Part shown: in pieces, positions 1-64,000 of the stretch
Layout: every line of letters starts with the position of its first letter
How positions within the stretch are numbered: position 1 is the stretch's first letter
From: Bacteroidota bacterium
Lineage (GTDB): Bacteria; Bacteroidota; JABWAT01
Assembly (NCBI GenBank): GCA_017303995.1
Contig: JAFLBE010000011.1
Span: 1-64,000, forward strand
DNA length: 64,000 nt
Reading direction: 5' to 3'
Position numbers and translations under genes: made by a program
Notes under the pieces: model-generated
What the model saw: only the letters and a program-made list of their open reading frames with translations
Told to the model about the DNA's origin: nothing
Database searches by the model: none

Positions 1-155
1 AACAATGTCGCCAATAAACTGTTAAAAGTTGCTTGCGCAGTTTGGAATTCAAATACTCCTTTTGATAAAAACTTTGTGTCAAAATTTGCCCAAAATACTT
101 GACTTAGTCATAGTATTCAGAATGACACGATTGGTGACCAGCTAAGGAACCTCAG

Positions 156-1379
156 CTATGAGCCTTTAAGATTTTTTTCCAGTTCGGTACTCCACTTTGC
201 TTTTACCTGGTTAAATCCAGCCTTGTTTTTTACAAAAACGGGAGTTTCTACAGTCCTGAATTTTGCGAGGGCCGGGTTGACCTGTTGTCCGTTTCTGATG
301 AGTTCAAAGTGAAGGTGAGGGCCGGTTGAGAGTCCGGTTGACCCCACGGCACCGATTATTTCTTTTGCTTTAACTGATTTGCCTGCCGAAACCCCTGATT
401 CAATTCTTGATAGATGACCGTACCGGCTTTGCATGCCGTTGGTGTGCCTGATCTCGATTGTTTTCCCGTATCCGCCCATCCAACCCGCGTGGGTGATTCT
501 TCCCGGTCCGATTGCCCAGACAGGTGTCCCGGTTGGTGCCGTGTAATCAATTCCCCTGTGCATTCTTGATTTCTTTAAAATTGGATGGCGTCTCATTCCA
601 AAGCGGCTTGAAATCCGGGTGAACTTTAATGGGGATTTCAGAAAAGCAGAACTGATTGAACGCCCTTCATCATCAAAATAGTCAGACTTCCCATCAGAAT
701 CTGTAAAACGGATAACCGTAAACTTCCCGACTTCACCGGTATATCTTGCTGCTTTAATTTCTCCGTATCCCACCTGCTTTTTACCAACAAAAAGTTTTTC
801 AACCAGTATCTGGAATTGATCACCAACTCTGGGATCCACATAAAAATCAACATTCCAGGCAAACATTTCAGCAACTTTTTCGATCAGTTCCGGATCTTCA
901 CCCTGATCTGCAATCGATTGATAAAGTGAGGTTTTCAACGTTCCCGAAATTGCGGTCATGATTGTGTCAACTTTGATCTGAATCCGTTCAGAAAAAATAT
1001 TGCCATTTATCGAGGAGACCCGATACTGTTCAGTAAGTGACCTGATGTAATCAAAATGCAGCAGAGAGGTATCCTTTTTAATGTAGACCAGTTTAAACTG
1101 ATCACCTGGGCGACATTTTCTAAGATCAAAAACTTTACCGGTTTCCTCGATAAGCTGCCGGGTGAGTTTCATCGGGACTTTTTTTGATACGAGCAGAGAT
1201 GAAAATGTATTTCCTTTTGCAAGTTCACCTTCAATGAAAATGAGACCCTGGGTAGCTTTATTTTTTTGAGGGATGTAATGGCGGTAAACGGGTTTTATCA
1301 CCCAGAAAAAGAGGGCAAGACAGATAAGTGTAAAAAAAAGCAGGGAAAGTAGCCGTGATGCAAATTGGTGGTGAGTCAT
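156..1379 (-). CDS. M23 family murein endopeptidase (LytM domain), membrane-anchored
   Basis: This 407-residue protein is predicted to cut peptide cross-links in peptidoglycan from the periplasmic side. An N-terminal hydrophobic segment (about residues 8-28) should anchor or export it. The middle (about 45-215) resembles the OapA/MepM-type N-terminal region. The C-terminal M23 domain (about 250-375) keeps the zinc and catalytic residues: H274 and D278 in MHRGIDY, and H355/H357 in PHLHFEL. The ATG is preceded by an AT-rich stretch with no good ribosome binding site. It stands alone, divergent from the LtaS-like gene 137 bp away. The family assignment is firm; whether it is a MepM-type hydrolase or an activator of amidases cannot be decided here. 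Confidence 0.9.
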   Translation of the reverse strand: MTHHQFASRLLSLLFFTLICLALFFWVIKPVYRHYIPQKNKATQGLIFIEGELAKGNTFSSLLVSKKVPMKLTRQLIEETGKVFDLRKCRPGDQFKLVYIKKDTSLLHFDYIRSLTEQYRVSSINGNIFSERIQIKVDTIMTAISGTLKTSLYQSIADQGEDPELIEKVAEMFAWNVDFYVDPRVGDQFQILVEKLFVGKKQVGYGEIKAARYTGEVGKFTVIRFTDSDGKSDYFDDEGRSISSAFLKSPLKFTRISSRFGMRRHPILKKSRMHRGIDYTAPTGTPVWAIGPGRITHAGWMGGYGKTIEIRHTNGMQSRYGHLSRIESGVSAGKSVKAKEIIGAVGSTGLSTGPHLHFELIRNGQQVNPALAKFRTVETPVFVKNKAGFNQVKAKWSTELEKNLKGS

Positions 1380-1516
1380 AGTAACAAATCTGTTTTTTTC
1401 CGGAAGGGAATTTAGTTAAATTTATAAAAATGCAAAGTTACAACATTCTATTTTCTGATTCTGATTAAACGGATGGATATCTGACTTTTAAATCTCTCAA
1501 TCATCTTCGCTTTTAC

Positions 1517-3403
1517 GTGATCCACTTCATTTACTGGTATGTGGTTTTTCTCACGGCAAGACTGGTTTTTTTAACCTGGCATTGGGAAAAGAGTAACCAG
1601 CTTTCATTTTCAGAGCTGCTGGGAACCGTGCTTTATGGCTCCCAAATGGATGTTTCTGCGATTGGTTATATCCTGTTTTTTGTTGTTTTGGCTGGTTGGA
1701 TGAGAGAGCTGTTCTCATTTAAACACTTCGGTTTATTTCTCACAATTTTCTACTTCCTCATGCAAACTGCGATTTGGACGGCAGTTGCTGCCGATCTTGA
1801 AGTCTATCAGGCATGGGGTGTTAAACTGAATGCAGAGGTTGTTTACTACTGCCAATACCCGGCAGAAGCATTGGCTTCAGCAATGTCTTCGCCGGTTTTT
1901 CTTCTCATCGGTACCGGTGTTTTCTGGGGTGTATTATTTTGGCGGATTTCCTTTAAAAAATTCTTTCAACCTGAATCATATCCGGGATGGAAATCACTCC
2001 CTCGGTGGATAACCATTCCGGTTTACTTACCCTTGCTTTTCTTTGTTTTTCTGATGATCAGAGGCGGATTGGGGTTAACCCCATTGAACCCGGGATTTGT
2101 CTATTTTTCTGAAAATTCTTTTGCAAATCATGCCGCCATCAATCCGGTCTGGAATGTCGTTTATGACCTGAACTCCCGCAATGAAAGCAGTAAAAAGGAA
2201 GTTGACTGGTTTTCGACAGAAAATGTTATTGCTTCAGTCGATAGTTTGTTTCTGAGAAACGAACCCTCTGCACGGCCTGAGTTATTTACAACCGACCGAC
2301 CCAACATTGTGCTGATTATCCTTGAAAGCTGGACGGCAGACATGGTGCCTGCTCTTGGCGGAATATCGGGATATACACCGTCTCTCGATTCTATCATCAG
2401 CAACGGACTTTTATTTTCTAAGTTTTATGCAAACGGAAAACGATCTGCGTATGGCATCTCCTCGCTGTTAACCGGATTCCCCTCGATTCCTGATGGGGCG
2501 ATCATTAAATTCCCGACCAAATTTGAAAAAATGCCGTCGTTAAGTGAACGGCTTGGTGAGGCAGGTTACACGTCGTGGTTTTTTTATGGCGGCGATGTTC
2601 GATTTGATAATATGAATGCGTTTCTGCTGAAATCAGATTTTAGTAAATTGGTCGATAAAAGTCAGTTCAGAAAAGAGGATCAGAATTCGAAGTGGGGTGC
2701 GTTTGATGATGTGGTTCTGAAGCGGATGAATCAGGATTTAAAATCCATTCCTAAACCTTTTTTCTCAGTCATGTTTACGCTGACCAGTCACGAACCTTTC
2801 GAAATTCCCGTGAATCCGCCCCATCCGCCGGCATCCGTTGCCGACCAGTATAAAAATTCAATCTGGTATTCTGATCTGAGCATCGGCAATTTTCTGAAAG
2901 AAGCACAAACCGAAGACTGGTATCAGAACACCATTTTCATCTTAATTGCTGATCATGGTCACCGTTTTCCGCTGAACCGTACCGAACAATTTGTGCCTGA
3001 ACGGTTTCGTATCCCGTGTGTATTTTTTGGTCCGGCTCTTAAACCAGAGTGGAAGGGAAAGCAGATTGCTTCGGTTTCAAGTCAGGCCGACTTTTCCTCA
3101 ACATTGCTAAATCAGTTGAAACTAAACTCGTCTGACTTTACGTGGAGCAATGATATGGTTAAATCACCACGACACGATTTTGCGTTTTATAATTTTAATG
3201 ATGGGTTTGGTTGGATCAGACCTGAATACAAAGTCAGCTTTGATTTTGTATCAGAAAAAATTATTCTCGAAACGGGCTCAGACAGTTTATCACATGCCGA
3301 TCACACCCGTTTTCTAAATGAAGGAAAGACGTATCTTCAGGGTGTTTACCGGTATTTTAACCGGATTGAGTGGGAAGGAAAGCCGTCAACAATCAGCAAG
3401 TGA
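1517..3403 (+). CDS. LtaS-like alkaline-phosphatase-superfamily phosphoglycerol/phosphoethanolamine transferase
   Basis: A 628-residue membrane enzyme of the LTA synthase/sulfatase superfamily. About five hydrophobic segments fill residues 1-185, followed by an extracytoplasmic catalytic domain from about 262. Seen residues are E270 (IILES), the probable nucleophile S310 in GKRSAYG, where many homologues have Thr, and D479-H480 in IADHGH. In Gram-negative bacteria such proteins usually modify periplasmic glucans or lipids, not teichoic acid; the substrate here is unknown. The start is GTG without a visible Shine-Dalgarno, and the frame is open back to a stop at 1466 with residues that also look like the family's N-terminus, so the true start may lie slightly upstream. 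Its 3' end overlaps the convergent alanine dehydrogenase by 11 bp. Confidence 0.85.
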   Translation: MIHFIYWYVVFLTARLVFLTWHWEKSNQLSFSELLGTVLYGSQMDVSAIGYILFFVVLAGWMRELFSFKHFGLFLTIFYFLMQTAIWTAVAADLEVYQAWGVKLNAEVVYYCQYPAEALASAMSSPVFLLIGTGVFWGVLFWRISFKKFFQPESYPGWKSLPRWITIPVYLPLLFFVFLMIRGGLGLTPLNPGFVYFSENSFANHAAINPVWNVVYDLNSRNESSKKEVDWFSTENVIASVDSLFLRNEPSARPELFTTDRPNIVLIILESWTADMVPALGGISGYTPSLDSIISNGLLFSKFYANGKRSAYGISSLLTGFPSIPDGAIIKFPTKFEKMPSLSERLGEAGYTSWFFYGGDVRFDNMNAFLLKSDFSKLVDKSQFRKEDQNSKWGAFDDVVLKRMNQDLKSIPKPFFSVMFTLTSHEPFEIPVNPPHPPASVADQYKNSIWYSDLSIGNFLKEAQTEDWYQNTIFILIADHGHRFPLNRTEQFVPERFRIPCVFFGPALKPEWKGKQIASVSSQADFSSTLLNQLKLNSSDFTWSNDMVKSPRHDFAFYNFNDGFGWIRPEYKVSFDFVSEKIILETGSDSLSHADHTRFLNEGKTYLQGVYRYFNRIEWEGKPSTISK

Positions 3404-4607
3404 TCATCGAATCGATGTCACGGTATGGAACACCGAACAGATCAGTCAGGCCTGATTTTGTACAAAATCCTTTAAACAGGTAGGTTCCGAGTTTGAGCGG
3501 ATGGTTTTTGCTAAGTGCAGTGTTGATATCCGGGTGGTCGCCCAGTTCCATAATAAAAGGCAATAAGGCGTTTGAAAGCGCGCTTGAACTGGTTCTCGAA
3601 ACCAGTGAGGCAACATTGGGAACGCAATAATGAGTGACCCCATGTTTGATGAAAACCGGATTTGAAGGTGTTGTGGTTCTGCTGGTTTCAACACATCCGC
3701 CCTGATCAATTGAGATATCAATGATCACCGACCCAGGTTTCATAGCTTTAACCATTTCTTCAGAAACAATGTAGGGGTTTTTCTCACCTTTTACCGAAAT
3801 AGCACCAATCAAAACGTCTGCAAACCGAACTGCTTTATTCAGGTAATAATGATTTGAAATTGCGGTGATTGCCCGCCGGTCAAGTGCCTGTTCAATATGT
3901 CTGAGTTTGTTGATATCCCGATCGAGAACCATAACCTGAGCGCCCATTCCAAGAGCAGCTCTTGCGGCAGATTCACCAACAGTTCCGCCACCGAGAATTA
4001 CCACGGTTGCAGGCGGAACACCTGCGATTGACCCAATCAGAATCCCACGTCCACGTTTGTCTGATTCCAAATACCGGGCTGCAATCTGAACGCTCATCAT
4101 ACCAGCAATTTCACTCAATACCTTCACAATGGGTCGGTCACCGTTCAGGTCTTCAATATATTCGAAGGCAATTCCCGTAACTTGCTTTTCAGTCAGACTT
4201 TTAAAATAATTTTTTCTCAGAATGCCAAGATTCAAAGCAGAAATAATGGTTTGCTTATCCCTGATGAAATTACATTCTTCTTCAGTCGGTGGCTGAATTT
4301 TGACAATCAGTCCTGATTTAGAAAAAAGATCATCCTGACTGTAGACAATAAAAGCACCATTTGACGTGTATTCTTCATCGGAATAGTGACTTTCAGCGCC
4401 GGCACCCCTTTCAACAAAAACTTTATGACCGCGCTGGATTAGTGTTCGGATCGCACTTGGAATCAGGCTAACTCTTTTTTCTTCCTGTGCACGTTCTTTG
4501 GGGATTCCGATTGAAAGTTCGTTTCTGGCGGGATCAAAAATCCGGATTTTTTCCTGAGGGGTTAAAACAACTTCTTCCTGAATATTCAGGAGATCATTAT
4601 ACATCAT
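3393..4607 (-). CDS. ald: Alanine dehydrogenase, Bacteroidota type
   Basis: A 404-residue member of the AlaDH/PNT family, which interconverts alanine and pyruvate plus ammonium using NAD. The N-terminal catalytic domain has GIPKER...KRVSL and the KIQPP lysine. The Rossmann domain has GGGTVGESAA. The signature SIDQGGC...HYCVPNVAS is intact, including the catalytic Asp. The C-terminal tail ending VPYRDIDSMI is typical of Bacteroidota homologues. The stretch matching FTFLHLA of M. tuberculosis Ald reads ISALNLG, so the catalytic His position is Asn. The gene starts 3 nt after the DUF4293 stop, has no Shine-Dalgarno and is probably translationally coupled. Ammonium assimilation or release would fit the nearby nitrate-ammonification genes, but that link is inference. 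Confidence 0.85.
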   Translation of the reverse strand: MMYNDLLNIQEEVVLTPQEKIRIFDPARNELSIGIPKERAQEEKRVSLIPSAIRTLIQRGHKVFVERGAGAESHYSDEEYTSNGAFIVYSQDDLFSKSGLIVKIQPPTEEECNFIRDKQTIISALNLGILRKNYFKSLTEKQVTGIAFEYIEDLNGDRPIVKVLSEIAGMMSVQIAARYLESDKRGRGILIGSIAGVPPATVVILGGGTVGESAARAALGMGAQVMVLDRDINKLRHIEQALDRRAITAISNHYYLNKAVRFADVLIGAISVKGEKNPYIVSEEMVKAMKPGSVIIDISIDQGGCVETSRTTTPSNPVFIKHGVTHYCVPNVASLVSRTSSSALSNALLPFIMELGDHPDINTALSKNHPLKLGTYLFKGFCTKSGLTDLFGVPYRDIDSMITC

Positions 4608-4610
4608 AAC

Positions 4611-5189
4611 TTATCGGAGGCGTGAACTGGAAGCGATTTTTTGAATATCAGTCTGGATAAACCAAAGAGCTGCCAGATTTAAAACCATTGCACCTGCCAT
4701 GATTCCTATTCCAAACGAGTCGGGTTGTGAGAACAGATAAAGGTCACCGTTTGTAGTTTTGCCGATGTAGGCTGCAGACGTTCCGATGATGGTGTTAAAC
4801 TGCCGGATGATCTGATGAACCTGAAGAAAAAGAAATCCGAAAGTGATACCCCCGGCAGCAAGGGAAAGAAATCCCCATCTTTTCTGAATCATCAGTTCGT
4901 TCCGGTTTCCCTTTCGGTTGAAGTGGAGAAAAGTAACGAGCAAACAACCGAAATAAATGATAATGCCGAATGTATTGAGATACCAGATGGATGGCCTCAG
5001 ACCATCAAAAGAGAAGATGGAAGAGTCGATGTCCTGTTCAAGAATGAGGGAATATCCCCTGAGCTGAAACATCATAGGATTATCAGTTTCACTGGTAAGA
5101 CCCAGTGAAAAATGCCAGGAGGGAATCCAGATCATCAGAATGAGCAAAAGTGCACCAAACAGAAATAGAAAATGCTGTTTCCTGATCAT
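4611..5189 (-). CDS. DUF4293-like integral membrane protein
   Basis: A 192-residue protein with four predicted transmembrane segments (about 8-28, 70-88, 105-125 and 158-178). The C-terminal tail ending SSSRLR resembles the conserved RSADRLR-like end of DUF4293 proteins of Bacteroidota. No function is established for that family. It is co-oriented with, and 3 nt upstream of, the alanine dehydrogenase, so the two are probably one transcript. Identification rests on topology and the tail motif only. Confidence 0.65.
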   Translation of the reverse strand: MIRKQHFLFLFGALLLILMIWIPSWHFSLGLTSETDNPMMFQLRGYSLILEQDIDSSIFSFDGLRPSIWYLNTFGIIIYFGCLLVTFLHFNRKGNRNELMIQKRWGFLSLAAGGITFGFLFLQVHQIIRQFNTIIGTSAAYIGKTTNGDLYLFSQPDSFGIGIMAGAMVLNLAALWFIQTDIQKIASSSRLR

Positions 5190-5342
5190 GAACTACTTTT
5201 TAAAAGGTAAAAGAAATGACCCGGGTAATTGGGTCAAAAGACTATGATATTTCTTAAAGTTATGAAATTGAACAGGAATTTCAAACCTTTTCATGATTTT
5301 GATCTGATTAGTTAAGAAAATACAAGGTGATCGGGTGGGCTA

Positions 5343-5385
5343 AAAAAGAGGAAGTCCGCTTATAGAATGGACTTCCTCTTTTTAA
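5343..5385. terminator. Bidirectional intrinsic terminator
   Basis: A 10-bp stem GAGGAAGTCC / GGACTTCCTC encloses an 11-nt loop and is flanked by A6 on the left and T5 on the right. It lies 18 bp beyond the stop of the minus-strand porin, where it should end transcription, and could also work on the plus strand. Confidence 0.85.
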
Positions 5386-5403
5386 ATTCAAATCAAGCGA
5401 AAA

Positions 5404-6621
5404 TCAGAAGGTAACATTAATCTGAAGGTACGACCAAAAGGCAATGTCCTCATTTTTAGACCCGTACGTGTCTTTCATGACATCGCCGGGAAGAAAAACG
5501 GAAGTTCCCCAGGTTGTTTTAACACCTGGAATCAACGGACGGGAAAGTGTTAAATCAATTTCCTGACCAATGATTGAATGATCTAAAGCATTTTTCTCAA
5601 AACTGTTGAAATGATGCAGGTCACAGGCAGCAGTCAAATTCCACAGCTCAGTTTCTGCTTTCAGTTTCAGGTAAAAATCCTGAAGACCACCAGTGGGAAT
5701 AAAACCTGCATATAGATAATCCATGTAGCCGTAGAATTTATGATTGGTTCCGTAAGAAACATCAAAAAGCGTGATTTTTTTACTTTTAGGATCCTGACCT
5801 GAAAGTAAATCGGCACCGGCAGTCAGCGATGATTTGTCTCCAAAGAGATTGGGAACCATGGCTGAACCAGAAAACATCCAGGCGCCAATTTTGGTCATAT
5901 GATAACTTCCCATCTGAAAGGCTCCCTCAAAAACGGTTGTCAGGGCATCTGCTTTAAAAGAATGGGTTAACCCCAGAGTAGACCGATAAAGTTTCGAACT
6001 TATAACAGGTCTGGAATTTTCATAATATCCGAAAAGATCAAGTTGCTGGTTTTCAATTTTTTGAGTAAACCATGCCCCGTAAATATCGGTTCCGGTATCC
6101 CGTTTATGTAAAAACGGTGCGCCAACAGATTGGACTTCTTTCAGATTTAATGCGAAAGCATCCAAAGTCCATCCGTCAGAATAGCGAAATCTGAATCCAT
6201 CAAAGGAGCGCCCGATCTGACTCCAGCCAACCCCACCAAAAAAGCGTTCAGTGCCATATATCATTTCAAATCTGCCGGCCTGAAGGGTAAGATTTTCTTC
6301 GGTAAGCGGAATTAAAATGAACGCCTGATGGGCATCAATATTTTTATCATTGCTGATGGTTGAGCCTGAAGTTGCCCCGAATGTTCGGGTATCCTGAAGT
6401 TCAAGGAAAACTTTACCGAAAGCACCAAGTCCCTTTTCTGCTGAAAGCCGGGTTCTCATCGTGGTAAAAGTGTTGGGAGCTGAGGCGTTTTTGAAATCAC
6501 GTCCGTCGAGTTCTGAACGAAGCTGAACCGATCCGCCAAATTTGATTGGATTGGGTTGTTCCTGGGCAAATAAAATTCCGGCTGAAAGTAGTAGTCCGGA
6601 AATAAAGAGTACTTTTTTCAT
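5404..6621 (-). CDS. Alginate-export-like outer-membrane beta-barrel porin
   Basis: A 405-residue protein with a signal peptide (about 1-19, ending ILFAQ), then an amphipathic beta-rich body and a terminal Phe (INVTF) as expected for a BAM-inserted barrel. The start of the mature part (GGSVQLRSELDGRDF...TRLSAEKGLG) and the LELQDTR segment resemble the alginate_exp family, which also includes porins for other solutes. An AAGGA ribosome binding site lies 6 nt before the ATG. It is co-oriented with nrfHA, 216 bp downstream of nrfA, and has its own terminator. A role in passage of nitrite, nitrate or an electron donor is possible but only suggested by position. Confidence 0.7.
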   Translation of the reverse strand: MKKVLFISGLLLSAGILFAQEQPNPIKFGGSVQLRSELDGRDFKNASAPNTFTTMRTRLSAEKGLGAFGKVFLELQDTRTFGATSGSTISNDKNIDAHQAFILIPLTEENLTLQAGRFEMIYGTERFFGGVGWSQIGRSFDGFRFRYSDGWTLDAFALNLKEVQSVGAPFLHKRDTGTDIYGAWFTQKIENQQLDLFGYYENSRPVISSKLYRSTLGLTHSFKADALTTVFEGAFQMGSYHMTKIGAWMFSGSAMVPNLFGDKSSLTAGADLLSGQDPKSKKITLFDVSYGTNHKFYGYMDYLYAGFIPTGGLQDFYLKLKAETELWNLTAACDLHHFNSFEKNALDHSIIGQEIDLTLSRPLIPGVKTTWGTSVFLPGDVMKDTYGSKNEDIAFWSYLQINVTF

Positions 6622-6656
6622 GGTTTTCCTTTTTTTAAGGGAAGAAGTTTGAAATT

Positions 6657-6686
6657 AGAAGTCAGAAGACAGAAGTCAGGAGACAG
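6657..6686. repeat. Heptamer tandem repeat (AGAAGTC-like)
   Basis: Four consecutive 7-bp units reading AGAAGTC, AGAAGAC, AGAAGTC, AGGAGAC and a partial fifth, directly upstream of the porin gene. It is one of several heptamer arrays in the window and the only clear one at a gene's 5' side. Confidence 0.8.
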
Positions 6687-6752
6687 TCCTTCGACTCCGC
6701 TCAGGAACCGAAGGAACAACTTAGACGTCGTTGTAAAGATTAATTTGGGTAG

Positions 6753-6798
6753 GGGCGACCGGCTGTCAATGACCCGCGGCAAAGCCTTGGGGTCGCCC
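6753..6798. repeat. Inverted repeat GGGCGACC...GGTCGCCC between nrfA and porin
   Basis: Arms at 6753-6760 and 6791-6798 enclose a GC-rich 30-nt interior. It lies 40 bp downstream of the nrfA stop. It has no T-run on the minus strand, so it looks like a dispersed intergenic palindrome and not a standard terminator, though it could stabilise the nrf mRNA 3' end. Confidence 0.6.
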
Positions 6799-6837
6799 GC
6801 AAGTATTTTTATTTCTTGAAATTTAAAAGTGCAATTT

Positions 6838-8337
6838 TCAGTTTCCTGTTCCTGTTGACGGGGTAGCTTTCGGATAGGCTGCTTCCCGTTCTTTGGCTTT
6901 TTTATCCCATTCAGGAACGACAGTTTTCATGAATTCGGCCTTTTCAGCTTCCAGTTTTTTCATGTCAAGACCAATAAACGCCTGAGCTTTTGCCTTGGTT
7001 GTCAGATCGGGAAGTGCAACAACATCAGTTTTTCCGTGTTGAGCTAAAATCCGGTAAATGGCAAGCCGGGCTTCCTGAGCTTTGTCGATGGCAGTTCCGA
7101 GAATCCGGGCAGATTCCTGTGGCGCATGGAAACCAAGTCCGTTTGAAGCGCCAACATAATCCCATCTCCATTGTGCATGACGGATGAAGGTCAGTGCAGG
7201 TTTCATTTCTGCTTCAGTTGCGCCGGCATCCCAGGCTGCTTTTGCTTCAATGTGAACCGTGGCCAGCAATCTTTCAGAAATCAGGCGGAGTTCCCTGATT
7301 TTATCCTGCCGGTCGGTGACGTTTTTCACCAACGTGGCTTCACTTTCACGGTGACAAACCTGACAGGAATTGGAAACATTATTCAGAGGTGACTGAATCT
7401 GATGATCAGTAAATTTCACCGCACCTTCAGATTTGTAAGGCATGTGGCAATCGGCGCAGGAAACGCCACGCTGGGCATGAATTCCCTGTTGGAAAAGTTC
7501 ATAGTCGGGATGCTGGGCTTTGATCATCGGGGTCTTGCTGAGCGTATGCGTCCAGTCAGAAAAAGCAATGGAATCGTAATAGGCTTCAATGGCTTCAACA
7601 CCCGTTCCTTTTTCCCACGGGAAAGTCAGATATTTTCCGTCACCTTTAAAATAATACTCAACATGGCATTGTGCGCAAACCAGGGATCTCATATCCTGAT
7701 GGGAAGCTTCATTGATGTCTTTTCCCATTTTTTCAAAAGCTTCAACCAAAGCAGGACGTGTGATTCTGAGATTCATGGTTTTAGGATCGTGGCAATCCTG
7801 GCAACCGATTGCGTTTACAACTTCCGCGCCTTTATCCTTCCACTTTCCTTTGTAAAATTCTTCAATTCCGTTCATTTCCATCAAACGGGGAACATCAGTG
7901 CTTTTGCACGTCCAGCAGGTTGCCGGAAGCGGTGCAGTGGTTCTTAACGTTGTCCGGATGTCATCAATGGCGTAAAAGTGTCCGCGTGACTGTTTGTAAT
8001 CACGGGAAAACGGATATCCTGCCCACATCACAACCAGCGCAGGTGAATCTTCGAGATAATCGAGTTCTGCGCCGCCGCCAAATTTACTTCTGAAGGTGGT
8101 ATCGGCAGTTTTGAGGAAGGTTTCATATTCTCTGGGGAAAGATTCGCCCCAAACTTCGTTCCGGGGTTCATTATCGGGAAGAGGTTTGATGGGCAAATAG
8201 GCAAATTTGGCTTCTGTGCGCCGTTCAACAATGGTTGAGGCCAGAATTGAAAGTCCGAAGACGATGGCGACCGTTCCCAGAAAAAGTACCCATCCAACCC
8301 ATGGCCGTTGCTGAATAATATCAATCATTCGTTTCAT
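6838..8337 (-). CDS. nrfA: Ammonia-forming cytochrome c nitrite reductase, catalytic subunit
   Basis: A 499-residue pentahaem enzyme reducing nitrite to ammonium with six electrons in the periplasm. The active-site haem motif is the diagnostic CWTCK (141-145) with lysine as proximal ligand. Four ordinary motifs follow: CQDCH (179-183), CAQCH (221-225), CADCH (294-298) and CQVCH (325-329). A single hydrophobic segment (about 14-35) serves as uncleaved anchor or signal. Length matches the family (about 480-520). It begins 10 nt after nrfH, giving the usual nrfHA pair in which NrfH feeds electrons from menaquinol. It completes dissimilatory nitrate reduction to ammonium with the nar genes behind it. 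Confidence 0.97.
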   Translation of the reverse strand: MKRMIDIIQQRPWVGWVLFLGTVAIVFGLSILASTIVERRTEAKFAYLPIKPLPDNEPRNEVWGESFPREYETFLKTADTTFRSKFGGGAELDYLEDSPALVVMWAGYPFSRDYKQSRGHFYAIDDIRTTLRTTAPLPATCWTCKSTDVPRLMEMNGIEEFYKGKWKDKGAEVVNAIGCQDCHDPKTMNLRITRPALVEAFEKMGKDINEASHQDMRSLVCAQCHVEYYFKGDGKYLTFPWEKGTGVEAIEAYYDSIAFSDWTHTLSKTPMIKAQHPDYELFQQGIHAQRGVSCADCHMPYKSEGAVKFTDHQIQSPLNNVSNSCQVCHRESEATLVKNVTDRQDKIRELRLISERLLATVHIEAKAAWDAGATEAEMKPALTFIRHAQWRWDYVGASNGLGFHAPQESARILGTAIDKAQEARLAIYRILAQHGKTDVVALPDLTTKAKAQAFIGLDMKKLEAEKAEFMKTVVPEWDKKAKEREAAYPKATPSTGTGN

Positions 8338-8347
8338 AATAATTCCG

Positions 8348-8938
8348 TTACTTAAGTGTTGAATCTGGTTTTGTTTTTTGATTTAAAAGGGTGTTTATCT
8401 GTTCAGAAACCGGTGAATTGAAAACCGGAACTCTGGCGTAGGGGACAGAAGATAAACTGTTAACCCGGCCGTGCGGAGTTTGCTGATGACATGACCAGCA
8501 ATTCCGGTCAGCATTTTCTGGGGAAATGTGGAAGTTATCAGCCAAAAGGGTTGAATGACATCTGATACAGTTTTCTTTGATGACGCCAATGCCGGCTTCC
8601 TTCACATGAATAACCTGAGGTTCCATCCGAAGGGTAAACATGGTGGCGTGACGAAGTCCGTCCTGAGCTTTGAAATAGTAGGTTCTGAACACGTTATCAT
8701 GCGGAACGTGACAGTCGTTGCAGGAGGCAACCCGACCGTGACTTCCTGTTTGCCAGGTTGCATATTGAGGTGCCATGATGTGGCAGTTGACACAGGCTTT
8801 TGGGTCATCTGAGAGGTAGGAAAGTGCGTTTGAAATGTAAAGTGTGTACATGCCAATCCCGACTATTCCGGCAAGCAGAACGAGAACAACAGGCCGCCAT
8901 TCAGGAGGTGGAGAAAAAGTATTAAAAAATTTATTCAT
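8348..8938 (-). CDS. nrfH: Cytochrome c nitrite reductase small subunit (menaquinol dehydrogenase)
   Basis: A 196-residue NapC/NirT-family tetrahaem protein that oxidises menaquinol and passes electrons to NrfA. One N-terminal membrane helix (about 16-38) is followed by four haem sites: CVNCH (49-53), CNDCH (73-77), CIRCH (124-128) and CWSCH (147-151). The segment MAPQYATW after the first haem is typical of NrfH. The gap of 94 bp to the upstream moaA shows no convincing -35/-10 pair and no terminator hairpin, so transcription could read through from moaA or start there from a weak site. A long C-terminal tail (about 155-196) is not needed for haem binding. Confidence 0.95.
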   Translation of the reverse strand: MNKFFNTFSPPPEWRPVVLVLLAGIVGIGMYTLYISNALSYLSDDPKACVNCHIMAPQYATWQTGSHGRVASCNDCHVPHDNVFRTYYFKAQDGLRHATMFTLRMEPQVIHVKEAGIGVIKENCIRCHSTLLADNFHISPENADRNCWSCHQQTPHGRVNSLSSVPYARVPVFNSPVSEQINTLLNQKTKPDSTLK

Positions 8939-9032
8939 GGATTTTAAGGGGTATAATTATTGTCTGCAAGATCGGGTGAGTCTGTCAAAGTTCCCAACTC
9001 TTGAGAATTAAAAATAGATTAGAAGGGTGATT

Positions 9033-10019
9033 TTATCCACCAATGGACGTCATGCTTCTCTGGGTTGTCTGGACCGAAAAATCATGTCCGCCATGTTTGG
9101 CCGGCTTTACTTTTAGATGGCTGGTAAGCAGTGAAAGAATCTCATTTTTATCTGCCCCTTTCCGCAGTGGGGTAAGCAAATCAACTTCACCATCATCAAA
9201 CAGACAGGAACGGAATTTACCGTCGGCAGTTAAGCGGATACGTGAACAGGACGTACAGAATTGATCAGTTATACTCGAAATGAATCCCACTTTCAGCGGG
9301 TGATTTTTGATTCGGAAAGGTTCTGAAACAGAATCATGGGTTTCGTTTATTTTTTCAAGTTCAAACTGGTTACTGATGAGAAGCCGGGTTTCTGCGGATG
9401 GAACAAATTTTGAGAGTTCCCAGTGGTTTCCGCCAAATGGCATAAATTCTATGAAGCGGAGTTCTGTTTCCTGATTTGAAAAATATCTCACCAGATCGGG
9501 GGCTTCTGTCTCGTTGATTCCACGCATGAGAACTGAGTTGATTTTTACCTCAATTTCCGGCGTTTGCAAGGCCAGATGAATGGAGTCCAGAACCCGGGAA
9601 AGGCCGTTTGTTCGTGCGATTTTTTGGAAAGTCTGTTCAGATAATGAATCAAGACTGATGTTGACGGAAGTCAGTCCGGCTTCAATTAAACGGGGTAACT
9701 GCTCTCCCAAAAGGAAACCATTCGTTGTCATTCCGATTTGTCTGATTTGCGGGATCCGGCCAATTCCTTCAACTATTTCAACAAGATCTTTGCGAAGTGT
9801 GGGTTCTCCGCCGGTCAACCTGACTTTGGTTACGCCTTCATCCGCCAGCCAGGAAACCAGTTTTATGATTTCCCTAGCAGACAATAAATGGGAAGACGGA
9901 AGTGCGGGATGGCCTTCTTCAGGCATACAATATGTACATCTGAAATTACAGGCCGGAGTCAGCGAAATTCTGAGATAGGAATGAAATCTGCCAAACTGAT
10001 CGGTAAGAAGGGTAGACAT
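9033..10019 (-). CDS. moaA: GTP 3',8-cyclase (molybdenum cofactor biosynthesis)
   Basis: A 328-residue radical-SAM enzyme that converts GTP to the cyclic intermediate of molybdopterin synthesis. The N-terminal cluster motif is C24-x3-C28-x2-C31 (CNFRCTYC), with GGEP nearby. The second [4Fe-4S] cluster uses CTSC and a later Cys in RSCLF. The C-terminal Gly-Gly needed for catalysis is present (SIGG). The gene begins directly after the stop of the narK-type transporter and is the only cofactor gene here, so it probably boosts Mo-cofactor supply for NarG while other moa genes lie elsewhere. Confidence 0.95.
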   Translation of the reverse strand: MSTLLTDQFGRFHSYLRISLTPACNFRCTYCMPEEGHPALPSSHLLSAREIIKLVSWLADEGVTKVRLTGGEPTLRKDLVEIVEGIGRIPQIRQIGMTTNGFLLGEQLPRLIEAGLTSVNISLDSLSEQTFQKIARTNGLSRVLDSIHLALQTPEIEVKINSVLMRGINETEAPDLVRYFSNQETELRFIEFMPFGGNHWELSKFVPSAETRLLISNQFELEKINETHDSVSEPFRIKNHPLKVGFISSITDQFCTSCSRIRLTADGKFRSCLFDDGEVDLLTPLRKGADKNEILSLLTSHLKVKPAKHGGHDFSVQTTQRSMTSIGG

Positions 10020-11594
10020 TTAGTTATTGATCGTCAGGTTTTCATTTTCAATCCGTCGGCTCAGAAACGGAGCTTCACTTCTCATCATTTTCTGAACAAC
10101 CAGATGAAGCCAGACCAGACAAATCACCGTGAATATGGCAAAAAACATCCAGCTTGTGGTCCAGATCCCGGTTGTCTGCAGCAACCATCCGAAAATAATA
10201 GGTGTGAAAAAACCGCCCAGGCCACCCAGAACGCCAACCATTCCGCCAACAACACCCACATCCTCAGGAAAATAATCCGGAATGTATTTGTAAACAGCAG
10301 CTTTCCCGATTCCCATGGCAATGCCGATCACAAAAACGAAGAAAGTGAAAATATAAATATTTGCCTGGAAATAAATCTGGGTCATTCCTCTGGCAAGTAA
10401 CTCACCTTTTTTAACTTCGTCGCCAACTTTAAAAGCAGCATTTTCACCATTTGAATTAACGGTTCTTTCCGTCCAGTATTGCCAGGTGGTGGAAGTTGGC
10501 CAGATGTGACTATCACCGTTCTGTGTATCCAGTTCCATGTTGGTTGCAGCAGGTGCCTGTCCTGAAATTTTGTAAGTGATTTTATTGCCTGATTTGGGAT
10601 TTTCGACGATCATTTCTTTCCCTGAAAGTGAAATGATTTTACCGGGTTCAGAAGCTGTAATTCCGTTTCCCGGAGAAAGAATCGTCATTTGGGGAAAGAA
10701 AAGCAGGAAGCAGAAAATCCCGATGGTACTTAAAACCCAGTACATCACTCTACGTGCACCAAAGTGATCTGAAAGCCACCCGCCCAACGCCCTGATGACG
10801 CCGGATGGAAAGGAAAAAATGGCAGCGAGTGCGCCGGCAAAAACGAGCGAGGCCCCATATCCTTTTACATAATAAGGTACTAGCCATTGAGATAAACCTA
10901 CAAATCCGCCAAAAACGAGAAAGTAATAAGCACCAAACCGCCAAACTCTCATGTGCCGGAGCGGAGCCATCCGTTCTGAAAAGGTTTTGCCCGCACCGTG
11001 AGGCGTGAGTTTATGTTCGGTCAGGAACCAGAAAGCAATCGCCATTAGTACGATTACGATTGCGTAAACAATCGGAAGCCATCGCCAGCCTTCCAGGTAA
11101 GTTCCGTTTGCCGTGAAGTAATTGAGCAGTTTGGGCGCCCCAAGTAAAGTAATGGCTGAACCGGCATTTCCGGCACCAAAAATCCCGAGAGCAAATCCCT
11201 GATATTTTTTTGAGAACCAGACCGAGGTGTAAGCAATCCCAACGGCAAAAGCAGTTCCTGAAAGTCCGAAAATGAGTGAAGCAACTACGAAATCAAAATA
11301 TGTGTGGGCGACATGGAGGTAAACCAGTCCGATGGCAGAAGCAATTAAAACCCAGAAATAGACAATCCGGCCACCGTATTTATCCGTCCAGATTCCAACC
11401 GGTAACCGGATGAGTGAGCCGGTCAGGACGGGAATGGCCATGAGAACGCCAATTTCTAACGGACTCCATTTATAAACGCCGTTTGTGGTGAGGAAGGTGA
11501 CCAGAACACCGTTGAGCATCCAGACTGCAAAACACAGACTGAAGGCGAGGGTGTTCATGATGAGGATTTTGATGGCTTTCGGATCTTCTGTCAT
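10020..11594 (-). CDS. narK: Nitrate/nitrite transporter, NarK family, with extra soluble insert
   Basis: A 524-residue MFS transporter for nitrate and/or nitrite. The ATG at 11594 (MTEDPKAIK) is preferred over an upstream TTG because AGGA lies 7 nt before it. Family features include GSLIRLPVGIWTDKYGGR (about 59-76), with the predicted anion-binding Arg63, and a second-half counterpart GVIRALGGWLSDHFGARR. About 12 membrane helices are predicted. Residues about 302-407 form an extra hydrophilic insert between two helices, containing VGDEVKKGELLA, which resembles a lipoyl/biotinyl-type beta hairpin; this is unusual for NarK. The start of moaA abuts its stop codon. Which of the two NarK proteins is proton symporter or antiporter is not determined here. 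Confidence 0.9.
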   Translation of the reverse strand: MTEDPKAIKILIMNTLAFSLCFAVWMLNGVLVTFLTTNGVYKWSPLEIGVLMAIPVLTGSLIRLPVGIWTDKYGGRIVYFWVLIASAIGLVYLHVAHTYFDFVVASLIFGLSGTAFAVGIAYTSVWFSKKYQGFALGIFGAGNAGSAITLLGAPKLLNYFTANGTYLEGWRWLPIVYAIVIVLMAIAFWFLTEHKLTPHGAGKTFSERMAPLRHMRVWRFGAYYFLVFGGFVGLSQWLVPYYVKGYGASLVFAGALAAIFSFPSGVIRALGGWLSDHFGARRVMYWVLSTIGIFCFLLFFPQMTILSPGNGITASEPGKIISLSGKEMIVENPKSGNKITYKISGQAPAATNMELDTQNGDSHIWPTSTTWQYWTERTVNSNGENAAFKVGDEVKKGELLARGMTQIYFQANIYIFTFFVFVIGIAMGIGKAAVYKYIPDYFPEDVGVVGGMVGVLGGLGGFFTPIIFGWLLQTTGIWTTSWMFFAIFTVICLVWLHLVVQKMMRSEAPFLSRRIENENLTINN

Positions 11595-11699
11595 GGCTGA
11601 TTCCTGATGTGATTTTTCTCCCGCTCCCAAGCAAGTTTTTTTGCCGGGTTAAAAGATCCCACGGATTGACGCGGAAGGGATTTTTAGTTTGTTACTATT

Positions 11700-11850
11700 C
11701 CCCTCCTTTTCTAAAGGAGAGCCTGCCCCGAACGTTGTAAACCCGGCCTTTGACGGGCTTTCGGGGGGTTAGGGGTGGTTTGGCTGTTTCCCCAAAACCC
11801 AAGATTGGAAACCACCCCGGCTTCGCCACCCCTCCTTGAAAAGGAGGGGA
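11700..11850. repeat. CCCCTCC-flanked intergenic repeat, copy 1
   Basis: The element opens with CCCCTCCTTTTC and closes with AAAGGAGGGGA. Inside is a second inverted pair, GGGGTGGTTT and AAACCACCCC, followed by GGCTTCGCCACCCC. The whole can fold into one long hairpin. Related copies are at 13575, 41441 and 63281. Confidence 0.85.
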
Positions 11851-11856
11851 ATTTAA

Positions 11857-11918
11857 TCCTTTAACCTGTCACCTGTCACCGGTTTCAAGTCACTTGTCCC
11901 ATGTCCCTTGTCCCTGGC
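11857..11918 (-). repeat. Heptamer tandem array after the narK2 stop codon
   Basis: Read in the sense of narK2, directly after its stop, the DNA divides into about eight 7-bp units: AGGGACA twice, TGGGACA, AGTGACT, TGAAACC, GGTGACA twice, GGTTAAA. Phase is kept through all units. No protein or RNA function is evident. Confidence 0.8.
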
Positions 11919-11920
11919 CT

Positions 11921-13456
11921 TTAGCACGGTTTTTCTGCATTTTTTCTGGCATAAAACCACCAGCAGAGAATCAGACAGAGGACATAGAAAATAGTAAATC
12001 CGAAAAGTGCATATTCCGGAGTTCCGGCTTTTACCTGCTCACCGAATACTTTGGGAACAATCATGGCGCCATAAGCTGCAATGGCAGACGTCCAGCCTAA
12101 AACCGGACCTGCCTGTGCAGGTTCAAAAATGACAGGAATCATCCGGAAGGTAGATCCGTTGCCAATTCCGGTTGTGACAAATAAAAGAAGGAACAATAAA
12201 AGGAACGGCATGAAAAAATCGACCGGTGAACCGGCTTGTCTGGCCTGAATGACCGTCCATGCAACTCCAAGTGCAGCAAGGATCATGACAACCGTATTCC
12301 ATAAGGTTACTTTTGCACCGCCGACTTTATCGGAAAGCCAGCCACCAACCGGGCGGATCAGCGATCCAACCAAAGGACCCAACCAGGCGTAGGCAAATGG
12401 ATTCGGAGCATCCGGATTTGAAGTCCCGTCAGCAAGTGGGGCACCGAAAACAATTTTGATGAGTAAGGGAAGTGCTGCAGAATATCCGATAAAAGAACCA
12501 AACGTCATGATGTATAAAACGGTCATGACCCAGGTGTGGCGGTTTGAAAAAATGGCGAACTGTTTCTTCAGGTTTTCCTGAACTTTTCCGGGAATCAGTC
12601 TCATGAGTCCGAGTGTAAACAGAATCGTGATTGGCAGAACAATCCATAAATTCCATTTCATAAAAAACATCAGCCAGATGCCAAGGGAAGCTCCAATAAA
12701 TCCGATTAGAATCAATCCGGTTGCTTTCATAACGGCAACAAAAGTTGAACTCGTATCAGAAACCGGAAGATTATTCATTCCTGCACGGGCAAGGAAAAAC
12801 AACACAATCAGAACTGGCACCCAGATCAGACCTGAATTCTGAATGTAAACCAGAGAAACCACTCCATTTTTTGAGAGTTCATACCCAGCCCCACCGGCGG
12901 CACCAAAAAGTCCGACCGTCATGGCCATCGGTACGAAAACCTGCATGACGGAGACACCCAGATTTCCGATTCCGGCATTGATGCCAAGTGCGGCACCCTG
13001 CATTTTTTTCGGAAAGAAAAAAGAAATGTTTGACATGGAGGAAGCAAAGTTTCCACCACCAATTCCAGATAAAGCTGCCAGGACAATAAAGGTAAAATAG
13101 GAAGTGTTCGGATCCTGAAGCGCAATTCCGATCCCAAGAGCAGGAATAAGAAGCAGTTGCGTGGTGTAAGCGATCACATTTCTTCCGCCGGAAATGGCAA
13201 TCAGAAAAGCGTTGGGAATCCGGAGTGTGGCGCCGGCAAGTCCGGCAATGGCAGAGAGGTTGAAGAGTTGCTGATCATCGAACGGAAATCCCAGATTTTT
13301 CATCTGAACGGTGATAATGCTCCACAACATCCACGTCGAAAAGGCCACCAGAAGAGCCGGAACTGATATGAAAAGGTTTTTTCTGGCGATTGCTTTTCCG
13401 GTAGAATTCCAGAATGATTCATTTTCGGGCTCCCAGTTTGGGATGTTGGTTTTCAT
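11921..13456 (-). CDS. narK: Nitrate/nitrite transporter, NarK family (second copy)
   Basis: A 511-residue MFS protein with about 12 hydrophobic segments. The chosen ATG at 13456 (MKTNIPNWEPEN) has AAAGGA about 7 nt upstream; the frame stays open 38 codons further, but that part is encoded by intergenic repeat DNA and is not credible protein. The motif GGGNFASSMSNISFFFPKKMQG matches the NarK/NasA nitrate signature, with a counterpart GIGNGSTFRMIPVIF in the second half. It differs clearly from the downstream NarK, so the pair resembles the narK1/narK2 sets of nitrate respirers, commonly a symporter and a nitrate/nitrite exchanger. Confidence 0.92.
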   Translation of the reverse strand: MKTNIPNWEPENESFWNSTGKAIARKNLFISVPALLVAFSTWMLWSIITVQMKNLGFPFDDQQLFNLSAIAGLAGATLRIPNAFLIAISGGRNVIAYTTQLLLIPALGIGIALQDPNTSYFTFIVLAALSGIGGGNFASSMSNISFFFPKKMQGAALGINAGIGNLGVSVMQVFVPMAMTVGLFGAAGGAGYELSKNGVVSLVYIQNSGLIWVPVLIVLFFLARAGMNNLPVSDTSSTFVAVMKATGLILIGFIGASLGIWLMFFMKWNLWIVLPITILFTLGLMRLIPGKVQENLKKQFAIFSNRHTWVMTVLYIMTFGSFIGYSAALPLLIKIVFGAPLADGTSNPDAPNPFAYAWLGPLVGSLIRPVGGWLSDKVGGAKVTLWNTVVMILAALGVAWTVIQARQAGSPVDFFMPFLLLFLLLFVTTGIGNGSTFRMIPVIFEPAQAGPVLGWTSAIAAYGAMIVPKVFGEQVKAGTPEYALFGFTIFYVLCLILCWWFYARKNAEKPC

Positions 13457-13574
13457 GTTTATTCCTTTGTTGGATTTTATTATTGTCATTCCCGCGTTGA
13501 AAATCCGGCTACCGACGGAAAGGCGGGCTAACGAAGTTCTGCGAAGCTCATCCAGTATTGCTTTTTTCATGATT

Positions 13575-13698
13575 CCCCTCCTTTCCCAAAGGAGGGGTTA
13601 GGGGTGGTTTGCATTTTTATCAGTTTCAGATAAACCACCCCGGCTTCGCCACCTCCCGAAAGTGTTCGGGACAGGCTCTCCTTTATAAAAGGAGGGGA
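13575..13698. repeat. CCCCTCC-flanked intergenic repeat, copy 2
   Basis: Starts CCCCTCCTTTCCC and ends AAAAGGAGGGGA, with internal GGGGTGGTTT, AAACCACCCC and GGCTTCGCCACC. It also has CCCGAAAGTGTTCGGG, a small internal hairpin. Compared with copy 1 the interior between the two GGTGG arms is different and shorter. Confidence 0.85.
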
Positions 13699-13730
13699 AT
13701 TTTCCACTTCCAATTTCCGACCAAAAATCC

Positions 13731-13825
13731 GGTGACTGAGCGGAGTCGAAGTGCCCGGTGCGCGGCGCCCTTCGATAAATCCGGCATCTGCCGGACACTC
13801 AGGGTGACAGGCTCAGTGACCGTAT
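13731..13825. repeat. Inverted repeat GTGACTGAGC...GCTCAGTGACC
   Basis: Near-complementary ends (one mismatch in about 11 bp) bracket a GC-rich interior with its own pair ATCCGGCA / TGCCGGA. A partial relative (CCTTCGACTCCGCTCAGGAA) is at about 6687. It resembles dispersed intergenic palindromes of FCB genomes. Confidence 0.55.
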
Positions 13826-13833
13826 TTTCCTAC

Positions 13834-13866
13834 TGAACACTTATAACTTGTAACTCTGTAACTTAT
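13834..13866 (-). repeat. Heptamer tandem array near the narI stop codon
   Basis: In the sense of narI the units read AGTTATA, AGTTACA, (G)AGTTACA, AGTTATA. One extra base breaks the phase once. It lies about 20 bp beyond the narI stop. Confidence 0.7.
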
Positions 13867-13882
13867 AACTGATTCCCGTTTC

Positions 13883-14551
13883 CTACTTCCTTCTATTCCA
13901 AATCACCACTTGCGGTGGCCGAGTGAAATACCGGAAGGGCAGTGAAAAGGCGTGAACCAACCGGCTGAACGGAATCAGCAAAACAATCACCCAGGCAAAA
14001 ATCAGGTGAAGTTTCACGATGATGGGCAGATTTTCCACGAAGGCAATGTTGGGCGAAAAGGAAACCAGACTCCACAAATACGGCGACATCGTTCCGGGTG
14101 CCCATGAAGAACCCCACGGATAAAGAACTGCCGTCAGAATGCCGAGAACAATCTGAACCAGAAGTAAAAGCAAAATCACTAGATCCATCGTTGAGGTTAC
14201 TGCCTGAATCCGGCTGGTGAAAAGTCTTCTGATAAACAAAACGAGCAAGCCGATAAAACACGCTACTGCAGCAGCAAGTCCGGTACTTTCAATCAAAATC
14301 ACCACCGTTCCGCCAGAAGTTAAATTCTGCCAGAATCTCGGGAAAAGAAAGGCAATCAGGTGGCCGAAAAACACAATTCCAAGTCCGAGATGCCAGGGTA
14401 GCGATCCCCAGAAAACCTTGTCATTTTCAAGAAACTGAGACGATAACGCCGAGTAACTGAACCGGTTTGAATTGAACCGGTAAATGGAACCCACAACCAT
14501 CGTAAAAACGGCAACGTAGGGAAGTCCGGCAAGGAAAAATAAATCAAGCAT
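13883..14551 (-). CDS. narI: Respiratory nitrate reductase gamma subunit (di-haem cytochrome b)
   Basis: A 222-residue membrane protein that takes electrons from quinol and passes them to NarH. About five helices are visible. The haem b ligand candidates are H54 and H64 in the second helix region (WHLG...FFGH) and H182 and H200 near the C-terminus (KLHLIF...RLVHAFSLP), the usual NarI pattern. The start has AGGAG 7 nt upstream and overlaps the narJ end by 8 bp. The length is typical (about 225). Confidence 0.95.
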   Translation of the reverse strand: MLDLFFLAGLPYVAVFTMVVGSIYRFNSNRFSYSALSSQFLENDKVFWGSLPWHLGLGIVFFGHLIAFLFPRFWQNLTSGGTVVILIESTGLAAAVACFIGLLVLFIRRLFTSRIQAVTSTMDLVILLLLLVQIVLGILTAVLYPWGSSWAPGTMSPYLWSLVSFSPNIAFVENLPIIVKLHLIFAWVIVLLIPFSRLVHAFSLPFRYFTRPPQVVIWNRRK

Positions 14552-15119
14552 GATGAATCTCCTGGTGAATTTCAGTTTTCGTCAGGTGAAGAATAAGTTT
14601 GAAAATGGCTGCGTACGGATTGTTTTTTTCTTCAAGTTTCGGCAGCATGTCGGTTGAGGGTTTGATCAGGCAGTCATCGATGAAGCTTTTGTACCGTTCC
14701 TCCTCGATGATATAGGGAGCAAACTGGAGCAAAGTCGGGATGGAGTCCGGAAGTTCACCCGGATGCAAACAGAATCCGTAAATGTTGAAAGCATCAATCA
14801 TCCGGGCCATGAACAAACTCCGGTTGAAATTTTCCTCGCCAAACAATCCGATCGAAATGAAGAGCGGACAAACCGGGTTCAGATCAAAAGTTGACGTGTA
14901 AATTTCCTGCATCCCTTCCATTCTGATCTTTGTTGCCAGTTTCACAAAGGTTTGCCAGTCTGCATAAAGTTCAGAATGAGTCCGGATTTCTTCAGGAAGC
15001 GCCAGACTGACTTTTTCGATAGTTTCCATCATCGATTCAGTAGGGTAGTCAAGAAGATCAGCCAGCAACGGAAACAGGATTTCTGCTTCGGGTGAAGCAG
15101 CTTTGATTAGCGGTTCCAT
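14544..15119 (-). CDS. narJ: Nitrate reductase assembly chaperone
   Basis: A 191-residue NarJ/TorD-family chaperone needed for Mo-cofactor insertion into NarG. The conserved DLLDYPTE near the N-terminus and the YTSTFDLNPVCPLFISIGLFGE segment (about 94-115) are characteristic. It is soluble with no signal peptide. It follows narH with a 1-nt gap and overlaps narI by 8 bp, so production should be tightly coupled to the enzyme subunits. An AGAGGAA ribosome binding site lies in the end of narH. Confidence 0.93.
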   Translation of the reverse strand: MEPLIKAASPEAEILFPLLADLLDYPTESMMETIEKVSLALPEEIRTHSELYADWQTFVKLATKIRMEGMQEIYTSTFDLNPVCPLFISIGLFGEENFNRSLFMARMIDAFNIYGFCLHPGELPDSIPTLLQFAPYIIEEERYKSFIDDCLIKPSTDMLPKLEEKNNPYAAIFKLILHLTKTEIHQEIHHA

Positions 15120-15120
15120 A

Positions 15121-16614
15121 TCAATTTCCTCTCGCTGGTGGATTTACAGTTCCGAAACCGGTGCAGCTTTTGCACACTTCCGGATCCATGGTGGGTTCAA
15201 TGGCCATTTCCCGCTGCATCGGTGCAAGAACAAACCGTTCTTCAACCGTGGGTAAACTGGTCATTTCGTAAATGGCATCAGCTTGTTCGGGTGTGCAATC
15301 TGCAGCAGCCAGAATTTCTTTAACACGGTCGTGATTGAAATCGGCGACCTCACGGAACCGGCGGTAATATCTCACAGCTAGCATTTTTCTAACGGAATAG
15401 GTGATGATTTCCTTGTTTCCGGCGCTGAACAGATTCGACAGATAATCCAGCGTCATCCGTGCTTTTCCCAATCCTGAGAAAAACTCGTCAACCGTGTGGT
15501 TGTAAATTCCATTTTCAACCCGTCCCATGACAGGCAGCAAGGGCGGAACGTAAAACAACATGGGCGCCGTCCGGTATTCGATATGCAGCGGAAGTGCAAG
15601 TTTCCATTCCATCACATATTTGTAAACTGGTGAATGTTGTGCTGCTTCAATGGTTTCAGGCGTAATCCCGTTGAGTTTTGCAGCAGCAATGACATCCGCA
15701 TCAAACGGATTTAAAATCAGACTTCTCTGTGATTCAACCAGGTCATGATCTTCCACTTTCATGGAGTCTTCAATCCGGTCGGCATCATACAAAATCACAC
15801 CCATATACCGGATTCTTCCAACGCAGGAATGGAAACAGGCCGGAGCCTGACCGGTTTCGAGGCGTGGATAGCACAGAATACATTTTTCTGATTTACCGGT
15901 TTTCCAGTTATAATAGATTTTTTTGTATGGACAGGCAGCAACGCAAGCCCGCCATCCACGACATTTATCCTGATTAATCAGAACAATGCCATCTTCTCCC
16001 CGTTTGTAAATTGCTCCGGAAGGACAGGCAGCCACACATGATGGATTTGTACAATGGTTACAGATTCTGGGCAGATACATCATGGCGATGTTTTCAATTT
16101 CCAGCAACTGTTCTTTTTCCTGATCAGTCAGTTCACCAAAATTGGGATCATTTTTAGCATAAATTGTGGATCCAGATAAATCGTCATCCCAGTTCGGACC
16201 GGCTTTGATGTCGATGGGTTGACCAGTAATTTTTGAAACAGGAATAGCAGTCGGCTGATCGTCACCGGCAGGTGCATCAAACAAATCCTGATATTTATAA
16301 GTCCAGGGTTCGTAATACTCATCCAGGCCAGGTTGATTCGGATTGTAAAACAGGCTGAACCAGTGTCCGGTTTTGGACTGTGATTTCAGTTTGAGTTTTT
16401 TTCCGTCCAGCTTCCACCCGCCCTTGTATTTTTCCTGATTTTCCCACTGAACGGGAAAGCCAGTTCCGGGTTTGGTTTCCACATTGTTCCACCACATATA
16501 TTCCGCACCTTCACGGTCGGTCCAGATGTTTTTGCAGGCGACTGAACAAGTGTGGCATCCGATACATTTGTCAAGATGAAAAACCATCGAGACGTGCGAT
16601 CTTACATTCATCAT
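15121..16614 (-). CDS. narH: Respiratory nitrate reductase beta subunit (Fe-S)
   Basis: A 497-residue iron-sulphur protein carrying electrons from NarI to NarG. Four cluster motifs are visible: CIGCHTCSVAC at the N-terminus, CNHCTNPSCVAAC, CRGWRACVAAC (the Trp in place of a Cys marks the [3Fe-4S] site of true NarH), and the CILC...CFHSC group. A further CKSC lies near the C-terminus. AGGAG lies 5 nt before the first ATG. It is 22 nt downstream of narG. Confidence 0.97.
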   Translation of the reverse strand: MMNVRSHVSMVFHLDKCIGCHTCSVACKNIWTDREGAEYMWWNNVETKPGTGFPVQWENQEKYKGGWKLDGKKLKLKSQSKTGHWFSLFYNPNQPGLDEYYEPWTYKYQDLFDAPAGDDQPTAIPVSKITGQPIDIKAGPNWDDDLSGSTIYAKNDPNFGELTDQEKEQLLEIENIAMMYLPRICNHCTNPSCVAACPSGAIYKRGEDGIVLINQDKCRGWRACVAACPYKKIYYNWKTGKSEKCILCYPRLETGQAPACFHSCVGRIRYMGVILYDADRIEDSMKVEDHDLVESQRSLILNPFDADVIAAAKLNGITPETIEAAQHSPVYKYVMEWKLALPLHIEYRTAPMLFYVPPLLPVMGRVENGIYNHTVDEFFSGLGKARMTLDYLSNLFSAGNKEIITYSVRKMLAVRYYRRFREVADFNHDRVKEILAAADCTPEQADAIYEMTSLPTVEERFVLAPMQREMAIEPTMDPEVCKSCTGFGTVNPPARGN

Positions 16615-16636
16615 TTTCTCCTTTTTCTGTATCGGC

Positions 16637-19600
16637 TCAGAATTCTTTTTTCGCTAATTTTTTAACCAGAACCTGGGTTTCACGGTTTACACCGGTCGGA
16701 CCCCAATAATTAAAGGCATAAGTGAACTGGGCATATCCGCCAATCATAAACAACGGTTTCAGGCGAACCCGGGTGAGACTGTTATGTCCGCCGGCCCGTT
16801 TGTTTCCCCGCTCAGGTGATTTCGGCACAGAAAGTGTCCGTTCCGGCGAGTGATAAATCATGCACATTCCCCTCGGAACCCGGTGGGTCACGCAGGCACG
16901 GGTACAAACCACGCCATTGTCATTGTACACTTCAACCCAGTCGTTATCCACGATGCCAATGAGTTCTGCATCTTTATTATTGATCCACAACGGTTCTACA
17001 CCCCGGCTCAGTGTTTTCATTCTGAGTGTATCGCCGTAAGTGGAGTGAATGCCCCATTTTCCGTGCGGCGTGATATAGTTCAGGCTGATGGGATCGCCGT
17101 TCAGCGACGATTTAACCAGATCACCATACGTCACGGCATCAACTGCCGGTTTGTGTGTCGGAAGGTTTTCACCGTAGGCAACGTAAGTTTCGTGATCGAG
17201 GTAAAAATGCTGCCGGCCGGTTAATGTTCTCCAGGGAACACGGCGTTCATTGTTGAGCGTGTAGGCCGAATAGGTTCTTCCTTGGGTGGTAAATCCGGTC
17301 CAGAATGGCGTTGTCAGAACCCGGCGCGGATTGTTGGCTATATCTTCAAAAGTGAATTTGATTCCCCGGGTAGGTGAAGCCAGATCGGTGAGATCAAGTC
17401 CGGTTTTTTGAGATTCGTATTCAAACGCCCGGTAAGCGAGTTCACCGTTGGTTTCGGCGGCAAAAGCCAGAATAAATTCACAGACTGATTTATCCTGACG
17501 CAGGGAAATATACTCGTTTCCGCCCCATTTTTCGGTCGGATAATCTTTAATGTGCTGATCATGAACGTCGGCAACATCAATGTGGATGCCGTGCATGCCC
17601 AATCCATTTTTTTTGATCGCAGGTCCGACAGAAATGAACTTGTTGAAAACGGATTTTGGATCACGTTCTACAACCCGGAAGGAAGGCATGGTTTTTCCTG
17701 GAATCGGTTCACATTCTCCGGTAATCCAGTCCTTCACTGATGGTTGTGCCATTTCGCCCGGCGTGTCGTGCATAATCGGCGACGCAATCAGGTCACGAAC
17801 AACCGGAAGGTTCAGTTCCTGTGCCAGCTTTGCTGTGGCTTCTGCAACTCCCCGGAAAATGTCCCAGTCGGGTTTTGATTCCCAGCAAGGGGTGACTGCT
17901 GCCTGAAGCGGGTGAATGAACGAGTGCATATCGGTCGTGTTGAGATCATTCTTTTCATAAAACGTGGCTGCCGGAAGAATGATATCAGAATAAAGTGCAG
18001 ACGTATCCATCCGGAAATTCAGATCCACAATCAGATCCATTTTACCAACGGGAAGTTTGTCGTGCCAGGTCACTTCTTTCACATCTTCAGGTTCGATTTC
18101 TCCGGCGATGGCGTTATCGTGAGTTCCCAGATAATGCCGTAAGAAATATTCGTGTCCTTTTGCGGAAGACATGAGTGCATTACCACGCCAGATGTAAAAA
18201 GTTCTCGGCCAGTTTTCTTCGGCATCGGGATCTTCAATTGAAAATTTGAGTTTTCTTTCCTTAAGTTGCTGAACGACGTAAGCAATGATGTCTTCATCAG
18301 TTTTTGCCCCGGTTTTCACAGCTTCATCAATGAGGTCGGCATTTGGCCGGTTGAATTGCGGATAGCAGGGCATCCAGCCGTTTCTGACGGCCTGGATATT
18401 CCGGTCAATAGTGTGGCCTGAAGCCATGGAATGTGAGTTGTCTGAAACCGCACACATATCCTGAAAAGGTTTGTCGTAACGCCACTGATCCGAATGAATG
18501 TAGTGAAAGGACGGCGCATTTTGCTGCCGGGGAGGAGCTCCCCAATCTGCACCAAAGGCAACCGGACCCCACGACGTCTGCGGAACGAGTTTTTCCTGAC
18601 CGACATAGTGATTCAGTCCGCCGCCATTTACGCCGATGCAACCGGTCATCATGAGCACAGAAATCGGAGCCCGGTACATCAGGTTGTTGTGATACCAGTG
18701 ATTGGCGCCGGCACCAATAATAACCGAACATTTTCCGTTGGTTTGCTGAGCGGTCGCTGCCCATTCCTGAGCAAATTTAATGACGAGTTCACGGTCAACG
18801 CCGGTGAATTTTTCCTGCCAGGCGGGTGTGTTCGGGGTTTCTTCGTCCTGATAGGAAGATGAAAATCCGTCAAAACCACGATCGACGCTGTATTGCGCCA
18901 GCATCAGATCAAAAACGGTGGTCACGATTTCTTCGCCGTTGACTGTTTTTACTTTTTTTATCGGAACGGGACGGGCGACAACTTTGTCATTGGTTGATTC
19001 AGAAAAATCATTGAAGGTGACCTGAACGGTTTCATCTTCCATGCCGAGCAATGAGAGAACCGGATCAGTTTCTTTTCCCGAAACGGCATCTTCTGATTTC
19101 AGATTCCACTTACCTTTTTCCTTCTGCCAGCGGAAACCGAGTGTTCCGGTTGGAAGGGCAAGTTTTTTCGTGTTCCCGTCAAAAATGAAGGTTTTCCATT
19201 CGGCATTGTCTTCTCCGGCGGTGGATTTTACTTCAGAGGCACGAAGCAAACTTCCGGCGGTGAAGGTTCCGTCTTCCTTTTTAGCCAGTTTGACGACAAA
19301 CGGCATGTCGGTTTTTTCTTTGACATACTGCTGGAAGTAGGGAACCTGACTGTCAATGAATTTTTCTTTCAGGATGACGTGACCGACGGCCATCCAAAAG
19401 GCGGAGTCCTGACCCTGATGGATTGGAATCCACTCATCGGCAGTTTTGGCGGTCATGTTAAAATCGGGTGCAAAAACGACAACTTTTGATCCGTTGTGAC
19501 GGCTTTCAACGAGAAAGTGGGCGTCAGGTGTGCGGGTCATGAACACGTTTGAACCCACAACGGCGATAAATTTGGAATGGAACCAGTCAGCACTTTCAGC

Positions 19601-20266
19601 AACATCAGTTTGTTCACCCCAGATTTCTGGTGATGCCGGCGGAAGGTCACAGTACCAATCGTAAAAACTCAGGCAAACGCCGCCCATCAGTTGTAAAAAC
19701 CGTGCTCCCGAGGCGTAGGAGACCATCGACATGGCCGGAATTGGCGAAAACCCAATGATCCGGTCGGAACCCCATTTCTGTGACGTGTACAGATTCGACG
19801 CTGCCATCAGTTCGTTGGCTTCATCCCACGAAAACCGGCGAAGTCCGCCTTTTCCCCGTGCCTGCTGATATTTTTTCCGCAGAACCGGATTTTCCTGGAT
19901 GGACTTCCAGGCTTCGTAAGCATTTCCGCCGGAAGCGACTTTTGCAGCCTTCCAGATGTCATACAGAATTCCCCGGATGTACGGATATTTCACCCGGATG
20001 GGAGAGTAAATGTACCAGGAGTAAGAAATTCCTCTTTGGCAGCCACGGGGTTCATATGGCGGAATGTCCCGGGCAATTTTCGGATAATCGAGTGCCTGCA
20101 TTTCCCAGGTGATGATGCCGTTTTTAACGTAAATATTCCAGCTGCAGCCACCGGTACAGTTTACACCGTGTGTGCTTCTTACGATTTTATCGTATTGCCA
20201 GCGGTTCCGGTAAAATTGTTCCCAGCTTCTTGCATCCGGATTTAAAATATCTTGTATCCATGACAT
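16637..20266 (-). CDS. narG: Respiratory nitrate reductase alpha subunit (Mo-bisMGD)
   Basis: A 1209-residue catalytic subunit reducing nitrate to nitrite. The N-terminal FS0 cluster is liganded by H33, C37, C41 and C76, with His in place of the first Cys as in Nar enzymes. The Mo ligand Asp is D207 in WYCDLPPAS. No twin-arginine signal is visible, so a cytoplasm-facing Nar with NarI in the membrane is most likely. AAGGA lies 8 nt before the ATG. The order narC-G-H-J-I recalls the Thermus nar operon. Confidence 0.97.
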
Positions 20267-20284
20267 GGTCGTGTTCCTTTCCGA

Positions 20285-21034
20285 TCAGGATTTCAGGGTT
20301 TGGCGTACGCTGATGAGACGGTTCCGGTACAAAACGCCCAGAATTCCGAATAAAAAGGCACCGCCAATCAGTGAAGAAAAAATCAGGGTGAATGAATTGG
20401 TATATTCTGGTTGAGCATCAACAGATTGCAGGTAGGCGGTAAGATGTTCAGCTTCAGTTTGGGTGATTTCGTGATTCCGGTAAGGTTCACGCATGGTCGG
20501 GAAGGCTGCATTTTTGATGGCGGAAGTTAAACCCGATCCGCCAAATTTAGAAAATGTGCCGGTTAACGGTAGTCCCAATTTTCCGCCACCGGGACCTGAA
20601 TTCCTGAATGAAGAGTGACAGGATACACACGACATGCCACCATTAGTCAGAGCCGTTTCACCGTAATAAAGGGATTCTCCGGCTGCAGGATCTCCGGGAA
20701 GTTTTTCTACAATTCCTTCTGGTACCGGCGGATTCAAAATCCCATCCGGATTTTCTGCATGGATGAGGGCAAGCAGCTGATTCCGTTGATCAACAGAAAT
20801 CGGACCCACCATTGCCTCCATCCGGTCGAAGGCCAGGTTCAGGTCTGCATCCGTTTTTGTTTTTGATAGACTGAGGTCAGTACCAACCAGAACTTTTCCG
20901 AAAGCATGGCAGGAGATACATTTAGATTTGAAAAAATCAGCACCTTGTCCAGCCAGCAAACTGTCTGTTTGTGCAAAAGTTGGGATGGCAACCGGCAGAA
21001 GAATGAAACCAGCAAACAGCTTTTTGAAATTCAT
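20285..21034 (-). CDS. narC: Di-haem c-type cytochrome of the nar operon (NarC-like)
   Basis: A 249-residue protein with a signal peptide (about 1-21), a first haem site CISCH near residue 39, a second CVSCH near 136, and a C-terminal membrane helix (about 215-236) followed by a basic tail. The layout matches Thermus NarC, a periplasm-facing di-haem cytochrome encoded first in the nar operon and needed for Nar function. Here it is likewise the first gene, 18 nt before narG. Its likely job is electron transfer or assembly with NarI. The NarC name rests on architecture and position, not on a sequence search. Confidence 0.75.
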   Translation of the reverse strand: MNFKKLFAGFILLPVAIPTFAQTDSLLAGQGADFFKSKCISCHAFGKVLVGTDLSLSKTKTDADLNLAFDRMEAMVGPISVDQRNQLLALIHAENPDGILNPPVPEGIVEKLPGDPAAGESLYYGETALTNGGMSCVSCHSSFRNSGPGGGKLGLPLTGTFSKFGGSGLTSAIKNAAFPTMREPYRNHEITQTEAEHLTAYLQSVDAQPEYTNSFTLIFSSLIGGAFLFGILGVLYRNRLISVRQTLKS

Positions 21035-21047
21035 AGTTTTCCTATTG

Positions 21048-21063
21048 TAGACTAATTAGTCCA
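21048..21063. promoter_or_regulatory. Palindromic operator candidate 1 upstream of narC
   Basis: TAGACTAATTAGTCCA has a perfect 12-bp palindromic core (GACTAATTAGTC). It begins 14 bp upstream of the narC start. The second copy at 21077-21092 matches at 14 of 16 positions. It does not match the FNR consensus TTGAT-N4-ATCAA. A dedicated nitrate, NO or redox regulator is plausible but unidentified. Confidence 0.6.
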
Positions 21064-21076
21064 AAGATGAGGTATA

Positions 21077-21092
21077 TAGAATAAATAGTCCA
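21077..21092. promoter_or_regulatory. Palindromic operator candidate 2 upstream of narC
   Basis: TAGAATAAATAGTCCA repeats the first site in the same orientation, 29 bp away centre to centre. It keeps TAG at the left and TAGTCCA at the right but its own symmetry is weaker. The 186-bp region also serves the divergent T9SS cargo gene, so either gene could be the target. Confidence 0.55.
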
Positions 21093-21220
21093 TAATAAGA
21101 ATGTTAAATGAAGATTAGAGAATTTTTTAGAGTTAATTGGGGGGAGAAAAAAGAATGATAGGTCTTGATATTTGAAAAATTTAATATTACCTTGGTTTAA
21201 TAATCTCCTGAGGTAAAATC

Positions 21221-22594
21221 ATGATTGCATTTTTATTACTCCTTCAACTTGGTAGTTCACCGATTGGTAAACCGGCATGGGAATTTGAAACCTACGGGAA
21301 GCTGATAAGGGTTAATTTGAATCAAGCTGAAATCAATCCTGCTGATACAGTTGGGGATTGGAGTGATGTTGAGGATATGGTAGGTGTTTCCTCACTTTTT
21401 TATTATGGTGCTGTCCAAACGCCAAAAGAAAAATATTTAATATACAATTGGTATCGAAATTTTTACCAAATGTCTCCGTTTAACAAACATTTTTTAAAAC
21501 CGATTGGTTCGACAAAAAGTTGGGAAATGAAAGAAGAAATGGATTTTGTCTCCCCTTTTATTTACAGCCTGAAAACGAAAGTATGTAAGTCTGGGTTCTG
21601 GTTTATTTCTGGTGAGTACCACAATACATTTCTTTCAAACGATGATAGTGTAACTCAAATTGGCACCTGGGAAGATTTGCCACCAAATAAACTTAGAATC
21701 CAGAATGTTGCAGGTGAAATTGAAGGAAAGTATTTAATCTCAACAATTGCAGGTTCAAGTACGCCAAATAGTCCCAAAGTAAATTATTATCTGGTTGATG
21801 ATAAAGATTTTCCCTTTCCTGATTCTAGTTTTACCCAATTCGGGGATACGGATTCTACAATTATGATTGACAATTTAATCCAGATCAACTCTGATTTGTT
21901 TTTGGTTTACTCAGGATTAATGTACAAATCAATTATTGTAAAAAAGGGTGAAAACGGATTTAGATTTATTAAAAATGCAGGTGCTGAATTCAACCAAAAC
22001 TGCAAATTGGAAAACAATCAGATACATGTCATGGAATTTAATAAATTGAGCCAATACACTTACAATCCGGCGGACACAACGTTTTCCGGTCCGGTTGTTT
22101 TAGCTACCTTTCCAATTAACCAAACCCGGACAGATGTGAATTTTAAAAATATTGTTTTTATCGAAAATGATACTCTCAAAGTTTTTGAAGTTTCCCAAAA
22201 AGAGGTTACAAGATCCTGGTCACTAAAGGGATATAACCAAATATACAAACCTTTTATAGATGGTAATGACATATATTTCCATTACGTCACTAAAGACCAG
22301 GGTGTTTCCGTAACTGATAATGCTCAAAAACCGGATCAGTTTTCAGTTTCCGTTTACCCGAATCCGTTTAACCCTTCAACAACCATTAAAGTGAATAGTT
22401 CAAGTCCGGGTGTCACTACCTTTTCAGTTGTTGATCTTCTCGGTCGCCAGGTTCTGTCCCTTCCTGATCAAAATCTGATTGAAGGAATAAATGAAATTCC
22501 CCTGAATGCCGGGACACTTTCATCGGGACTTTATTTTCTAAAGGTAACTTCTGGGACCAAAAACCAGACCGTGAAGCTGATGCTGATGAAATAG
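21221..22594 (+). CDS. Secreted protein with type IX secretion C-terminal sorting domain
   Basis: A 457-residue protein of unknown function. A short hydrophobic N-terminus suggests export. Residues about 20-370 are hydrophilic with no recognised domain. The last 80 or so residues form a Por/T9SS type A sorting tail: VYPNPFNPSTTIKV, then VVDLLGRQV, and SSGLYFLKVTSG...KLMLMK at the end. Such tails direct passage through the T9SS and attachment to the cell surface. GAGGT lies 8 nt before the ATG. It is divergent from narC; no T9SS components are in the window. Confidence 0.8.
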   Translation: MIAFLLLLQLGSSPIGKPAWEFETYGKLIRVNLNQAEINPADTVGDWSDVEDMVGVSSLFYYGAVQTPKEKYLIYNWYRNFYQMSPFNKHFLKPIGSTKSWEMKEEMDFVSPFIYSLKTKVCKSGFWFISGEYHNTFLSNDDSVTQIGTWEDLPPNKLRIQNVAGEIEGKYLISTIAGSSTPNSPKVNYYLVDDKDFPFPDSSFTQFGDTDSTIMIDNLIQINSDLFLVYSGLMYKSIIVKKGENGFRFIKNAGAEFNQNCKLENNQIHVMEFNKLSQYTYNPADTTFSGPVVLATFPINQTRTDVNFKNIVFIENDTLKVFEVSQKEVTRSWSLKGYNQIYKPFIDGNDIYFHYVTKDQGVSVTDNAQKPDQFSVSVYPNPFNPSTTIKVNSSSPGVTTFSVVDLLGRQVLSLPDQNLIEGINEIPLNAGTLSSGLYFLKVTSGTKNQTVKLMLMK

Positions 22595-22656
22595 GGGAAA
22601 GTTTTTTCAATCTCTAAAAATGAATTCCGTCAACTAATGAAGACGGCAATAAAAAC

Positions 22657-22787
22657 AATTGTCTGAATTGGGATTTACAGGATTTCAGGATAGGCAGGAT
22701 GAATAACCAATTGCAAAAATCAAAGGCAGGATTTTAAATTCCCATCTAGAAAATCCTCAAATCCTGTAAATCCTGATTCTGACAATT
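22657..22787. repeat. Inverted-repeat element with AGGATTTACAGGATTT arms
   Basis: Arms of about 35 bp (22657-22691 and 22752-22787) are nearly complementary, sharing AATTGTC, GGATTTACAGGATTT and AGGAT. The interior is about 60 bp without an open frame. It looks like a small non-autonomous mobile element lying between convergent genes. Confidence 0.75.
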
Positions 22788-22793
22788 ATCCAT

Positions 22794-24161
22794 TTAAATT
22801 CTCCCCAACAACTTCTTCAGTTCTTTCCGGCCACGGAACATCACTTCTTTTTCATCAGCAATGGTCAATTCTCCATTTCTTTTTACCGGTTTTGAATTCA
22901 CCCAGACATCTGTCACATTTTCTCTTTGTGCCGAATACACCAGGGCAGAATAAAACTGATCTTCAGTCTCTGGTTCTATCGGATTCCAGATCCGGTTCAG
23001 ATCCACAGCAACAAAATCGGCTTTAAACCCGGCGGCCAGTTTACCGGTTTCCTTTTCCAGACCCAATGCCTCCGCACCACCTGATGTTGCCATTTTAAAA
23101 ACTGTCCGGGCTGGCATGGCAGTCGGACCCAAAACCGGCTTTTGAATCAGGGCAGCCAGTCTCATTTCAATAAACGGATCCAGATTATTATTGCAGGGCG
23201 CACCATCTGCACCCAGCGACACAGAAACGCCTGAGGCCATCAATCCGGGAACAGAAGCAATTCCGGATCCAAGTTTCAGGTTGGAAGACGGACAGTGAAG
23301 AATCCGGGTTTGGGTGGATTTTAGCAATTCCTTTTCATGATCACTCAGCCAGATACAATGGGCAAGAAGGGTTTCCTTCCCAAGCAAACCGAGTTCGTCA
23401 AACACTTCAACATTATCCTTGCCAAATCGTTTTCTTACTTCTGCAAGTTCAGATTCCTGCTCAGATGAATGGGTGTGATACCGAAGGGTTGGATCGTTTT
23501 TTACACGGTCATGCGATTCCTGAAGCAAATCTGACGAACACGAAAGTACAAATCGTGGCGTGACTGCATACCGGATCCGGCCGGAATCACGGCCATGCCA
23601 CGATTTGATCTGATCATCCATCGAAGAAAGGGCTTCAGATTTGGTTTCTGATAGGCCCGGGAAAAGTGGATTTTCATCCATCAGTGCTTTCCCAAAATAT
23701 CCCCGGATTCCCAATCTTTCGGCGGCTTCAAGCACAGAATCATAATGACGGATCGAACCCATATCCATAAGGGTTGTAGTTCCGTTCGAAAGCAATTCAA
23801 GAAGTCCAAGTTCAGCAGAAACTTTGATCGATTCCGGCGAATGGGCATTTTCAAAAGGGAAAATACGGGTTTGAAGCCAGTCAAGCAGATTCAGATCATC
23901 TGCAAGTCCGCGAAATAAGGTTTGGCAAAGGTGAATGTGGGTTTGAATAAATCCGGGGAAAAGGATTTTGTTTCCCAGATCGGTTACCTGAACCACCGGA
24001 TAGTTCTCCTTATGGAAGTGAGACCACTCCCCGGTTTCAAGAATCGCACTTTCGTTAAATACAAGAAATCCATCCTTAATAAACGACGGATCCGAATTGG
24101 TAAGAATGGCAGAAGCCCGTAAAATCGTGATCATGAAATCCATTTTTGATCTGAAAAACAT
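22794..24161 (-). CDS. COG0402 amidohydrolase (MtaD/5'-deoxyadenosine deaminase-like)
   Basis: A 455-residue zinc-dependent deaminase of the amidohydrolase superfamily. Metal ligands are seen as H75 and H77 (QTHIH), H231 in YHTHSSE, H268 in LLAHCIW and D319 in LGADGAPCNNNLDPF. This last motif is shared by S-adenosylhomocysteine/methylthioadenosine deaminases, 5'-deoxyadenosine deaminases and some guanine-type deaminases, so the substrate is an aminopurine but not settled. The 455-residue count uses the first ATG; two later ATGs (MDFM, MITIL) are possible and none has a good ribosome binding site. It is a single gene. Confidence 0.82.
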   Translation of the reverse strand: MFFRSKMDFMITILRASAILTNSDPSFIKDGFLVFNESAILETGEWSHFHKENYPVVQVTDLGNKILFPGFIQTHIHLCQTLFRGLADDLNLLDWLQTRIFPFENAHSPESIKVSAELGLLELLSNGTTTLMDMGSIRHYDSVLEAAERLGIRGYFGKALMDENPLFPGLSETKSEALSSMDDQIKSWHGRDSGRIRYAVTPRFVLSCSSDLLQESHDRVKNDPTLRYHTHSSEQESELAEVRKRFGKDNVEVFDELGLLGKETLLAHCIWLSDHEKELLKSTQTRILHCPSSNLKLGSGIASVPGLMASGVSVSLGADGAPCNNNLDPFIEMRLAALIQKPVLGPTAMPARTVFKMATSGGAEALGLEKETGKLAAGFKADFVAVDLNRIWNPIEPETEDQFYSALVYSAQRENVTDVWVNSKPVKRNGELTIADEKEVMFRGRKELKKLLGRI

Positions 24162-24287
24162 AAAATCCGGTAGTTTTTATCAGATTCCAAACCAGATTCC
24201 GTGAATGATGCCCGTTTTTTTGCTGACAAGACTGTAAAATAAACACAGGGTTGTCTATTTTTGCGCCGTGTGTAATGAGGGGGTTTA

Positions 24288-25391
24288 ATGTTTTTACGTT
24301 ATTTGCCGGCAGTTCTTCTGCTGGCTGTACCTGTTTTTTCTCAACCTGTGCCACCTGTTGCTCAGGTTCCGTCTCAATTTTCTGGGCTGACCATCGATAT
24401 GCAATGGTTTTTGGCTTACCAGAATGGAAAGCTTTCTGATAAAGTAAGAGATGAGTTTGCCCTGAAGCGTGGGTATGTTGATATCAAAAAGAAAATCAAC
24501 GATACCTTTTCAGGAAAGATCACGACCGATATCACCGTTGATAAAGAAGGCGATGGAATGGGTGATGTTGAAATCCGCCTGAAATATCTGCTTCTGAAAA
24601 TGAATCTGCCCGAAATTGGTTTCCTCAAAAAATCCTTTATGGAATTTGGTATGATTCATCTGCCCTGGATCGATTATGAACAAGCAATAAACGATTACCG
24701 GGTTCAGGGAACCATGTTTCTCGAGCGAACAAACGTGATGAGTTCCGCCGATTTCGGGTTGGTTTACATGACCCAATTCGGCGAAAGTCTCGATGAAGAC
24801 TATCAGAAAAAGGTCAGTTCTTCCTTTCCCGGAAAGTATGGCAGTATGGCGATTTCCCTAACCAATGGTGGTGGATATCATGCTCTCGAATATAACCGGA
24901 ATAAAACAATTCAATCACGGCTTTCGCTCAGACCGTTTCATGAAATGCTTCCCGGGCTTCAAATCCATCATCATGGCGCAGTTGGTAAAGGAAATATTGC
25001 AGAAGCGCCCGATTGGTATTATCACGCAGGAGTTTTAAGTTATGAAGCTGATGGTTTAATTGTAACCGGATCAGGATTTCTGGGTACAGGGAATTATTCA
25101 GGTACTGCAATTCAGGATACGGTTTCCTTTTCTCCAGTTGATCAGAACGGATTTTCAGTCTTTGCTGATGTCAGAGTTTGGGATCCGGGTATTAATGTTT
25201 TCGGGCGATATGACCGGGTGACATCAGAGTATGCATCGGGTGATAAACTTGCCGAACGTTGGATTGGCGGAGTAGCCTTTTATATCACCGATCGAAGTAA
25301 GCTGGTGTTAGACTATGATTACTATAACAGAAATACGGCTGGAAAACCCAATGACGGACTTTTTGAAGCTGTGATTGAACTTCGGCTTTGA
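24288..25391 (+). CDS. Porin-like outer-membrane beta-barrel protein
   Basis: A 367-residue protein with a signal peptide (about 1-18, VPVFSQ) and alternating beta strands to a C-terminal RL. The N-terminal half with FALKRGYVDIKKKINDTFSGKITTDI resembles the phosphate-selective porin O/P type, in which mature proteins describe a 'reaction' barrel with similar spacing. The substrate is unknown. It stands alone and ends in a strong terminator. Confidence 0.6.
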   Translation: MFLRYLPAVLLLAVPVFSQPVPPVAQVPSQFSGLTIDMQWFLAYQNGKLSDKVRDEFALKRGYVDIKKKINDTFSGKITTDITVDKEGDGMGDVEIRLKYLLLKMNLPEIGFLKKSFMEFGMIHLPWIDYEQAINDYRVQGTMFLERTNVMSSADFGLVYMTQFGESLDEDYQKKVSSSFPGKYGSMAISLTNGGGYHALEYNRNKTIQSRLSLRPFHEMLPGLQIHHHGAVGKGNIAEAPDWYYHAGVLSYEADGLIVTGSGFLGTGNYSGTAIQDTVSFSPVDQNGFSVFADVRVWDPGINVFGRYDRVTSEYASGDKLAERWIGGVAFYITDRSKLVLDYDYYNRNTAGKPNDGLFEAVIELRL

Positions 25392-25405
25392 CCCCTTCCT
25401 TTCTC

Positions 25406-25447
25406 CCATCCTGATTTGTTTTCAAACAGTCAGGATGGCCTTTTTTG
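25406..25447 (+). terminator. Intrinsic terminator after porin-like gene
   Basis: A 9-bp stem CCATCCTGA / TCAGGATGG with a 15-nt loop is followed by CC and TTTTTT, 15 bp beyond the stop codon. Confidence 0.88.
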
Positions 25448-25520
25448 CATTTTCCCCAAGAAATAAACATCCGTGACAAGCCCACCAGTTTATTGTCGAC
25501 TCACATTATTGGTAATTAAT

Positions 25521-25568
25521 TTGACACTTGTAAATAAAATTGATTATTATTGTGAGTGAACATTCACT
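25521..25568 (+). promoter_or_regulatory. Sigma70-type promoter with TetR operator for the efflux operon
   Basis: TTGACA (25521-25526) and TATTAT (25545-25550) are 18 bp apart. Just after the -10 lies AGTGAA-CA-TTCACT (25555-25568), an inverted repeat where the first gene's product, a TetR repressor, would block transcription. The coding start follows 17 bp later. Confidence 0.75.
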
Positions 25569-25585
25569 AACTAAATGTGTGAAAA

Positions 25586-26176
25586 ATGAATCCAGAAATT
25601 ACAGACCGCCAAAAAGAGATTATCAACGTGTCGCTTGAGATCATTGCAGAAGGTGGTATACAGTCTCTTACTATTAAAAATCTTGCAAAGAAAATCGGTT
25701 TCGCTGAATCGGCAATTTATCGCCATTATGAGAATAAAATTCAGATTCTACTGGCTATCCTCGAGTTTTTTAGGCAAAATTCAGAGTCCTTTTTCGCCAG
25801 CCAATTGAACTCAAATGAGCCTGCTTCGGTGAAAATTGAACATCTGTTTCTAAATCATTTTAAAAAATTCTCAACCACACCTTCACTGGTTGCCGTGATT
25901 TTTTCGGAAGAAATTTTTCGCAACGAGGTAGAACTTACCGATAAAGTGAAAGAAATAATGAGTAAAAACCATGCAAGCCTTAAAGCTATTATTGAAAGCG
26001 GGCAGAGCAAGGGTGAGATCAGGGCTGATATTGATGCCTCGCATTTGGCCTTTATGATCATGGGGTCATTGAGAATGTTCGTTAAACAATGGCACATGTC
26101 TAAATATGACTTTAACCTGATTGACAGAGGTACTGAGTTAATGAATTCTATTAAAATTATGATAAATAAAGGTTAA
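25586..26176 (+). CDS. TetR-family transcriptional regulator of efflux operon
   Basis: A 196-residue repressor. The helix-turn-helix is at about 20-57 (LTIKNLAKKIGFAESAIYRHYENK); the rest is a ligand-binding helical domain. It is first in an operon with cupin, membrane protein, TolC, adaptor and RND pump genes, the usual arrangement for a drug-responsive repressor. The operator upstream suggests autorepression, relieved by a pump substrate. The ligand is unknown. Confidence 0.9.
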   Translation: MNPEITDRQKEIINVSLEIIAEGGIQSLTIKNLAKKIGFAESAIYRHYENKIQILLAILEFFRQNSESFFASQLNSNEPASVKIEHLFLNHFKKFSTTPSLVAVIFSEEIFRNEVELTDKVKEIMSKNHASLKAIIESGQSKGEIRADIDASHLAFMIMGSLRMFVKQWHMSKYDFNLIDRGTELMNSIKIMINKG

Positions 26177-26180
26177 CAAT

Positions 26181-26519
26181 ATGAAAATTACAGTTGTAAC
26201 AGAGACCCCGATTGTAGAAACGCCACATAAACTTGATGTTCGGAAATTGTATGACAATGATTCAGCACAAGTTATGCACATCACCCTGCAACCGGGCGAA
26301 GCACTGAAACCACACATTACTCCCGTCGACGTATTTTTTTATATTCTGGAAGGCACACCTGACGTGACGGTTGGTGATGAGAAAATTCAAGTAAATGCTG
26401 ATAGTTTGGTAGAAAGCCCTAAAAATATTGTTCACTTCCTAACAAACAATTCTACGGCAGTGGCTCGTATTTTGGTTGTAAAAGCTCCCAAACCAGCAAC
26501 CCAAAAAAAATTATTGTAA
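26181..26519 (+). CDS. Small cupin-domain protein
   Basis: A 112-residue single-domain cupin. The motif regions are HITLQPGEALKPHITPVD (about 42-59) and a second half with FYILEGTPDVTVGDEK. Usual metal-binding His are only partly present (H43, H54). It starts 4 nt after the TetR stop, and its placement between repressor and pump genes suggests a sensor or detoxifying accessory. No specific activity can be assigned. Confidence 0.75.
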   Translation: MKITVVTETPIVETPHKLDVRKLYDNDSAQVMHITLQPGEALKPHITPVDVFFYILEGTPDVTVGDEKIQVNADSLVESPKNIVHFLTNNSTAVARILVVKAPKPATQKKLL

Positions 26520-26525
26520 ATCAAA

Positions 26526-26933
26526 ATGAAAAATAAATCAATAACCGTATTTCGTTATACGATTGCCCTGATTATTACCGTCTTTGGATTGCTGACACTG
26601 TTTTTAAGCAGTGGGTTGGTTTTTGATTGGTTCGGAATCAGAGCACAAGAAGGAAATTATGTGCTATTTGTGGCTGTTGCAAATCTGATTTGCAGTTTTC
26701 TTTACCTTTTCGCAGGGTATGGGATTATCACAAAAAGAATCTGGACAACAAAAGTGCTAACCATTTCTGCAGGAGTGCTTTTAATAACTTTTATTGCGTT
26801 TCAGGTACACATTTATTCAGGTGGTATCTATGAAACAAAAACATTTGGTGCACTGATTTTCAGGATTACCATGACTTTATTATTTGTAACAGCTGCCTTT
26901 TTTCTTAATAAAAGCATGAAAAATGAACACTGA
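26526..26933 (+). CDS. Small four-helix membrane protein of the efflux operon
   Basis: A 135-residue protein with four hydrophobic segments (about 8-30, 43-64, 75-93 and 108-127). I recognise no family. It overlaps the following TolC-like gene by 11 bp, which shows that it belongs to the operon. Possible roles, such as aiding the pump or modifying the membrane, are guesses. Confidence 0.7.
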   Translation: MKNKSITVFRYTIALIITVFGLLTLFLSSGLVFDWFGIRAQEGNYVLFVAVANLICSFLYLFAGYGIITKRIWTTKVLTISAGVLLITFIAFQVHIYSGGIYETKTFGALIFRITMTLLFVTAAFFLNKSMKNEH

Positions 26934-28284
26934 AAAAAATTTACATCGCATGTTTGTGAATATTCACTCTAAAGTTGGTTTGTTTTCATTTGTCTTAATA
27001 ATGAGTATTGCCCTACCGGGACAAGCACAGATATGGTCTTTGCAGATGTGCATCGACACAGCCCAGGTGCATAATAAAAGTCTTCAGATAAGCAGAAATA
27101 ATGTTGCTATAGGCGAACAGAAAGAAAAAGAAGCCATTTCAAATCTGTTACCCAAAGTAAATGTTATTGGAGATTATAAGTATTTTCCAGATTTGCCCTA
27201 TCAACTTATGCCTTTGTCTGCCTTTAATCCTGCTGCTCAGGAAGGCCAATTTAGGGAAGCTCAATTTGGAGTACCTCATAACATGAGTGCTTCAATTCAG
27301 GTTACACTGCCTTTATACAACCCCCAACTGGTTGGAGGTATCAGATCCTCTGCAATCGGGGCTGAAATAGCCGAACTTCAATACAGAAAAACAGAAGAAC
27401 AGGTTTATTTTGAGATTTCGAATCTGTATTACAATGCTCAAATTCTCAGTCACCAGTTGGCGTTTATAGACAGTAATCTGGTAAATACATCTAAGCTTCT
27501 TGAAAGCCTGGTGCTTTTGCATCAACACTTAATGATAAAAGGGACTGATGTTCAAAAGGTAGAACTCCAATTGGATCTGCTAAAAACGCAGAAAGATATT
27601 GTTGAAAATAATGTTGATCAGGTCTTGAGTTCGCTTAAATTGTCACTTGGATTGCCTTCCTCACGCGATCTTCTTATCGAAACTGAAATTTTATTCAACA
27701 GCACACCTGTATACACACCTGCAACTACGGTTGATTTGCTCCTTGTCAATTCCCAAAACCGACTTCTCGATAGCGAATTGAAAACCTTGAAACATTCGAT
27801 GTTGCCAACCATTTCACTGTTTGGAAGTTACGGACAAACAGGATTTGGGTATGATAAACAACCGAATGAATTTTTGAAATTCTTCCCGTTCAGCTTTGTG
27901 GGATTGCAATTCTCTTATCCACTTTTTAATGGAACCGTTACCTACCGGAAAATTATTCAGAAACAGTTAGAGTTAGAAAATAGTCAGTTGCAAATAAAAG
28001 TGGTAACCGACCAAAATCTCATGCTCATTGAGAACGGTAACCGCCGGAGAGCAGTAACTCAAAAGAATATTTCGCATTCTATTTCTCAAATAGAGTTAGC
28101 TAAAAATATATACGAGCAAACACGCTTGCAGCAAAAGCAAGGAACTGCAAACCTTACAGATGTTTTATTGGCAGACAATGCTTTACGGGAAGCACAACAA
28201 AACCACTTATCGGCAATTGTTGACTTTCTTATGGCAGATTTGGAATTGAAAAAATTAACAGGAAATATAAATAAACAGCAATGA
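26923..28284 (+). CDS. TolC-family outer-membrane efflux protein
   Basis: A 453-residue outer-membrane channel. A signal peptide spans about 17-36 (ending PGQAQ), followed by the repeated long-helix OEP domains typical of TolC: first half around MCIDTAQVHNKSLQISRNN and second half around QIELAKNIYEQTRLQQKQGTANLTDVLLADNAL. It would form the exit duct for the RND pump encoded downstream. The 435-bp gap that follows separates it from the adaptor gene. Confidence 0.9.
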   Translation: MNTEKNLHRMFVNIHSKVGLFSFVLIMSIALPGQAQIWSLQMCIDTAQVHNKSLQISRNNVAIGEQKEKEAISNLLPKVNVIGDYKYFPDLPYQLMPLSAFNPAAQEGQFREAQFGVPHNMSASIQVTLPLYNPQLVGGIRSSAIGAEIAELQYRKTEEQVYFEISNLYYNAQILSHQLAFIDSNLVNTSKLLESLVLLHQHLMIKGTDVQKVELQLDLLKTQKDIVENNVDQVLSSLKLSLGLPSSRDLLIETEILFNSTPVYTPATTVDLLLVNSQNRLLDSELKTLKHSMLPTISLFGSYGQTGFGYDKQPNEFLKFFPFSFVGLQFSYPLFNGTVTYRKIIQKQLELENSQLQIKVVTDQNLMLIENGNRRRAVTQKNISHSISQIELAKNIYEQTRLQQKQGTANLTDVLLADNALREAQQNHLSAIVDFLMADLELKKLTGNINKQQ

Positions 28285-28719
28285 AATTTTTGGAAAAATG
28301 AAGATTGCAAAAAAACATTAAATGATGGTTATTACTCTGACGGTTAAATAGTAATTACGAAAATCTAAAGTTGTCATGCTGAGTGATTTTTTCGAAGAAA
28401 AAATAGTATCGAAGCATGAGTAATCCGGCTTGCAGGTTCTTGCGAGAATCCAACCAATGACGGATATCAAAGACTTTCAACTCTAACTAATCACCGTCGT
28501 AATAAAATTTCATATGACTGTTTTAGATGACCTGTGAAGTAACATTTGTGAGTTTGGGTTTGAATATCAGTTTCAATCCTGGTTTTGTTTCCTGAAGGAT
28601 GAAACCATGGGAAATGCGTTCCTTGATTGGAATTCAAAAGGTGTTGATGCTTTTACCTGTTTTTTTTAAGAAATCTGGCAAAAATTGTTCAAGAGTAATT
28701 ACCTAAAATCGTGAAACCT
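28285..28719. other. 435-bp gap inside the efflux operon: remnant repeat, no gene
   Basis: A TTGTCATGCTGAGTG...CGAAGCATGAG element of dispersed type lies at about 28374-28422. An imperfect hairpin with GTTTCA / TGAAAC ends is at about 28574-28610. There is no supported open frame. The gap may hold a separate promoter for the adaptor and pump genes, but I see no clear -35/-10 pair. Confidence 0.6.
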
Positions 28720-29775
28720 ATGAAAAAGAAAATTATCTACATTGTTATTGGCCTTGTACTTGTTGCAGCGGTGGTTTTTCGTCTGATAACCAATAAAGAA
28801 ACTACACAAAACAGGGTCTATCAGTACGATAAAACAACTCCCATTAGTGTTCAGGTCGATACGTTGAAACTTGAGTTTTTAAATGCTGAAAATTCTTATT
28901 CGGGTTCATTTGAGCCTAATAAAGAAACCAAAATAAGTGCCGAAGTTCAAGGCAATATCAGCACATTACTGGTTGATGTAGGGAGTCAGGTGAATGCAGG
29001 TCAGGCTCTGATTCAATTGGACAACACGTTACTGAAGTTACAGCTTCAGTCGGTCGAAATTCAGGTTGAAGGATTGGAAACCGATGTGAAAAGATACACC
29101 CAGCTTGCCAATGCCGATGCCATTCAAGGTGTGCAATTGGAAAAAACACAATTGGCTTTGAAATTGGCAATCGTACAAAAAGCTACACTGCTCGAACAAA
29201 TTAACAAAACCACAATCAAAGCGCCGTTCAATGGTATTGTAACTGCAAAAATGACCGAGGAAGGTGCCTTTGCAGCACCAGGAATGCCCTTATTGCAAAT
29301 AACCGATATTACGAAATTAAAATTCACCATCAATTTACCTGAACAAAAAATCAATCAGTTTACAGTAGGACAATCAACACAACTCAGCGTTGATGCATTT
29401 CCCGAAATTTTATTGAAGGGCAAAGTTTCTATGATTGGCAGTAAAGCCAATATGGGAAATAGTTTTCCTGCTCAATTTTTAGTTGGAAATACCCCAGATT
29501 TGAAAATAAAATCTGGAATGTCGGGTAATGTACGTGTTTTAAGTGAAAACGAGAAGAAACACCTTGTTATTTCGTCATCATCAATTGTGGGTACCAATAT
29601 TAGACCACAAGTATATAAAATAACGCAGGGTAAAGCATTGCTAAGTGATATTACCCTATCTGAACGAATTGGAAATAAAGTTGTAATTGAGAAAGGATTG
29701 GCAGAGGGCGACGTGATTGTTACGAATGGGTTTATCAATCTATATGACGGTGCCAATGTTACAATTAAGAACTAA
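28720..29775 (+). CDS. RND efflux periplasmic adaptor (membrane fusion protein)
   Basis: A 351-residue HlyD/AcrA-type adaptor linking the inner-membrane pump to the TolC-like channel. It has one N-terminal hydrophobic segment (about 4-23), a split lipoyl domain (ISTLLVDVGSQVNAGQALIQLD and APFNGIVTAKMTEEGAFAAPGMPLLQI), a coiled-coil hairpin between them, and beta-barrel and membrane-proximal domains. The ATG at 28720 is chosen over a GTG three codons upstream; neither has a Shine-Dalgarno. The pump gene follows 6 nt later. Confidence 0.9.
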   Translation: MKKKIIYIVIGLVLVAAVVFRLITNKETTQNRVYQYDKTTPISVQVDTLKLEFLNAENSYSGSFEPNKETKISAEVQGNISTLLVDVGSQVNAGQALIQLDNTLLKLQLQSVEIQVEGLETDVKRYTQLANADAIQGVQLEKTQLALKLAIVQKATLLEQINKTTIKAPFNGIVTAKMTEEGAFAAPGMPLLQITDITKLKFTINLPEQKINQFTVGQSTQLSVDAFPEILLKGKVSMIGSKANMGNSFPAQFLVGNTPDLKIKSGMSGNVRVLSENEKKHLVISSSSIVGTNIRPQVYKITQGKALLSDITLSERIGNKVVIEKGLAEGDVIVTNGFINLYDGANVTIKN

Positions 29776-29781
29776 AATATC

Positions 29782-32700
29782 ATGAATATCACAGAAATTG
29801 CCATAAAACGACCATCGCTGATCATTGTTCTTTTTAGCGTATTTACCCTTCTGGGAATTATAGGCTATAAAAACCTAAGTTATGAGCTGTTGCCCGACTT
29901 TAACCAACCGGTAGTCGTAATCAGGACAATGTATCCGGGAGCAGAACCCCAGGAAGTTGAAACATCAGTTTCAAGAAAAATTGAAGATGCACTTTCAAAT
30001 TTGGAAGGTGTAGATTATCTGGAAACGAAGTCAATGCCCAATGCATCGGTAATTATTGCCAACCTGAAATATGGGACAAATGTTGACAAAGCCATGCAAG
30101 ATGCGCAACGATATATTGACAACATCAAGAAAGATTTGCCTGCCGACATCCAAAGTCCGGTGATGAGCAAAATCTCACCCAACGATTTGCCAATTATCTC
30201 CATCAGTGCTTCCAGTCGTTTGCCGGAAACCCAGTTTTTTCAGAAAATGAAAGATGAATTTCTGCCTCAGATCCAACAATTGAAGGGGGTTGCAGAAATT
30301 ACTTTGCTCGGTGGCGAAGAACGTGAATTTCAGGTGAAGGTGAATCAAGAAAAATTGGTGTATTATAAAATCTCACTTAGTCAGGTGGTTGATGCCATAA
30401 ATCGGTCAGGATTAGACCTTCCTGCTGGAAAAGTTCAAACACAGAAGGAAAATAATTCGGTACGGATTACCGGGAAATTTACGACTATCGAAGATATCAT
30501 AAACGTGCAAGTCGCAATGCCAATGCCAAACAGCCCGGTGTATGTGAAAGATATTGCCAATGTTATCGATGGCGTTAAGGAAATTGCATCAGTAAGCAGG
30601 TACAATGGTGTAAACGGTATTGGGCTGATGCTAAAAAAACAAGGCGATGCGAATGCTGTAGAGGTTTCAAAACTGGTTCGTGAAAAGTTAAAGGTGATTG
30701 AAGAGCAGAATAAAAATTCAGGCGTAAAATTTATATTTGCCGATGATTCAACCGACAAAACCATTGCGGCAGTTAATTCTGTTGTTCTTGATTTATTTTT
30801 GGCTGTCATTCTCGTTTCTATTGTGATGTTATTGTTTTTAAGAAGTTATCGCAATTCCTTAATTGTATTAATTTCAATCCCAACTTCACTGGTAACTGCA
30901 TTTGCTGTGATGTGGCTTTTAGGCTATACGCTGAATTTGATGACTTTACTTGCAATGTCATTAATCATCGGGATTTTAGTCGATGATGCCATTGTGGTGC
31001 TCGAAAATATTCAACGCCATTTAGACAAAGGAAAAGAAAAACGCAGTGCTGCAATGGACGGTCGGATGGAAATTGGCTTTTCTGCCCTTTCTATTACATT
31101 GGTTGATGTGGTTGTATTTTTGCCGATTTTATTTTTGCAGGTTTTTGTTGCGGATATGCTCAAACAGTTTTCAGTTGTTGTGATCACCTCTACGCTAACC
31201 AGTTTATTGGTAGGATTTACGCTTACACCCTGGCTTGCCTCCCGTATCGGGAAAAAAGAAGATTTGCAGCCTACAAATTTTATGAACCGTTTTTTACTTT
31301 GGTTCGAGCATCAATTAAACCTATTTATTGAATGGTACGGCAAGCAACTGGTTTGGGTGCTAAAGCACAAACTTATTTTTACCGGCATTGTTTTGCTGCT
31401 TTTTGTGCTGACTTTTGGAATAATGAAACAAGGCATCATTGGCAAAGAAATGATGTCAACAGGTGACCAGGGAAAATTCAGGCTTAACCTGGAATACGAC
31501 AAAACAATCACCGTTCAGCAGAATAACATCGTCTCCCAGAAAATTGAAAACTACATTCTCCAGCAACCCGAAGTTTCGACATTATTTAGTAATATAGCCG
31601 GACCCAGCACCGGAATTGGAAGTCTTGGTGTGGGTGCTGCAAATAAATCAGAGTTTACAATCCAGTTGAAATCAGCAAATGAAAGAAGCATGAAAACAGA
31701 AGATTTTATGAAATATCTTCTTAAACAGTTACGATCTGATTTTCCGGGAATTAATTACTCGGTTGCTGTAATTGGTTTGCTGCCTAAGGGAGCTCCAATC
31801 AAAATAACATTGAGTGGTGGCGATATTGATTTGGTAATGAAAACATCAAAAGAATTGAAATCGGTTATTGAAACCATTCCCGGAGCTGACAATGTTCAAT
31901 TATCGGTTGTGGAAGGAAGCCCCGAATACAAAGTAATTCCCGACAAAGATAAAATGCAGCGTTTAGGTCTAACTACTGCTTTTGTAGGATTGAATTTAAG
32001 AACTGCTTTTACAGGCAATGATGATGCTTCGTTAACTGAAAATGGTACTGAATATCCGATTAGAATTTGGCTTGATGAATTTGACCGTAAAAATTTTGAA
32101 GATATTACGAATCTTACAATCGTCAATCCAATGAATACTCCAATTGAAGTGTCGCAGTTTGCCACAGTTGTACAAGATAACTCGCCCTCGCTCTTAGAAC
32201 GTCTCAATAGACAAGCCTCGGTAACGCTTACCGCAGAATCATTTGGACGTCCATCCGGAACAATGGCAGATGAAGTGATTACCTATTTAAAATCAAAACC
32301 ACTGCCCGAAGGTGTTAAACTGAGCTGGGGTGCAGATATTAAAACACAAAACGAAAGTTTTGGTGCACTGGGTTCTGTTTTGCTTATTTCATTTATCCTG
32401 ATTTATTTGATCATGATTGCGCTGTACGACAGTTATATTTATCCGTTTGTAGCGCTGTTCGGGATACCCGTTGCGGCAATCGGGGCATTTTTAGCCCTGA
32501 ATTTATCATTAAATCACCTGACACTTTTTGCGCAACTTGGACTTATAATGCTCATGGGTCTTGTAACAAAAAATGCCATTCTGATTGTCGATTTCACCAA
32601 TCAACTGAAAGCTGATGGAAAACATTTTAAAGAAGCGTTGATCCTGGCGGGCAAGGAACGCATGCGTCCTATTTTAATGACAACATTGGCAATGGCAATA

Positions 32701-32883
32701 GGTATGTTACCCATTGCCTTGGGTAAGGGAACTGCAAGTGAATGGAAGAATGGGTTGGCTTGGGTAATTATTGGTGGCTTGCTTTCTTCGTTGATATTAA
32801 CCGTTTTTCTCGTTCCTTTAATCTATGATGTTGTCGATAGTATAAAAGAAAAATTTGCAAAAAAGAGAGAAGTTGTAAAATGA
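29782..32883 (+). CDS. RND efflux pump inner-membrane permease (HAE1/AcrB type)
   Basis: A 1033-residue proton-driven exporter with the usual two halves, each of one plus five helices and a large periplasmic loop. The proton-relay aspartates are D401-D402 in ILVDDAIVVLEN. The N-terminus (IAIKRPSLIIVLFSVFTLLGIIGY) and PGAEPQEVE are typical of HAE1 pumps. The lack of a charged Met/Cys-rich relay argues against a heavy-metal CusA type. It shares 4 nt (ATGA) with the next gene. Substrates are unknown. Confidence 0.93.
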   Translation: MNITEIAIKRPSLIIVLFSVFTLLGIIGYKNLSYELLPDFNQPVVVIRTMYPGAEPQEVETSVSRKIEDALSNLEGVDYLETKSMPNASVIIANLKYGTNVDKAMQDAQRYIDNIKKDLPADIQSPVMSKISPNDLPIISISASSRLPETQFFQKMKDEFLPQIQQLKGVAEITLLGGEEREFQVKVNQEKLVYYKISLSQVVDAINRSGLDLPAGKVQTQKENNSVRITGKFTTIEDIINVQVAMPMPNSPVYVKDIANVIDGVKEIASVSRYNGVNGIGLMLKKQGDANAVEVSKLVREKLKVIEEQNKNSGVKFIFADDSTDKTIAAVNSVVLDLFLAVILVSIVMLLFLRSYRNSLIVLISIPTSLVTAFAVMWLLGYTLNLMTLLAMSLIIGILVDDAIVVLENIQRHLDKGKEKRSAAMDGRMEIGFSALSITLVDVVVFLPILFLQVFVADMLKQFSVVVITSTLTSLLVGFTLTPWLASRIGKKEDLQPTNFMNRFLLWFEHQLNLFIEWYGKQLVWVLKHKLIFTGIVLLLFVLTFGIMKQGIIGKEMMSTGDQGKFRLNLEYDKTITVQQNNIVSQKIENYILQQPEVSTLFSNIAGPSTGIGSLGVGAANKSEFTIQLKSANERSMKTEDFMKYLLKQLRSDFPGINYSVAVIGLLPKGAPIKITLSGGDIDLVMKTSKELKSVIETIPGADNVQLSVVEGSPEYKVIPDKDKMQRLGLTTAFVGLNLRTAFTGNDDASLTENGTEYPIRIWLDEFDRKNFEDITNLTIVNPMNTPIEVSQFATVVQDNSPSLLERLNRQASVTLTAESFGRPSGTMADEVITYLKSKPLPEGVKLSWGADIKTQNESFGALGSVLLISFILIYLIMIALYDSYIYPFVALFGIPVAAIGAFLALNLSLNHLTLFAQLGLIMLMGLVTKNAILIVDFTNQLKADGKHFKEALILAGKERMRPILMTTLAMAIGMLPIALGKGTASEWKNGLAWVIIGGLLSSLILTVFLVPLIYDVVDSIKEKFAKKREVVK

Positions 32884-33329
32884 AAAATCTAACTCTGGTT
32901 ATTTGTACGTTCTTCCTTTTACTACCATTTACAACATTCGGTAATCAGGCAGATAAGACCGTTTCATTAACAATCAATGTCGAAAATCTAAGAAATTCCA
33001 AAGGAATAGTGCAATTTGCTTTATACAATAAAGACGGCTCAATTCCCGACGAGAATTTTAAGAAAAGCTATAAAATAGTGAAAGGAAAAATCATGAATGG
33101 TTCGTCTGTTATAACATTCAGAGACATTCCCATTGGAAACTATGCGGTAAATATTTTTCACGACGAAAACAACAACGGTGAAATTGATAAAGGATTTATT
33201 TTCCCTACCGAAGGGATTGGATTCTCAAATTTTGAAACAATTGGCTTTTCAAACAAACCTTCATTTAAAAAGGCTTCATTTAATTTAAGTACAGACAAGG
33301 TGATGAGTGTTAAAATTATCTATTTGTAA
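32880..33329 (+). CDS. DUF2141 secreted protein
   Basis: A 149-residue protein with signal peptide (about 1-21, TTFG) and a compact beta domain: VSLTINVENLRNSKGIVQFALYNKDGS, then FRDIPIGNYAVNIFHDENNNGEIDKG, the pattern of DUF2141. It overlaps the pump gene by 4 nt and so is the last gene of the operon. The DENNNGEID segment resembles a calcium-binding loop. A function in efflux is unproven. Confidence 0.82.
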   Translation: MKNLTLVICTFFLLLPFTTFGNQADKTVSLTINVENLRNSKGIVQFALYNKDGSIPDENFKKSYKIVKGKIMNGSSVITFRDIPIGNYAVNIFHDENNNGEIDKGFIFPTEGIGFSNFETIGFSNKPSFKKASFNLSTDKVMSVKIIYL

Positions 33330-33440
33330 ATGAAGCTCCATTTAGTCAACCTCTAAAAACCCGCCAAATGTCATCCTCTTCGCTGTACTTTTACATCCAT
33401 TGATCTTGTCAAACCCGAATCTGAAATTTTGCAATAATTT

Positions 33441-34319
33441 TCACTTTCCCTTCAGTTGTACTCTGAGCGCTTCTGCCTTTTCTTTTGACGGACTGAAACC
33501 AGGTTTGAGCTTTAGTGCTTTTTCAAAGGCCACAAGTGCATCTTTGGGTTTTCCGGCCGCTTGAAGTCCGTCTCCCAGGCTATCCCAAACATTCGGATCT
33601 TTGGGTGCCAGTTTTGCCTGTTTTTCAAATTTCTGAACTGCTTCGGCAGTTTTTTTCTGTTCGAGCAAGAAATAACCATAAGTGTTGTAAAACTGATATC
33701 CATCGGTTGAATCAACGAACGATTTGTCATAGGCTTTAAACTCTTCTTCAGCTTTGGCCGTTTTTCCGTCCTTGGAATAAATTTGAATGAAAAGCAATCG
33801 ACCTTGTTTTTCTTTGATTTTGGAAACTCTGGCAGCAAAGGATTTTGCTTTTTCAAGATCACCGCCAGCAACTGAAGGTGCCTGAGTATAAAAAGTGGTC
33901 AGTCCGATGAGTCCGCCAAGATGTTTGGGATCAAGTTCAACGGTTTTCTCAAATGCTTCAAGAATATCCGGCGCGAGAAACGCCTGCCGAACCATGTTTA
34001 CTTCTCTTATTTTACGACCAAGTGCCTGACCCAGCCAGAAATGGTGATCAGCCACTTTTGGATTTAAGTCAACTGCTTTCTCACAATACTCAACGGCATT
34101 CTCATAATCATCAATCATCAGATAAGACCGGCCGAGGTAATAATTTGCGGAAGCATCATCCTCATTTTCTTTTACTTTGGCTTTAAAAAACTGAATAGCA
34201 CCTTTGAAATCCTTTTTTTCAAGAAGCTGAATGCCTTTATCGAGGGGTGAGGCAGAGAAAGAAGGGGTAAAAAGAGTGAGCAGAAAAATGTTAAGTACGG
34301 GAATTAGTATTTTTTTCAC
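33441..34319 (-). CDS. Exported tetratricopeptide-repeat protein
   Basis: A 292-residue protein with signal peptide (about 1-22) and about six TPR units, for example DASANYYLGRSYLMIDDYENAVEYCEKAVDL (about 53-84) and DPNVWDSLGDGLQAAGKPKDALVAFEKAL near the end. TPRs usually act as protein-binding scaffolds; no partner is evident. It is divergent from the TonB receptor operon, across a 319-bp gap. Confidence 0.8.
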   Translation of the reverse strand: MKKILIPVLNIFLLTLFTPSFSASPLDKGIQLLEKKDFKGAIQFFKAKVKENEDDASANYYLGRSYLMIDDYENAVEYCEKAVDLNPKVADHHFWLGQALGRKIREVNMVRQAFLAPDILEAFEKTVELDPKHLGGLIGLTTFYTQAPSVAGGDLEKAKSFAARVSKIKEKQGRLLFIQIYSKDGKTAKAEEEFKAYDKSFVDSTDGYQFYNTYGYFLLEQKKTAEAVQKFEKQAKLAPKDPNVWDSLGDGLQAAGKPKDALVAFEKALKLKPGFSPSKEKAEALRVQLKGK

Positions 34320-34638
34320 GATGGAGTCCTTTTGAAAAGTTAAAACAGTTGTAAGCTCCTGACTGGAGCCAACTCTTTATTTCGTTTTATTTGAAAGTCT
34401 GCCCGATTTGGATGTGTTGTTTATTTGGTTGAGGCGATTTTTTAAAATTTAAACCTATATACGGATGTGGTTTCTATTAGGTTCAAAATGGGTAGTCAAA
34501 AGACTCATCCGGTTTCAAAATCAGTCAGCTGTTTCATGACATCAAAGTATTTTTTTCATTAAAAAACAGTTACCAGCTTGTTATTTATATAAAATCTAAA
34601 TAGCTTTGTTTAGATCAAATATAAATAAGGTTATCTCT
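34320..34638. other. 319-bp intergenic region before the haem-uptake-like operon
   Basis: A small hairpin GCTCC / GGAGC is at 34355-34369. AT-rich promoter-like DNA with TATATAA lies at about 34585-34591. An inverted repeat (next entry) follows. I looked for the B12-box of a cobalamin riboswitch and did not see it. Confidence 0.55.
34594..34615. promoter_or_regulatory. Inverted repeat ATCTAAA-N8-TTTAGAT upstream of TonB receptor
   Basis: Two perfect 7-bp arms 8 bp apart sit 23 bp before the likely GTG start, next to a TATATAA box. The location suits an operator for a metal- or haem-responsive repressor. It is not a recognisable Fur box, and no regulator is encoded nearby. Confidence 0.45.
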
Positions 34639-36753
34639 GTGGACACCCGACTTACAAAAACAACCCTTTGCGCTGTGTTCTTCCTATCGCTTTCTCTGAT
34701 TGTTTTCAACTTAATTCCTGTTGATCTGTTTGCACAGAAGCCTGATACGCTTTCCTTTGAAATGAAGGAAGATGTTCTTGTTACGGCAACCCGGTATGCC
34801 AGATCTGTTGAAACCACTTCGTTACCGGTTTCAATCATTAAGTCTGAGGATATCAAAAACGAAGGTTGCCTGACGCTGAAAGATATTCTTGAAACGGTGA
34901 ACGGCCTTGCCATTACTCAGGATCATGGAAGTGGTATTCAGATGGAAGGGCTAAGTCCGGAATACACATTAATTCTCATCGATGGACAGCCCGTCATTGG
35001 ACGAACTGCAGGAACTCTGGAGCTTTCCAGAATTTCAGCACTAAATATTGAACGGATCGAAATAGTAAGAGGACCCTCGTCCAGTCTTTACGGTTCAGAT
35101 GCACTTGCAGGAGTGATTAATATCCTCACCCGGTCACCTGAGAAAAATCAGCTATCATTTTCATCCCGGATAAGTTCAAACCAAAGTCAGTTGGTGCAGG
35201 GAGATGCCGGATTCAGTGCCGGGGAAGTGAATTCATCCCTGTCGGCAAGCTATCTGAATTCCGGAGGTTATGATCTTGATCCCTCAACCCGGGTTAAAAC
35301 CGTTGATCCATTCTCAAACTATACGCTCCATTTCAAATCGGTATTCCAGATTAATGATCGGGATAAGCTGATGGGTTCACTGCGAACTTTTTCAGAAAAA
35401 CAGAACCCATTTTTTGAAGTATCGGGGGATCCTGGAAATACAGATGTTTCGGGACAAGCCGTGACCACTGATTTCAGTGGAACTGCCGAATATTCAACCC
35501 AGTTTTTCGGAATGCTCAGGTCTACGCTGACTTACTATTATTCAACTTATCACACAAAAGAAAAACTGGTTTATCAGGGTACAGACAGTTTGTACGATGA
35601 ATCTGGATACAGGCAGGATCTGCATCGCCCGGAATGGTTTTCTTCACTGGTTTTGTCTCCTGAAAGTATTCTGAGTTTTGGTTTGGGATCCTCATTTGAA
35701 TCGGTTTCGGCAGACCGGTATGCTTCTGATAAAAAATACCGGAACGATTTCATTTTTGGTCAGGTGGATATGGCCGTTTTACCAGATTTGCAGGTCATTG
35801 GCGGACTCCGGTTTGACCACCCTTCCGTGTATGAATCCCAACTGAGTCCGAAATTAAGTTTCAGTTACCTTATCAACCCCATTTTTTCACTAAATGGATC
35901 TGCCGGAACAGGATTCAAAGCACCAGATTTCAGACAGCTTTACCTGACGTTCACCAATCCCGTTGCAGGTTACTCCGTTTTTGGTACCCACGAACTTGTG
36001 GGTGGGATCCGTCACCTTACAGCAAGTAATCAGATTGCAGCACTTTATTCTGATCCTGTCACCTTTTCAGACATCAAACCAGAGAAATCAATCGCCTTTA
36101 ATCTGGGTTTTAGTGTAAAAAAACAGGGAATCGCATCTGTAAATCTGAATTTTTTCAGAAATAATGTTTCAAATCTCATTGAAACCCTTCCGGTTGCAAT
36201 GAAAACAAACGGGGCAATGGTTTTCAGCTATACCAACCTCTCAGAAATTTATACCCAGGGGGCTAATCTGGAATCTACAATAAATCTTCCGGCGGGATTT
36301 GTTTTTTCTGCCGGATATCAGTTTCTGATGACTGCGGATAAATCAGTAAAACGACTTCTCACAGACGGAAAAGTATTTAAACGGGATCCGGTCACTCTGA
36401 TAACCAAAAAAGTAAACCCAGACGACTATGGCGGTTTGTTCAGCCGGTCAAAACATGCCGGACAGGCAAAGCTGACCTGGAAAGAACCTGAAGGAAACTG
36501 GAATGCCCACATTCAGATGACTGCCAGGGGCAGGTATGGGTTTGCTGACAAAAACGGAAACACTATTCTTGACGATGACAGTGAATACGTTCCGGGCTAT
36601 TTCCTTTTCAACGTGGCTGCAGGGAAGGATCTTTTTAACGGATTTCATCTTCAGGCCGGCTGTGACAACCTGACCGATTTTACAAATCCCGGACAAATTT
36701 CAGGAATTCAGGGCAGATATGTCTGGGTCAGTCTTGACTGGCAGATATTTTAA
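34639..36753 (+). CDS. TonB-dependent outer-membrane receptor (HmuR/haem or corrinoid type)
   Basis: A 704-residue receptor. The GTG at 34639 starts a good signal peptide (TTLCAVFFLSLSLIVFN...LFAQ) and has AAGG upstream; a TTG 11 codons earlier is less likely. Next comes a TonB-box-like EDVLVTATR, a plug domain (about 60-170) with ERIEIVRGPSSSLYGSDALAGVINI, then a 22-strand-type barrel ending WQIF. The downstream HmuY-like lipoprotein points to haem as substrate, although the plug also resembles BtuB. No B12 riboswitch is seen upstream. Confidence 0.85.
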   Translation: MDTRLTKTTLCAVFFLSLSLIVFNLIPVDLFAQKPDTLSFEMKEDVLVTATRYARSVETTSLPVSIIKSEDIKNEGCLTLKDILETVNGLAITQDHGSGIQMEGLSPEYTLILIDGQPVIGRTAGTLELSRISALNIERIEIVRGPSSSLYGSDALAGVINILTRSPEKNQLSFSSRISSNQSQLVQGDAGFSAGEVNSSLSASYLNSGGYDLDPSTRVKTVDPFSNYTLHFKSVFQINDRDKLMGSLRTFSEKQNPFFEVSGDPGNTDVSGQAVTTDFSGTAEYSTQFFGMLRSTLTYYYSTYHTKEKLVYQGTDSLYDESGYRQDLHRPEWFSSLVLSPESILSFGLGSSFESVSADRYASDKKYRNDFIFGQVDMAVLPDLQVIGGLRFDHPSVYESQLSPKLSFSYLINPIFSLNGSAGTGFKAPDFRQLYLTFTNPVAGYSVFGTHELVGGIRHLTASNQIAALYSDPVTFSDIKPEKSIAFNLGFSVKKQGIASVNLNFFRNNVSNLIETLPVAMKTNGAMVFSYTNLSEIYTQGANLESTINLPAGFVFSAGYQFLMTADKSVKRLLTDGKVFKRDPVTLITKKVNPDDYGGLFSRSKHAGQAKLTWKEPEGNWNAHIQMTARGRYGFADKNGNTILDDDSEYVPGYFLFNVAAGKDLFNGFHLQAGCDNLTDFTNPGQISGIQGRYVWVSLDWQIF

Positions 36754-36772
36754 CAAAAAACAAAGGAAAAAC

Positions 36773-37381
36773 ATGAAAAACAAACCGATCAGTCTTCTCA
36801 TTTTGCTTGCCGGAGTTTCTTTGACAGGACTTTCAGCCTGTGAAGATGACGCCACCTCAAGTGATGACAACGCACAAGCCGGTGCAGTGGTAAAAACCGT
36901 TAGTAATCTTGATGCAGACACAGCTTTAACTGGGAAATTCACCTTTTTCAGTTTTAAAACTGGTGAAAAAATTCCCAATTCTGACAGTGCCACCACGAAG
37001 TGGGATGTAGGGTTCAGGGGAACGACAATCATTCTTAATGGCGGAACCAGCGGACCCGGTCTGACAAAGGTGAAAATACTTTCCTCTCTGTTTGAAGACG
37101 TTACCCAGGCACCTGACTCGGGTTATGTGGCCGACCAGATGCCGGCAACTTATGCCATCCCCATCGGATCAGGTAAAGGGTGGTACACTTATGATTCTGG
37201 AATCAATCTGATTTCACCCATTGCAGGAAAGGTGTTTGTCGTAAAAACAAGCGAAGACCGGTACGCCAAATTTGAAATTCTGAGTTATTACAAGGATAAA
37301 GTGATTACTGAGCAACGAAAAAGCCGATATTATTTCTTGCGATATGTTTATCAGCCCGAAAATACTAAAATTTTTAATTGA
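36773..37381 (+). CDS. HmuY-family haem-binding lipoprotein
   Basis: A 202-residue lipoprotein with lipobox TGLSAC (Cys23). Residues 75-200 carry the HmuY pattern: KWDVGFRGTTIILNGGTSG, a central VFVVKTSEDRYAKFEI, and the end RYYFLRYVYQ. HmuY proteins take haem from host or environmental proteins and hand it to HmuR. This one contains no histidine at all and, after the signal peptide, only one Met (M123), so the His-His ligation of P. gingivalis HmuY is impossible. AAGGA lies 7 nt before the ATG. It sits 19 nt after the receptor gene. Confidence 0.8.
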   Translation: MKNKPISLLILLAGVSLTGLSACEDDATSSDDNAQAGAVVKTVSNLDADTALTGKFTFFSFKTGEKIPNSDSATTKWDVGFRGTTIILNGGTSGPGLTKVKILSSLFEDVTQAPDSGYVADQMPATYAIPIGSGKGWYTYDSGINLISPIAGKVFVVKTSEDRYAKFEILSYYKDKVITEQRKSRYYFLRYVYQPENTKIFN

Positions 37382-37395
37382 GGATATAAAGCTTT

Positions 37396-38307
37396 ATGGA
37401 AAAACTATTTCTATTCATCCTGTCTGGTGCCATTGCTTTTTCCTTTTCAGGCTGCAAACATAAGGGGGCATCAACCCATTCTTCATCCGGTAAAAAAATC
37501 GGACTGCTTTTAGTTAACCACGGATCACGGTCTGAAACCTGGAGAAATGCCCTTCTTGATCTGGAAAAACAAGTCACGGATTCCGTGTTGAAAGACGGAA
37601 AAATAACCGGAATTAAAACGGCCTTTATGGAATATACTGAACCTTCAATTGCGACAAGGCTGAAAGAATTTGATCAGGAAGGGTTTACTGATGTTGTCCT
37701 GGTTCCTGTTTTTCTAACGGTGAGTCCGCATACTTTTGATGATATACCAACTATTATCGGGCAGAAGGAAGACCCGCAATCCAAAGAAATGCTCAAACTT
37801 GAGAAAATTGAACGGTATACCCCAAAAGCAAGCATCCATATTACACCTATGCTCGATTTTACAAAAATCGTCAAGACTAACGTTCTCCGGAGGGTGAAAT
37901 ATCTGTCAGTTAATCCTGCTGAAGAGGGACTGGTTCTGATTGGTTACGGTGATGAAACCTACCACAAAGACTGGTTAAACCTGTTTGATGAAATCGGTAC
38001 TTACGTTAATGCAGAAAAAGGACTTGGTGCATTAAGTTCCGGTTGGTGCGGACATGTTGCAGGTTACAATTCAGACTCAACAACGGTGGCGATTGAACGG
38101 ATCTTACGGTTCAAGAAAAGAGCAGTTGTAGTGCCCGTTCTGGTGGCTCATGATGAAATGTTTCAGGTGAAAATCATTGGAGACGGTATCAATAAAATCA
38201 AAGATTCAAAAACGAGAGTCTTGTACAAACCCGATGCCATCCTTCCAGATTCGGAAGTCAGACAATGGGTTATTGACATTACCCGGCAATTTGCAGGAAA
38301 AATTTAA
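37396..38307 (+). CDS. CbiX/CbiK-like class II chelatase anchored as a lipoprotein
   Basis: A 303-residue protein in which the usual cytoplasmic tetrapyrrole metal-chelatase fold follows a lipoprotein signal with lipobox FSGC (Cys20). The N-terminal half has LLLVNHGSR (H42) and [16 protein letters not shown] (H112); the second half has [10 protein letters not shown] (H190), [10 protein letters not shown] (H220) and [11 protein letters not shown] (H252). These match positions where CbiK/CbiX hold Co or Fe. Known periplasmic CbiK of Desulfovibrio vulgaris binds haem, so a role in inserting or removing iron outside the cytoplasm is reasonable. It is 14 nt behind the HmuY-like gene. Confidence 0.8.
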
Positions 38308-38314
38308 AACAGAG

Positions 38315-38902
38315 ATGAGCATGGCTAGTCAATTTTTTCGTTCGCCTGCGTTCAGAAGAACCAATCACGCTTTGCACCGGGATATCGGCTATTTTGTTTC
38401 AGCTTTGATTCTAGTGTACTCAATTTCAGGGTTGGCACTGAATCACGTCGACGACTGGAATCCCGATTTTATTTTGAAAAAGACAGAAGTTCATCTTGAT
38501 AAAAAGTATGAAAAAGATAAAATCGGTCCAGCTGAAGTTCTGGAAATCAGTCAGAAGGTGGGAGAAACCAAGTTTAAGGTTTTTGATTTTCCCGTTACCG
38601 GTCAGATGAAAATTTACTATGATCAAGCAACTCTGCATCTCCATCTTGAAGAAATGACGGGAGTTTATGAGCAGATTTCACGGCGACCTCTGTTTTATGA
38701 GGTGAATGTTCTGCATAGGAATTCTCTGAAGGGCTGGAAGTGGGTTTCTGATATTCTGTCCATTCTTCTGATTGTCACCACTTTTACGGGTTTGTTGATT
38801 CTCAGAGGAAAATACGGATTTGCTGGAAGGGGAAAATGGCTGGTTTTAGCCGGGTTTCTAGTTCCGGCGGCCGGGGTGATGGCCTATAACTGGATTGGGT
38901 AA
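38315..38902 (+). CDS. PepSY-associated transmembrane protein
   Basis: A 195-residue inner-membrane protein. The longer frame reaches back into the chelatase gene, but ATG at 38315 or 38321 (MASQFF) fits best. Three to four hydrophobic segments (about 25-45, 145-165, 173-190) surround a periplasmic PepSY-like domain with VFDFPVTGQMKIYYDQ. The conserved RRTNHALHRDIGYF and ALNHVDDWNP, and the end RGKYGFAGRGKWLVLAG, are typical of PepSY_TM proteins found with siderophore and haem uptake. It may reduce iron or assist haem passage. Confidence 0.75.
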   Translation: MSMASQFFRSPAFRRTNHALHRDIGYFVSALILVYSISGLALNHVDDWNPDFILKKTEVHLDKKYEKDKIGPAEVLEISQKVGETKFKVFDFPVTGQMKIYYDQATLHLHLEEMTGVYEQISRRPLFYEVNVLHRNSLKGWKWVSDILSILLIVTTFTGLLILRGKYGFAGRGKWLVLAGFLVPAAGVMAYNWIG

Positions 38903-38912
38903 AGAAACAGAA

Positions 38913-38957
38913 ACGGGTTTGAATTTTCAGGATAAATGTCCCGGAATTCAAACCCGT
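38913..38957. terminator. Convergent hairpin between PepSY-TM and EamA genes
   Basis: A perfect 13-bp stem ACGGGTTTGAATT / AATTCAAACCCGT with a 19-nt loop occupies the 57-bp gap between convergent genes. The T-run is poor on both strands, so termination may be imperfect. Confidence 0.65.
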
Positions 38958-38959
38958 CT

Positions 38960-39859
38960 TCATTCCTTAAATTTCGTAATGATGATAACCGAAAGCACAA
39001 TAATTCCGCCACCGATCAGCATATTTAAAGTTAAGGGTTCCCCTAAAATGAAATAACCCAACAAAACCGCCACAATCGGATTGACATAGGCATAGGTTGA
39101 GACTTTTGCCGGTGTGCTCCATTTCAGCAAAAATACAAAAGCAGAAAAACCGATCACCGATCCGAAAATAACCAGATAAGCCCATGACAGCCAGCCTTCC
39201 GGAGTAACAGAAGCCAATGAAGCTGAAGCATATTCACCGGAAATCACTGAAAAACTCATCAGGAAAAATCCGCCGAACAACATTTGCATCGCTGAATTCA
39301 AATTCTGATTTGCCGGAAGGGGATTGTGTCTGGAATAAATCGAACCGGCTGCCCAGGAAGCTGTGGCAAAGATCAGAGCTGCGATTCCGGCAAGATTCAG
39401 ATGTTCATAATCCGCCAGTTTTTCGGGTCCGACCAGGAAAATGATACCCAGAAATCCAAGAAAAATGCCACCCATCACCGGTGGATGCAATTTCTTTTTA
39501 GCCGGACCGATCCGGTCAATTAAAACCATAAATAATGGAGTCGAGGTGATAATCAAAGCAGCAAAACCGGAATCCACTTTTTGCTCAGCCCAGCAAACTG
39601 CACCATTACCGCCAAGGAGCAGGAGAAGTCCGATCACAAGTGTTGATCTGACTTGTGGCCATGTTGGCAATTGAGCGCCCTGATACCAGGCCCATCCGCC
39701 AAGAATCAAAAAAGCAGTAATAAACCGGGTGCCCGCCATGAAAAACGGAGGAAAACTGGTGACGGCAACTTTAATTGCCAGATAAGTGGATCCCCAGATC
39801 AGATAGATGGCCAGAAAAGCCAGAATGATCTTCGTTCGGGATGGATGGGTTTCGGTCAA
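38960..39859 (-). CDS. EamA-family (DMT) exporter
   Basis: A 299-residue protein with ten predicted helices forming two EamA repeats (about 12-143 and 155-294). The opening LAIYLIWGSTYLAIKVAVTSFPPFFMAGTRF matches the YedA-type amino-acid/metabolite exporters. The start codon is TTG with AAGG some 10 nt upstream. Substrate unknown. Confidence 0.88.
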   Translation of the reverse strand: MTETHPSRTKIILAFLAIYLIWGSTYLAIKVAVTSFPPFFMAGTRFITAFLILGGWAWYQGAQLPTWPQVRSTLVIGLLLLLGGNGAVCWAEQKVDSGFAALIITSTPLFMVLIDRIGPAKKKLHPPVMGGIFLGFLGIIFLVGPEKLADYEHLNLAGIAALIFATASWAAGSIYSRHNPLPANQNLNSAMQMLFGGFFLMSFSVISGEYASASLASVTPEGWLSWAYLVIFGSVIGFSAFVFLLKWSTPAKVSTYAYVNPIVAVLLGYFILGEPLTLNMLIGGGIIVLSVIIITKFKE

Positions 39860-39988
39860 AATGTTAACCTTTTTTGTTGTGGATTAGCCGTAATAACGGC
39901 GGGATGAATCGCCATGTCGCAATTTAAAGTCAAAGTTCGAAAAAGGGGTTTTTACAGGTATTTATGTATTTCATTCAACCTTTAACAC

Positions 39989-40600
39989 TTAAAATTTAAC
40001 CTTTGAAATTTGTTTGTCCTGAAGTTTTGAGAAAATCAGTTGCCCGAGAATTGCACCGACGGTTGCCAGGAACATATCCCATTGGGTATCCCACTGGTCC
40101 CCCTGAGTTCCGAGAAATTCTTCAGCACCCTGACCCAGAATCACCGCCGTCCACCATTCGATAAACTCATACACAACACTGATGCTCATACAAATGGCAA
40201 CTACAATGATAAAAAGCCAGGCGCCGGGTTTCAGGACTTTGTTTCTTAACAGGATTTCCCGTGCAATCAAAGCCGGAATAAATCCCTGAGCCAAATGTCC
40301 GATACGGTCATACGGATTCCGGGACAGATCAAACCAATCCTGCATCCAGAAACCAAGCGGAACCCGGGCATAAGTATAATGTCCGCCCGTCATTAAAATG
40401 ACAGCATGAATGAAGATCAGGAGATAAAGCAAATTGGTCAGCCGGAAGTTATCGTAAGTTGCCCACAAAACCGGGAGTGCAATCAGGATCGGGAAAATCT
40501 CAAGAAACCACGTGAGCAGATCAAAGGGCTGAATGGCGGTTACACCCAATAAAGCCAGTAACGCCGTTGAGTAATAGTAAAAATGTTCTTTTGTTGTCAT
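39989..40600 (-). CDS. DUF2238 (YjdF-like) membrane protein
   Basis: A 203-residue protein with about six hydrophobic segments. Conserved parts are GGHYTYARVPLGFW, NPYDRIGHLAQGFIPALIAREIL and SVVYEFIEWWTAVILGQGAEEFLGTQGDQWDTQWDM, the signature of DUF2238. The acidic and His residues in these loops suggest a membrane enzyme, but no activity is known. A REP-like palindrome lies 23 bp upstream of its start. Confidence 0.82.
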   Translation of the reverse strand: MTTKEHFYYYSTALLALLGVTAIQPFDLLTWFLEIFPILIALPVLWATYDNFRLTNLLYLLIFIHAVILMTGGHYTYARVPLGFWMQDWFDLSRNPYDRIGHLAQGFIPALIAREILLRNKVLKPGAWLFIIVVAICMSISVVYEFIEWWTAVILGQGAEEFLGTQGDQWDTQWDMFLATVGAILGQLIFSKLQDKQISKVKF

Positions 40601-40622
40601 TTAAATGTGTAATTTGAATTTC

Positions 40623-40648
40623 GTAGAGACGGGATTTATCCCGTCTCC
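40623..40648. repeat. REP-like palindrome, variant of the RAYT-linked family
   Basis: GTAGAGACGGGAT and ATCCCGTCTC form a 10-bp stem with a 2-nt loop. It differs from the GTAGAGACGCGATT copies near the transposase in the inner stem, with compensating changes on both sides, which indicates that the hairpin itself is conserved. Confidence 0.75.
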
Positions 40649-40775
40649 GGCATTTTGCCGTAACCTGTAACTCACCGAAAGTGTTCGGGGCAAGCAGTAA
40701 TTTGTGATAAGTGATCAACCCAATTTCCGAATTAACGAGACAACATCCAAAGAAGGATTATTTTTTTCACTGATC

Positions 40776-40824
40776 TTGACAAAATCTAACAAAGTTACGA
40801 ATATTGACTAAACGATCGGTCAAT
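40776..40824 (+). promoter_or_regulatory. Promoter and TetR operator before the LolA/ABC operon regulator
   Basis: TTGACA (40776-40781) and AATATT (40800-40805) are 18 bp apart. An inverted repeat TTGAC-N10-GTCAA centred on CGATCG covers 40804-40823. It lies 7 bp before the ATG, so the encoded TetR would repress its own transcript. Confidence 0.65.
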
Positions 40825-40830
40825 CATAAA

Positions 40831-41421
40831 ATGTCACCCAGAACAAAAAAACAATTCGAAGAGATCAGGTCACAGAGCCAGACTCATATCATCAATAGGG
40901 CGTTGAGCTTATTTGCCTCGAAGGGATTTGCTTCAACTTCAGTTGCTGATATTGCCCGTGAGGCCGGTGTTTCAAAAGGATTGATGTATAATTATTTTCC
41001 ATCCAAAGAAAAGCTGCTTCTTGCCATTATCGGACAGGCGTTGGCTGAACTTGGACAAACCATGGAAAAGGCTGTTGAAATTGAAGATCCGGCAAAACGT
41101 CTTGAAGCTTTGGTACGGTCAACTTTCGGTGCAGCAAAAAAAGATACTGAACGGTGGCGGTTGTTCCAGATATTATCATTGTACCCCGAAACCATCGAGG
41201 TTGGCGGACTTGAACTTCAGAATGGCCGGATGCAGATGATCGGGATTTACCAGTCAATTTTAACAGAACTCAACTTCCCGAAACCTGAACTCGAAGTCTG
41301 GATTTTAGGTGCTTTATTTGAAGGAATTCTGACTCATTTTTTTGAAGCACCTGAAGACTATCCGCTTGATGACGTTCTTGATGAGGTCATAAAAAGGTAT
41401 TGTAAACCGTATTCGGGGTAG
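40831..41421 (+). CDS. TetR-family transcriptional regulator
   Basis: A 196-residue repressor. ATG at 40831 is preferred; the frame runs back nine codons to a TTG, but that part is the operator. The HTH is at about 30-62 (STSVADIAREAGVSKGLMYNYFPSKE). It is co-oriented with the LolA-like/ABC genes and is their probable regulator. The gap to the next gene contains a CCCCTCC repeat, so its coupling to them is not certain. Confidence 0.9.
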   Translation: MSPRTKKQFEEIRSQSQTHIINRALSLFASKGFASTSVADIAREAGVSKGLMYNYFPSKEKLLLAIIGQALAELGQTMEKAVEIEDPAKRLEALVRSTFGAAKKDTERWRLFQILSLYPETIEVGGLELQNGRMQMIGIYQSILTELNFPKPELEVWILGALFEGILTHFFEAPEDYPLDDVLDEVIKRYCKPYSG

Positions 41422-41440
41422 ATAAACAGGACACAAACCA

Positions 41441-41524
41441 AACCACCCCGTCCAGATCCCGATTCTCGGGACTGGTCACCCCCCGAAAGCTTTCGGGGCA
41501 GGCTCTCCTTTGAGAAGGAGGGGA
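41441..41524. repeat. CCCCTCC-type intergenic repeat, copy 3 (one-ended)
   Basis: It begins AACCACCCCG and ends GAAGGAGGGGAG. The left CCCCTCC arm is missing. Internal hairpins are TCCCGATTCTCGGGA and CCCGAAAGCTTTCGGG. It separates the TetR gene from the LolA-like gene. Confidence 0.75.
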
Positions 41525-41563
41525 GTTCAATTGCATAATTTTAAATCAATCAAAAATTACCCT

Positions 41564-42307
41564 ATGAAAACAACACTTTCACTTTTCCTTTTGATTACGT
41601 TTCCCTTTCTATCCTCTGCACAAACTGTTACCGAAATTGTAAAAAAGGCAGATCAGGTTGTCCGTGGAAAAAGCAACCGGGCAGAAATGACCATGAAAAT
41701 TGTGAAACCCGACTGGACCCGGGAGTTTTCGATGAAAACCTGGGCGTTGGGTGAAGAGTATGCCCTGATTTACCTCACAGCACCGGTTAGAGATAAGGGA
41801 ACTGTTACTCTCAAACGGAAATCGGAAGTCTGGAATTACCTTCCGACCATCAATAAGGAAATTAAAATCCCGTCTTCTATGATGATGCAGTCCTGGATGG
41901 GATCTGACTTTACCAATGATGATTTGGTTAAAGAATCTTCGTTTGTTGAGGATTATGATCATGATATTTTAGGGGATTCGACAGTTGACGGACGGATTTG
42001 CTGGAAAATTTCATCAGTTCCGAAACCCGATGCAGCCGTGGTTTGGGGAAAAATCATTTCCTATATCAGTAAAGATGGTTACTTTCAGCTTCTCGCTGTT
42101 TTTTATGACGAAGACGGTTTAGCCGTACGGAAAATGAAAAACACACAAATCAAAAATGCCGGAAACCGTGTCATTCCAACCGTGATGGAAATTATTCCGC
42201 TGGATAAACCCGGAAACAGAACCATCATGACTTACCAATCTATTTTCTTTGATGAACCGGTTAAACCTGAGTTCTTCAGTCAGCAGAATATGAAAAAGGT
42301 GAAATAA
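41564..42307 (+). CDS. LolA-like outer-membrane lipoprotein-sorting protein
   Basis: A 247-residue exported protein. The ATG at 41564 begins a good signal peptide (TTLSLFLLITFPFLSSAQ); the frame extends 18 codons upstream into repeat DNA and is rejected. It belongs to the LolA/LolB-like lipid-binding fold group annotated as outer membrane lipoprotein-sorting proteins (ADQVVRGKSNRAEMTMKIVKPDW; SMMMQSWMGSDFTNDDLVKESS). The half-barrel holds acyl chains. The stop shares a base with the first permease start. Confidence 0.82.
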   Translation: MKTTLSLFLLITFPFLSSAQTVTEIVKKADQVVRGKSNRAEMTMKIVKPDWTREFSMKTWALGEEYALIYLTAPVRDKGTVTLKRKSEVWNYLPTINKEIKIPSSMMMQSWMGSDFTNDDLVKESSFVEDYDHDILGDSTVDGRICWKISSVPKPDAAVVWGKIISYISKDGYFQLLAVFYDEDGLAVRKMKNTQIKNAGNRVIPTVMEIIPLDKPGNRTIMTYQSIFFDEPVKPEFFSQQNMKKVK

Positions 42308-43536
42308 TGCCGGATTTTGGATTTTATCTCACCTTAGCCTGGCGGAATTGCTGGCGAAATAAAAAACGAACACTGATTGCCGTTTCTTCAATTTTGTTTG
42401 CTGTGGTGCTTTCGACTTTTACGACATCAGTTCAGGAAGGTCAGCATGCCCAAATGATTCAAGGGACGGTCAAACAGATTTCGGGTTACATCCAGGTTCA
42501 TAAAACCGGCTATTGGGAAAATAAATCCATCGATGATGCCATGGTAATATCTGAATCCGACCTGATTTCCATCCAAAACAGTCCTGAAGTAAAAACCCTT
42601 TTACCCAGGATTGAAACCGGTGTTCTGGTTTCTAAAGATACCCTTACCAAAGTTTCTCCGCTGATCGGTATTGACCCCGAAGCAGAAAATGACATGTCGG
42701 GTTTGGCTAAAAGAGTGATCGCCGGGAAATTTCTGACGGATTCATCTGAGGGGATGCTGATTGCTGAAGGTTTGGCAAAACGCCTCGGCGTGACTGTTGG
42801 CGATACGTTGATTTTATTCGGCTCGGGCTTTCATGGCTCGACGGTTGCTGCAGAAATCCCCATTGAGGGAATTGTAAAATACCCGCTCAAGCAACTGAAT
42901 CAGGCAATGATTCTTATGTCTCTCAACCGTGCAGAAACTTTACTGGATTGTGAAGGATATCTGACTTCCCTGGCAATCGATCTGGTTAAACCTGCAAGTA
43001 TGGATGAAGTAAAAACTCAGATTGATACGCTACTGAATTCCGGTTTTGAGGTGATGACCTGGAAGGATCTGATGCCTGAACTGGTACAGGCAATTGCTGC
43101 AGATGATGCCGGAAGTTATCTCATGACTTCCATTTTATATCTGGTAGTTGGGTTCGGAATTTTTGGAACCATCATGATGATGACGCAGGAACGCATCAGA
43201 GAATTTGGAATTCTGGTCGCTATCGGAATGAAAAAGGCGAAACTTTCAATTGTGGTTTTAACCGAAATTATTTTCATTTCGCTAACAGGAACGCTTGCAG
43301 GATTCCTGGTTTCTGTCCCGATTGTAGTCTGGATGTATCTCTTTCCGATTCCTGTTTCCGGGGATATGGGTGAGGCTATGCTGAATTATGGTATTGAACC
43401 ATTTCTTTTCGTTTCTCTGGCTCCATTTGTATTTTATTCACAGGCACTTATCATTTTGGTTTTCGGGATTCTGGCCGCCGGTTACCCGTTCAATGTCATC
43501 AGAAAGCTAAAACCTGTCGAAGCGATGAGGCGATAA
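42307..43536 (+). CDS. FtsX/LolC-type ABC transporter permease, first of pair
   Basis: A 409-residue MacB/LolC/LolE-type permease: one helix at about 20-42, a large periplasmic domain, then three helices near 275-300, 320-345 and 370-395. Like its neighbour it begins with LAWRN.WRNKKR. The coding start overlaps the LolA-like stop by 1 nt. Such permeases extract lipoproteins or export substrates mechanically and do not transport through a channel. Confidence 0.9.
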   Translation: MPDFGFYLTLAWRNCWRNKKRTLIAVSSILFAVVLSTFTTSVQEGQHAQMIQGTVKQISGYIQVHKTGYWENKSIDDAMVISESDLISIQNSPEVKTLLPRIETGVLVSKDTLTKVSPLIGIDPEAENDMSGLAKRVIAGKFLTDSSEGMLIAEGLAKRLGVTVGDTLILFGSGFHGSTVAAEIPIEGIVKYPLKQLNQAMILMSLNRAETLLDCEGYLTSLAIDLVKPASMDEVKTQIDTLLNSGFEVMTWKDLMPELVQAIAADDAGSYLMTSILYLVVGFGIFGTIMMMTQERIREFGILVAIGMKKAKLSIVVLTEIIFISLTGTLAGFLVSVPIVVWMYLFPIPVSGDMGEAMLNYGIEPFLFVSLAPFVFYSQALIILVFGILAAGYPFNVIRKLKPVEAMRR

Positions 43537-43537
43537 A

Positions 43538-44752
43538 ATGATGCTGAAACTGGCCTGGCGGAACTTGTGGCGAAATAAAAAACGAAGCGGTATCATTTGG
43601 GCGGCAATGGTTGTGGGCTTATGGTCGGGTTTGTTTGCTTCCGGCATCATGCTCGGCATGTCGGATTCCATGGTGAGAAATGCCATTGACCGGGATCTGG
43701 GTCATGTTCAGTTTCACCTTCCCTCATTTACAGAAGATGAACTGTTGACTCAAACCATCCCCGATGCTCAAAATGTGCTCGAAAAACTTCAGTCAAAAAA
43801 AGAGGTTGCTTCGGTAACTGACCGGATTTTGATCGATGCCATTGCAGCTTCATCAAAAACTTCAGGAGTTGTTAAATTGACCGGACTTGATGAGATCCGG
43901 GAAAAAGAAGTCAGCACGCTGGATCGTCACCTTATTGACGGAAACTGGTTGGGTGATGACTTGAAGTCACCCGCAATCGTAGGTAAAAAACTGGCGGAGA
44001 AACTGGGTTTGAAGTTGAAAAGTAAACTCATTCTGAGTTTTCAGGGATTTGACGGTTCGGTTGTCTATGCCAATTTCAAAGTTGCCGGAATAATTCAAAC
44101 ACAATCTTCGGCCTTTGATGAAACCCATGTCTGGGTCAGTGGAAATGATCTTAGAAAACTGACTGACAGGGATGATTTTACCCACGAAATTGTGGTGAAA
44201 CTGAATACGTCAGAACAAACTGATTCCCTTGAAAAAGCCTGGTCTGTTGAATTTTCCAACCTCAAAGTTCAAAGCTGGAAAACGCTTGTTCCCGAACTTA
44301 AACTTACTGCAGATCTCTCGGCCATGATGATGAGTATTTTCATGGGAATCATTCTGTTTGCCCTGCTTTTTGGGGTTACCAATACCATGTTGATGTCGGT
44401 TTTGGAACGGTACAGGGAATTTGGAATTCTGATGGCTGTCGGGATGAAACCGGCCCGGCTATTTCAGTTGATTTTAATTGAAACCCTGATTCTGGCGTTA
44501 TCAGCCGGGGTTTTTGGCACCGCTTTCGGACTTTTAACCGTTCACTGGTTTGGGATTCACGGCATCAATCTGGCGTTGTTCGCAGACGGACTCGCAAGTT
44601 TTGGCATCAGTTCAAAATTATATACAACCATTCCACCCGATATGGTTTGGATTTTGGCCCTGATGATTATTTCAACTGCCATCATTTCGGCCATTTATCC
44701 CGGCTGGAAAGCAACCCGGCTAAAACCGGTTGAAGCAATCAGAAGCCTTTAA
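43538..44752 (+). CDS. FtsX/LolC-type ABC transporter permease, second of pair
   Basis: A 404-residue paralogue of the previous permease with the same one-plus-three helix layout, N-terminal LAWRNLWRNKKR and a conserved end LKPVEAIRSL. One base separates it from the first. The pair would form the heterodimeric membrane part, comparable to LolC and LolE. A heptamer array follows the stop. Confidence 0.9.
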   Translation: MMLKLAWRNLWRNKKRSGIIWAAMVVGLWSGLFASGIMLGMSDSMVRNAIDRDLGHVQFHLPSFTEDELLTQTIPDAQNVLEKLQSKKEVASVTDRILIDAIAASSKTSGVVKLTGLDEIREKEVSTLDRHLIDGNWLGDDLKSPAIVGKKLAEKLGLKLKSKLILSFQGFDGSVVYANFKVAGIIQTQSSAFDETHVWVSGNDLRKLTDRDDFTHEIVVKLNTSEQTDSLEKAWSVEFSNLKVQSWKTLVPELKLTADLSAMMMSIFMGIILFALLFGVTNTMLMSVLERYREFGILMAVGMKPARLFQLILIETLILALSAGVFGTAFGLLTVHWFGIHGINLALFADGLASFGISSKLYTTIPPDMVWILALMIISTAIISAIYPGWKATRLKPVEAIRSL

Positions 44753-44755
44753 TGC

Positions 44756-44783
44756 AGGGACAAGTGACGTGGGACATGGGACA
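44756..44783 (+). repeat. Heptamer tandem array after the second permease stop
   Basis: Units AGGGACA, AGTGACG, TGGGACA, TGGGACA start 3 bp after the stop codon, in the sense orientation. They match the first units after narK2 (AGGGACA, TGGGACA, AGTGACT). Confidence 0.8.
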
Positions 44784-44812
44784 ATTTGATTTTATTGTTA
44801 TTTAAAAAGGGT

Positions 44813-44880
44813 TGTCATCCCGGACTTGATCCGGGATCCATGCTTTTTATACTGGATGCTGAATCAAGTTCAGCATGACA
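44813..44880. repeat. GTCATCCCGGA-type double hairpin element
   Basis: Two hairpins, CCCGGActtgaTCCGGG and GCTGAAtcaagTTCAGC, are enclosed by inverted ends TGTCAT and ATGACA. Reduced relatives are at about 13484 and 28374. It lies between the permease and the ATPase genes of one operon. Confidence 0.75.
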
Positions 44881-44942
44881 GCTGTACGCCCAAGGGGGCG
44901 TGGAATTTACCGCCCCAAAAATCCTTTTAAAGGAACTAACAA

Positions 44943-45647
44943 ATGCCGATTATTTCAGTTGATTCAGTAACCAAAATCTACAATGGCGGAGCTGTTCCGG
45001 TTCAGGCACTTTCCGGCGTATCTTTTTCGGTTGAAAAAGGTGAATTTCTTTCGATCGTCGGTCCTTCAGGATCGGGGAAAACAACTTTGCTCAATATTAT
45101 TGGCGGACTTGATCAGCCCACTTCCGGAAGTGTTGTCATCAGTGGAGTTGAGGTTACCAAAGTAAATCCCGGTGAATTGATTGACTTCCGCCTGAATCAT
45201 ATCGGTTTTGTTTTTCAGGCTTACAATCTGATCCCGGTTCTGACAGCTTATGAAAATGTTGAATTTATCATGCTTCTTCAGAAACGATCATCAAAAGAAC
45301 GGAAGGAACGTGCAGAATTCCTGCTTGAAGCTGTTGGACTAAAGGACAAAATGCACGTCCGTCCGTCCCAGCTTTCCGGTGGTCAGCAGCAGCGGGTTGC
45401 AGTCGCCAGAGCTCTGGCCTCAAATCCGGCTTACGTTCTTGCCGATGAACCGACCGCCAATCTGGATTCCGTTTCCGCAGAACAATTGCTTGACCTGATG
45501 GAAATTCTGAACCATCAGCATGACACGACTTTTGTTTTTTCAACTCACGATCACCGTGTTATTGCCAGAGCACACCGGGTCATTACCCTGAGAGATGGCC
45601 GGATAGAATCCGATGTTTTGCAGGAACAAGAGAAAGTTATAAAGTGA
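44943..45647 (+). CDS. LolD-like ABC transporter ATPase
   Basis: A 234-residue MacB/LolD-class ATPase. Walker A GPSGSGKTT (about 39-47), signature LSGGQQQRVA (about 144), Walker B VLADEP (about 164) and the switch His in STHDH are all present. AAGGA lies 6 nt before the ATG. It powers the FtsX-type permease pair directly upstream. Confidence 0.93.
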   Translation: MPIISVDSVTKIYNGGAVPVQALSGVSFSVEKGEFLSIVGPSGSGKTTLLNIIGGLDQPTSGSVVISGVEVTKVNPGELIDFRLNHIGFVFQAYNLIPVLTAYENVEFIMLLQKRSSKERKERAEFLLEAVGLKDKMHVRPSQLSGGQQQRVAVARALASNPAYVLADEPTANLDSVSAEQLLDLMEILNHQHDTTFVFSTHDHRVIARAHRVITLRDGRIESDVLQEQEKVIK

Positions 45648-45667
45648 TAAGTAGTATAATGAATTAT

Positions 45668-45819
45668 TGTAACTCCGACCTCCCGGTCGGAATCTTTAAT
45701 TGAAAAACAAGTAGTTGAATTAAAAACTGGAATTGGCCTGTTCATGATGTTCTTTTATGTTTTCAAAAAATTCCAACCTTTATTAAATGTAAGATTCCGA
45801 CCGGGAGGTCGGAGTTACA
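45668..45819. mobile_element. 152-bp REPIN/MITE-like element with perfect 29-bp inverted ends
   Basis: The ends at 45668-45696 and 45791-45819 are exact inverted copies. Each contains its own hairpin CCGACC-tccc-GGTCGG. The interior (94 bp) has no gene. The right arm runs into the ATG of the beta-barrel gene, so the element supplies that gene's 5' untranslated region. Confidence 0.85.
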
Positions 45820-47015
45820 TGAAACAACTCTTTTTTTACCTAACCCTTCTCTTTTTCTCACTCCCCGCCGTTGCACAACCCGATCTTTCAGGCAATCTGC
45901 AAGGGATGGGAACCTGGATAAAGCCAGGAAAAACCATTTTCAATTCAAAATCAGATCCGGTTGGATTAAATCAGGCAATGGGTTATCTGAATGCCGGTTA
46001 TTATTTTACAGAGAATTTTAAAATTCAGTCAGAGCTTCGGGCGAGATTCACACATGGAAATTCAAACCCATTGGCAAGTCAAATTTCAGATGGCAGTGCC
46101 AATTCTGCTGACCAGTTCAGACTGGACAAAACGCATCGGTTTAATGATCAAAATTCGGCCGATTTCAGAGTCAACCGATTCTATGTTGACTATTCCGCAG
46201 GGCAGGTTCAACTGACTGCCGGTCGGCAGCGGATTAACTGGGGAATGGCGATGATCTGGAATCCAATTGATATATTTAACACACGAAATGCCGTCACTTT
46301 TGGTGAAGATCTTCCTTCATCAGATGCTGCAAGAATGCAGTTTTATTTCAGTGAAACGGGTTCAGCTGAACTTGTGGTTAAAGGGTCAGAAAGAAGGAAT
46401 CAAAGAGCCTGGGCCATCCGGGTAAAGGGAAATATCAGAGAAACTGACTGGCAAATTTTTGGCGGTCAGCGAAATGATATTCCTGTTGCTGGATTTGGCT
46501 GGTCGGGTGAATTTCTGAAGGGCGGATTCCGTGGAGAGGTATTGGGACAGTTTAAAACCTATAAAAATGCCATCTACATCGAGTTAGCCCCCCCAATAAC
46601 TTCCAATCTGGTTAAAACCAAAGAAACTGAGCCGAATATCCAGGCAGTAATTTCCTACGATTATACCTTTGAAAATTCGCTTTATCTTCTGACAGAATGT
46701 TTGTGGAATCCGTCAGGTACAGAAAAGGACGTTTTATCCGGTATTCTTAATTCAACAGATAATCAATGGTTATCACCGGGCGTGTTAAATCTTGCGCATC
46801 AGGTCAGTTTTGATTTGACTCCTTTGGTTAGAATAGGAGGGATTTGTCTCTGGAATCCAGACGACCAATCATGGACAGCAGGTCCGAATGTGAATTGGAA
46901 TTTGTCTGACAATATTGATTTAAACGGGATGTTTTTATTTTCGGATGGAAACGAAACCAGTGAATATGCCGGGTTGGGAACGGTCGGATTTGTGAGAGTG
47001 AAGTGGAGTTTTTGA
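45819..47015 (+). CDS. Outer-membrane beta-barrel protein of the Lol-like cluster
   Basis: A 398-residue protein with signal peptide (about 1-20, FFSLPAVAQ) and a barrel with VQLTAGRQRINWGMAMIWNPIDIFN (about 127-151), as in DUF1302/alginate-export-like porins. It ends KWSF. The longer frame from 45744 reads through the inverted repeat and is rejected. Position suggests it is the outer-membrane partner of the LolA-like/ABC system, as DUF1302 proteins often accompany LolA-like proteins and RND transporters. Confidence 0.75.
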   Translation: MKQLFFYLTLLFFSLPAVAQPDLSGNLQGMGTWIKPGKTIFNSKSDPVGLNQAMGYLNAGYYFTENFKIQSELRARFTHGNSNPLASQISDGSANSADQFRLDKTHRFNDQNSADFRVNRFYVDYSAGQVQLTAGRQRINWGMAMIWNPIDIFNTRNAVTFGEDLPSSDAARMQFYFSETGSAELVVKGSERRNQRAWAIRVKGNIRETDWQIFGGQRNDIPVAGFGWSGEFLKGGFRGEVLGQFKTYKNAIYIELAPPITSNLVKTKETEPNIQAVISYDYTFENSLYLLTECLWNPSGTEKDVLSGILNSTDNQWLSPGVLNLAHQVSFDLTPLVRIGGICLWNPDDQSWTAGPNVNWNLSDNIDLNGMFLFSDGNETSEYAGLGTVGFVRVKWSF

Positions 47016-47065
47016 GGGCTTGAATACGTTTGCCACAAATCCATCGGTTTAATTTGTAATAAAAA

Positions 47066-47096
47066 CCCGTGATAAGTGACCAGTCACCTGTAACCC
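47066..47096 (-). repeat. Heptamer tandem array after the LytTR gene stop
   Basis: In the sense of the minus-strand regulator gene the units are GGGTTAC, AGGTGAC, TGGTCAC, TTATCAC. The first lies only a few bases past the stop codon. Confidence 0.7.
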
Positions 47097-47098
47097 TC

Positions 47099-47854
47099 CT
47101 ACAATCCCAGATTTTCTTTGTAACTTAAACTCACCGTCAGTTCAGATTTTTTTTGATCTTTCATCCTGACTTTATATTTCCCGCCAAACCATTTCACCAC
47201 CTCAAGCAAATGATCCATATTGATCAGTGTTGACCGGTGGATTCTCACAAAACTGAGATTTTTTAACTGTTCTTCAAGCTGATAAATCGTGTCTTCAATC
47301 AGATAGGTTTCACCAACCGTGTGGACTTCAACATATTTCTCACTGGCTTCAAAATAAACAATATCTGAATAGTCAACAAAGCGGATTTTATCACCGGTTT
47401 TAATTTTGAGTTTTGCCAGTTTGCCCGGAGCCGGGACCAAGGATTCCAGCAATTTTCTGATCTGATCTGATGGATTTGCTTCGTTTCCTGGAATTAGTCT
47501 CTGAAGCTTTTCAATGGCTTGTTTCAGTCTGTCCTTGTCAATAGGTTTCAGCAGGTAGTCAATGGAATTGGTTTGAAAGGCTTTTAAGGCAAATTCATCA
47601 TAAGCGGTGGTGAAAATGATCCAGGGCTGATGTCTGATGGTTTCTAGTACCTGAAATCCGTTCAGTTCAGGCATTTGAACATCCAGAAAAACCAGATCAG
47701 GTTTTACCTCATCAATCAGGTTTGCCCCTGATCGTCCGTCGGTAGCTTGTCCCACCAGATCAAGACTTTCAGAATAGGGTAAAAGCAGACGTTTCAGCCG
47801 GTCAATGGCGAGCTGTTCATCATCAATTATAACGGTTCTGAATGATTTACCCAT
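47099..47854 (-). CDS. LytTR-type response regulator
   Basis: A 251-residue two-domain regulator. The receiver domain (about 5-120) has acidic pocket residues D11-D12 and phosphoacceptor D58 (VFLDVQMP), with T/K partners (FTTAYD, LLKPID). The LytTR DNA-binding domain is at about 150-248 (GDKIRFVDYSDIVYFEASEKYVEVHT; FVRIHRSTLINMDHL). It overlaps the kinase gene by 8 bp. Targets are unknown. Confidence 0.93.
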   Translation of the reverse strand: MGKSFRTVIIDDEQLAIDRLKRLLLPYSESLDLVGQATDGRSGANLIDEVKPDLVFLDVQMPELNGFQVLETIRHQPWIIFTTAYDEFALKAFQTNSIDYLLKPIDKDRLKQAIEKLQRLIPGNEANPSDQIRKLLESLVPAPGKLAKLKIKTGDKIRFVDYSDIVYFEASEKYVEVHTVGETYLIEDTIYQLEEQLKNLSFVRIHRSTLINMDHLLEVVKWFGGKYKVRMKDQKKSELTVSLSYKENLGL

Positions 47855-48950
47855 GGGAAACTCCGTTTAATTTAGGGATAATCAAACTTACTGTTGTTCC
47901 ATTATCCGAAAGCAGGCGAATTTCAGATTTTTCTCCAAAATGAAGCCTGATCCGTTCTGAAACGCCTTTCAAACCAAACCGGTCATCAGGGAGTGGACCT
48001 TCAAACCCAATTCCATTATCCTTGACAGCTAGAATGACCGACTCATCCGTTTCAGTTGCATAAATGCGGATAACACCGCCACCGGATTTTTTCGAGATGC
48101 CATGTTTGATTGAATTTTCAACCAGCGGCTGAATCAGAAAAGGGGGGATTTTAAAACGCTTCAGATCATCAGAAACGGTCACACTGAAATCAAGCCGGTC
48201 ATTGAGCCTGACTTTTTCGATATCCAGATAGTTTTTAACAATCTCGAGTTCTTTTTCAAGATCAATCATGTCATCCGACTCATGTTCAAGTGAATACCGG
48301 AACAGATTGGCCAGTTTTTGAATCATATCATCAGCAAGATCAGGATTTGAATAAACAAGTGAGGATATCGAGTTGAGCGTGTTGAATAAAAAGTGCGGAT
48401 TGACCTTTGCTCTGAGGCTTTCCATTTTGGCTTTGGCGTGAAGAGTCTGGATTCGCTGTTCACTGATTTCTTTTTGGGATAGTTTCTCAGCAAGATCGAC
48501 GACTTTAAGTTCATAATATGACCATGTATTTAAAACTGTTCCGGCTACAAACGTGATCACCATATTGCTGAGCAGCATGACCCAAAACGGATGAGGCATG
48601 TCTGACATGTCATGGAAAAAAAGCACAATTCCAGTGGCAATAAAAGTGCCCAGAATACTTGAAATGGTCAGGGCGAGATAACTGAAAATGACACGATCCC
48701 AGAATTTATCCCGTTCAACAGCCTGAAACCACATCACCATAAAAAAAGAAAGAGAAGTTAGGATGGTGGTGTAAGTTAAATTGATGAAAAGGGACTCAAT
48801 TCCATCAATTTTATCGTGATAAATAAAGGCAAGAGTGGTTGCAATCAGTGCAATTGAAATCACCAATGACCAGTAAAATCGTGGGGTTGAGAAAAGCTGA
48901 AAGGTTTCTTTGATTGATCGCATAAGAAAAGAAGTTATTTTTTTCTGCAA
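47847..48950 (-). CDS. LytS-type sensor histidine kinase
   Basis: A 367-residue membrane kinase. Four helices cover about 26-140, followed by a short coiled region and the His_kinase domain with the phosphoacceptor H186 in NPHFLFNTLNS. The ATPase part has PFLIQPLVENSIKHGI and DNGIGF, with glycine-rich GLKGVSERI. It forms a two-component pair with the overlapping LytTR gene. The signal is unknown, but no large extracytoplasmic sensor exists, so a membrane or envelope cue is plausible. Confidence 0.93.
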   Translation of the reverse strand: MQKKITSFLMRSIKETFQLFSTPRFYWSLVISIALIATTLAFIYHDKIDGIESLFINLTYTTILTSLSFFMVMWFQAVERDKFWDRVIFSYLALTISSILGTFIATGIVLFFHDMSDMPHPFWVMLLSNMVITFVAGTVLNTWSYYELKVVDLAEKLSQKEISEQRIQTLHAKAKMESLRAKVNPHFLFNTLNSISSLVYSNPDLADDMIQKLANLFRYSLEHESDDMIDLEKELEIVKNYLDIEKVRLNDRLDFSVTVSDDLKRFKIPPFLIQPLVENSIKHGISKKSGGGVIRIYATETDESVILAVKDNGIGFEGPLPDDRFGLKGVSERIRLHFGEKSEIRLLSDNGTTVSLIIPKLNGVSHG

Positions 48951-49022
48951 GATCGGCAGGATGTCCCGATTTAAACAGGTTTTTTCGGATGAAATGCCGT
49001 TTTTGGCGGATGAAATGAAGGG

Positions 49023-49097
49023 AAGGTTACAAGTTACAAATCACGGGGTCATTGAATTGAAAACCTGTAACCTGTGATATGTGACCCGTAACCTGCA
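49023..49097 (-). repeat. Heptamer tandem arrays after the DUF1684 gene stop
   Basis: In the sense of the DUF1684 gene: AGGTTAC, GGGTCAC, ATATCAC, AGGTTAC, AGGTTTT, beginning 3 to 4 bases after the stop, then a second short run CGTGATT, TGTAACT, TGTAACC. Confidence 0.7.
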
Positions 49098-49979
49098 TTA
49101 ATGTTTTCCTGCTTTTTTCTCACCCGCTTCAATCCTGACACCAAGTCGGTTTTGAGGAAGGGGAACCGGACAGGTTGCAAACGAAGTAAAAGCACAGGGT
49201 GGATTGTAGGCTTTATTAAAATCCAGAATAACTTTGCCGTTTACCGGACCACTGGTATCAAGAAAACGACCGCCGCCGTAGGTTTCATGCCCTGCAGTTA
49301 AATCAGAAAAGATGAATGAAAATTCCTTGAGTGAATCATCTGAAACGGGTTCAATCCGGTATTCCTGTCCATCCAAAGAAAAAACGGCAACTCCCGGTGC
49401 CATACCCGTTTCAAATATGCCGGGAACCACGGTTGGGATTGTTACTTTTTTGAATTCCGGATAGGGTTCCCATCGGGCTTCAATTTTCCATTTTTCATCA
49501 ACCGGAAACCGGTCAATTCCGGTAAACTCTTTTCTGACCGGGGATTCGGTATCCCACATTCTGATCGCAAATTTCCCGCCCCTTTTGATGACAGCGAAGG
49601 TTTTGGTTCCTGATGTAATTTTATCTGGTCCGCCTTTGTCGGCATCGGTTTTCAGAATAAGCGACTGAACAGGTTTTTCTTTAAGGGTTGCTGTAACGGT
49701 AGGCAAGGATGCAAAAAAAGGAATCGTGTCCCGCAGGGTAATCATCCCGATGGATTCCAGCTCATTCTGTCCTTCTTTCAGCCAGGTGAGGGCAACCAAT
49801 GTGAGCCAGCCTTGATCCCGCTGGAGGGATTTGATCCGGTTTTCATGCCAGGTCAAAATCTCTTTTTCATAGGGTGATGCAGGTTCAGTCACGTCTGTTT
49901 TTGATTTGATGAAGTGTCCGGTTAATAATCCGGCCAGAATAAGAAGTCCGGCGATGATGATCAGGTAAATAGGTTTCAT
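49098..49979 (-). CDS. DUF1684 protein, membrane-anchored or exported
   Basis: A 293-residue protein with an N-terminal hydrophobic segment (about 3-24). The DUF1684 domain starts at the LTWHENRIKSLQRDQGWLTLVALTWLKEG segment and ends with LDFNKAYNPPCAFTSFATCPVPLPQNRLGVRIEAGEK, the best-conserved part of the family. No catalytic function is established. It stands alone. Confidence 0.87.
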   Translation of the reverse strand: MKPIYLIIIAGLLILAGLLTGHFIKSKTDVTEPASPYEKEILTWHENRIKSLQRDQGWLTLVALTWLKEGQNELESIGMITLRDTIPFFASLPTVTATLKEKPVQSLILKTDADKGGPDKITSGTKTFAVIKRGGKFAIRMWDTESPVRKEFTGIDRFPVDEKWKIEARWEPYPEFKKVTIPTVVPGIFETGMAPGVAVFSLDGQEYRIEPVSDDSLKEFSFIFSDLTAGHETYGGGRFLDTSGPVNGKVILDFNKAYNPPCAFTSFATCPVPLPQNRLGVRIEAGEKKAGKH

Positions 49980-50161
49980 AATATGATTTTGTCAGAAATA
50001 AACAACAAAGAAAGGGAAAAATCAGGAAAGAGGAAAATTGAGCGTTGTTTGACGTTCTTTCTCTGAGACAAGTAAGCCACTGTGGAACAGACGTTCAGGC
50101 AAATCAGGTCTTTCGGTAAACTCCCGGATTTTCACTATTTTCATAAGAAAAAAGGACACCC

Positions 50162-50683
50162 ATGCCTTACCAGATAGAACTCCGTTTCGGTTTATTAACC
50201 GGACTTCTCATTTCAGCCTATATTTTAACAGAATTTTTTCTCGGTTTCCACACGACTCATTTCGAAATGGGTAAGATTTCGGAATATTTCTCCGGTATCA
50301 TTCCGTTGATTACCTATTTTTTCGCATTAAAGCAGAAGCAAAAAGAGGATTTTCAGGGATCGATGACATTCGTAAATGGTGTGATCTCAGGTTTGCTGGT
50401 CACCGTTGTGACCGGGCTTGTATTGGTTGTCTTTTTTGCACTTTATAACACTGTCATTAACCCCGGATATACTGAAACCGGCATTGTCTATGAAACCGCC
50501 AAATTGAAGCAGCAGGGAATTGCTGATTCTACCATTGCACGGTTTATGACCGAATACCGGCAAAAAATCGGACTAGGGAATACGCTGTTTATGGTTTTCT
50601 TTGGAACGTTGGTTCAGGGTGCACTCATTTCGATGATTTTAACACCGATCGTCATCTGGAAAAAGAAAAGGGCCGGTAACTGA
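50162..50683 (+). CDS. DUF4199 integral membrane protein
   Basis: A 173-residue protein with four helices (about 9-27, 38-57, 74-98, 140-163). The layout, with FALKQKQKEDFQGSMTFVNGVISGLLVTVVTGLV, fits the DUF4199 family common in Bacteroidota. AAGGA lies 5 nt before the ATG. Function is unknown. Confidence 0.78.
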   Translation: MPYQIELRFGLLTGLLISAYILTEFFLGFHTTHFEMGKISEYFSGIIPLITYFFALKQKQKEDFQGSMTFVNGVISGLLVTVVTGLVLVVFFALYNTVINPGYTETGIVYETAKLKQQGIADSTIARFMTEYRQKIGLGNTLFMVFFGTLVQGALISMILTPIVIWKKKRAGN

Positions 50684-51069
50684 AAAGTTTCGGTTTCAAT
50701 GCAGAAGAAAAGACATTCTCCCGCGGATTTCGCTGATTTTCACGGAAATGAAAAATTCATTAAACGGGGATATTCAGGATGGTCAGGATAAAGGCAAATG
50801 GTAAATAATGAAGGATCAATGGTTAATTATGAGCCCCGGAGCCCAAGACCTTTGGTCGCGGGTTAAAAGGGTGCCCTCTTGGCAGAAAACGAAGCAAAAT
50901 CCATACTCTAATTCGCCAGGATACAACTTTTATTAGAACTGTGAATCTAATACCGGGCGGAAATTGCATTCTCCCGCGGGTTTCATTAATCACAATGGTT
51001 TTTCCCCAAAAACAAAAAAGCCAGACCGGCAACTGCCCGGTCTGGCTTTTTTATAAAAATTCAATTCAA
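50684..51069. other. 386-bp gap after the DUF4199 gene: dispersed repeats and a terminator
   Basis: Two stretches with CATTCTCCCGCGG(A/G)TTTC (about 50713 and 50969), an AGGATGGTCAGGAT segment, and GGAGCCCAAGACCTTTGGTC lie here, all like fragments of intergenic repeats. The only clear functional element is the terminator at 51014-51052. No gene is supported. Confidence 0.65.
51014..51052. terminator. Bidirectional intrinsic terminator
   Basis: A 10-bp stem GCCAGACCGG / CCGGTCTGGC with a 7-nt loop is bordered by A6 and T6. It serves the minus-strand TPR lipoprotein gene ending 18 bp away and may also end plus-strand transcripts. Confidence 0.92.
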
Positions 51070-52197
51070 TTATTTCAGTTTATCAAAAGCTTCTTTAGCT
51101 TTTTCAGTTTGCCCAAGAGCTGTATAAACCTGACCAAGAACTGTCCAGAAGGTGAAATCATCAGTTTTTGAGTCTTTTACAGCTTCAAGATAAGGTAAAG
51201 CCTTTTTGTAATACTCAAGGTAAGTTTTGTCATTACCGATGGCTTCTTTTTTCTTACGGTCTTTTTCTTTGGTATAAGCTGCTTCGTTAGCTTCTGCAGC
51301 ATTTTTCCCTAATCTCAGGTAAGTAACACCAAGGTTATACTGGGCTTCACGATAATCTGTTTTAATTGCAACTGCTTCTTCGAAGTATTTAATCGAATTG
51401 GTATAATCTTCACGATTCAGATATAAAACCCCAATATTGTACTTTAAAACTTCATTTTGTGGAGAAGCATTAGACGCATCAATAAAAGCTTGAAGTGCTT
51501 GATCTGCTTTTCCTGCGCTGATGTAAGTCTGTGCAATATTTTCAAAAACCCAATTGGAATTCACGGTTTTTGAAGTTTTAAATCCGTTCAGATAAGCAAG
51601 TGCACCATCAAAATCTTTCAAATTGTTATATGCAAGCAAAGCAAGGTTAATGGTTTCCTGGGTTGCAGGTTTTTTTGCGTGGTATTCTTTAAGTGCACTC
51701 AGGACTTCATTGTAATTCTGTGAGTTATAATTTGAAATGGCAATATTGTAATAGGAAAGGGAAGAATCTGGCAGTACTGTTGCTGCTTTTCTGAAATAAT
51801 CAATCGCGATTCTGTAATTATCAGGATTTTCAGAACCCTTGTTCATGGCTTTGATACCATCATTAATTGAATTTCCCCAGGCATTCCTGATTTTACTTTC
51901 AGCTGCAATTTTTTGATCGGCAGTAAAACCAATTTTCATTCCTGCACGATAAGCCTCTGCCATTTCAATTTGTTGTTTCGTTTCGAAAAGAACATTTCCT
52001 TTAATGAAATATGCTTCTGCATTAGCGGGATTTTTTGCAATTTCAGCGTTGATTGCAGCAAGGGCTTTGTCGTATTGTTTTTGGTTTACATACATTTTTG
52101 CCGAGGTCATTTCCTTGGAACCACAACCTTCGATACCCATAAACAGGTAACCTATGGTCATAATTGAGAGGCTCAGCAGGATCGTTCTTAACTTCAT
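51070..52197 (-). CDS. Tetratricopeptide-repeat lipoprotein
   Basis: A 375-residue protein with a lipoprotein signal (MGIEGC, Cys25) and about eight TPR units across residues 30-370, for example KQYDKALAAINAEIAKNPANAEAYFIKGNVLF and DYREAQYNLGVTYLRLGKNAAEANEAAY. A Lys/Glu-rich strip (TKEKDRKKKEAIGND, about 310) breaks the series. TPR lipoproteins in Bacteroidota often work in envelope assembly; no specific role is shown. Confidence 0.83.
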   Translation of the reverse strand: MKLRTILLSLSIMTIGYLFMGIEGCGSKEMTSAKMYVNQKQYDKALAAINAEIAKNPANAEAYFIKGNVLFETKQQIEMAEAYRAGMKIGFTADQKIAAESKIRNAWGNSINDGIKAMNKGSENPDNYRIAIDYFRKAATVLPDSSLSYYNIAISNYNSQNYNEVLSALKEYHAKKPATQETINLALLAYNNLKDFDGALAYLNGFKTSKTVNSNWVFENIAQTYISAGKADQALQAFIDASNASPQNEVLKYNIGVLYLNREDYTNSIKYFEEAVAIKTDYREAQYNLGVTYLRLGKNAAEANEAAYTKEKDRKKKEAIGNDKTYLEYYKKALPYLEAVKDSKTDDFTFWTVLGQVYTALGQTEKAKEAFDKLK

Positions 52198-52276
52198 TTC
52201 TGTCTCCTAACAAGTGTTTTTTTGAAAAATTTTACAAAGTTACCAAATACTGATCTTGGATACAATTAGACCATCA

Positions 52277-53317
52277 TTATGATTGGATCGAGTCGTCAGT
52301 AAAACTTAGCTGACCTGATTTATCAAGTAACTTAAAACCAAGTCTCTGTCGTGCCAATTTGGTAATTTCCCTTCCACGCGCAGTTCTGACCAGATAACCT
52401 TCCTGAATCAGATAAGGTTCATAGACTTCTTCAAGCGTTCCGGCTTCTTCTCCAACCGCAACAGCAAGTGAACTGATTCCAACCGGACCCCCATTGAACT
52501 TTTCGTAAAGGGTCGTCAGAATCCGTTTATCCATTTCATCAAGTCCAAGATTATCAACATCCAGCGCATGAAGAGCTATATCGGCAATTTCCCGTCCGAT
52601 GGTTCCGTCACCTTTGATTTGGGCAAAATCACGGGTTCTGCGTAACAATCTGTTGGCAATCCGCGGTGTACCTCTTGAGCGTTTGGCAATTTCCATGGCG
52701 CCATCCGGGTGAATGGGCACTTTCAATAACCCGGCACTGCGGTTGATAATTTTATACAGAAGATCATGGTCGTAATAATCCAGTCGGAAATTAATTCCGA
52801 ACCGGGCCCGAAGCGGGGCTGTTAAAAGTCCCGAACGGGTTGTGGCACCAACCAAAGTAAAACGTGGAAGTCCGATTTTCACACTTCTGGCGTTTGGTCC
52901 GGCATCAATCATGATATCAAGCTGATAATCTTCCATCGCAGAATATAAATATTCCTCAACCACAGCATTTAGCCGGTGAATTTCATCAATAAAAAGAACA
53001 TCTCCGGCATCCAGATTGGTCAGAATCCCGGCCAGATCAGAGGGTTTATCCAAAACCGGACCTGAAGTTGACACAATTCTTGCCCCCATTTCGGTTGCAA
53101 TAATATAAGAAAGTGTTGTTTTCCCAAGCCCGGGAGGTCCGAACAGCAAAACATGATCGAGGGATTCACTTCGTTGCTTGGCTGCGCTGACGAAAACGGT
53201 CAGGTTATCGATAATTTTTTGCTGGCCGACGAATTCATCAAAAGATTTGGGACGAAGTGCGGCTTCGGCATCTTTATCGGAAGGGGTGGTGGTTTTGTCG
53301 AGTAAAGGTGTTGACAT
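52277..53317 (-). CDS. ruvB: Holliday junction branch migration helicase
   Basis: A 346-residue AAA+ motor that drives branch migration with RuvA. The ATG at 53317 (MSTPLLDK) gives the family's normal length; an upstream TTG would add 19 unlikely residues. Walker A is GPPGLGKTT, Walker B FIDEIHR, sensor 1 in [11 protein letters not shown], and the arginine finger in PLRARFG. The C-terminal winged helix ends QLSFTD. It is divergent from the Rrf2 gene across 169 bp. ruvA and ruvC are not here. Confidence 0.97.
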
Positions 53318-53456
53318 CGGGCAAAGAACGGAATTTTCACTTCCGGAATCAAATTGAGGAAGCTTTCCCTCCAAATTAGAAAATCAATAGAGTTGGAACG
53401 CAAACTGCCTGTTTTACAGTTTGATCTGTCTGACGGTCTGTTTTAAATTTGATAAA

Positions 53457-53485
53457 TTCCTATTTTAAGGAAAATTAAGGAATTA
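53457..53485. promoter_or_regulatory. TTCC-N8-GGAA inverted repeat and repeated TTAAGGAA before the Rrf2 gene
   Basis: TTCC (53457-53460) and GGAA (53469-53472) are 8 bp apart, and TTAAGGAA occurs twice (53465, 53475). The second also acts as ribosome binding site for the Rrf2 gene. The symmetry would suit binding by the Rrf2 dimer itself; this is a guess. Confidence 0.4.
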
Positions 53486-53486
53486 C

Positions 53487-53921
53487 ATGTTTTACTCCAA
53501 AAAAACTGAATATTTAATTCAGGCTTTACTTGTGATTGGTGATGAGTTTGAAACCGGACATTATGTTTCGATGGATACTATCAGAATCAAAGCCGATCTG
53601 CCCCGTGCGTTAACATTGAAACTGTTAAATTACCTGGTAAAAGATAAAATTCTCGAATCCAATCTGGGACCTTCGGGCGGATTTCGTTTTCTCGTCAACC
53701 CGAAAGATGTGTATCTCTATCAGATAAAAAGCTATTTCGACCCAATTAGTCACCTCGACGGTTGTGCGCTCGGACTCAATTTTTGTTCGGAAGAAAGACC
53801 TTGTGCCATGCATGATGTCTGGAAATCACTTCGCCAGCCGATGAAAGATTTCTTCGAAAAAACCTCCATGCAAACCCTCATTGTAGAATACCGGGAAAAA
53901 TCACGTCTGAAAGGGCATTGA
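53487..53921 (+). CDS. Rrf2-family [Fe-S] transcriptional regulator
   Basis: A 144-residue winged-helix regulator. The HTH lies at about 25-62 (MDTIRIKADLPRALTLKLLNYLVK), and the wing at SNLGPSGGFRF. C93, C100 and C106 (GCALGLNFCSEERPC) are spaced like the cluster Cys of IscR and NsrR. Such proteins sense Fe-S status, NO or redox state. With a nitrite-producing pathway in the genome, NO sensing is conceivable but the targets are unknown. Confidence 0.9.
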   Translation: MFYSKKTEYLIQALLVIGDEFETGHYVSMDTIRIKADLPRALTLKLLNYLVKDKILESNLGPSGGFRFLVNPKDVYLYQIKSYFDPISHLDGCALGLNFCSEERPCAMHDVWKSLRQPMKDFFEKTSMQTLIVEYREKSRLKGH

Positions 53922-53925
53922 TATT

Positions 53926-53953
53926 TTAGCTGTTAGCTAATGGCTGTTAGCCC
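53926..53953 (+). repeat. Heptamer tandem array after the Rrf2 gene stop
   Basis: Four units, TTAGCTG, TTAGCTA, ATGGCTG, TTAGCCC, start 4 bp after the stop codon. The unit sequence differs from the GGGACA/GTTAC types, but the period and position are the same. Confidence 0.7.
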
Positions 53954-54066
53954 GTCAGTGGCCGGGTTTTCAACTGTTAGGTAACCGCTGATTCTCATTT
54001 CGAATCCAGTCTTGAAAATCTCCCTCTGCTTTGCGAACTTGTTGGAATTACGAGAAAAATTCCTCA

Positions 54067-55257
54067 ATGTTCAGAACTGTTTTTCACCTTTATAAAAGTG
54101 CCTGGTCGGGCTTGCCAAAATCCTCCTGGATGCTGGCTTTGGTCATGCTGATCAACCGGTCAGGCGCCATGGTGATTCCATTCCTCTCCTTATATCTTAC
54201 CCAGAAACTTGGTTTCACACTCAGCGAGGCCGGACTTTGCATTTCTGCCTTTGGGGGAGGTGCATTTCTTGGCGCATTTTTGGGTGGAAAGCTGACAGAT
54301 AAATTGGGTCCGTTCCGGGTTCAGGCTGGAAGTTTACTCGGGACTGGACTTCTCTTTTTTGTCCTGATGGAATTGACCACTTTTTACTCAGTTCTTGCTG
54401 GGATTTTCATCCTGAGTCTGGTTTCAGAATCTCTTCGGCCTGCAAATGCGGTTTCAGTTGCTGCATTTTCACCACCCGACCGGGTGACCCGGGCTTTTTC
54501 GTTGAACAGGATGGCTGCGAATCTGGGTTTTGCATTCGGACCTGCAATCGGTGGACTCCTTGCGGTTATCGATTTTAAACTTCTTTTTGTTGCGGATGGT
54601 TTAACCTGCATTTTTGCCGGAATTGTCTTCATCTTTTTCTTCAGAAAGCAATATGCCTTAAAATCAGATTCGAAAAAATCAGAAATGGTGAAAGGTCAAT
54701 CAGCCTGGAAGGATAAAAAGTTCATTTTATTTACGGTTTTGGTCACAGTTTATGCCATGGTTTTCTTCCAGTTTTTTACCACGCTTCCGGTCTTTTACCG
54801 CACAGAATTTCACCTGCCTGAAAATGAAATCGGCCTTTTAATGGCCATGAATGGGGTGATTATTTTCTTTTTTGAAATGATTCTGGTGAATAAACTGGAA
54901 AACAAAATCAAAATTATGAATCTGATTCCGATTGGATCCGTTCTGCTCGGATTTTCTTTTTTTCTGATTGGCGGATTTCATTTCGTGTGGATTCTGATTG
55001 CAGGCATGATTTTTCTGACGGTGGCTGAAATGCTATCCATGCCATTTATGGCTGCACACGTGAATGCAAAAGCAGGAAATGGCCGGTTGGGTGAATATAT
55101 GGCGATGTACACAATGGCTTATTCCTTCGCACATATTGCCGCACCGATGATCGGCACCCGCATTGCAGAGGTTGCTGGTTTCAATACGCTTTGGATGCTA
55201 TGTGCAGGTGTGTCCGTTTTGGTTGCCGGTGGATTTTGGTTCCTGGGGCGGAGATGA
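54067..55257 (+). CDS. Major facilitator superfamily transporter
   Basis: A 396-residue MFS protein with about 12 helices and the loop motif GGKLTDKLGPFR between helices 2 and 3. A further RVTRAFSLNRMAANLGFAFGPAIGG is typical of the drug-exporter DHA1 subgroup. The ATG at 54067 (MFRTVF) is more likely than an upstream start 12 codons before it. It lies after the Rrf2 gene and could be its target. Substrate unknown. Confidence 0.85.
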   Translation: MFRTVFHLYKSAWSGLPKSSWMLALVMLINRSGAMVIPFLSLYLTQKLGFTLSEAGLCISAFGGGAFLGAFLGGKLTDKLGPFRVQAGSLLGTGLLFFVLMELTTFYSVLAGIFILSLVSESLRPANAVSVAAFSPPDRVTRAFSLNRMAANLGFAFGPAIGGLLAVIDFKLLFVADGLTCIFAGIVFIFFFRKQYALKSDSKKSEMVKGQSAWKDKKFILFTVLVTVYAMVFFQFFTTLPVFYRTEFHLPENEIGLLMAMNGVIIFFFEMILVNKLENKIKIMNLIPIGSVLLGFSFFLIGGFHFVWILIAGMIFLTVAEMLSMPFMAAHVNAKAGNGRLGEYMAMYTMAYSFAHIAAPMIGTRIAEVAGFNTLWMLCAGVSVLVAGGFWFLGRR

Positions 55258-55361
55258 TCCTGATTTGAAACCTGATTCTGGTCTTACGATATTTGATTTG
55301 AACCTGATTTTGATCCCGAAAATTTAAAACAGTTTGCAAAATAAAAATACCAAGGTGACTC

Positions 55362-55949
55362 TTGACCTTATTCCGTAATAAATTCCGGATAAAATCGGCA
55401 CGTTTACCCGATTTCGATTATTCGATGAATGGAATGTATTTCATCACGATCTGTACAAAGGAACGGTTACCTTTTTTTGGTGAAATTGTGGAGGGGGGGA
55501 TAACTTTATCTGAAATGGGCGAAATTGTCAAACGATTTTGGCAGGAAATTCCAAACCAATTTTCATATGTTAAATTAGATGAATTTGTGGTGATGCCAAA
55601 TCATTTTCATGGAATTGTAATCATCGATCAAAATCGTAGAGACGCGATTAATCGCGTCTCTACCGCCGATGCAATATCGATTAACCGCATTTCAACGGCG
55701 GTAAACGAAAATACAGGTGGATTTGCCGGGGATAAAAATCCAATGGTCAATGAAAATTTGTCACGAATCATCAGGTGGTACAAAGGACGGGTTTCATTTG
55801 AAATCAAAAAAATCCATTCTGATTTTGGATGGCAATCCCGGTTTCATGACCGGATCATTCGGAACGAAGATGAATTATTTAATGTCCGGAATTATATTAA
55901 AAACAATCCGGCGAATTGGGAAAATGATAAATTGATGAAGGAAAAATAA
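55362..55949 (+). mobile_element. REP-associated tyrosine transposase (RAYT, IS200-like Y1 family)
   Basis: A 195-residue single-domain HUH endonuclease. The start is TTG. The His-x-His metal site is H81-F-H83 in MPNHFHGIV and the likely nucleophile is Y178 in NVRNYIKNNP. The N-terminal RLPDFDYSMNGMYFITICT is typical of RAYTs. Residues about 92-100 (RRDAINRVS) are encoded by a perfect 28-bp REP palindrome (55636-55663), and an identical palindrome lies 17 bp beyond the stop (55966-55993). RAYTs are thought to mobilise REP sequences, so this gene carries its own likely substrate. Confidence 0.88.
55636..55663. repeat. REP palindrome inside the RAYT coding sequence
   Basis: A perfect 28-bp palindrome; the half is GTAGAGACGCGATT. 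It adds no frameshift. It is followed by a second inverted pair ACCGCC (55662-55667) and GGCGGT (55696-55701), also in the coding sequence. Confidence 0.92.
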
Positions 55950-55965
55950 CGGTTTGACATTTATC

Positions 55966-55993
55966 GTAGAGACGCGATTAATCGCGTCTCTAC
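55966..55993. repeat. REP palindrome downstream of the RAYT gene
   Basis: Identical in all 28 positions to the copy inside the gene. No T-run follows, so it is not a standard terminator. It lies between the RAYT and the convergent Ehr operon end. Confidence 0.92.
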
Positions 55994-56016
55994 ATCCAGA
56001 ATCGTAATTACCCCGT

Positions 56017-56766
56017 TTATTTTTTATCCAGCCAATCCAATAAACCCGTTATAAACGTTAACGGATGGGGCGGGCAACCGGGAATGAACAAATCAACCGG
56101 ATGCTGTTCCAGAAATTCACGGTTTAATTCCGGCGAATCTTTAAAAATACCACCCGAGATGCCACACGCACCAAACAGAATGACAATTTTCGGATCAGGA
56201 ACGGCATCAAAACACATCTGGGTTGCTTCTGCCATGGTGGCGGTCATGGGTCCGGTAATGACGATTCCGTCTGCATGACGGGGTGAGGCTACAAATTCAA
56301 TCCCGAACCGGCCCATGTCAAAATTTACATTGCTGAGGGCATTCAATTCCAGTTCACAGGCGTTGCATCCGCCGGAGGAAATCTGTCTCAGTTTCAATGA
56401 TTTCCCGAAATAGGATCTGATCTTTTCTGAGGCAATTTCTGGGGTAATTCTGTGTTCCGTTCCACTCACAACCAATTGTTCACGGGAACTGCACGTTATG
56501 TGGTGCTCATTGGTGAAATGAATCACCTGTTCCGGGCAGTTCTGTTCACAAACCGGACAAAAAACACAGGTTCCCAGATCAATCTTCAGCGGATTCAAAC
56601 TGATTGCATTTGTTGGACACAAATCCACGCAAATTGTACATCCATGCGGGCATTTTTCTGGCTGGATTTGAGGCATACCACGGAATAAAGGTGGAAGTCC
56701 GGGATTGTGAACATCGTGAACGATGGGATCACCCTGCAGAATTCTTAATCTGATACTTTCAAACAT
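56017..56766 (-). CDS. Ehr complex: fused ferredoxin and NuoB/HyfI-like small subunit
   Basis: A 249-residue fusion. Residues 30-90 hold two [4Fe-4S] motifs: C39/C43/C46/C50 and C67/C70/C73/C77, as in HyfH/NuoI. Residues about 125-245 are the NuoB/HyfI-like small subunit with all four ligands of the proximal cluster: C134 and C137 (GGCNACELE), C201 (GACGISGG) and C231 (GCPPHP). In most relatives these are separate proteins. GAGGA lies 7 nt before the ATG. It is the last gene of the operon. Confidence 0.88.
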   Translation of the reverse strand: MFESIRLRILQGDPIVHDVHNPGLPPLFRGMPQIQPEKCPHGCTICVDLCPTNAISLNPLKIDLGTCVFCPVCEQNCPEQVIHFTNEHHITCSSREQLVVSGTEHRITPEIASEKIRSYFGKSLKLRQISSGGCNACELELNALSNVNFDMGRFGIEFVASPRHADGIVITGPMTATMAEATQMCFDAVPDPKIVILFGACGISGGIFKDSPELNREFLEQHPVDLFIPGCPPHPLTFITGLLDWLDKK

Positions 56767-56778
56767 GGCACATCCTCA

Positions 56779-58260
56779 TTATAAATCGTGTCCGGCATAG
56801 GATAAATCAAAGCTCTTGTTGCACAACGGAAAGTCCGAAATGGCTTCATTCCGCAGAGCAAGTGCGAGTCCGTACCAGTTATGAAACGATGGATCTTTGA
56901 TTTTATATCGGGTCAGTTTTCCATCGGAACCGGTAAATAAACTGTGAACAATTTCGCCACGCCATCCTTCAACCACTGAGATCACTCCAGAATCCGGTTG
57001 CAAATCGTGAACTTTGGTTTGGGTTGTTCCTGCAGGTAAATTGTCAAGCTGTTCAAAAATAAACCGGATGGAATCTTCAATTTCAAGTGCACGGATGCGG
57101 GTTCGTGCGAAGACATCGCCGGTACCAAGAGTGATCAGCGGAATCGGAAAATACCGGTAAGCACCATAAGGGAACTGACTTCTCGTATCCAGATCAATTC
57201 CGCTTGCCCGGGCAGCGGGCCCTACCATCCCAATTTCAGATGCCCATTCACGGGTTACTGTTCCAGTATGATCGAGCCTGGCAAGTACGCTGGTTGAATC
57301 AAACAAAACCAGATTGATAGCCGAAACATCATTTAAAACGGTAGTTAGGTTGGATTTTAATTTTTCAATTGCCTCTTCATCCGGATCAAATTGAAGTCCG
57401 CCGGGAACCAGAAATCCTTTGCCGAACCGTGATCCGCAGAAAAGAGCAAGTCCGTTGATGACTAAGGTGCGGAGACGGCCATAAGAGGAAGCCCCAATGG
57501 CATAACCGATGTCGTTTGCAATTCCGCCCAAACCGGCAAGATGCATGGCAACCCGTTCAAGTTCTTCGGCGATGGAACGCAAAACCTGAGTTTTTAAACT
57601 CACATTGGTGTGCGCCAAAGCCTCAATTCCCAAAACATGAGCCATCGAATGGCCAATTGTGGTATCACCGGCGATGGACTCACACAAAATGGTTTGTTGC
57701 CGGGAATTTGCAGAAAGCAAAAGATTTTCAATCCCCCGTTTCTGATATCCCAGAACAATTTCAAGATGATAAACCAGTTCACCGTGACATTGAAACCTGA
57801 AATGCCCCGGTTCAATCACACCGGCATGGATGGGACCCACTGCAACTTCATGAACTTCTTCACCTTCCATCTGATACAAAGAATAAGGCTGATCACCCAG
57901 AACAGTTGATTGTTTTCTCACCGGACGAAGCCAAGGATGTCCGTTGGGAATAATCAGATTTTCTTCGGCAAGTTCACATTCGAAATAATTCGTCTGTGGA
58001 AAGTCAGAGGCAAAACTGTTAAACCGGTGATCGTCTTTACTGAATTGGGTTGCAGTTAAACTGATGGAAGACGTCAATGGATTACTGAGAACGACCAAAA
58101 CGGTTTTTTCTGATTTTTCAGGATTCAGGGCAAACAAACTGATCAGACGGAATCCGGCTTGAAGCGATTGGCGGATGCTGTTCTCAAATTCGGAAACTGA
58201 AATGACCGGAATATCACTGATGTGAAACGGACGATGGTTTTGGACGGATAAAAAGCTCAT
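56779..58260 (-). CDS. Ehr complex: NuoC-NuoD/HyfG-like large subunit without [NiFe] ligands
   Basis: A 493-residue protein with a NuoC-like part (about 1-110) fused to a NuoD/HyfG-like part (about 130-493). Where [NiFe] hydrogenases have the CxxC of motif L1, this reads ESIAGDTTIGHS (194-205). At the end, in place of DPCxxC, it has DFPLCNKSFDLSYAGHDL. Four metal-binding Cys are therefore missing, and it should not be a hydrogenase. This pattern is that described for energy-converting-hydrogenase-related (Ehr) complexes. It shares 4 nt (ATGA) with the upstream gene. Confidence 0.9.
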   Translation of the reverse strand: MSFLSVQNHRPFHISDIPVISVSEFENSIRQSLQAGFRLISLFALNPEKSEKTVLVVLSNPLTSSISLTATQFSKDDHRFNSFASDFPQTNYFECELAEENLIIPNGHPWLRPVRKQSTVLGDQPYSLYQMEGEEVHEVAVGPIHAGVIEPGHFRFQCHGELVYHLEIVLGYQKRGIENLLLSANSRQQTILCESIAGDTTIGHSMAHVLGIEALAHTNVSLKTQVLRSIAEELERVAMHLAGLGGIANDIGYAIGASSYGRLRTLVINGLALFCGSRFGKGFLVPGGLQFDPDEEAIEKLKSNLTTVLNDVSAINLVLFDSTSVLARLDHTGTVTREWASEIGMVGPAARASGIDLDTRSQFPYGAYRYFPIPLITLGTGDVFARTRIRALEIEDSIRFIFEQLDNLPAGTTQTKVHDLQPDSGVISVVEGWRGEIVHSLFTGSDGKLTRYKIKDPSFHNWYGLALALRNEAISDFPLCNKSFDLSYAGHDL

Positions 58261-59708
58261 AGTATGATTCCAAAATCAAGTGCAATGTTGGTCACCATTT
58301 CATAAAGTTCTGAAGGAAGGAAAAGACCCAATCCGATCAGCATCAGCAGCAGAATGAGTGATGCAAAGTGGGTGATATCGAACTTTTCGCTTATTTCCGG
58401 CAGATTGGCAATATCTGGCGGTGCCTTGTAAAGCATCTGAAAAACGGTTTTACTCATCCCGACGAAAATGAAAAAGAGAAGGAATAACACACCGGCGAGT
58501 AGCCAGGGTTTTGCCATCAATCCCTGAAAAATCATCAGTTCACTGAAAAATATACCGAAGGGCGGCATGGCGATAATGGCGAAAAATCCGGTCAGGAACA
58601 GCCAGCCCGTCCAGGGCATTGCATTCAGCACATTCCAGACTGATGCCGTTTCACGTGATTTATACGCCCGGTGAATATTGCCGGCATTGAGAAATAAAAC
58701 CACTTTGGTAATTGAATTGTAAACGACGTGCAGCATGGCACCCACAAAAGCAATTCCGCCGGTTCCGATTCCAATGACAATCAAACCCAAATGTTCAACG
58801 CTGGAATACGAAATCATCCGTTTGTAATTGGTTACTTTAAACATGAAAACAAAAGCAACAAAAAGTGAAAACATCCCGCCGATAATCATGATAATCCGGG
58901 CAAATTCAGCCGTTTCGGTTGGAACCATAATCTGATATACTCTCAGAACACCGATCAGAGCCGTTCCCCGGAGTGAACCCGACATTAAAGCAGCAACCGG
59001 ACTTGGGGAATTGCTCGTGGCATCAATATCACCTGGGTGCATGGGAGCAATTCCGATTTTTGTACTTAATCCGACAAAAACAAAAATAAAGGCTGCCTTC
59101 AGCCAGATCGGATTCAATACTTCGGCATTCAGGATAAAGTTGGTGACCACCAATTGTTTCCCATCCAAAACCGTTCCATTGGCCGATAAAGTCAGGAAAA
59201 GAAATCCGACAAAGGCAAAGGCAATCCCGACAGAAACGAGGAACAAATACTTCCACATGGCTTCAAGTGCTTCTTCATCCCGGTAATAAAAAATCAGCGG
59301 AGCAACACAAAGTGTCGTGGTTTCAGAGGCAACCCAGAAAAGCCCCAGATGGTTACTGATCAGCGCCAGTGTATTGGCAAGAAGATATAAATTCAGCAGC
59401 ATGAAGTAGAGTTTTTTGCTCTTTTCTTCCTTCACAATATTGGGCCGGCTGAGGTAGGAATAAGAAACCAATGTTACCCAGAAGTACACATTTGAAAGTA
59501 CCATCAGGAAAAGTTTGGTTAATGAATCAAACCGGATGAAATCATTTTCTGACGGATTTAAAAACCCGGAAAAGATGAGAAATGAACACAAAAGGTGAAC
59601 AGTTGCAGCAAACAAGGTCAGCGAATATTGAATCTTCCGGTTTTTCAGGAAATAGACCAACCCAATATTCAGCAAAGGCAGTGCAGTTAAAAGAAATAGT
59701 TCAAGCAT
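58257..59708 (-). CDS. Ehr complex: HyfF/NuoN-like proton-translocating subunit
   Basis: A 483-residue antiporter-like membrane subunit with about 14 helices. The conserved FVGLSTKIGIAPMHPGDIDATSNSPSPVAALMSG (about 217-250) includes the functional Lys of this family. YSSVEHLGLIVIGIG and NSITKVVLFLNAGNI give the second channel. It is one of at least three NuoL/M/N-type subunits here, which suggests coupled ion pumping. Confidence 0.92.
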   Translation of the reverse strand: MLELFLLTALPLLNIGLVYFLKNRKIQYSLTLFAATVHLLCSFLIFSGFLNPSENDFIRFDSLTKLFLMVLSNVYFWVTLVSYSYLSRPNIVKEEKSKKLYFMLLNLYLLANTLALISNHLGLFWVASETTTLCVAPLIFYYRDEEALEAMWKYLFLVSVGIAFAFVGFLFLTLSANGTVLDGKQLVVTNFILNAEVLNPIWLKAAFIFVFVGLSTKIGIAPMHPGDIDATSNSPSPVAALMSGSLRGTALIGVLRVYQIMVPTETAEFARIIMIIGGMFSLFVAFVFMFKVTNYKRMISYSSVEHLGLIVIGIGTGGIAFVGAMLHVVYNSITKVVLFLNAGNIHRAYKSRETASVWNVLNAMPWTGWLFLTGFFAIIAMPPFGIFFSELMIFQGLMAKPWLLAGVLFLLFFIFVGMSKTVFQMLYKAPPDIANLPEISEKFDITHFASLILLLMLIGLGLFLPSELYEMVTNIALDFGIIL

Positions 59709-60340
59709 CAGTCTTTTAACCTCCCTAAGGCAGTCACATCAGGTTGGGCAAAAGTTGAACTGATCCGGTTGATCACAATTCCCATCAGGAAAACGACCAC
59801 GAAAATATCAAGCAGGGCGCCCAGTTCAACGATGGTTGGCATTTCAGCAGAAAGCGACGTTCCGAAAAGCAAAATCCCATTTTCCAGAATCAGAAATCCG
59901 ACCACGTGAATAATAAGTTTTTTCCGGAAAATGATGATAAAAATTCCAATGATCATGGCGGAAAAAGCAGAGGCAAAAGGAATGGGTTCGATGGTTGTGA
60001 ATCCCGATAAAACATGGGCGGAAACAAACAGAACCGACATCGAAAACACACTCAGCAGCAGAAAATTAAAGGGCTGAATACTGGGTTCCACGATCCGTTT
60101 CACGTCAAGGTCAATAACGATTTTATTGACAAACCGGGGAATAATGATGGCCTTGACGATCAATGAAACGATCGGAATGATCAGCAAATGGACTGACAAG
60201 TGGTGTAAAAACGGAAAAATCATGATCAGGGAAAGTAAAACCCCCTGTATCCGTAAAATGGTGACATAGGTTTTAATTCTGGAGGTAACCACCAGATAAA
60301 GAAGCGTAAGACAAAAGAGAATACTGAGTACATTTTCCAT
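59708..60340 (-). CDS. Ehr complex: HyfE/NuoK-like subunit
   Basis: A 210-residue membrane protein with about six helices. VVGFLILENGILLFGTSLSAEMPTIVELGALLDIFVVVFLMG (about 146-187) holds the NuoK-type Glu residues. The longer size versus NuoK (about 100) is typical of HyfE. The start overlaps nothing; the stop shares one base with the HyfF-like start. Confidence 0.9.
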   Translation of the reverse strand: MENVLSILFCLTLLYLVVTSRIKTYVTILRIQGVLLSLIMIFPFLHHLSVHLLIIPIVSLIVKAIIIPRFVNKIVIDLDVKRIVEPSIQPFNFLLLSVFSMSVLFVSAHVLSGFTTIEPIPFASAFSAMIIGIFIIIFRKKLIIHVVGFLILENGILLFGTSLSAEMPTIVELGALLDIFVVVFLMGIVINRISSTFAQPDVTALGRLKD

Positions 60341-60355
60341 AGTGAATCCGGAAGT

Positions 60356-61282
60356 TTAGCGAACAAACGTATAAATAAGCAGATTGAGAATCCCGATAGC
60401 AGTTGCAAACAACAGATATTGGGGAATACTTTTCATTTTAAACCGGGCAATCATGGTTTCAACCCAGGCGATGACCGTGGTCAGCAGAAAGATGACGACA
60501 ATAAAAACAGAAAATCCCAGCCACTCATTGGCCATGCTGAACGGATTGAAAAAGGACGCCTCAAAAACAGCGTAAACCATAATTTTAATGTAGCTGCCAT
60601 ACTGGTAAAGAAACAGGTCAATTCCGGAATTATCCAGAATCATCACTTCATGAATCATCGTGAGTTCAAGGTGCGTGTTCGGGTCATCAATGGGCATTCT
60701 TGAACATTCGGTTACCAGCAGAATAAACCCCGAAATCGAACTGACGATAATGAAAACCAGGGCACTGGGTTCATCAAGCTGGATGGAATGATAAATGTCG
60801 TAAATGGAAGTATGTCCGCTGATGAAGGCAAGACTTCCGAGCGTGAAAAAGAAAATCGGTTCGGCAAAAACGGCGAAAGTCGCTTCCCGGGCGGCGCCCA
60901 TTCCTTCAAATGAACTCCCGATATCCATTGCACCAAGAATCTGGAAAAACCGGGCGAGACCAAGCAGATAAGCAAAAACAATAATATCACCATTGAAACT
61001 GAAAAGCGGACGAACATATCCGATCGGCAGAATCAGAAGGGTAAACAGAATGGCAGAAAAGGAAATAACCGGTGCGATCCGGCTGATAAATGAAGCCGAT
61101 GTTGCGTAAATGGTTTCCTTCCGGCTAAGCCGGGCCAGATCATAATATGGCTGCCAGACCGGAGCACCAATCCGGCCGGTGAGAATTGCTTTTTGCTTGT
61201 TGATGAGACCCACGAGAAACGGGGAGACCAACAGAATCAGAACAAAGGGAAATAATCCCTGCAAACTTACAGATAAGTCCAT
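60356..61282 (-). CDS. Ehr complex: HyfC/NuoH-like membrane anchor subunit
   Basis: A 308-residue membrane protein of eight helices. The family signature ECSRMPIDDPNTHLELTMIHE (about 193-213) is complete, and GRIGAPVWQPYYDLARL lies near the N-terminus. This subunit holds the soluble electron-transfer arm and the quinone- or ion-related channel entrance. It overlaps the HyfB-like gene by 16 bp. Confidence 0.93.
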   Translation of the reverse strand: MDLSVSLQGLFPFVLILLVSPFLVGLINKQKAILTGRIGAPVWQPYYDLARLSRKETIYATSASFISRIAPVISFSAILFTLLILPIGYVRPLFSFNGDIIVFAYLLGLARFFQILGAMDIGSSFEGMGAAREATFAVFAEPIFFFTLGSLAFISGHTSIYDIYHSIQLDEPSALVFIIVSSISGFILLVTECSRMPIDDPNTHLELTMIHEVMILDNSGIDLFLYQYGSYIKIMVYAVFEASFFNPFSMANEWLGFSVFIVVIFLLTTVIAWVETMIARFKMKSIPQYLLFATAIGILNLLIYTFVR

Positions 61283-63237
61283 AAAATGGCAGTTCCTCCA
61301 TAGAAGAGAACAGTGAGCAGCATAAATAAAATGTAGAACCGGATGTCAGTCCGGGAAAGAAAATCGACTGAAGTGATTTTTCCGATAATCCAGGAATAGA
61401 TTGGTTTCACCAGTCCGTCTTCTGAAAAATCACCGGCGTGAGAGTGAAACCGGGACGTTACAGGGAAAATGGTTTCCGGGATTTTGACCTTTGATTTCAG
61501 GTGCAAAACCGAAACTGCAATTCCGTTAATGTCATCAGCGTAAGAAGATGCGGTGTATTGCATTCTTGATGTTTGGCCTGCGTAGCCACAACCCCAGGCG
61601 GCCGATTTTCGCTGGTTGGTCCGGGAGACTTTCCAGATAATCAGAGTTGAAATCAGCAGGATGATGGCGGCAAAAATACCGGTAATAAAATTCCATTGGG
61701 CAAAGGTGGAAAAAGTTTGCGCAGATTCGCCCGATTGGAAAATGGCAACTACAGAAGAAATGATTCCCAGAATAATCTGCGGATAAATTCCGAAAAGCAG
61801 GCAAACAAACGCCAGTAAACCAAGTGAAAGATAATCCAAGCCAGTAACGGTGAATTTTAGATGAGGTGATCGTTCATTTCCCAGAAACATGATGCTGTTG
61901 ATTTTGGTGAAACAGGCAAGAGCCAATCCGCCAACGAAAGCAAGTCCGACCGTCATGAGCAGCATGAAAAAGGGAAAATATCCGCCAAAAATTGAGGCAG
62001 ATTCAAAAAAGCCACGGTAAATCAGAAACTCAGACATGAATCCGTTTAACGGTGGAAGTCCGCTGATGGCAACTGACCCGATCAGGAAAAGTCCCACAAA
62101 CCAGGGCGCAGATTTTACAATTCCGCCCATCAGTTCAATATTCCGGGTATGAAGATTCGAATAAATGACACCTGACCCGAGAAAAAGCAGAGATTTGAAA
62201 ATGGCGTGATTAAACGTATGAAATAAGGCGCCGCCAAGTCCCAGCCAGATTAAGGGTTGGATGGAATACGTCATTCCCAGACATCCGAGACCGATTCCAA
62301 TCCCGATAATTCCGATATTTTCGATGGAATGATAAGCCAGCAGCTTCTTGATGTCGTGCTGGGCAAGGGCATACCAAACGCCGAAAATGGCACTGAATAA
62401 ACTGATTGCAAGAATCCCGGCACCAATCCAGAGAGGAAGTGGTGAGCAAAATTCCAGCATCCGAAAAATGCCATAAATTCCGGTTTTGATGATGACGGCC
62501 GATAAAAACGCACTTAAAACCGTTGGGGCGATGGAATGGGCATGTGGCAGCCAGAAGTGAAACGGCATGAATCCGGCTTTGATGGCAAACCCGACAAATC
62601 CAAAAAAGAAAGCCACATAAAAGACCATCCCGGATGTTTGGGTAAGCTGGAAATCAGAAAACAGCCAGCTTCCCGATTGGGAATGAAGCAGGAAGAAAAA
62701 GATATAAAGACAAAAAGTAGCAAAGTGAGTGGTTGCAAAATAGATGAAACTGCCTTTTTGAATTTCCGGTTTTTCTTTTTCAAGCAATAATCCCAGATAG
62801 GCCATTAAAGTCATGAGTTCCCAGAAAATCAGGAAAACGATGGCATGATTAGCCAGAACCAAAAGCTGGGTTGATAGCAAAACCAGGGAAAAAGAAACCA
62901 GAAACGCTCTGACGGCAGCTGCTTTGTGGAGATATTGATTCAGATAAGAATGAGTTGAAAGAATTGCAGGAATTGCAGCAGAGGTGATAATCAGTAAAAA
63001 GAAAAGGGCGAGACCATCCAGCCGAAAAAAGGAAGACAAAACCGGAAAGGCCGGGAAAAGTAAAGGTGTTGCAGGTAAATGGACCAGATTGACCAAAGCA
63101 AAAGCCAGATTAAAAAGCAGACCGGCAGACATCACGCCAACATAAATCCGCAAAGCCAATTGAATCGGCTTAACCAGAACAGCAAAAACTGCCCCTATCA
63201 GGATAAGACTGCAACCGAGTATGAAAAGGTGATCCAA
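61267..63237 (-). CDS. Ehr complex: HyfB/NuoL-like proton-translocating subunit
   Basis: A 656-residue NuoL-family protein with about 16 helices. FAIKAGFMPFHFWLPHAHSIAPTVLSAFLSAVIIKTG (about 212-248) carries the key Lys. LAYHSIENIGIIGIG gives the second motif. A C-terminal hydrophilic part starting at about 545 with WGCGYAGQTSRMQY is followed by a last helix. The next upstream gene encodes a similar C-terminus. A 193-bp gap with a CCCCTCC repeat separates it from that gene. Confidence 0.93.
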   Translation of the reverse strand: MDHLFILGCSLILIGAVFAVLVKPIQLALRIYVGVMSAGLLFNLAFALVNLVHLPATPLLFPAFPVLSSFFRLDGLALFFLLIITSAAIPAILSTHSYLNQYLHKAAAVRAFLVSFSLVLLSTQLLVLANHAIVFLIFWELMTLMAYLGLLLEKEKPEIQKGSFIYFATTHFATFCLYIFFFLLHSQSGSWLFSDFQLTQTSGMVFYVAFFFGFVGFAIKAGFMPFHFWLPHAHSIAPTVLSAFLSAVIIKTGIYGIFRMLEFCSPLPLWIGAGILAISLFSAIFGVWYALAQHDIKKLLAYHSIENIGIIGIGIGLGCLGMTYSIQPLIWLGLGGALFHTFNHAIFKSLLFLGSGVIYSNLHTRNIELMGGIVKSAPWFVGLFLIGSVAISGLPPLNGFMSEFLIYRGFFESASIFGGYFPFFMLLMTVGLAFVGGLALACFTKINSIMFLGNERSPHLKFTVTGLDYLSLGLLAFVCLLFGIYPQIILGIISSVVAIFQSGESAQTFSTFAQWNFITGIFAAIILLISTLIIWKVSRTNQRKSAAWGCGYAGQTSRMQYTASSYADDINGIAVSVLHLKSKVKIPETIFPVTSRFHSHAGDFSEDGLVKPIYSWIIGKITSVDFLSRTDIRFYILFMLLTVLFYGGTAILWTYL

Positions 63238-63280
63238 GTTAGTGTCCGTTTAAAAAGACAGATTCATAATTTTTCAAACT

Positions 63281-63416
63281 CCCCTCCTTTTTTAAAGGAG
63301 AGCCTGACCCGTCCCGAGAATCGGGATCGGGGGGGTAGGAGTGGTTTTGTTATTTTCTGTTCAGCCCCAGGAAAACCACCCCGGCTTCGCCACCCCTCCT
63401 TTGGAAAAGGAGGGGA
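63281..63416. repeat. CCCCTCC-flanked intergenic repeat, copy 4
   Basis: It begins CCCCTCCTTTTTT and ends AAAAGGAGGGGA, with internal GTGGTTTTG / GAAAACCACCCC and GGCTTCGCCACCCC. A TCCCGAGAATCGGGA hairpin is inside. It interrupts the Ehr operon between two paralogous NuoL-like genes. Confidence 0.85.
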
Positions 63417-63430
63417 GTTAAAAAACCGCA

Positions 63431-64000
63431 TTAAATTTTATAAGCCAAAAACAGATAGAAAAGCAACGTTGCAACGGAAAAGGTCACATAAACCTGAATC
63501 TTGCCCGATTGCAGCCATTTGAATTTATCAATTGCCCAAAGCAGTCCGGTGTTTGCCGGAAAGATCAGACGGTTTAAAACCAGATCAGAAACGACCGTTC
63601 TGAAACTTCCGGGTTTGGGAAGCGAGGATTCCGGTTCCTGTTTTTCTTTGCTCACATTCAGGACTTCGCCGGCAATATTGATCATTTCATCTGAAAAGGA
63701 TGTATTCGAATATTGCATCCTGCTCGTTTGTGCCGGATAGCCACAACCCCAGGCGGGACTGATCCGTGTTTTTCTTTTCAGCGAAAACCGGTTTTTCAGG
63801 TAAAGCAAAATGCCGGTCACCACAAAAAGGGAAACGGCAATCAGACTCACATTTTGAATCCGGCCAACGGTGGTAAGTGAAGAAACCGGACCGGAAAGAT
63901 GAAACAACTCAGAATATACAGAAAGACAAAGTCCTACGATGGTTTGGGGAAATAATCCTGTAATCAAAATCAGAGCAACGAGGATGAAAAAGGCTGAGAA
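63431..64000 (-). CDS. Second NuoL/HyfB-like subunit of the Ehr complex (partial, N-terminus outside window)
   Basis: The frame is open to the right edge, so only the C-terminal 189 or so residues are seen. They include two helices, then WGCGYPAQTSRMQY, a hydrophilic stretch and a final helix (SVATLLFYLFLAYKI). The motif and layout match the end of the HyfB-like protein downstream, so this is a second, divergent copy. A second NuoL-type subunit in one complex adds a possible pumping module. Confidence 0.85.
   Translation of the reverse strand, partial: FSAFFILVALILITGLFPQTIVGLCLSVYSELFHLSGPVSSLTTVGRIQNVSLIAVSLFVVTGILLYLKNRFSLKRKTRISPAWGCGYPAQTSRMQYSNTSFSDEMINIAGEVLNVSKEKQEPESSLPKPGSFRTVVSDLVLNRLIFPANTGLLWAIDKFKWLQSGKIQVYVTFSVATLLFYLFLAYKI

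Follow-up and report, generated by a model that had tools for sequence, protein, structure and literature searches.

An exported class II chelatase and a small PepSY-TM protein in a putative Fur-controlled operon for acquiring iron from haem

Results

The operon and its borders

Four genes follow one another closely on the forward strand between positions 34639 and 38902 of the window, by which we mean the whole 64-kb stretch of DNA that was analysed and in which their places were checked directly. They encode a TonB receptor, an HmuY-family lipoprotein, a chelatase and a PepSY-TM protein, with intergenic gaps, in that order, of 19, 14 and 7 bp. The features are as follows.

34583..34601, no strand: weak Fur-box-like palindrome, ATTTATATAAAATCTAAAT, matching ATTTAGAATnATTCTAAAT at 14 of 18 positions
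34639..36753, + strand: TonB-dependent outer-membrane receptor (PF00593, PF07715); GTG start, with a TTG at 34606 also possible
36773..37381, + strand: HmuY-family lipoprotein, Cys23 (PF14064; best solved relative 8B6A)
37396..38307, + strand: predicted exported class II (CbiX-type) chelatase lipoprotein, Cys20 (PF01903; CfbA and SirB alignments; fold model)
38315..38902, + strand: small PepSY-TM inner-membrane protein, proposed electron donor (PF16357, PF03929; alignment; model)
38913..38957, no strand: inverted repeat with 13-bp arms, ACGGGTTTGAATT and AATTCAAACCCGT, found by inspecting the sequence

Because the group is flanked by a divergent gene on one side (33441-34319, minus strand) and by a convergent EamA-type gene on the other (38960-39859, minus strand), we regard the four genes as a self-contained operon, which probably ends at the inverted repeat lying between the convergent genes. 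The terminator scan did not list this repeat, since its loop exceeds the length that the scan permits, and the sigma-70 promoter scan gave fewer hits than it gave in shuffled sequence. An earlier, sequence-only reading of this DNA had seen a receptor, an HmuY-like lipoprotein, a chelatase with a lipobox and a PepSY-TM protein in one tight operon, and coordinates, strand and Pfam assignments all agree with that description.

The chelatase

The product of the third gene, 303 residues long, matches PF01903 (CbiX) at 54.5 bits (cut-off 22) and begins with a predicted lipoprotein signal that ends in SFSGC, with Cys20 as the lipobox cysteine and basic residues after it. Among 31 chelatase relatives conservation of the lipobox Cys reaches at least 90%, but the signals of the Nitrospira chelatases and of those at L031/L032, L042 and L043 look like ordinary secretory signals without a lipobox. 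The lipid anchor that had been proposed for the chelatase therefore holds here and in most relatives and apparently gives way to simple secretion in the others; export is the constant feature and the anchor the variable one.

Three residues, His42, Glu79 and His112, are invariant in all 31 rows of relatives and align on His9, Glu42 and His75 of CfbA, which have been described as its metal site (PMC11301274), as well as on His10, Glu43 and His76 of SirB. An AlphaFold model (pLDDT 85.6) takes up the two-domain fold of the class II chelatases and matches SirB, HemH, CbiK, CfbA and DR2241 with E values from 1e-7 to 1e-4, the periplasmic CbiK of D. vulgaris (structure 2xvx) being among these fold matches. 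By its modelled fold and its aligned His-Glu-His site, then, the protein is a class II tetrapyrrole chelatase of predicted activity. It shares that fold and that site with CbiX, SirB and CfbA, and it is unlike them in being exported and in having a C-terminal half of its own, in which the motifs Tyr184-Gly-Asp, Trp-Cys-Gly-His220 and Ala-His252-Asp-Glu are invariant or nearly so. Sequence matches to CfbA and SirB span the N-terminal half only, as does the match to the CfbA equivalog model NF033198 (64.6 bits, far under its 120-bit cut-off), and the CbiK family PF06180 is matched at 16.3 bits, under its gathering score of 26.2. Judged by these sequence scores the chelatase is a separate branch, below the sirohydrochlorin-chelatase NCBIfam and CbiK cut-offs.

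The PepSY-TM protein

The fourth product, of 195 aa, matches PepSY_TM_like_2 (PF16357) at 44.4 bits (cut-off 27) and PepSY_TM (PF03929) at 33.0 bits (cut-off 28.8), and His21, His44 and His134 are invariant in the alignment of its relatives. PepSY_TM proteins such as FoxB hold two haems on pairs of His residues, one pair at each membrane face, and those of the FoxB type act in the periplasm as reductases of ferric siderophores (PMC13038864). The operon's protein has in common with FoxB and HiuB (PMC13038864) the PepSY_TM family and a co-encoded TonB receptor, along with conserved His that are predicted to lie at the membrane faces; it is half their size, with a single PepSY-type domain, and it is paired with a chelatase where they act on siderophores. 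Its model shows three long TM-like helices around a beta domain, as against the four TM helices of known reductases, and a fold search with this model returned no FoxB match and nothing at E <0.001; a profile search of the PDB gave no match. Since its charge would put the N-terminus inside, we infer that His44 and His134 lie on the periplasmic side, and one might imagine that a dimer could resemble one FoxB and supply the remaining features.

The receptor and HmuY

The receptor scores 139.1 bits against PF00593 and 77.5 bits against PF07715. Among substrate models, it reaches 154 bits with the B12 model TIGR01779 and 117 bits with the haemin model TIGR01785, both far under the cut-offs, so that no haem-receptor cut-off is reached. 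A role in B12 uptake was considered, the best model being of the B12 type, but was set aside: neither the window nor five relatives carry a cobalamin riboswitch, and the neighbours show no recurring family of cobalamin genes.

HmuY matches PF14064 at 52.3 bits (cut-off 27), and its lipobox, read from the sequence, is LSAC, with Cys23 followed by EDDATSSDD. In the Bacteroidota, acidic residues after the lipoprotein cysteine favour sorting to the cell surface, and HmuY is therefore probably exposed outside the cell, with the chelatase probably facing the periplasm. After its signal peptide, HmuY has no His and one Met; the paired His/Met ligands of haem iron are absent, and so it cannot bind haem iron in the way that P. 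gingivalis HmuY does. Its nearest solved relative is 8B6A (HmuY-Bf-2; E 2.4e-9), which has been grouped with homologues whose binding of haem or protoporphyrin involves no coordination of the iron (PMC12106395).

Conservation across six phyla

Thirty-nine loci, a few of which are second contigs of one assembly, came from a single scan of 85,000 species genomes and place the pairing in at least six phyla: the Bacteroidota, Nitrospirota (Nitrospira), Verrucomicrobiota, Planctomycetota, Acidobacteriota and Chlorobiota (Chloroherpetonaceae; the f8 genomes, of the same phylum, are probably Chlorobiaceae). A PepSY-TM gene stands directly 3' of the chelatase in all 39. Neighbour clustering finds a TonB receptor nearby in 26, and HmuY is nearby in 22 (clustering gives 20, to which L018 and L043 are added; Pfam-confirmed on representatives), often with two per locus and in some cases with a type IX secretion tail; it is absent from the vicinity in the other 17, some of them on truncated contigs. 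Every other neighbour family occurs in at most six loci. The conserved core is thus the chelatase with its PepSY-TM protein, and the receptor and HmuY come and go; the sequence-only reading had looked to a conserved neighbourhood of HmuY, chelatase and PepSY-TM. That reading had staked itself on a true lipobox and on genes kept together in related genomes, and both were found. The grouping is far beyond chance, considering that the pair is unbroken in 39 of 39 loci and that, in the window genome, just 14 bp separate the only HmuY gene from the only such chelatase gene; the three genomes nearest to it have neither HmuY nor the chelatase.

In L030, fur-feoA-feoB lies upstream of the chelatase. 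In Nitrospira the chelatase is accompanied by a TonB gene, a receptor and one further CbiX-like protein. In the f8 genomes, one of which has five CobN/BchH-type genes, as fits Chlorobiaceae, two chelatases surround one PepSY-TM gene, together with ExbB-ExbD-TonB and receptors, and with a DtxR-type regulator bearing a FeoA domain in some and a flavodoxin in others; a DtxR-type regulator and flavodoxin are found in L018 and the L061-L065 group, and ExbB-ExbD-TonB in L062. The gene for an HmuQ/IsdG-like haem-degrading monooxygenase (ABM domain) immediately precedes the chelatase gene in L023 and L027 and apparently, by clustering only, lies beside it in L043. No HmuTUV-type inner-membrane haem transporter is among the conserved neighbours.

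The window genome encodes HemB, FeoB and Fur, with fur adjoining feoB. Of 32 chelatase genomes, 30 encode FeoB; the two that lack it are those of Nitrospira, which must use another importer. A history of horizontal transfer was considered as well and not adopted: the chelatase tree places the window without support, and its Bacteroidota rows need at least two label changes (starred branches), which, since contamination of bins is possible, are no more than suggestive.

A Fur-type box

Inspection of the regions upstream of the loci suggested a 19-bp palindrome, ATTTAGAATnATTCTAAAT. When the 160 bp before the operon were scanned in 37 loci for sites agreeing at 14 or more of 18 positions, 24 sites appeared in 21 loci, against 0.14 expected from the density elsewhere, and the box is present in 10 of the 23 loci that had been left out of the motif's definition. 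Only after the motif had been defined did we notice that it is identical to the Fur box of Riemerella anatipestifer, ATTTAGAATTATTCTAAAT, which has been tested by gel shift and of which a variant occurs at hmuR (PMC5609570). In L030 such a box precedes fur-feoA-feoB by about 80 bp, and in the Nitrospira locus L028 the site TGAGAATAATTATCA, which departs from the classical Fur box at a single position, lies just before tonB.

The box of the window, 56 bp before the receptor start, has a perfect right half-site and is the second-best site in the 64 kb. It is not recovered at three or fewer mismatches and is not significant alone; it becomes credible because relatives carry strong boxes in the same place. 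The window genome also has a pair of similar sites before a porin/FMN-binding/ApbE cluster. For the operon family, then, a predicted Fur box is present in 21 of 37 loci, and the window's own site is a weak one. The boxes and the iron-gene neighbours together lead us to read this as an iron-acquisition operon. Another candidate operator, ATCTAAA-N8-TTTAGAT at 34594-34615, seemed persuasive at first and was rejected, with 20 near-matches per strand in the genome against 36 for the reversed control and none in relatives; it overlaps the Fur-type box, which we prefer.

Discussion

What might a chelatase be doing outside the cytoplasm, next to a membrane protein of the PepSY type? We propose, at a probability of roughly 0.55, that the operon is a Fur-controlled system for acquiring iron from haem, in which the chelatase removes the iron and the PepSY-TM protein donates the electrons. 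The receptor would carry haem, or an iron-tetrapyrrole much like it, into the periplasm, and HmuY would assist at the surface or by binding the porphyrin; the exported chelatase would hold the tetrapyrrole and remove its iron, running a ferrochelatase-type reaction backwards; the PepSY-TM protein would pass electrons from the inner membrane and reduce the haem iron held by the chelatase, so that it is released as Fe(II); and FeoB, encoded elsewhere next to fur, would take the Fe(II) up. Haem is the likeliest cargo, given HmuY and the neighbouring haem-degrading monooxygenases, and we infer it as the substrate along with the direction of the reaction, the electron transfer and the handover to FeoB. 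The sequence-only reading had allowed either removal or insertion of a metal at the envelope; removal is now favoured, with iron as the metal because of the Fur box and the iron neighbours, while insertion has become the less likely of the two and insertion of cobalt finds no support. Sitting less easily beside this proposal are the habit of the known chelatase relatives, which insert metal, the missing iron ligands of HmuY and the weakness of the window's box. To these we add the 17 loci where HmuY is not nearby, the receptor's scores below the cut-offs of haem receptors, the three-helix PepSY-TM model without a FoxB match, and the two Nitrospira genomes that have the system and lack FeoB.

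The obvious comparison is with hmuYRSTUV of Bacteroides and Porphyromonas (PMC12583661, PMC10100974, PMC13227078), which likewise combines a receptor, HmuY and an extracytoplasmic tetrapyrrole chelatase, and which the present operon would resemble further in haem as the chelatase's substrate, in reducing conditions and in FeoB as the importer of Fe(II). HmuS works in the periplasm, where it needs reducing conditions to free Fe(II) and protoporphyrin from haem, its natural donor being unknown (PMC12583661, PMC13227078). The differences are that HmuS, an enzyme of the CobN/ChlH-like class I, has ~1470 residues and is fixed in the inner membrane, as against a class II lipoprotein of 303, and that here HmuTUV is absent and the chelatase has a PepSY-TM partner of its own. 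The window genome has no CobN/HmuS homologue (PF02514), nor have 29 of the 32 other chelatase genomes tested, the exceptions being G007, G172 and G405 of the Chlorobia group, which bears out the earlier suggestion that a class II chelatase takes the position of HmuS. The contrast drawn at that time holds for the class of enzyme and is weakened for export: HmuS is periplasmic too, and what is new relative to it is that the enzyme comes from an unrelated class and has a constant PepSY partner. That a class II chelatase independently became an envelope haem de-chelatase, a counterpart of HmuS with the PepSY-TM protein as its own electron donor, is a step further, to which we would give slightly less than an even chance.

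Other explanations deserve a hearing. The chelatase might by now do nothing but bind periplasmic haem and hand it on intact, the PepSY-TM protein keeping the iron reduced; the periplasmic CbiK of D. vulgaris, which is described where PMC11301274 cites it as a haem-binding protein evolved from a cobaltochelatase, offers a precedent. Like the operon's chelatase, CbiK is an exported class II chelatase linked to haem; it belongs to another family, and we found no report linking it to PepSY-TM, HmuY or a Fur box. We think a mere haem binder unlikely, for it would hardly need the catalytic triad and several surrounding motifs to stay invariant, no HmuTUV-type transporter is conserved nearby, and the window genome, with HemB, probably makes its own haem. 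It is slightly less probable again that the operon takes up a siderophore or another iron chelate, with the PepSY-TM protein acting, like FoxB, as a reductase of the ferric chelate and the lipoprotein of chelatase fold binding the iron thus set free. A receptor with a PepSY-TM protein is the known xenosiderophore arrangement, the receptor matches no substrate model above its cut-off, and 17 loci lack a nearby HmuY; against this, HmuY in 22 loci and the monooxygenase in three point to haem, and one would hardly expect a tetrapyrrole chelatase under such strict conservation to serve as an iron carrier.

Imported free porphyrins or other metal-free tetrapyrroles could also be metallated at the envelope, with iron or cobalt. 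Insertion is the normal direction for this class of enzyme, known CbiX, SirB and CfbA all insert metal, and the nearest solved relative of HmuY belongs to the group that binds protoporphyrin and does not coordinate iron. The Fur-type control and the neighbours for iron uptake nonetheless fit the scavenging of iron and not its spending, and with neither a cobalamin riboswitch in the window or five relatives nor a recurring cobalamin gene family among the neighbours we hold insertion to be improbable.

The proposed removal of iron from haem would matter for several reasons. Ring-sparing removal of iron from haem was long disputed, and HmuS settled one case in 2025; here a candidate electron donor adjoins an unrelated chelatase in every locus found, and the question of the donor, together with backwards ferrochelatase-type action in cells, becomes directly testable with two small proteins. 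In open-access literature, a search that is no proof of novelty found no paper with both PepSY and sirohydrochlorin, and a search on HmuY, CbiX and chelatase found only HmuS-type systems; the parts are of known kinds, and it is the combination, the export and the regulation that set this variant apart. If the proposal is true, there would be a two-protein, ring-sparing route to haem iron across six phyla of mostly environmental bacteria, and genes otherwise labelled cobalamin chelatases would gain a function. Haem-iron scavenging would extend to Nitrospira and probably to the green sulfur bacteria, for which we found no earlier consideration of it.

Genes accompanying the chelatase loci

In loci L061-L065 (genomes G172, G298, G148, G128 and G314), and also in L049, a single PepSY-TM gene is flanked by two divergent exported chelatases. 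Near these genes lie a flavodoxin gene in L061 and, in L062, ExbB-ExbD-TonB together with a DtxR-type regulator that carries a FeoA domain; L062 also has, adjoining them, a receptor-ABC-DUF4857 cluster similar to the B. thetaiotaomicron BT3625-BT3633 locus, which is iron-induced (PMC10434189). Directly 3' of the DtxR-type regulator gene, three loci encode a DUF3793 protein, of a family that possibly has an iron-related function:

L018:12855-13487, assigned by Pfam
L062:11409-12020, assigned by Pfam
L064:5703-6314, assigned by sequence likeness

Other proteins are encoded beside the chelatase genes or the receptor. Between PepSY-TM and receptor, four Bacteroidota loci (L040, L015, L039 and L044) encode a small protein of the DUF6686 family that has CxxC-like pairs (L040:9476-9802). 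In genome G007 the chelatase operon adjoins a receptor and a second PepSY-TM protein, which at 488 aa is the larger of the two (L066:6417-7883). Beside the receptor, Nitrospira loci encode an extra exported protein (500-625 aa), each half of which matches CbiX/ferrochelatase weakly:

L028:3967-5736
L029:3887-5764
L026:12876-14390

Elsewhere in the window genome, on contig 34, two close Fur-box-like sites (L093:4460-4527) stand 5' of a porin/FMN-binding/ApbE gene cluster, which is likely another iron-regulated reductase cluster.

Follow-up and report, generated by a model that had tools for sequence, protein, structure and literature searches.

We show that a minus-strand operon at the end of a 64,000-nucleotide stretch of DNA (the window, meaning the whole stretch that was analysed) encodes, as judged from its genes and their relatives, an energy-converting hydrogenase-related (Ehr) complex of a kind already described. 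Its large subunit has none of the [NiFe] cysteine ligands, and the operon includes an HTH-EIIA gene that is predicted to encode a dedicated, conserved PTS regulator of Ehr operons. The best explanation of the complex would be a ferredoxin-driven, PTS-controlled ion pump, a reading to which we assign a probability of about 0.5. The core finding, another Ehr, is ordinary in kind and confirmed in detail. What goes beyond the literature searched is the dedicated HTH-EIIA gene, a link to SulP transporters and independent losses of the proximal iron-sulfur cluster. For work on the reaction of Ehr, the EIIA link offers a concrete regulatory handle.

Layout of the Ehr operon

ORF reading placed all Ehr genes of the window on the minus strand at 56017-64000, in the order hyfB-1 (cut by the window end), hyfB-2, hyfC/nuoH-like, hyfE, hyfF, ehrL and ehrS. 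Adjoining genes overlap or lie at most 15 bases apart, except for the 193 bases between the two hyfB genes. The Ehr-type set of HyfB-, HyfC-, HyfE- and HyfF-like subunits with EhrL and EhrS is complete and includes three antiporter-like subunits, two HyfB and one HyfF, with EhrL and EhrS as the cytoplasmic arm. A first-pass annotation had described a full subunit set, and all subunits were confirmed, but the operon runs past the window end. Contig reading extended it to about 66.5 kb, adding the remainder of HyfB-1, the HTH-EIIA gene and a MerR gene; this upstream half, with the EIIA regulator, falls outside the stretch that was open to the first-pass annotation. The features are as follows.

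56017-56766, minus strand: EhrS, 249 aa, two ferredoxin-type [4Fe-4S] sites and a NuoB/HycG-like proximal [4Fe-4S] domain (PF01058, E=2.4e-25 at 134-243; Fer4 matches; 12 of 12 ligands)
56779-58260, minus strand: EhrL large subunit, 493 aa, NuoC-like N-terminus fused to a NuoD/HycE-like domain without [NiFe] cysteines (PF00346; Ehr clade 100/100; fold nearest HycE)
57646-57681, minus strand: L1 site of EhrL, ESIAGDTTIGHS in place of RxCGxCxxxH (sequence and alignment of relatives)
56782-56835, minus strand: L2 site at the extreme C-terminus of EhrL, DFPLCNKSFDLSYAGHDL in place of DPCxxC, no cleavable tail (sequence and alignment)
58257-59708, minus strand: HyfF-like antiporter subunit (PF00361, E=2e-36; E/K/K residues kept)
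59708-60340, minus strand: HyfE-like membrane subunit (NF008556, E=2.4e-17, under the curated cut-off)
60356-61282, minus strand: HyfC/NuoH-like membrane subunit (PF00146, E=2e-32; charged residues E,R,E,E,D,D,E,H,E kept)
61267-63237, minus strand: HyfB-2 antiporter subunit (PF00361, E=5e-47; E/K/K/K kept)
63431-64000, minus strand: HyfB-1 antiporter subunit, C-terminal part; full gene to contig position 65407 (NF005086; full ORF 658 aa, PF00361, E=2e-53)
Contig 65404-66072, beyond the window: HTH_17-PTS EIIA-2 fusion gene, 4-base overlap with hyfB-1 (PF00359, E=1.7e-17)
Contig 66076-66465, beyond the window: MerR gene

The operon is shared by a second genome of the genus (G002), whose EhrL is 99% identical. 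Because of this, and because the two other [NiFe] hydrogenases of the genome are normal, the unusual large subunit is not due to chance or to an artefact of assembly or code.

EhrL lacks a metal site and belongs to the Ehr clade

EhrL has five cysteines (95, 158, 193, 275 and 480), and no CxxC was found among them, whether at the site or anywhere else in the protein. Neither RxCGxCxxxH (L1) nor DPCxxC (L2), which mark group 4 [NiFe] hydrogenases, is present, so that the reading of ESIAGDTTIGHS and DFPLCNKSFDLSYAGHDL without CxxC pairs in the first-pass annotation held. The protein ends inside L2 (SYAGHDL-stop) and has no C-terminal extension for the maturation protease that cleaves group 4 large subunits. 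It is a group-4-like large subunit without any [NiFe] cysteine ligands, as in Ehr. In about 90 relatives aligned, CxxC at L2 did not occur once. The motifs standing in place of L1 and L2 (GD[T/S]...H and NKSFxxSYxGxD) hardly vary, and the pattern H-E-H / [A/C/S]-D-[T/S]-H / N-K-S / S-Y-G-D is likewise almost invariant. The cysteines had been called lost; their absence is real, but they are better described as absent across the whole Ehr clade, with a conserved motif instead. An AlphaFold2 model of EhrL (pLDDT 92, pTM 0.92) has HycE (7z0s_E, TM 0.88) as its nearest solved fold. The site aligned by eye with Tyr87 of Nqo4 holds Y, F or H in 93 of 96 relatives and has no discriminating power, because HycE has Tyr there too.

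A search restricted to one genome per species returned at least 571 relatives. The best 80 of these come from Bacteroidota, Verrucomicrobia, Planctomycetes, Spirochaetes, Geobacteraceae, Melainabacteria, Omnitrophota, Elusimicrobia, Acidobacteria and others. In a tree of 57 large subunits, whose root and long branches are uncertain while the split between Ehr and NuoD is not, 48 Ehr large subunits form a single clade (100/100), apart from six NuoD (100/100), HycE/HyfG and MbhL. The clade includes the window EhrL and takes in Geomonas (L056), Pelobacter (L066) and Melainabacteria (L069, L092). The tree position rules out the NuoD of a complete complex I as the identity of EhrL. Taken together, the subunit set, the absence of CxxC and the clade support the Ehr identity proposed in the first-pass annotation.

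Ehr complexes without NiFe ligands have been described in Riflemargulisbacteria and relatives (PMC6349859), CPR (PMC7304191), comammox Nitrospira (PMC10284858) and Geobacter (PMC13194489), and Ehr is on record from Melainabacteria too. The Ehr proteins of G. sulfurreducens are produced, in greater abundance with formate, according to proteomics (PMC7894505). The Geobacter operon (ehrA-1, ehrA-2, ehrB, ehrC, ehrL and ehrS; GSU0739-0745) has a similar gene set, likewise without [NiFe] ligands, and in this comparison EhrL is 47% identical. The window operon differs in its extra MerR gene and in its EIIA gene, which is absent from the published ehr gene lists found in the literature searched; the operon of Geomonas limicola (L056) has the identical layout EIIA-B-B-C-E-F-L-S. 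With E. coli formate hydrogenlyase and hydrogenase-4, EhrL has in common the subunit architecture, the NuoC-NuoD-type fusion and the fold, but HycE and HyfG have CxxC pairs and a cleaved C-terminus, neither of which EhrL has, and the window operon is without a separate HycB/HycF or FdhF-type electron-input gene. Complex I belongs to the same superfamily, with three antiporter-like subunits and no NiFe site; the Ehr operon, in contrast, lacks NuoA, E, F, G and J, and its proximal ligands include a hydrogenase-type CxxC where NuoB has a tandem Cys pair. Mbx/MBS of Pyrococcus furiosus (6u8y) resembles Ehr in being a hydrogenase-derived complex with a ferredoxin donor, an altered NiFe site and antiporter-like subunits. 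Ehr differs from it in the lack of a Cys pair at L1 and L2 and in the NuoC-like N-terminus of EhrL.

At each of two loci (L063 and L113), a tandem pair of Ehr operons combines different subtypes. Ehr-like operons occur on plasmids of mainly aerobic bacteria, namely Variovorax, Rhodococcus, Allomeiothermus, Rhizobium and Azospirillum (L113-L117), and several of their small subunits are without the ferredoxin domain.

An HTH-EIIA gene is part of most readable Ehr operons

Among 85 Ehr loci, 62 had a readable region, and in 47 of these the HTH-EIIA gene lies inside the operon, mostly overlapping or abutting hyfB and now and then between hyfB and hyfC. The encoded protein has an EIIA-2 domain whose phosphorylatable His is invariant (alignment A2) and matches the PtsN site in position. 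Conservation of the PtsN-type motif G[DN]GIAIPHxR is strong, although some Opitutae copies vary in it. PtsN (EIIA-Ntr) has the same domain and GxGIAIPH active site, whereas the Ehr protein has in addition an N-terminal HTH_17 domain and is encoded with ehr. A further, separate PtsN-like protein is encoded on contig C76 of the genome, which has genes for EI and HPr as well.

Of 148 Bacteroidota genomes, nine have Ehr, and five of these encode full-length HTH-EIIA, always within the operon; the 139 without Ehr have none (Fisher p=2e-7; 4e-6 if the two genomes from one genus are taken as one). The EIIA matches in the Ehr-less genomes nearly all begin past the HTH part, and none is full length. 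EIIA and EhrL also co-diverge (Mantel r=0.62, 0 of 2000 permutations), to which shared organismal descent may contribute. The literature searched, in which subscription journals are thinly covered so that novelty is unproven, yielded nothing relevant on EIIA paired with Ehr or hydrogenase-4.

A SulP (SLC26-type) gene lies directly upstream of EIIA in L029, L032, L034, L086 and L121; in L035 the two genes are divergent, and in L123 the SulP gene lies downstream, after EhrS. In L031 (6939-9137) a SulP-STAS-EIIA fusion gene stands between ehrL and ehrS. The window operon has no SulP neighbour, and its own genome gives only a weak match, on another contig. Because of this, and because most of the 85 loci are without an adjacent SulP, we regard SulP as an association of Ehr, and a constant or required partnership is ruled out.

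A predicted ferredoxin-driven pump under PTS control

The elements present in the sequence are the subunit set without [NiFe] ligands, three [4Fe-4S] sites, conserved ion-path residues and HTH-EIIA with a PtsN-type phospho-His. In the mechanism that we favour, a soluble low-potential donor, most likely ferredoxin, would feed the two ferredoxin-type clusters of EhrS. Electrons would reach the proximal cluster and then, at the remodelled EhrL cavity, pass not to protons but to an acceptor that is small and diffusible. A conformational change would then drive H+ or Na+ outward. Ion pumping had been claimed in the first-pass annotation, and its support consists of the conserved pump residues, which are consistent with it. 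HTH-EIIA, phosphorylated by the EI and HPr of the genome, may set the expression and/or activity of the pump by PEP/nitrogen status, be it through DNA, the complex or a transporter.

The acceptor step is the weakest part of this mechanism. Menaquinone would be the likeliest acceptor in this nitrate-respiring host. For some genomes with Ehr, no full quinone pathway was identified (PMC6349859), which makes a quinone unlikely as the general acceptor. Two further observations count against the favoured mechanism: some relatives are without the proximal cluster altogether, and clustering of the 85 Ehr neighbourhoods found no conserved donor or acceptor enzyme and no dehydrogenase partner.

Loss of EhrS ligands in relatives

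The ligands of EhrS (C39/43/46/50, C67/70/73/77 and the proximal C134/137/201/231) are all present, as the first-pass annotation had stated, and all 12 are kept in most relatives. Five EhrS proteins, by contrast, have two to four of the proximal cysteines replaced, with the ORFs and the remaining operon intact: N,E,E,W in L044 (11489-12280), D,V,C,W in L088 (5179-5973), C,A,C,W in L108 (11487-12302), D,C,D,N in L030 (12110-12865) and T,D,E,S in L115 (within 13092-14129). According to the EhrL tree this took at least four events, or perhaps three, given the Trp common to L044 and L088/L108. Most of ferredoxin cluster 1 is gone, with the proximal cluster kept, in L127, L128 and L130. EhrS dN/dS values of 0.10 (L088/L108) and 0.09 (L128/L130) show that purifying selection persists. 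L030, L044, L088 and L108 have an unchanged EhrL pocket motif, in L115 the motif is altered at L1 only, and the antiporter E/K residues are retained where proximal cysteines are gone. Pocket and pump therefore appear to outlive the electron-delivering cluster in these lineages, in whose genomes a second, intact Ehr copy is possible.

These losses are the case for the main rival to a ferredoxin-driven pump, namely a Mrp-like ion transporter for which redox is optional, gated by the arm and EIIA, with an EhrL pocket free of electron chemistry and clusters that are sensory or vanishing. We consider it unlikely, although it deserves serious attention: the 12 ligands of the window and most relatives must be preserved by selection, most simply for electron transfer, and the exceptional genomes may hold an intact Ehr elsewhere. 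A bolder form, which we put forward only tentatively and rate as doubtful, makes Ehr as a whole a PTS-governed ion transporter in which redox is optional. The GD[T/S]...H / NKSFxxSYxGxD pocket would bind a ligand or gate ions without electrons, HTH-EIIA and in places SulP would be components of one module, and for this reason several lineages would have dismantled parts of the iron-sulfur wire. With the natural variants that are without the proximal cluster, pump and pocket can be told apart from electron delivery, which makes the redox role directly testable. Any members that do move ions without a redox step would stand, in function, between complex I and Mrp-type antiporters.

Formate dehydrogenase, hydrogenase and decay

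The favoured pump would take electrons from a soluble donor; alternatively, Ehr could be the cytoplasmic arm of a formate dehydrogenase-Ehr supercomplex in which formate oxidation feeds EhrS, an idea put forward for Margulisbacteria. The FdhA/NuoEF-like genes of Ehr-bearing Saganbacteria, together with genome co-occurrence (PMC6349859), and the rise of G. sulfurreducens Ehr on formate (PMC7894505) agree with this proposal. We nevertheless think it improbable, since no dehydrogenase gene recurs in the 85 neighbourhoods and none was found beside the window operon.

A hydrogenase with unusual non-cysteine ligands at L1 and L2 would fit the fold, the nearest homologue HycE and the HypD gene of the genome, but it is very hard to reconcile with an L2 that reads SYxG and with a protein that stops there without a Cys pair or a maturation-protease tail. 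HypD has no value as a test of NiFe maturation here, because it is accounted for by two other [NiFe] hydrogenases of the genome, on contigs C1 and C47, that keep RxCGxC/DPCxxC. For G. sulfurreducens KN400, decay of a former hydrogenase operon has been suggested (PMC13194489), and missense changes in the ehr genes of electrode-evolved strains (PMC13194489) fit such a remnant. We find this reading scarcely credible here, because the replaced motif hardly varies from phylum to phylum, across many of them, and dN/dS is 0.02-0.10 in every subunit tested. Between the window and G002 it is 0.019 for EhrL, 0.025 for EIIA, 0.05 for HyfB and 0.10 for EhrS; by these values, strong purifying selection is indicated and relaxed decay excluded for the window operon.

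Genome context

The nitrate-respiration island noted in the first pass is real: NrfAH and NarGHI(J), NarK-like MFS transporters and MoaA, at 6838-8938 and 13883-20266 of the window, point to nitrate-to-ammonium respiration. It lies about 35 kb from the Ehr operon, with unrelated genes between and no sign of linkage, so that its proximity is coincidental as far as known and the island was ruled out as evidence on Ehr. Several apparently conserved minus-strand clusters in the Ehr neighbourhoods (for example, in 11 loci just past EhrL) were set aside as antisense shadow ORFs.

Two copies of NuoD are encoded elsewhere in the genome. On contig C46 (L006:1252-1857, minus strand), a MarC-like membrane gene, read from sequence alone, stands between nuoH and nuoJ, where nuoI would be expected. 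Directly downstream of the Ehr operon, in G002 as well, there is a Y1_Tnp-like (REP-associated type) transposase gene (window 55362-55949). Dispersed short intergenic repeats with TTACGGGTCAC / GTAACCCGTAA units occur at L005:11500-11760 and L118:200-320. Just ahead of the MerR start, a dyad TAACCTT...AAGGTTA (L005:11466-11500) is a possible MerR operator for the Ehr operon.
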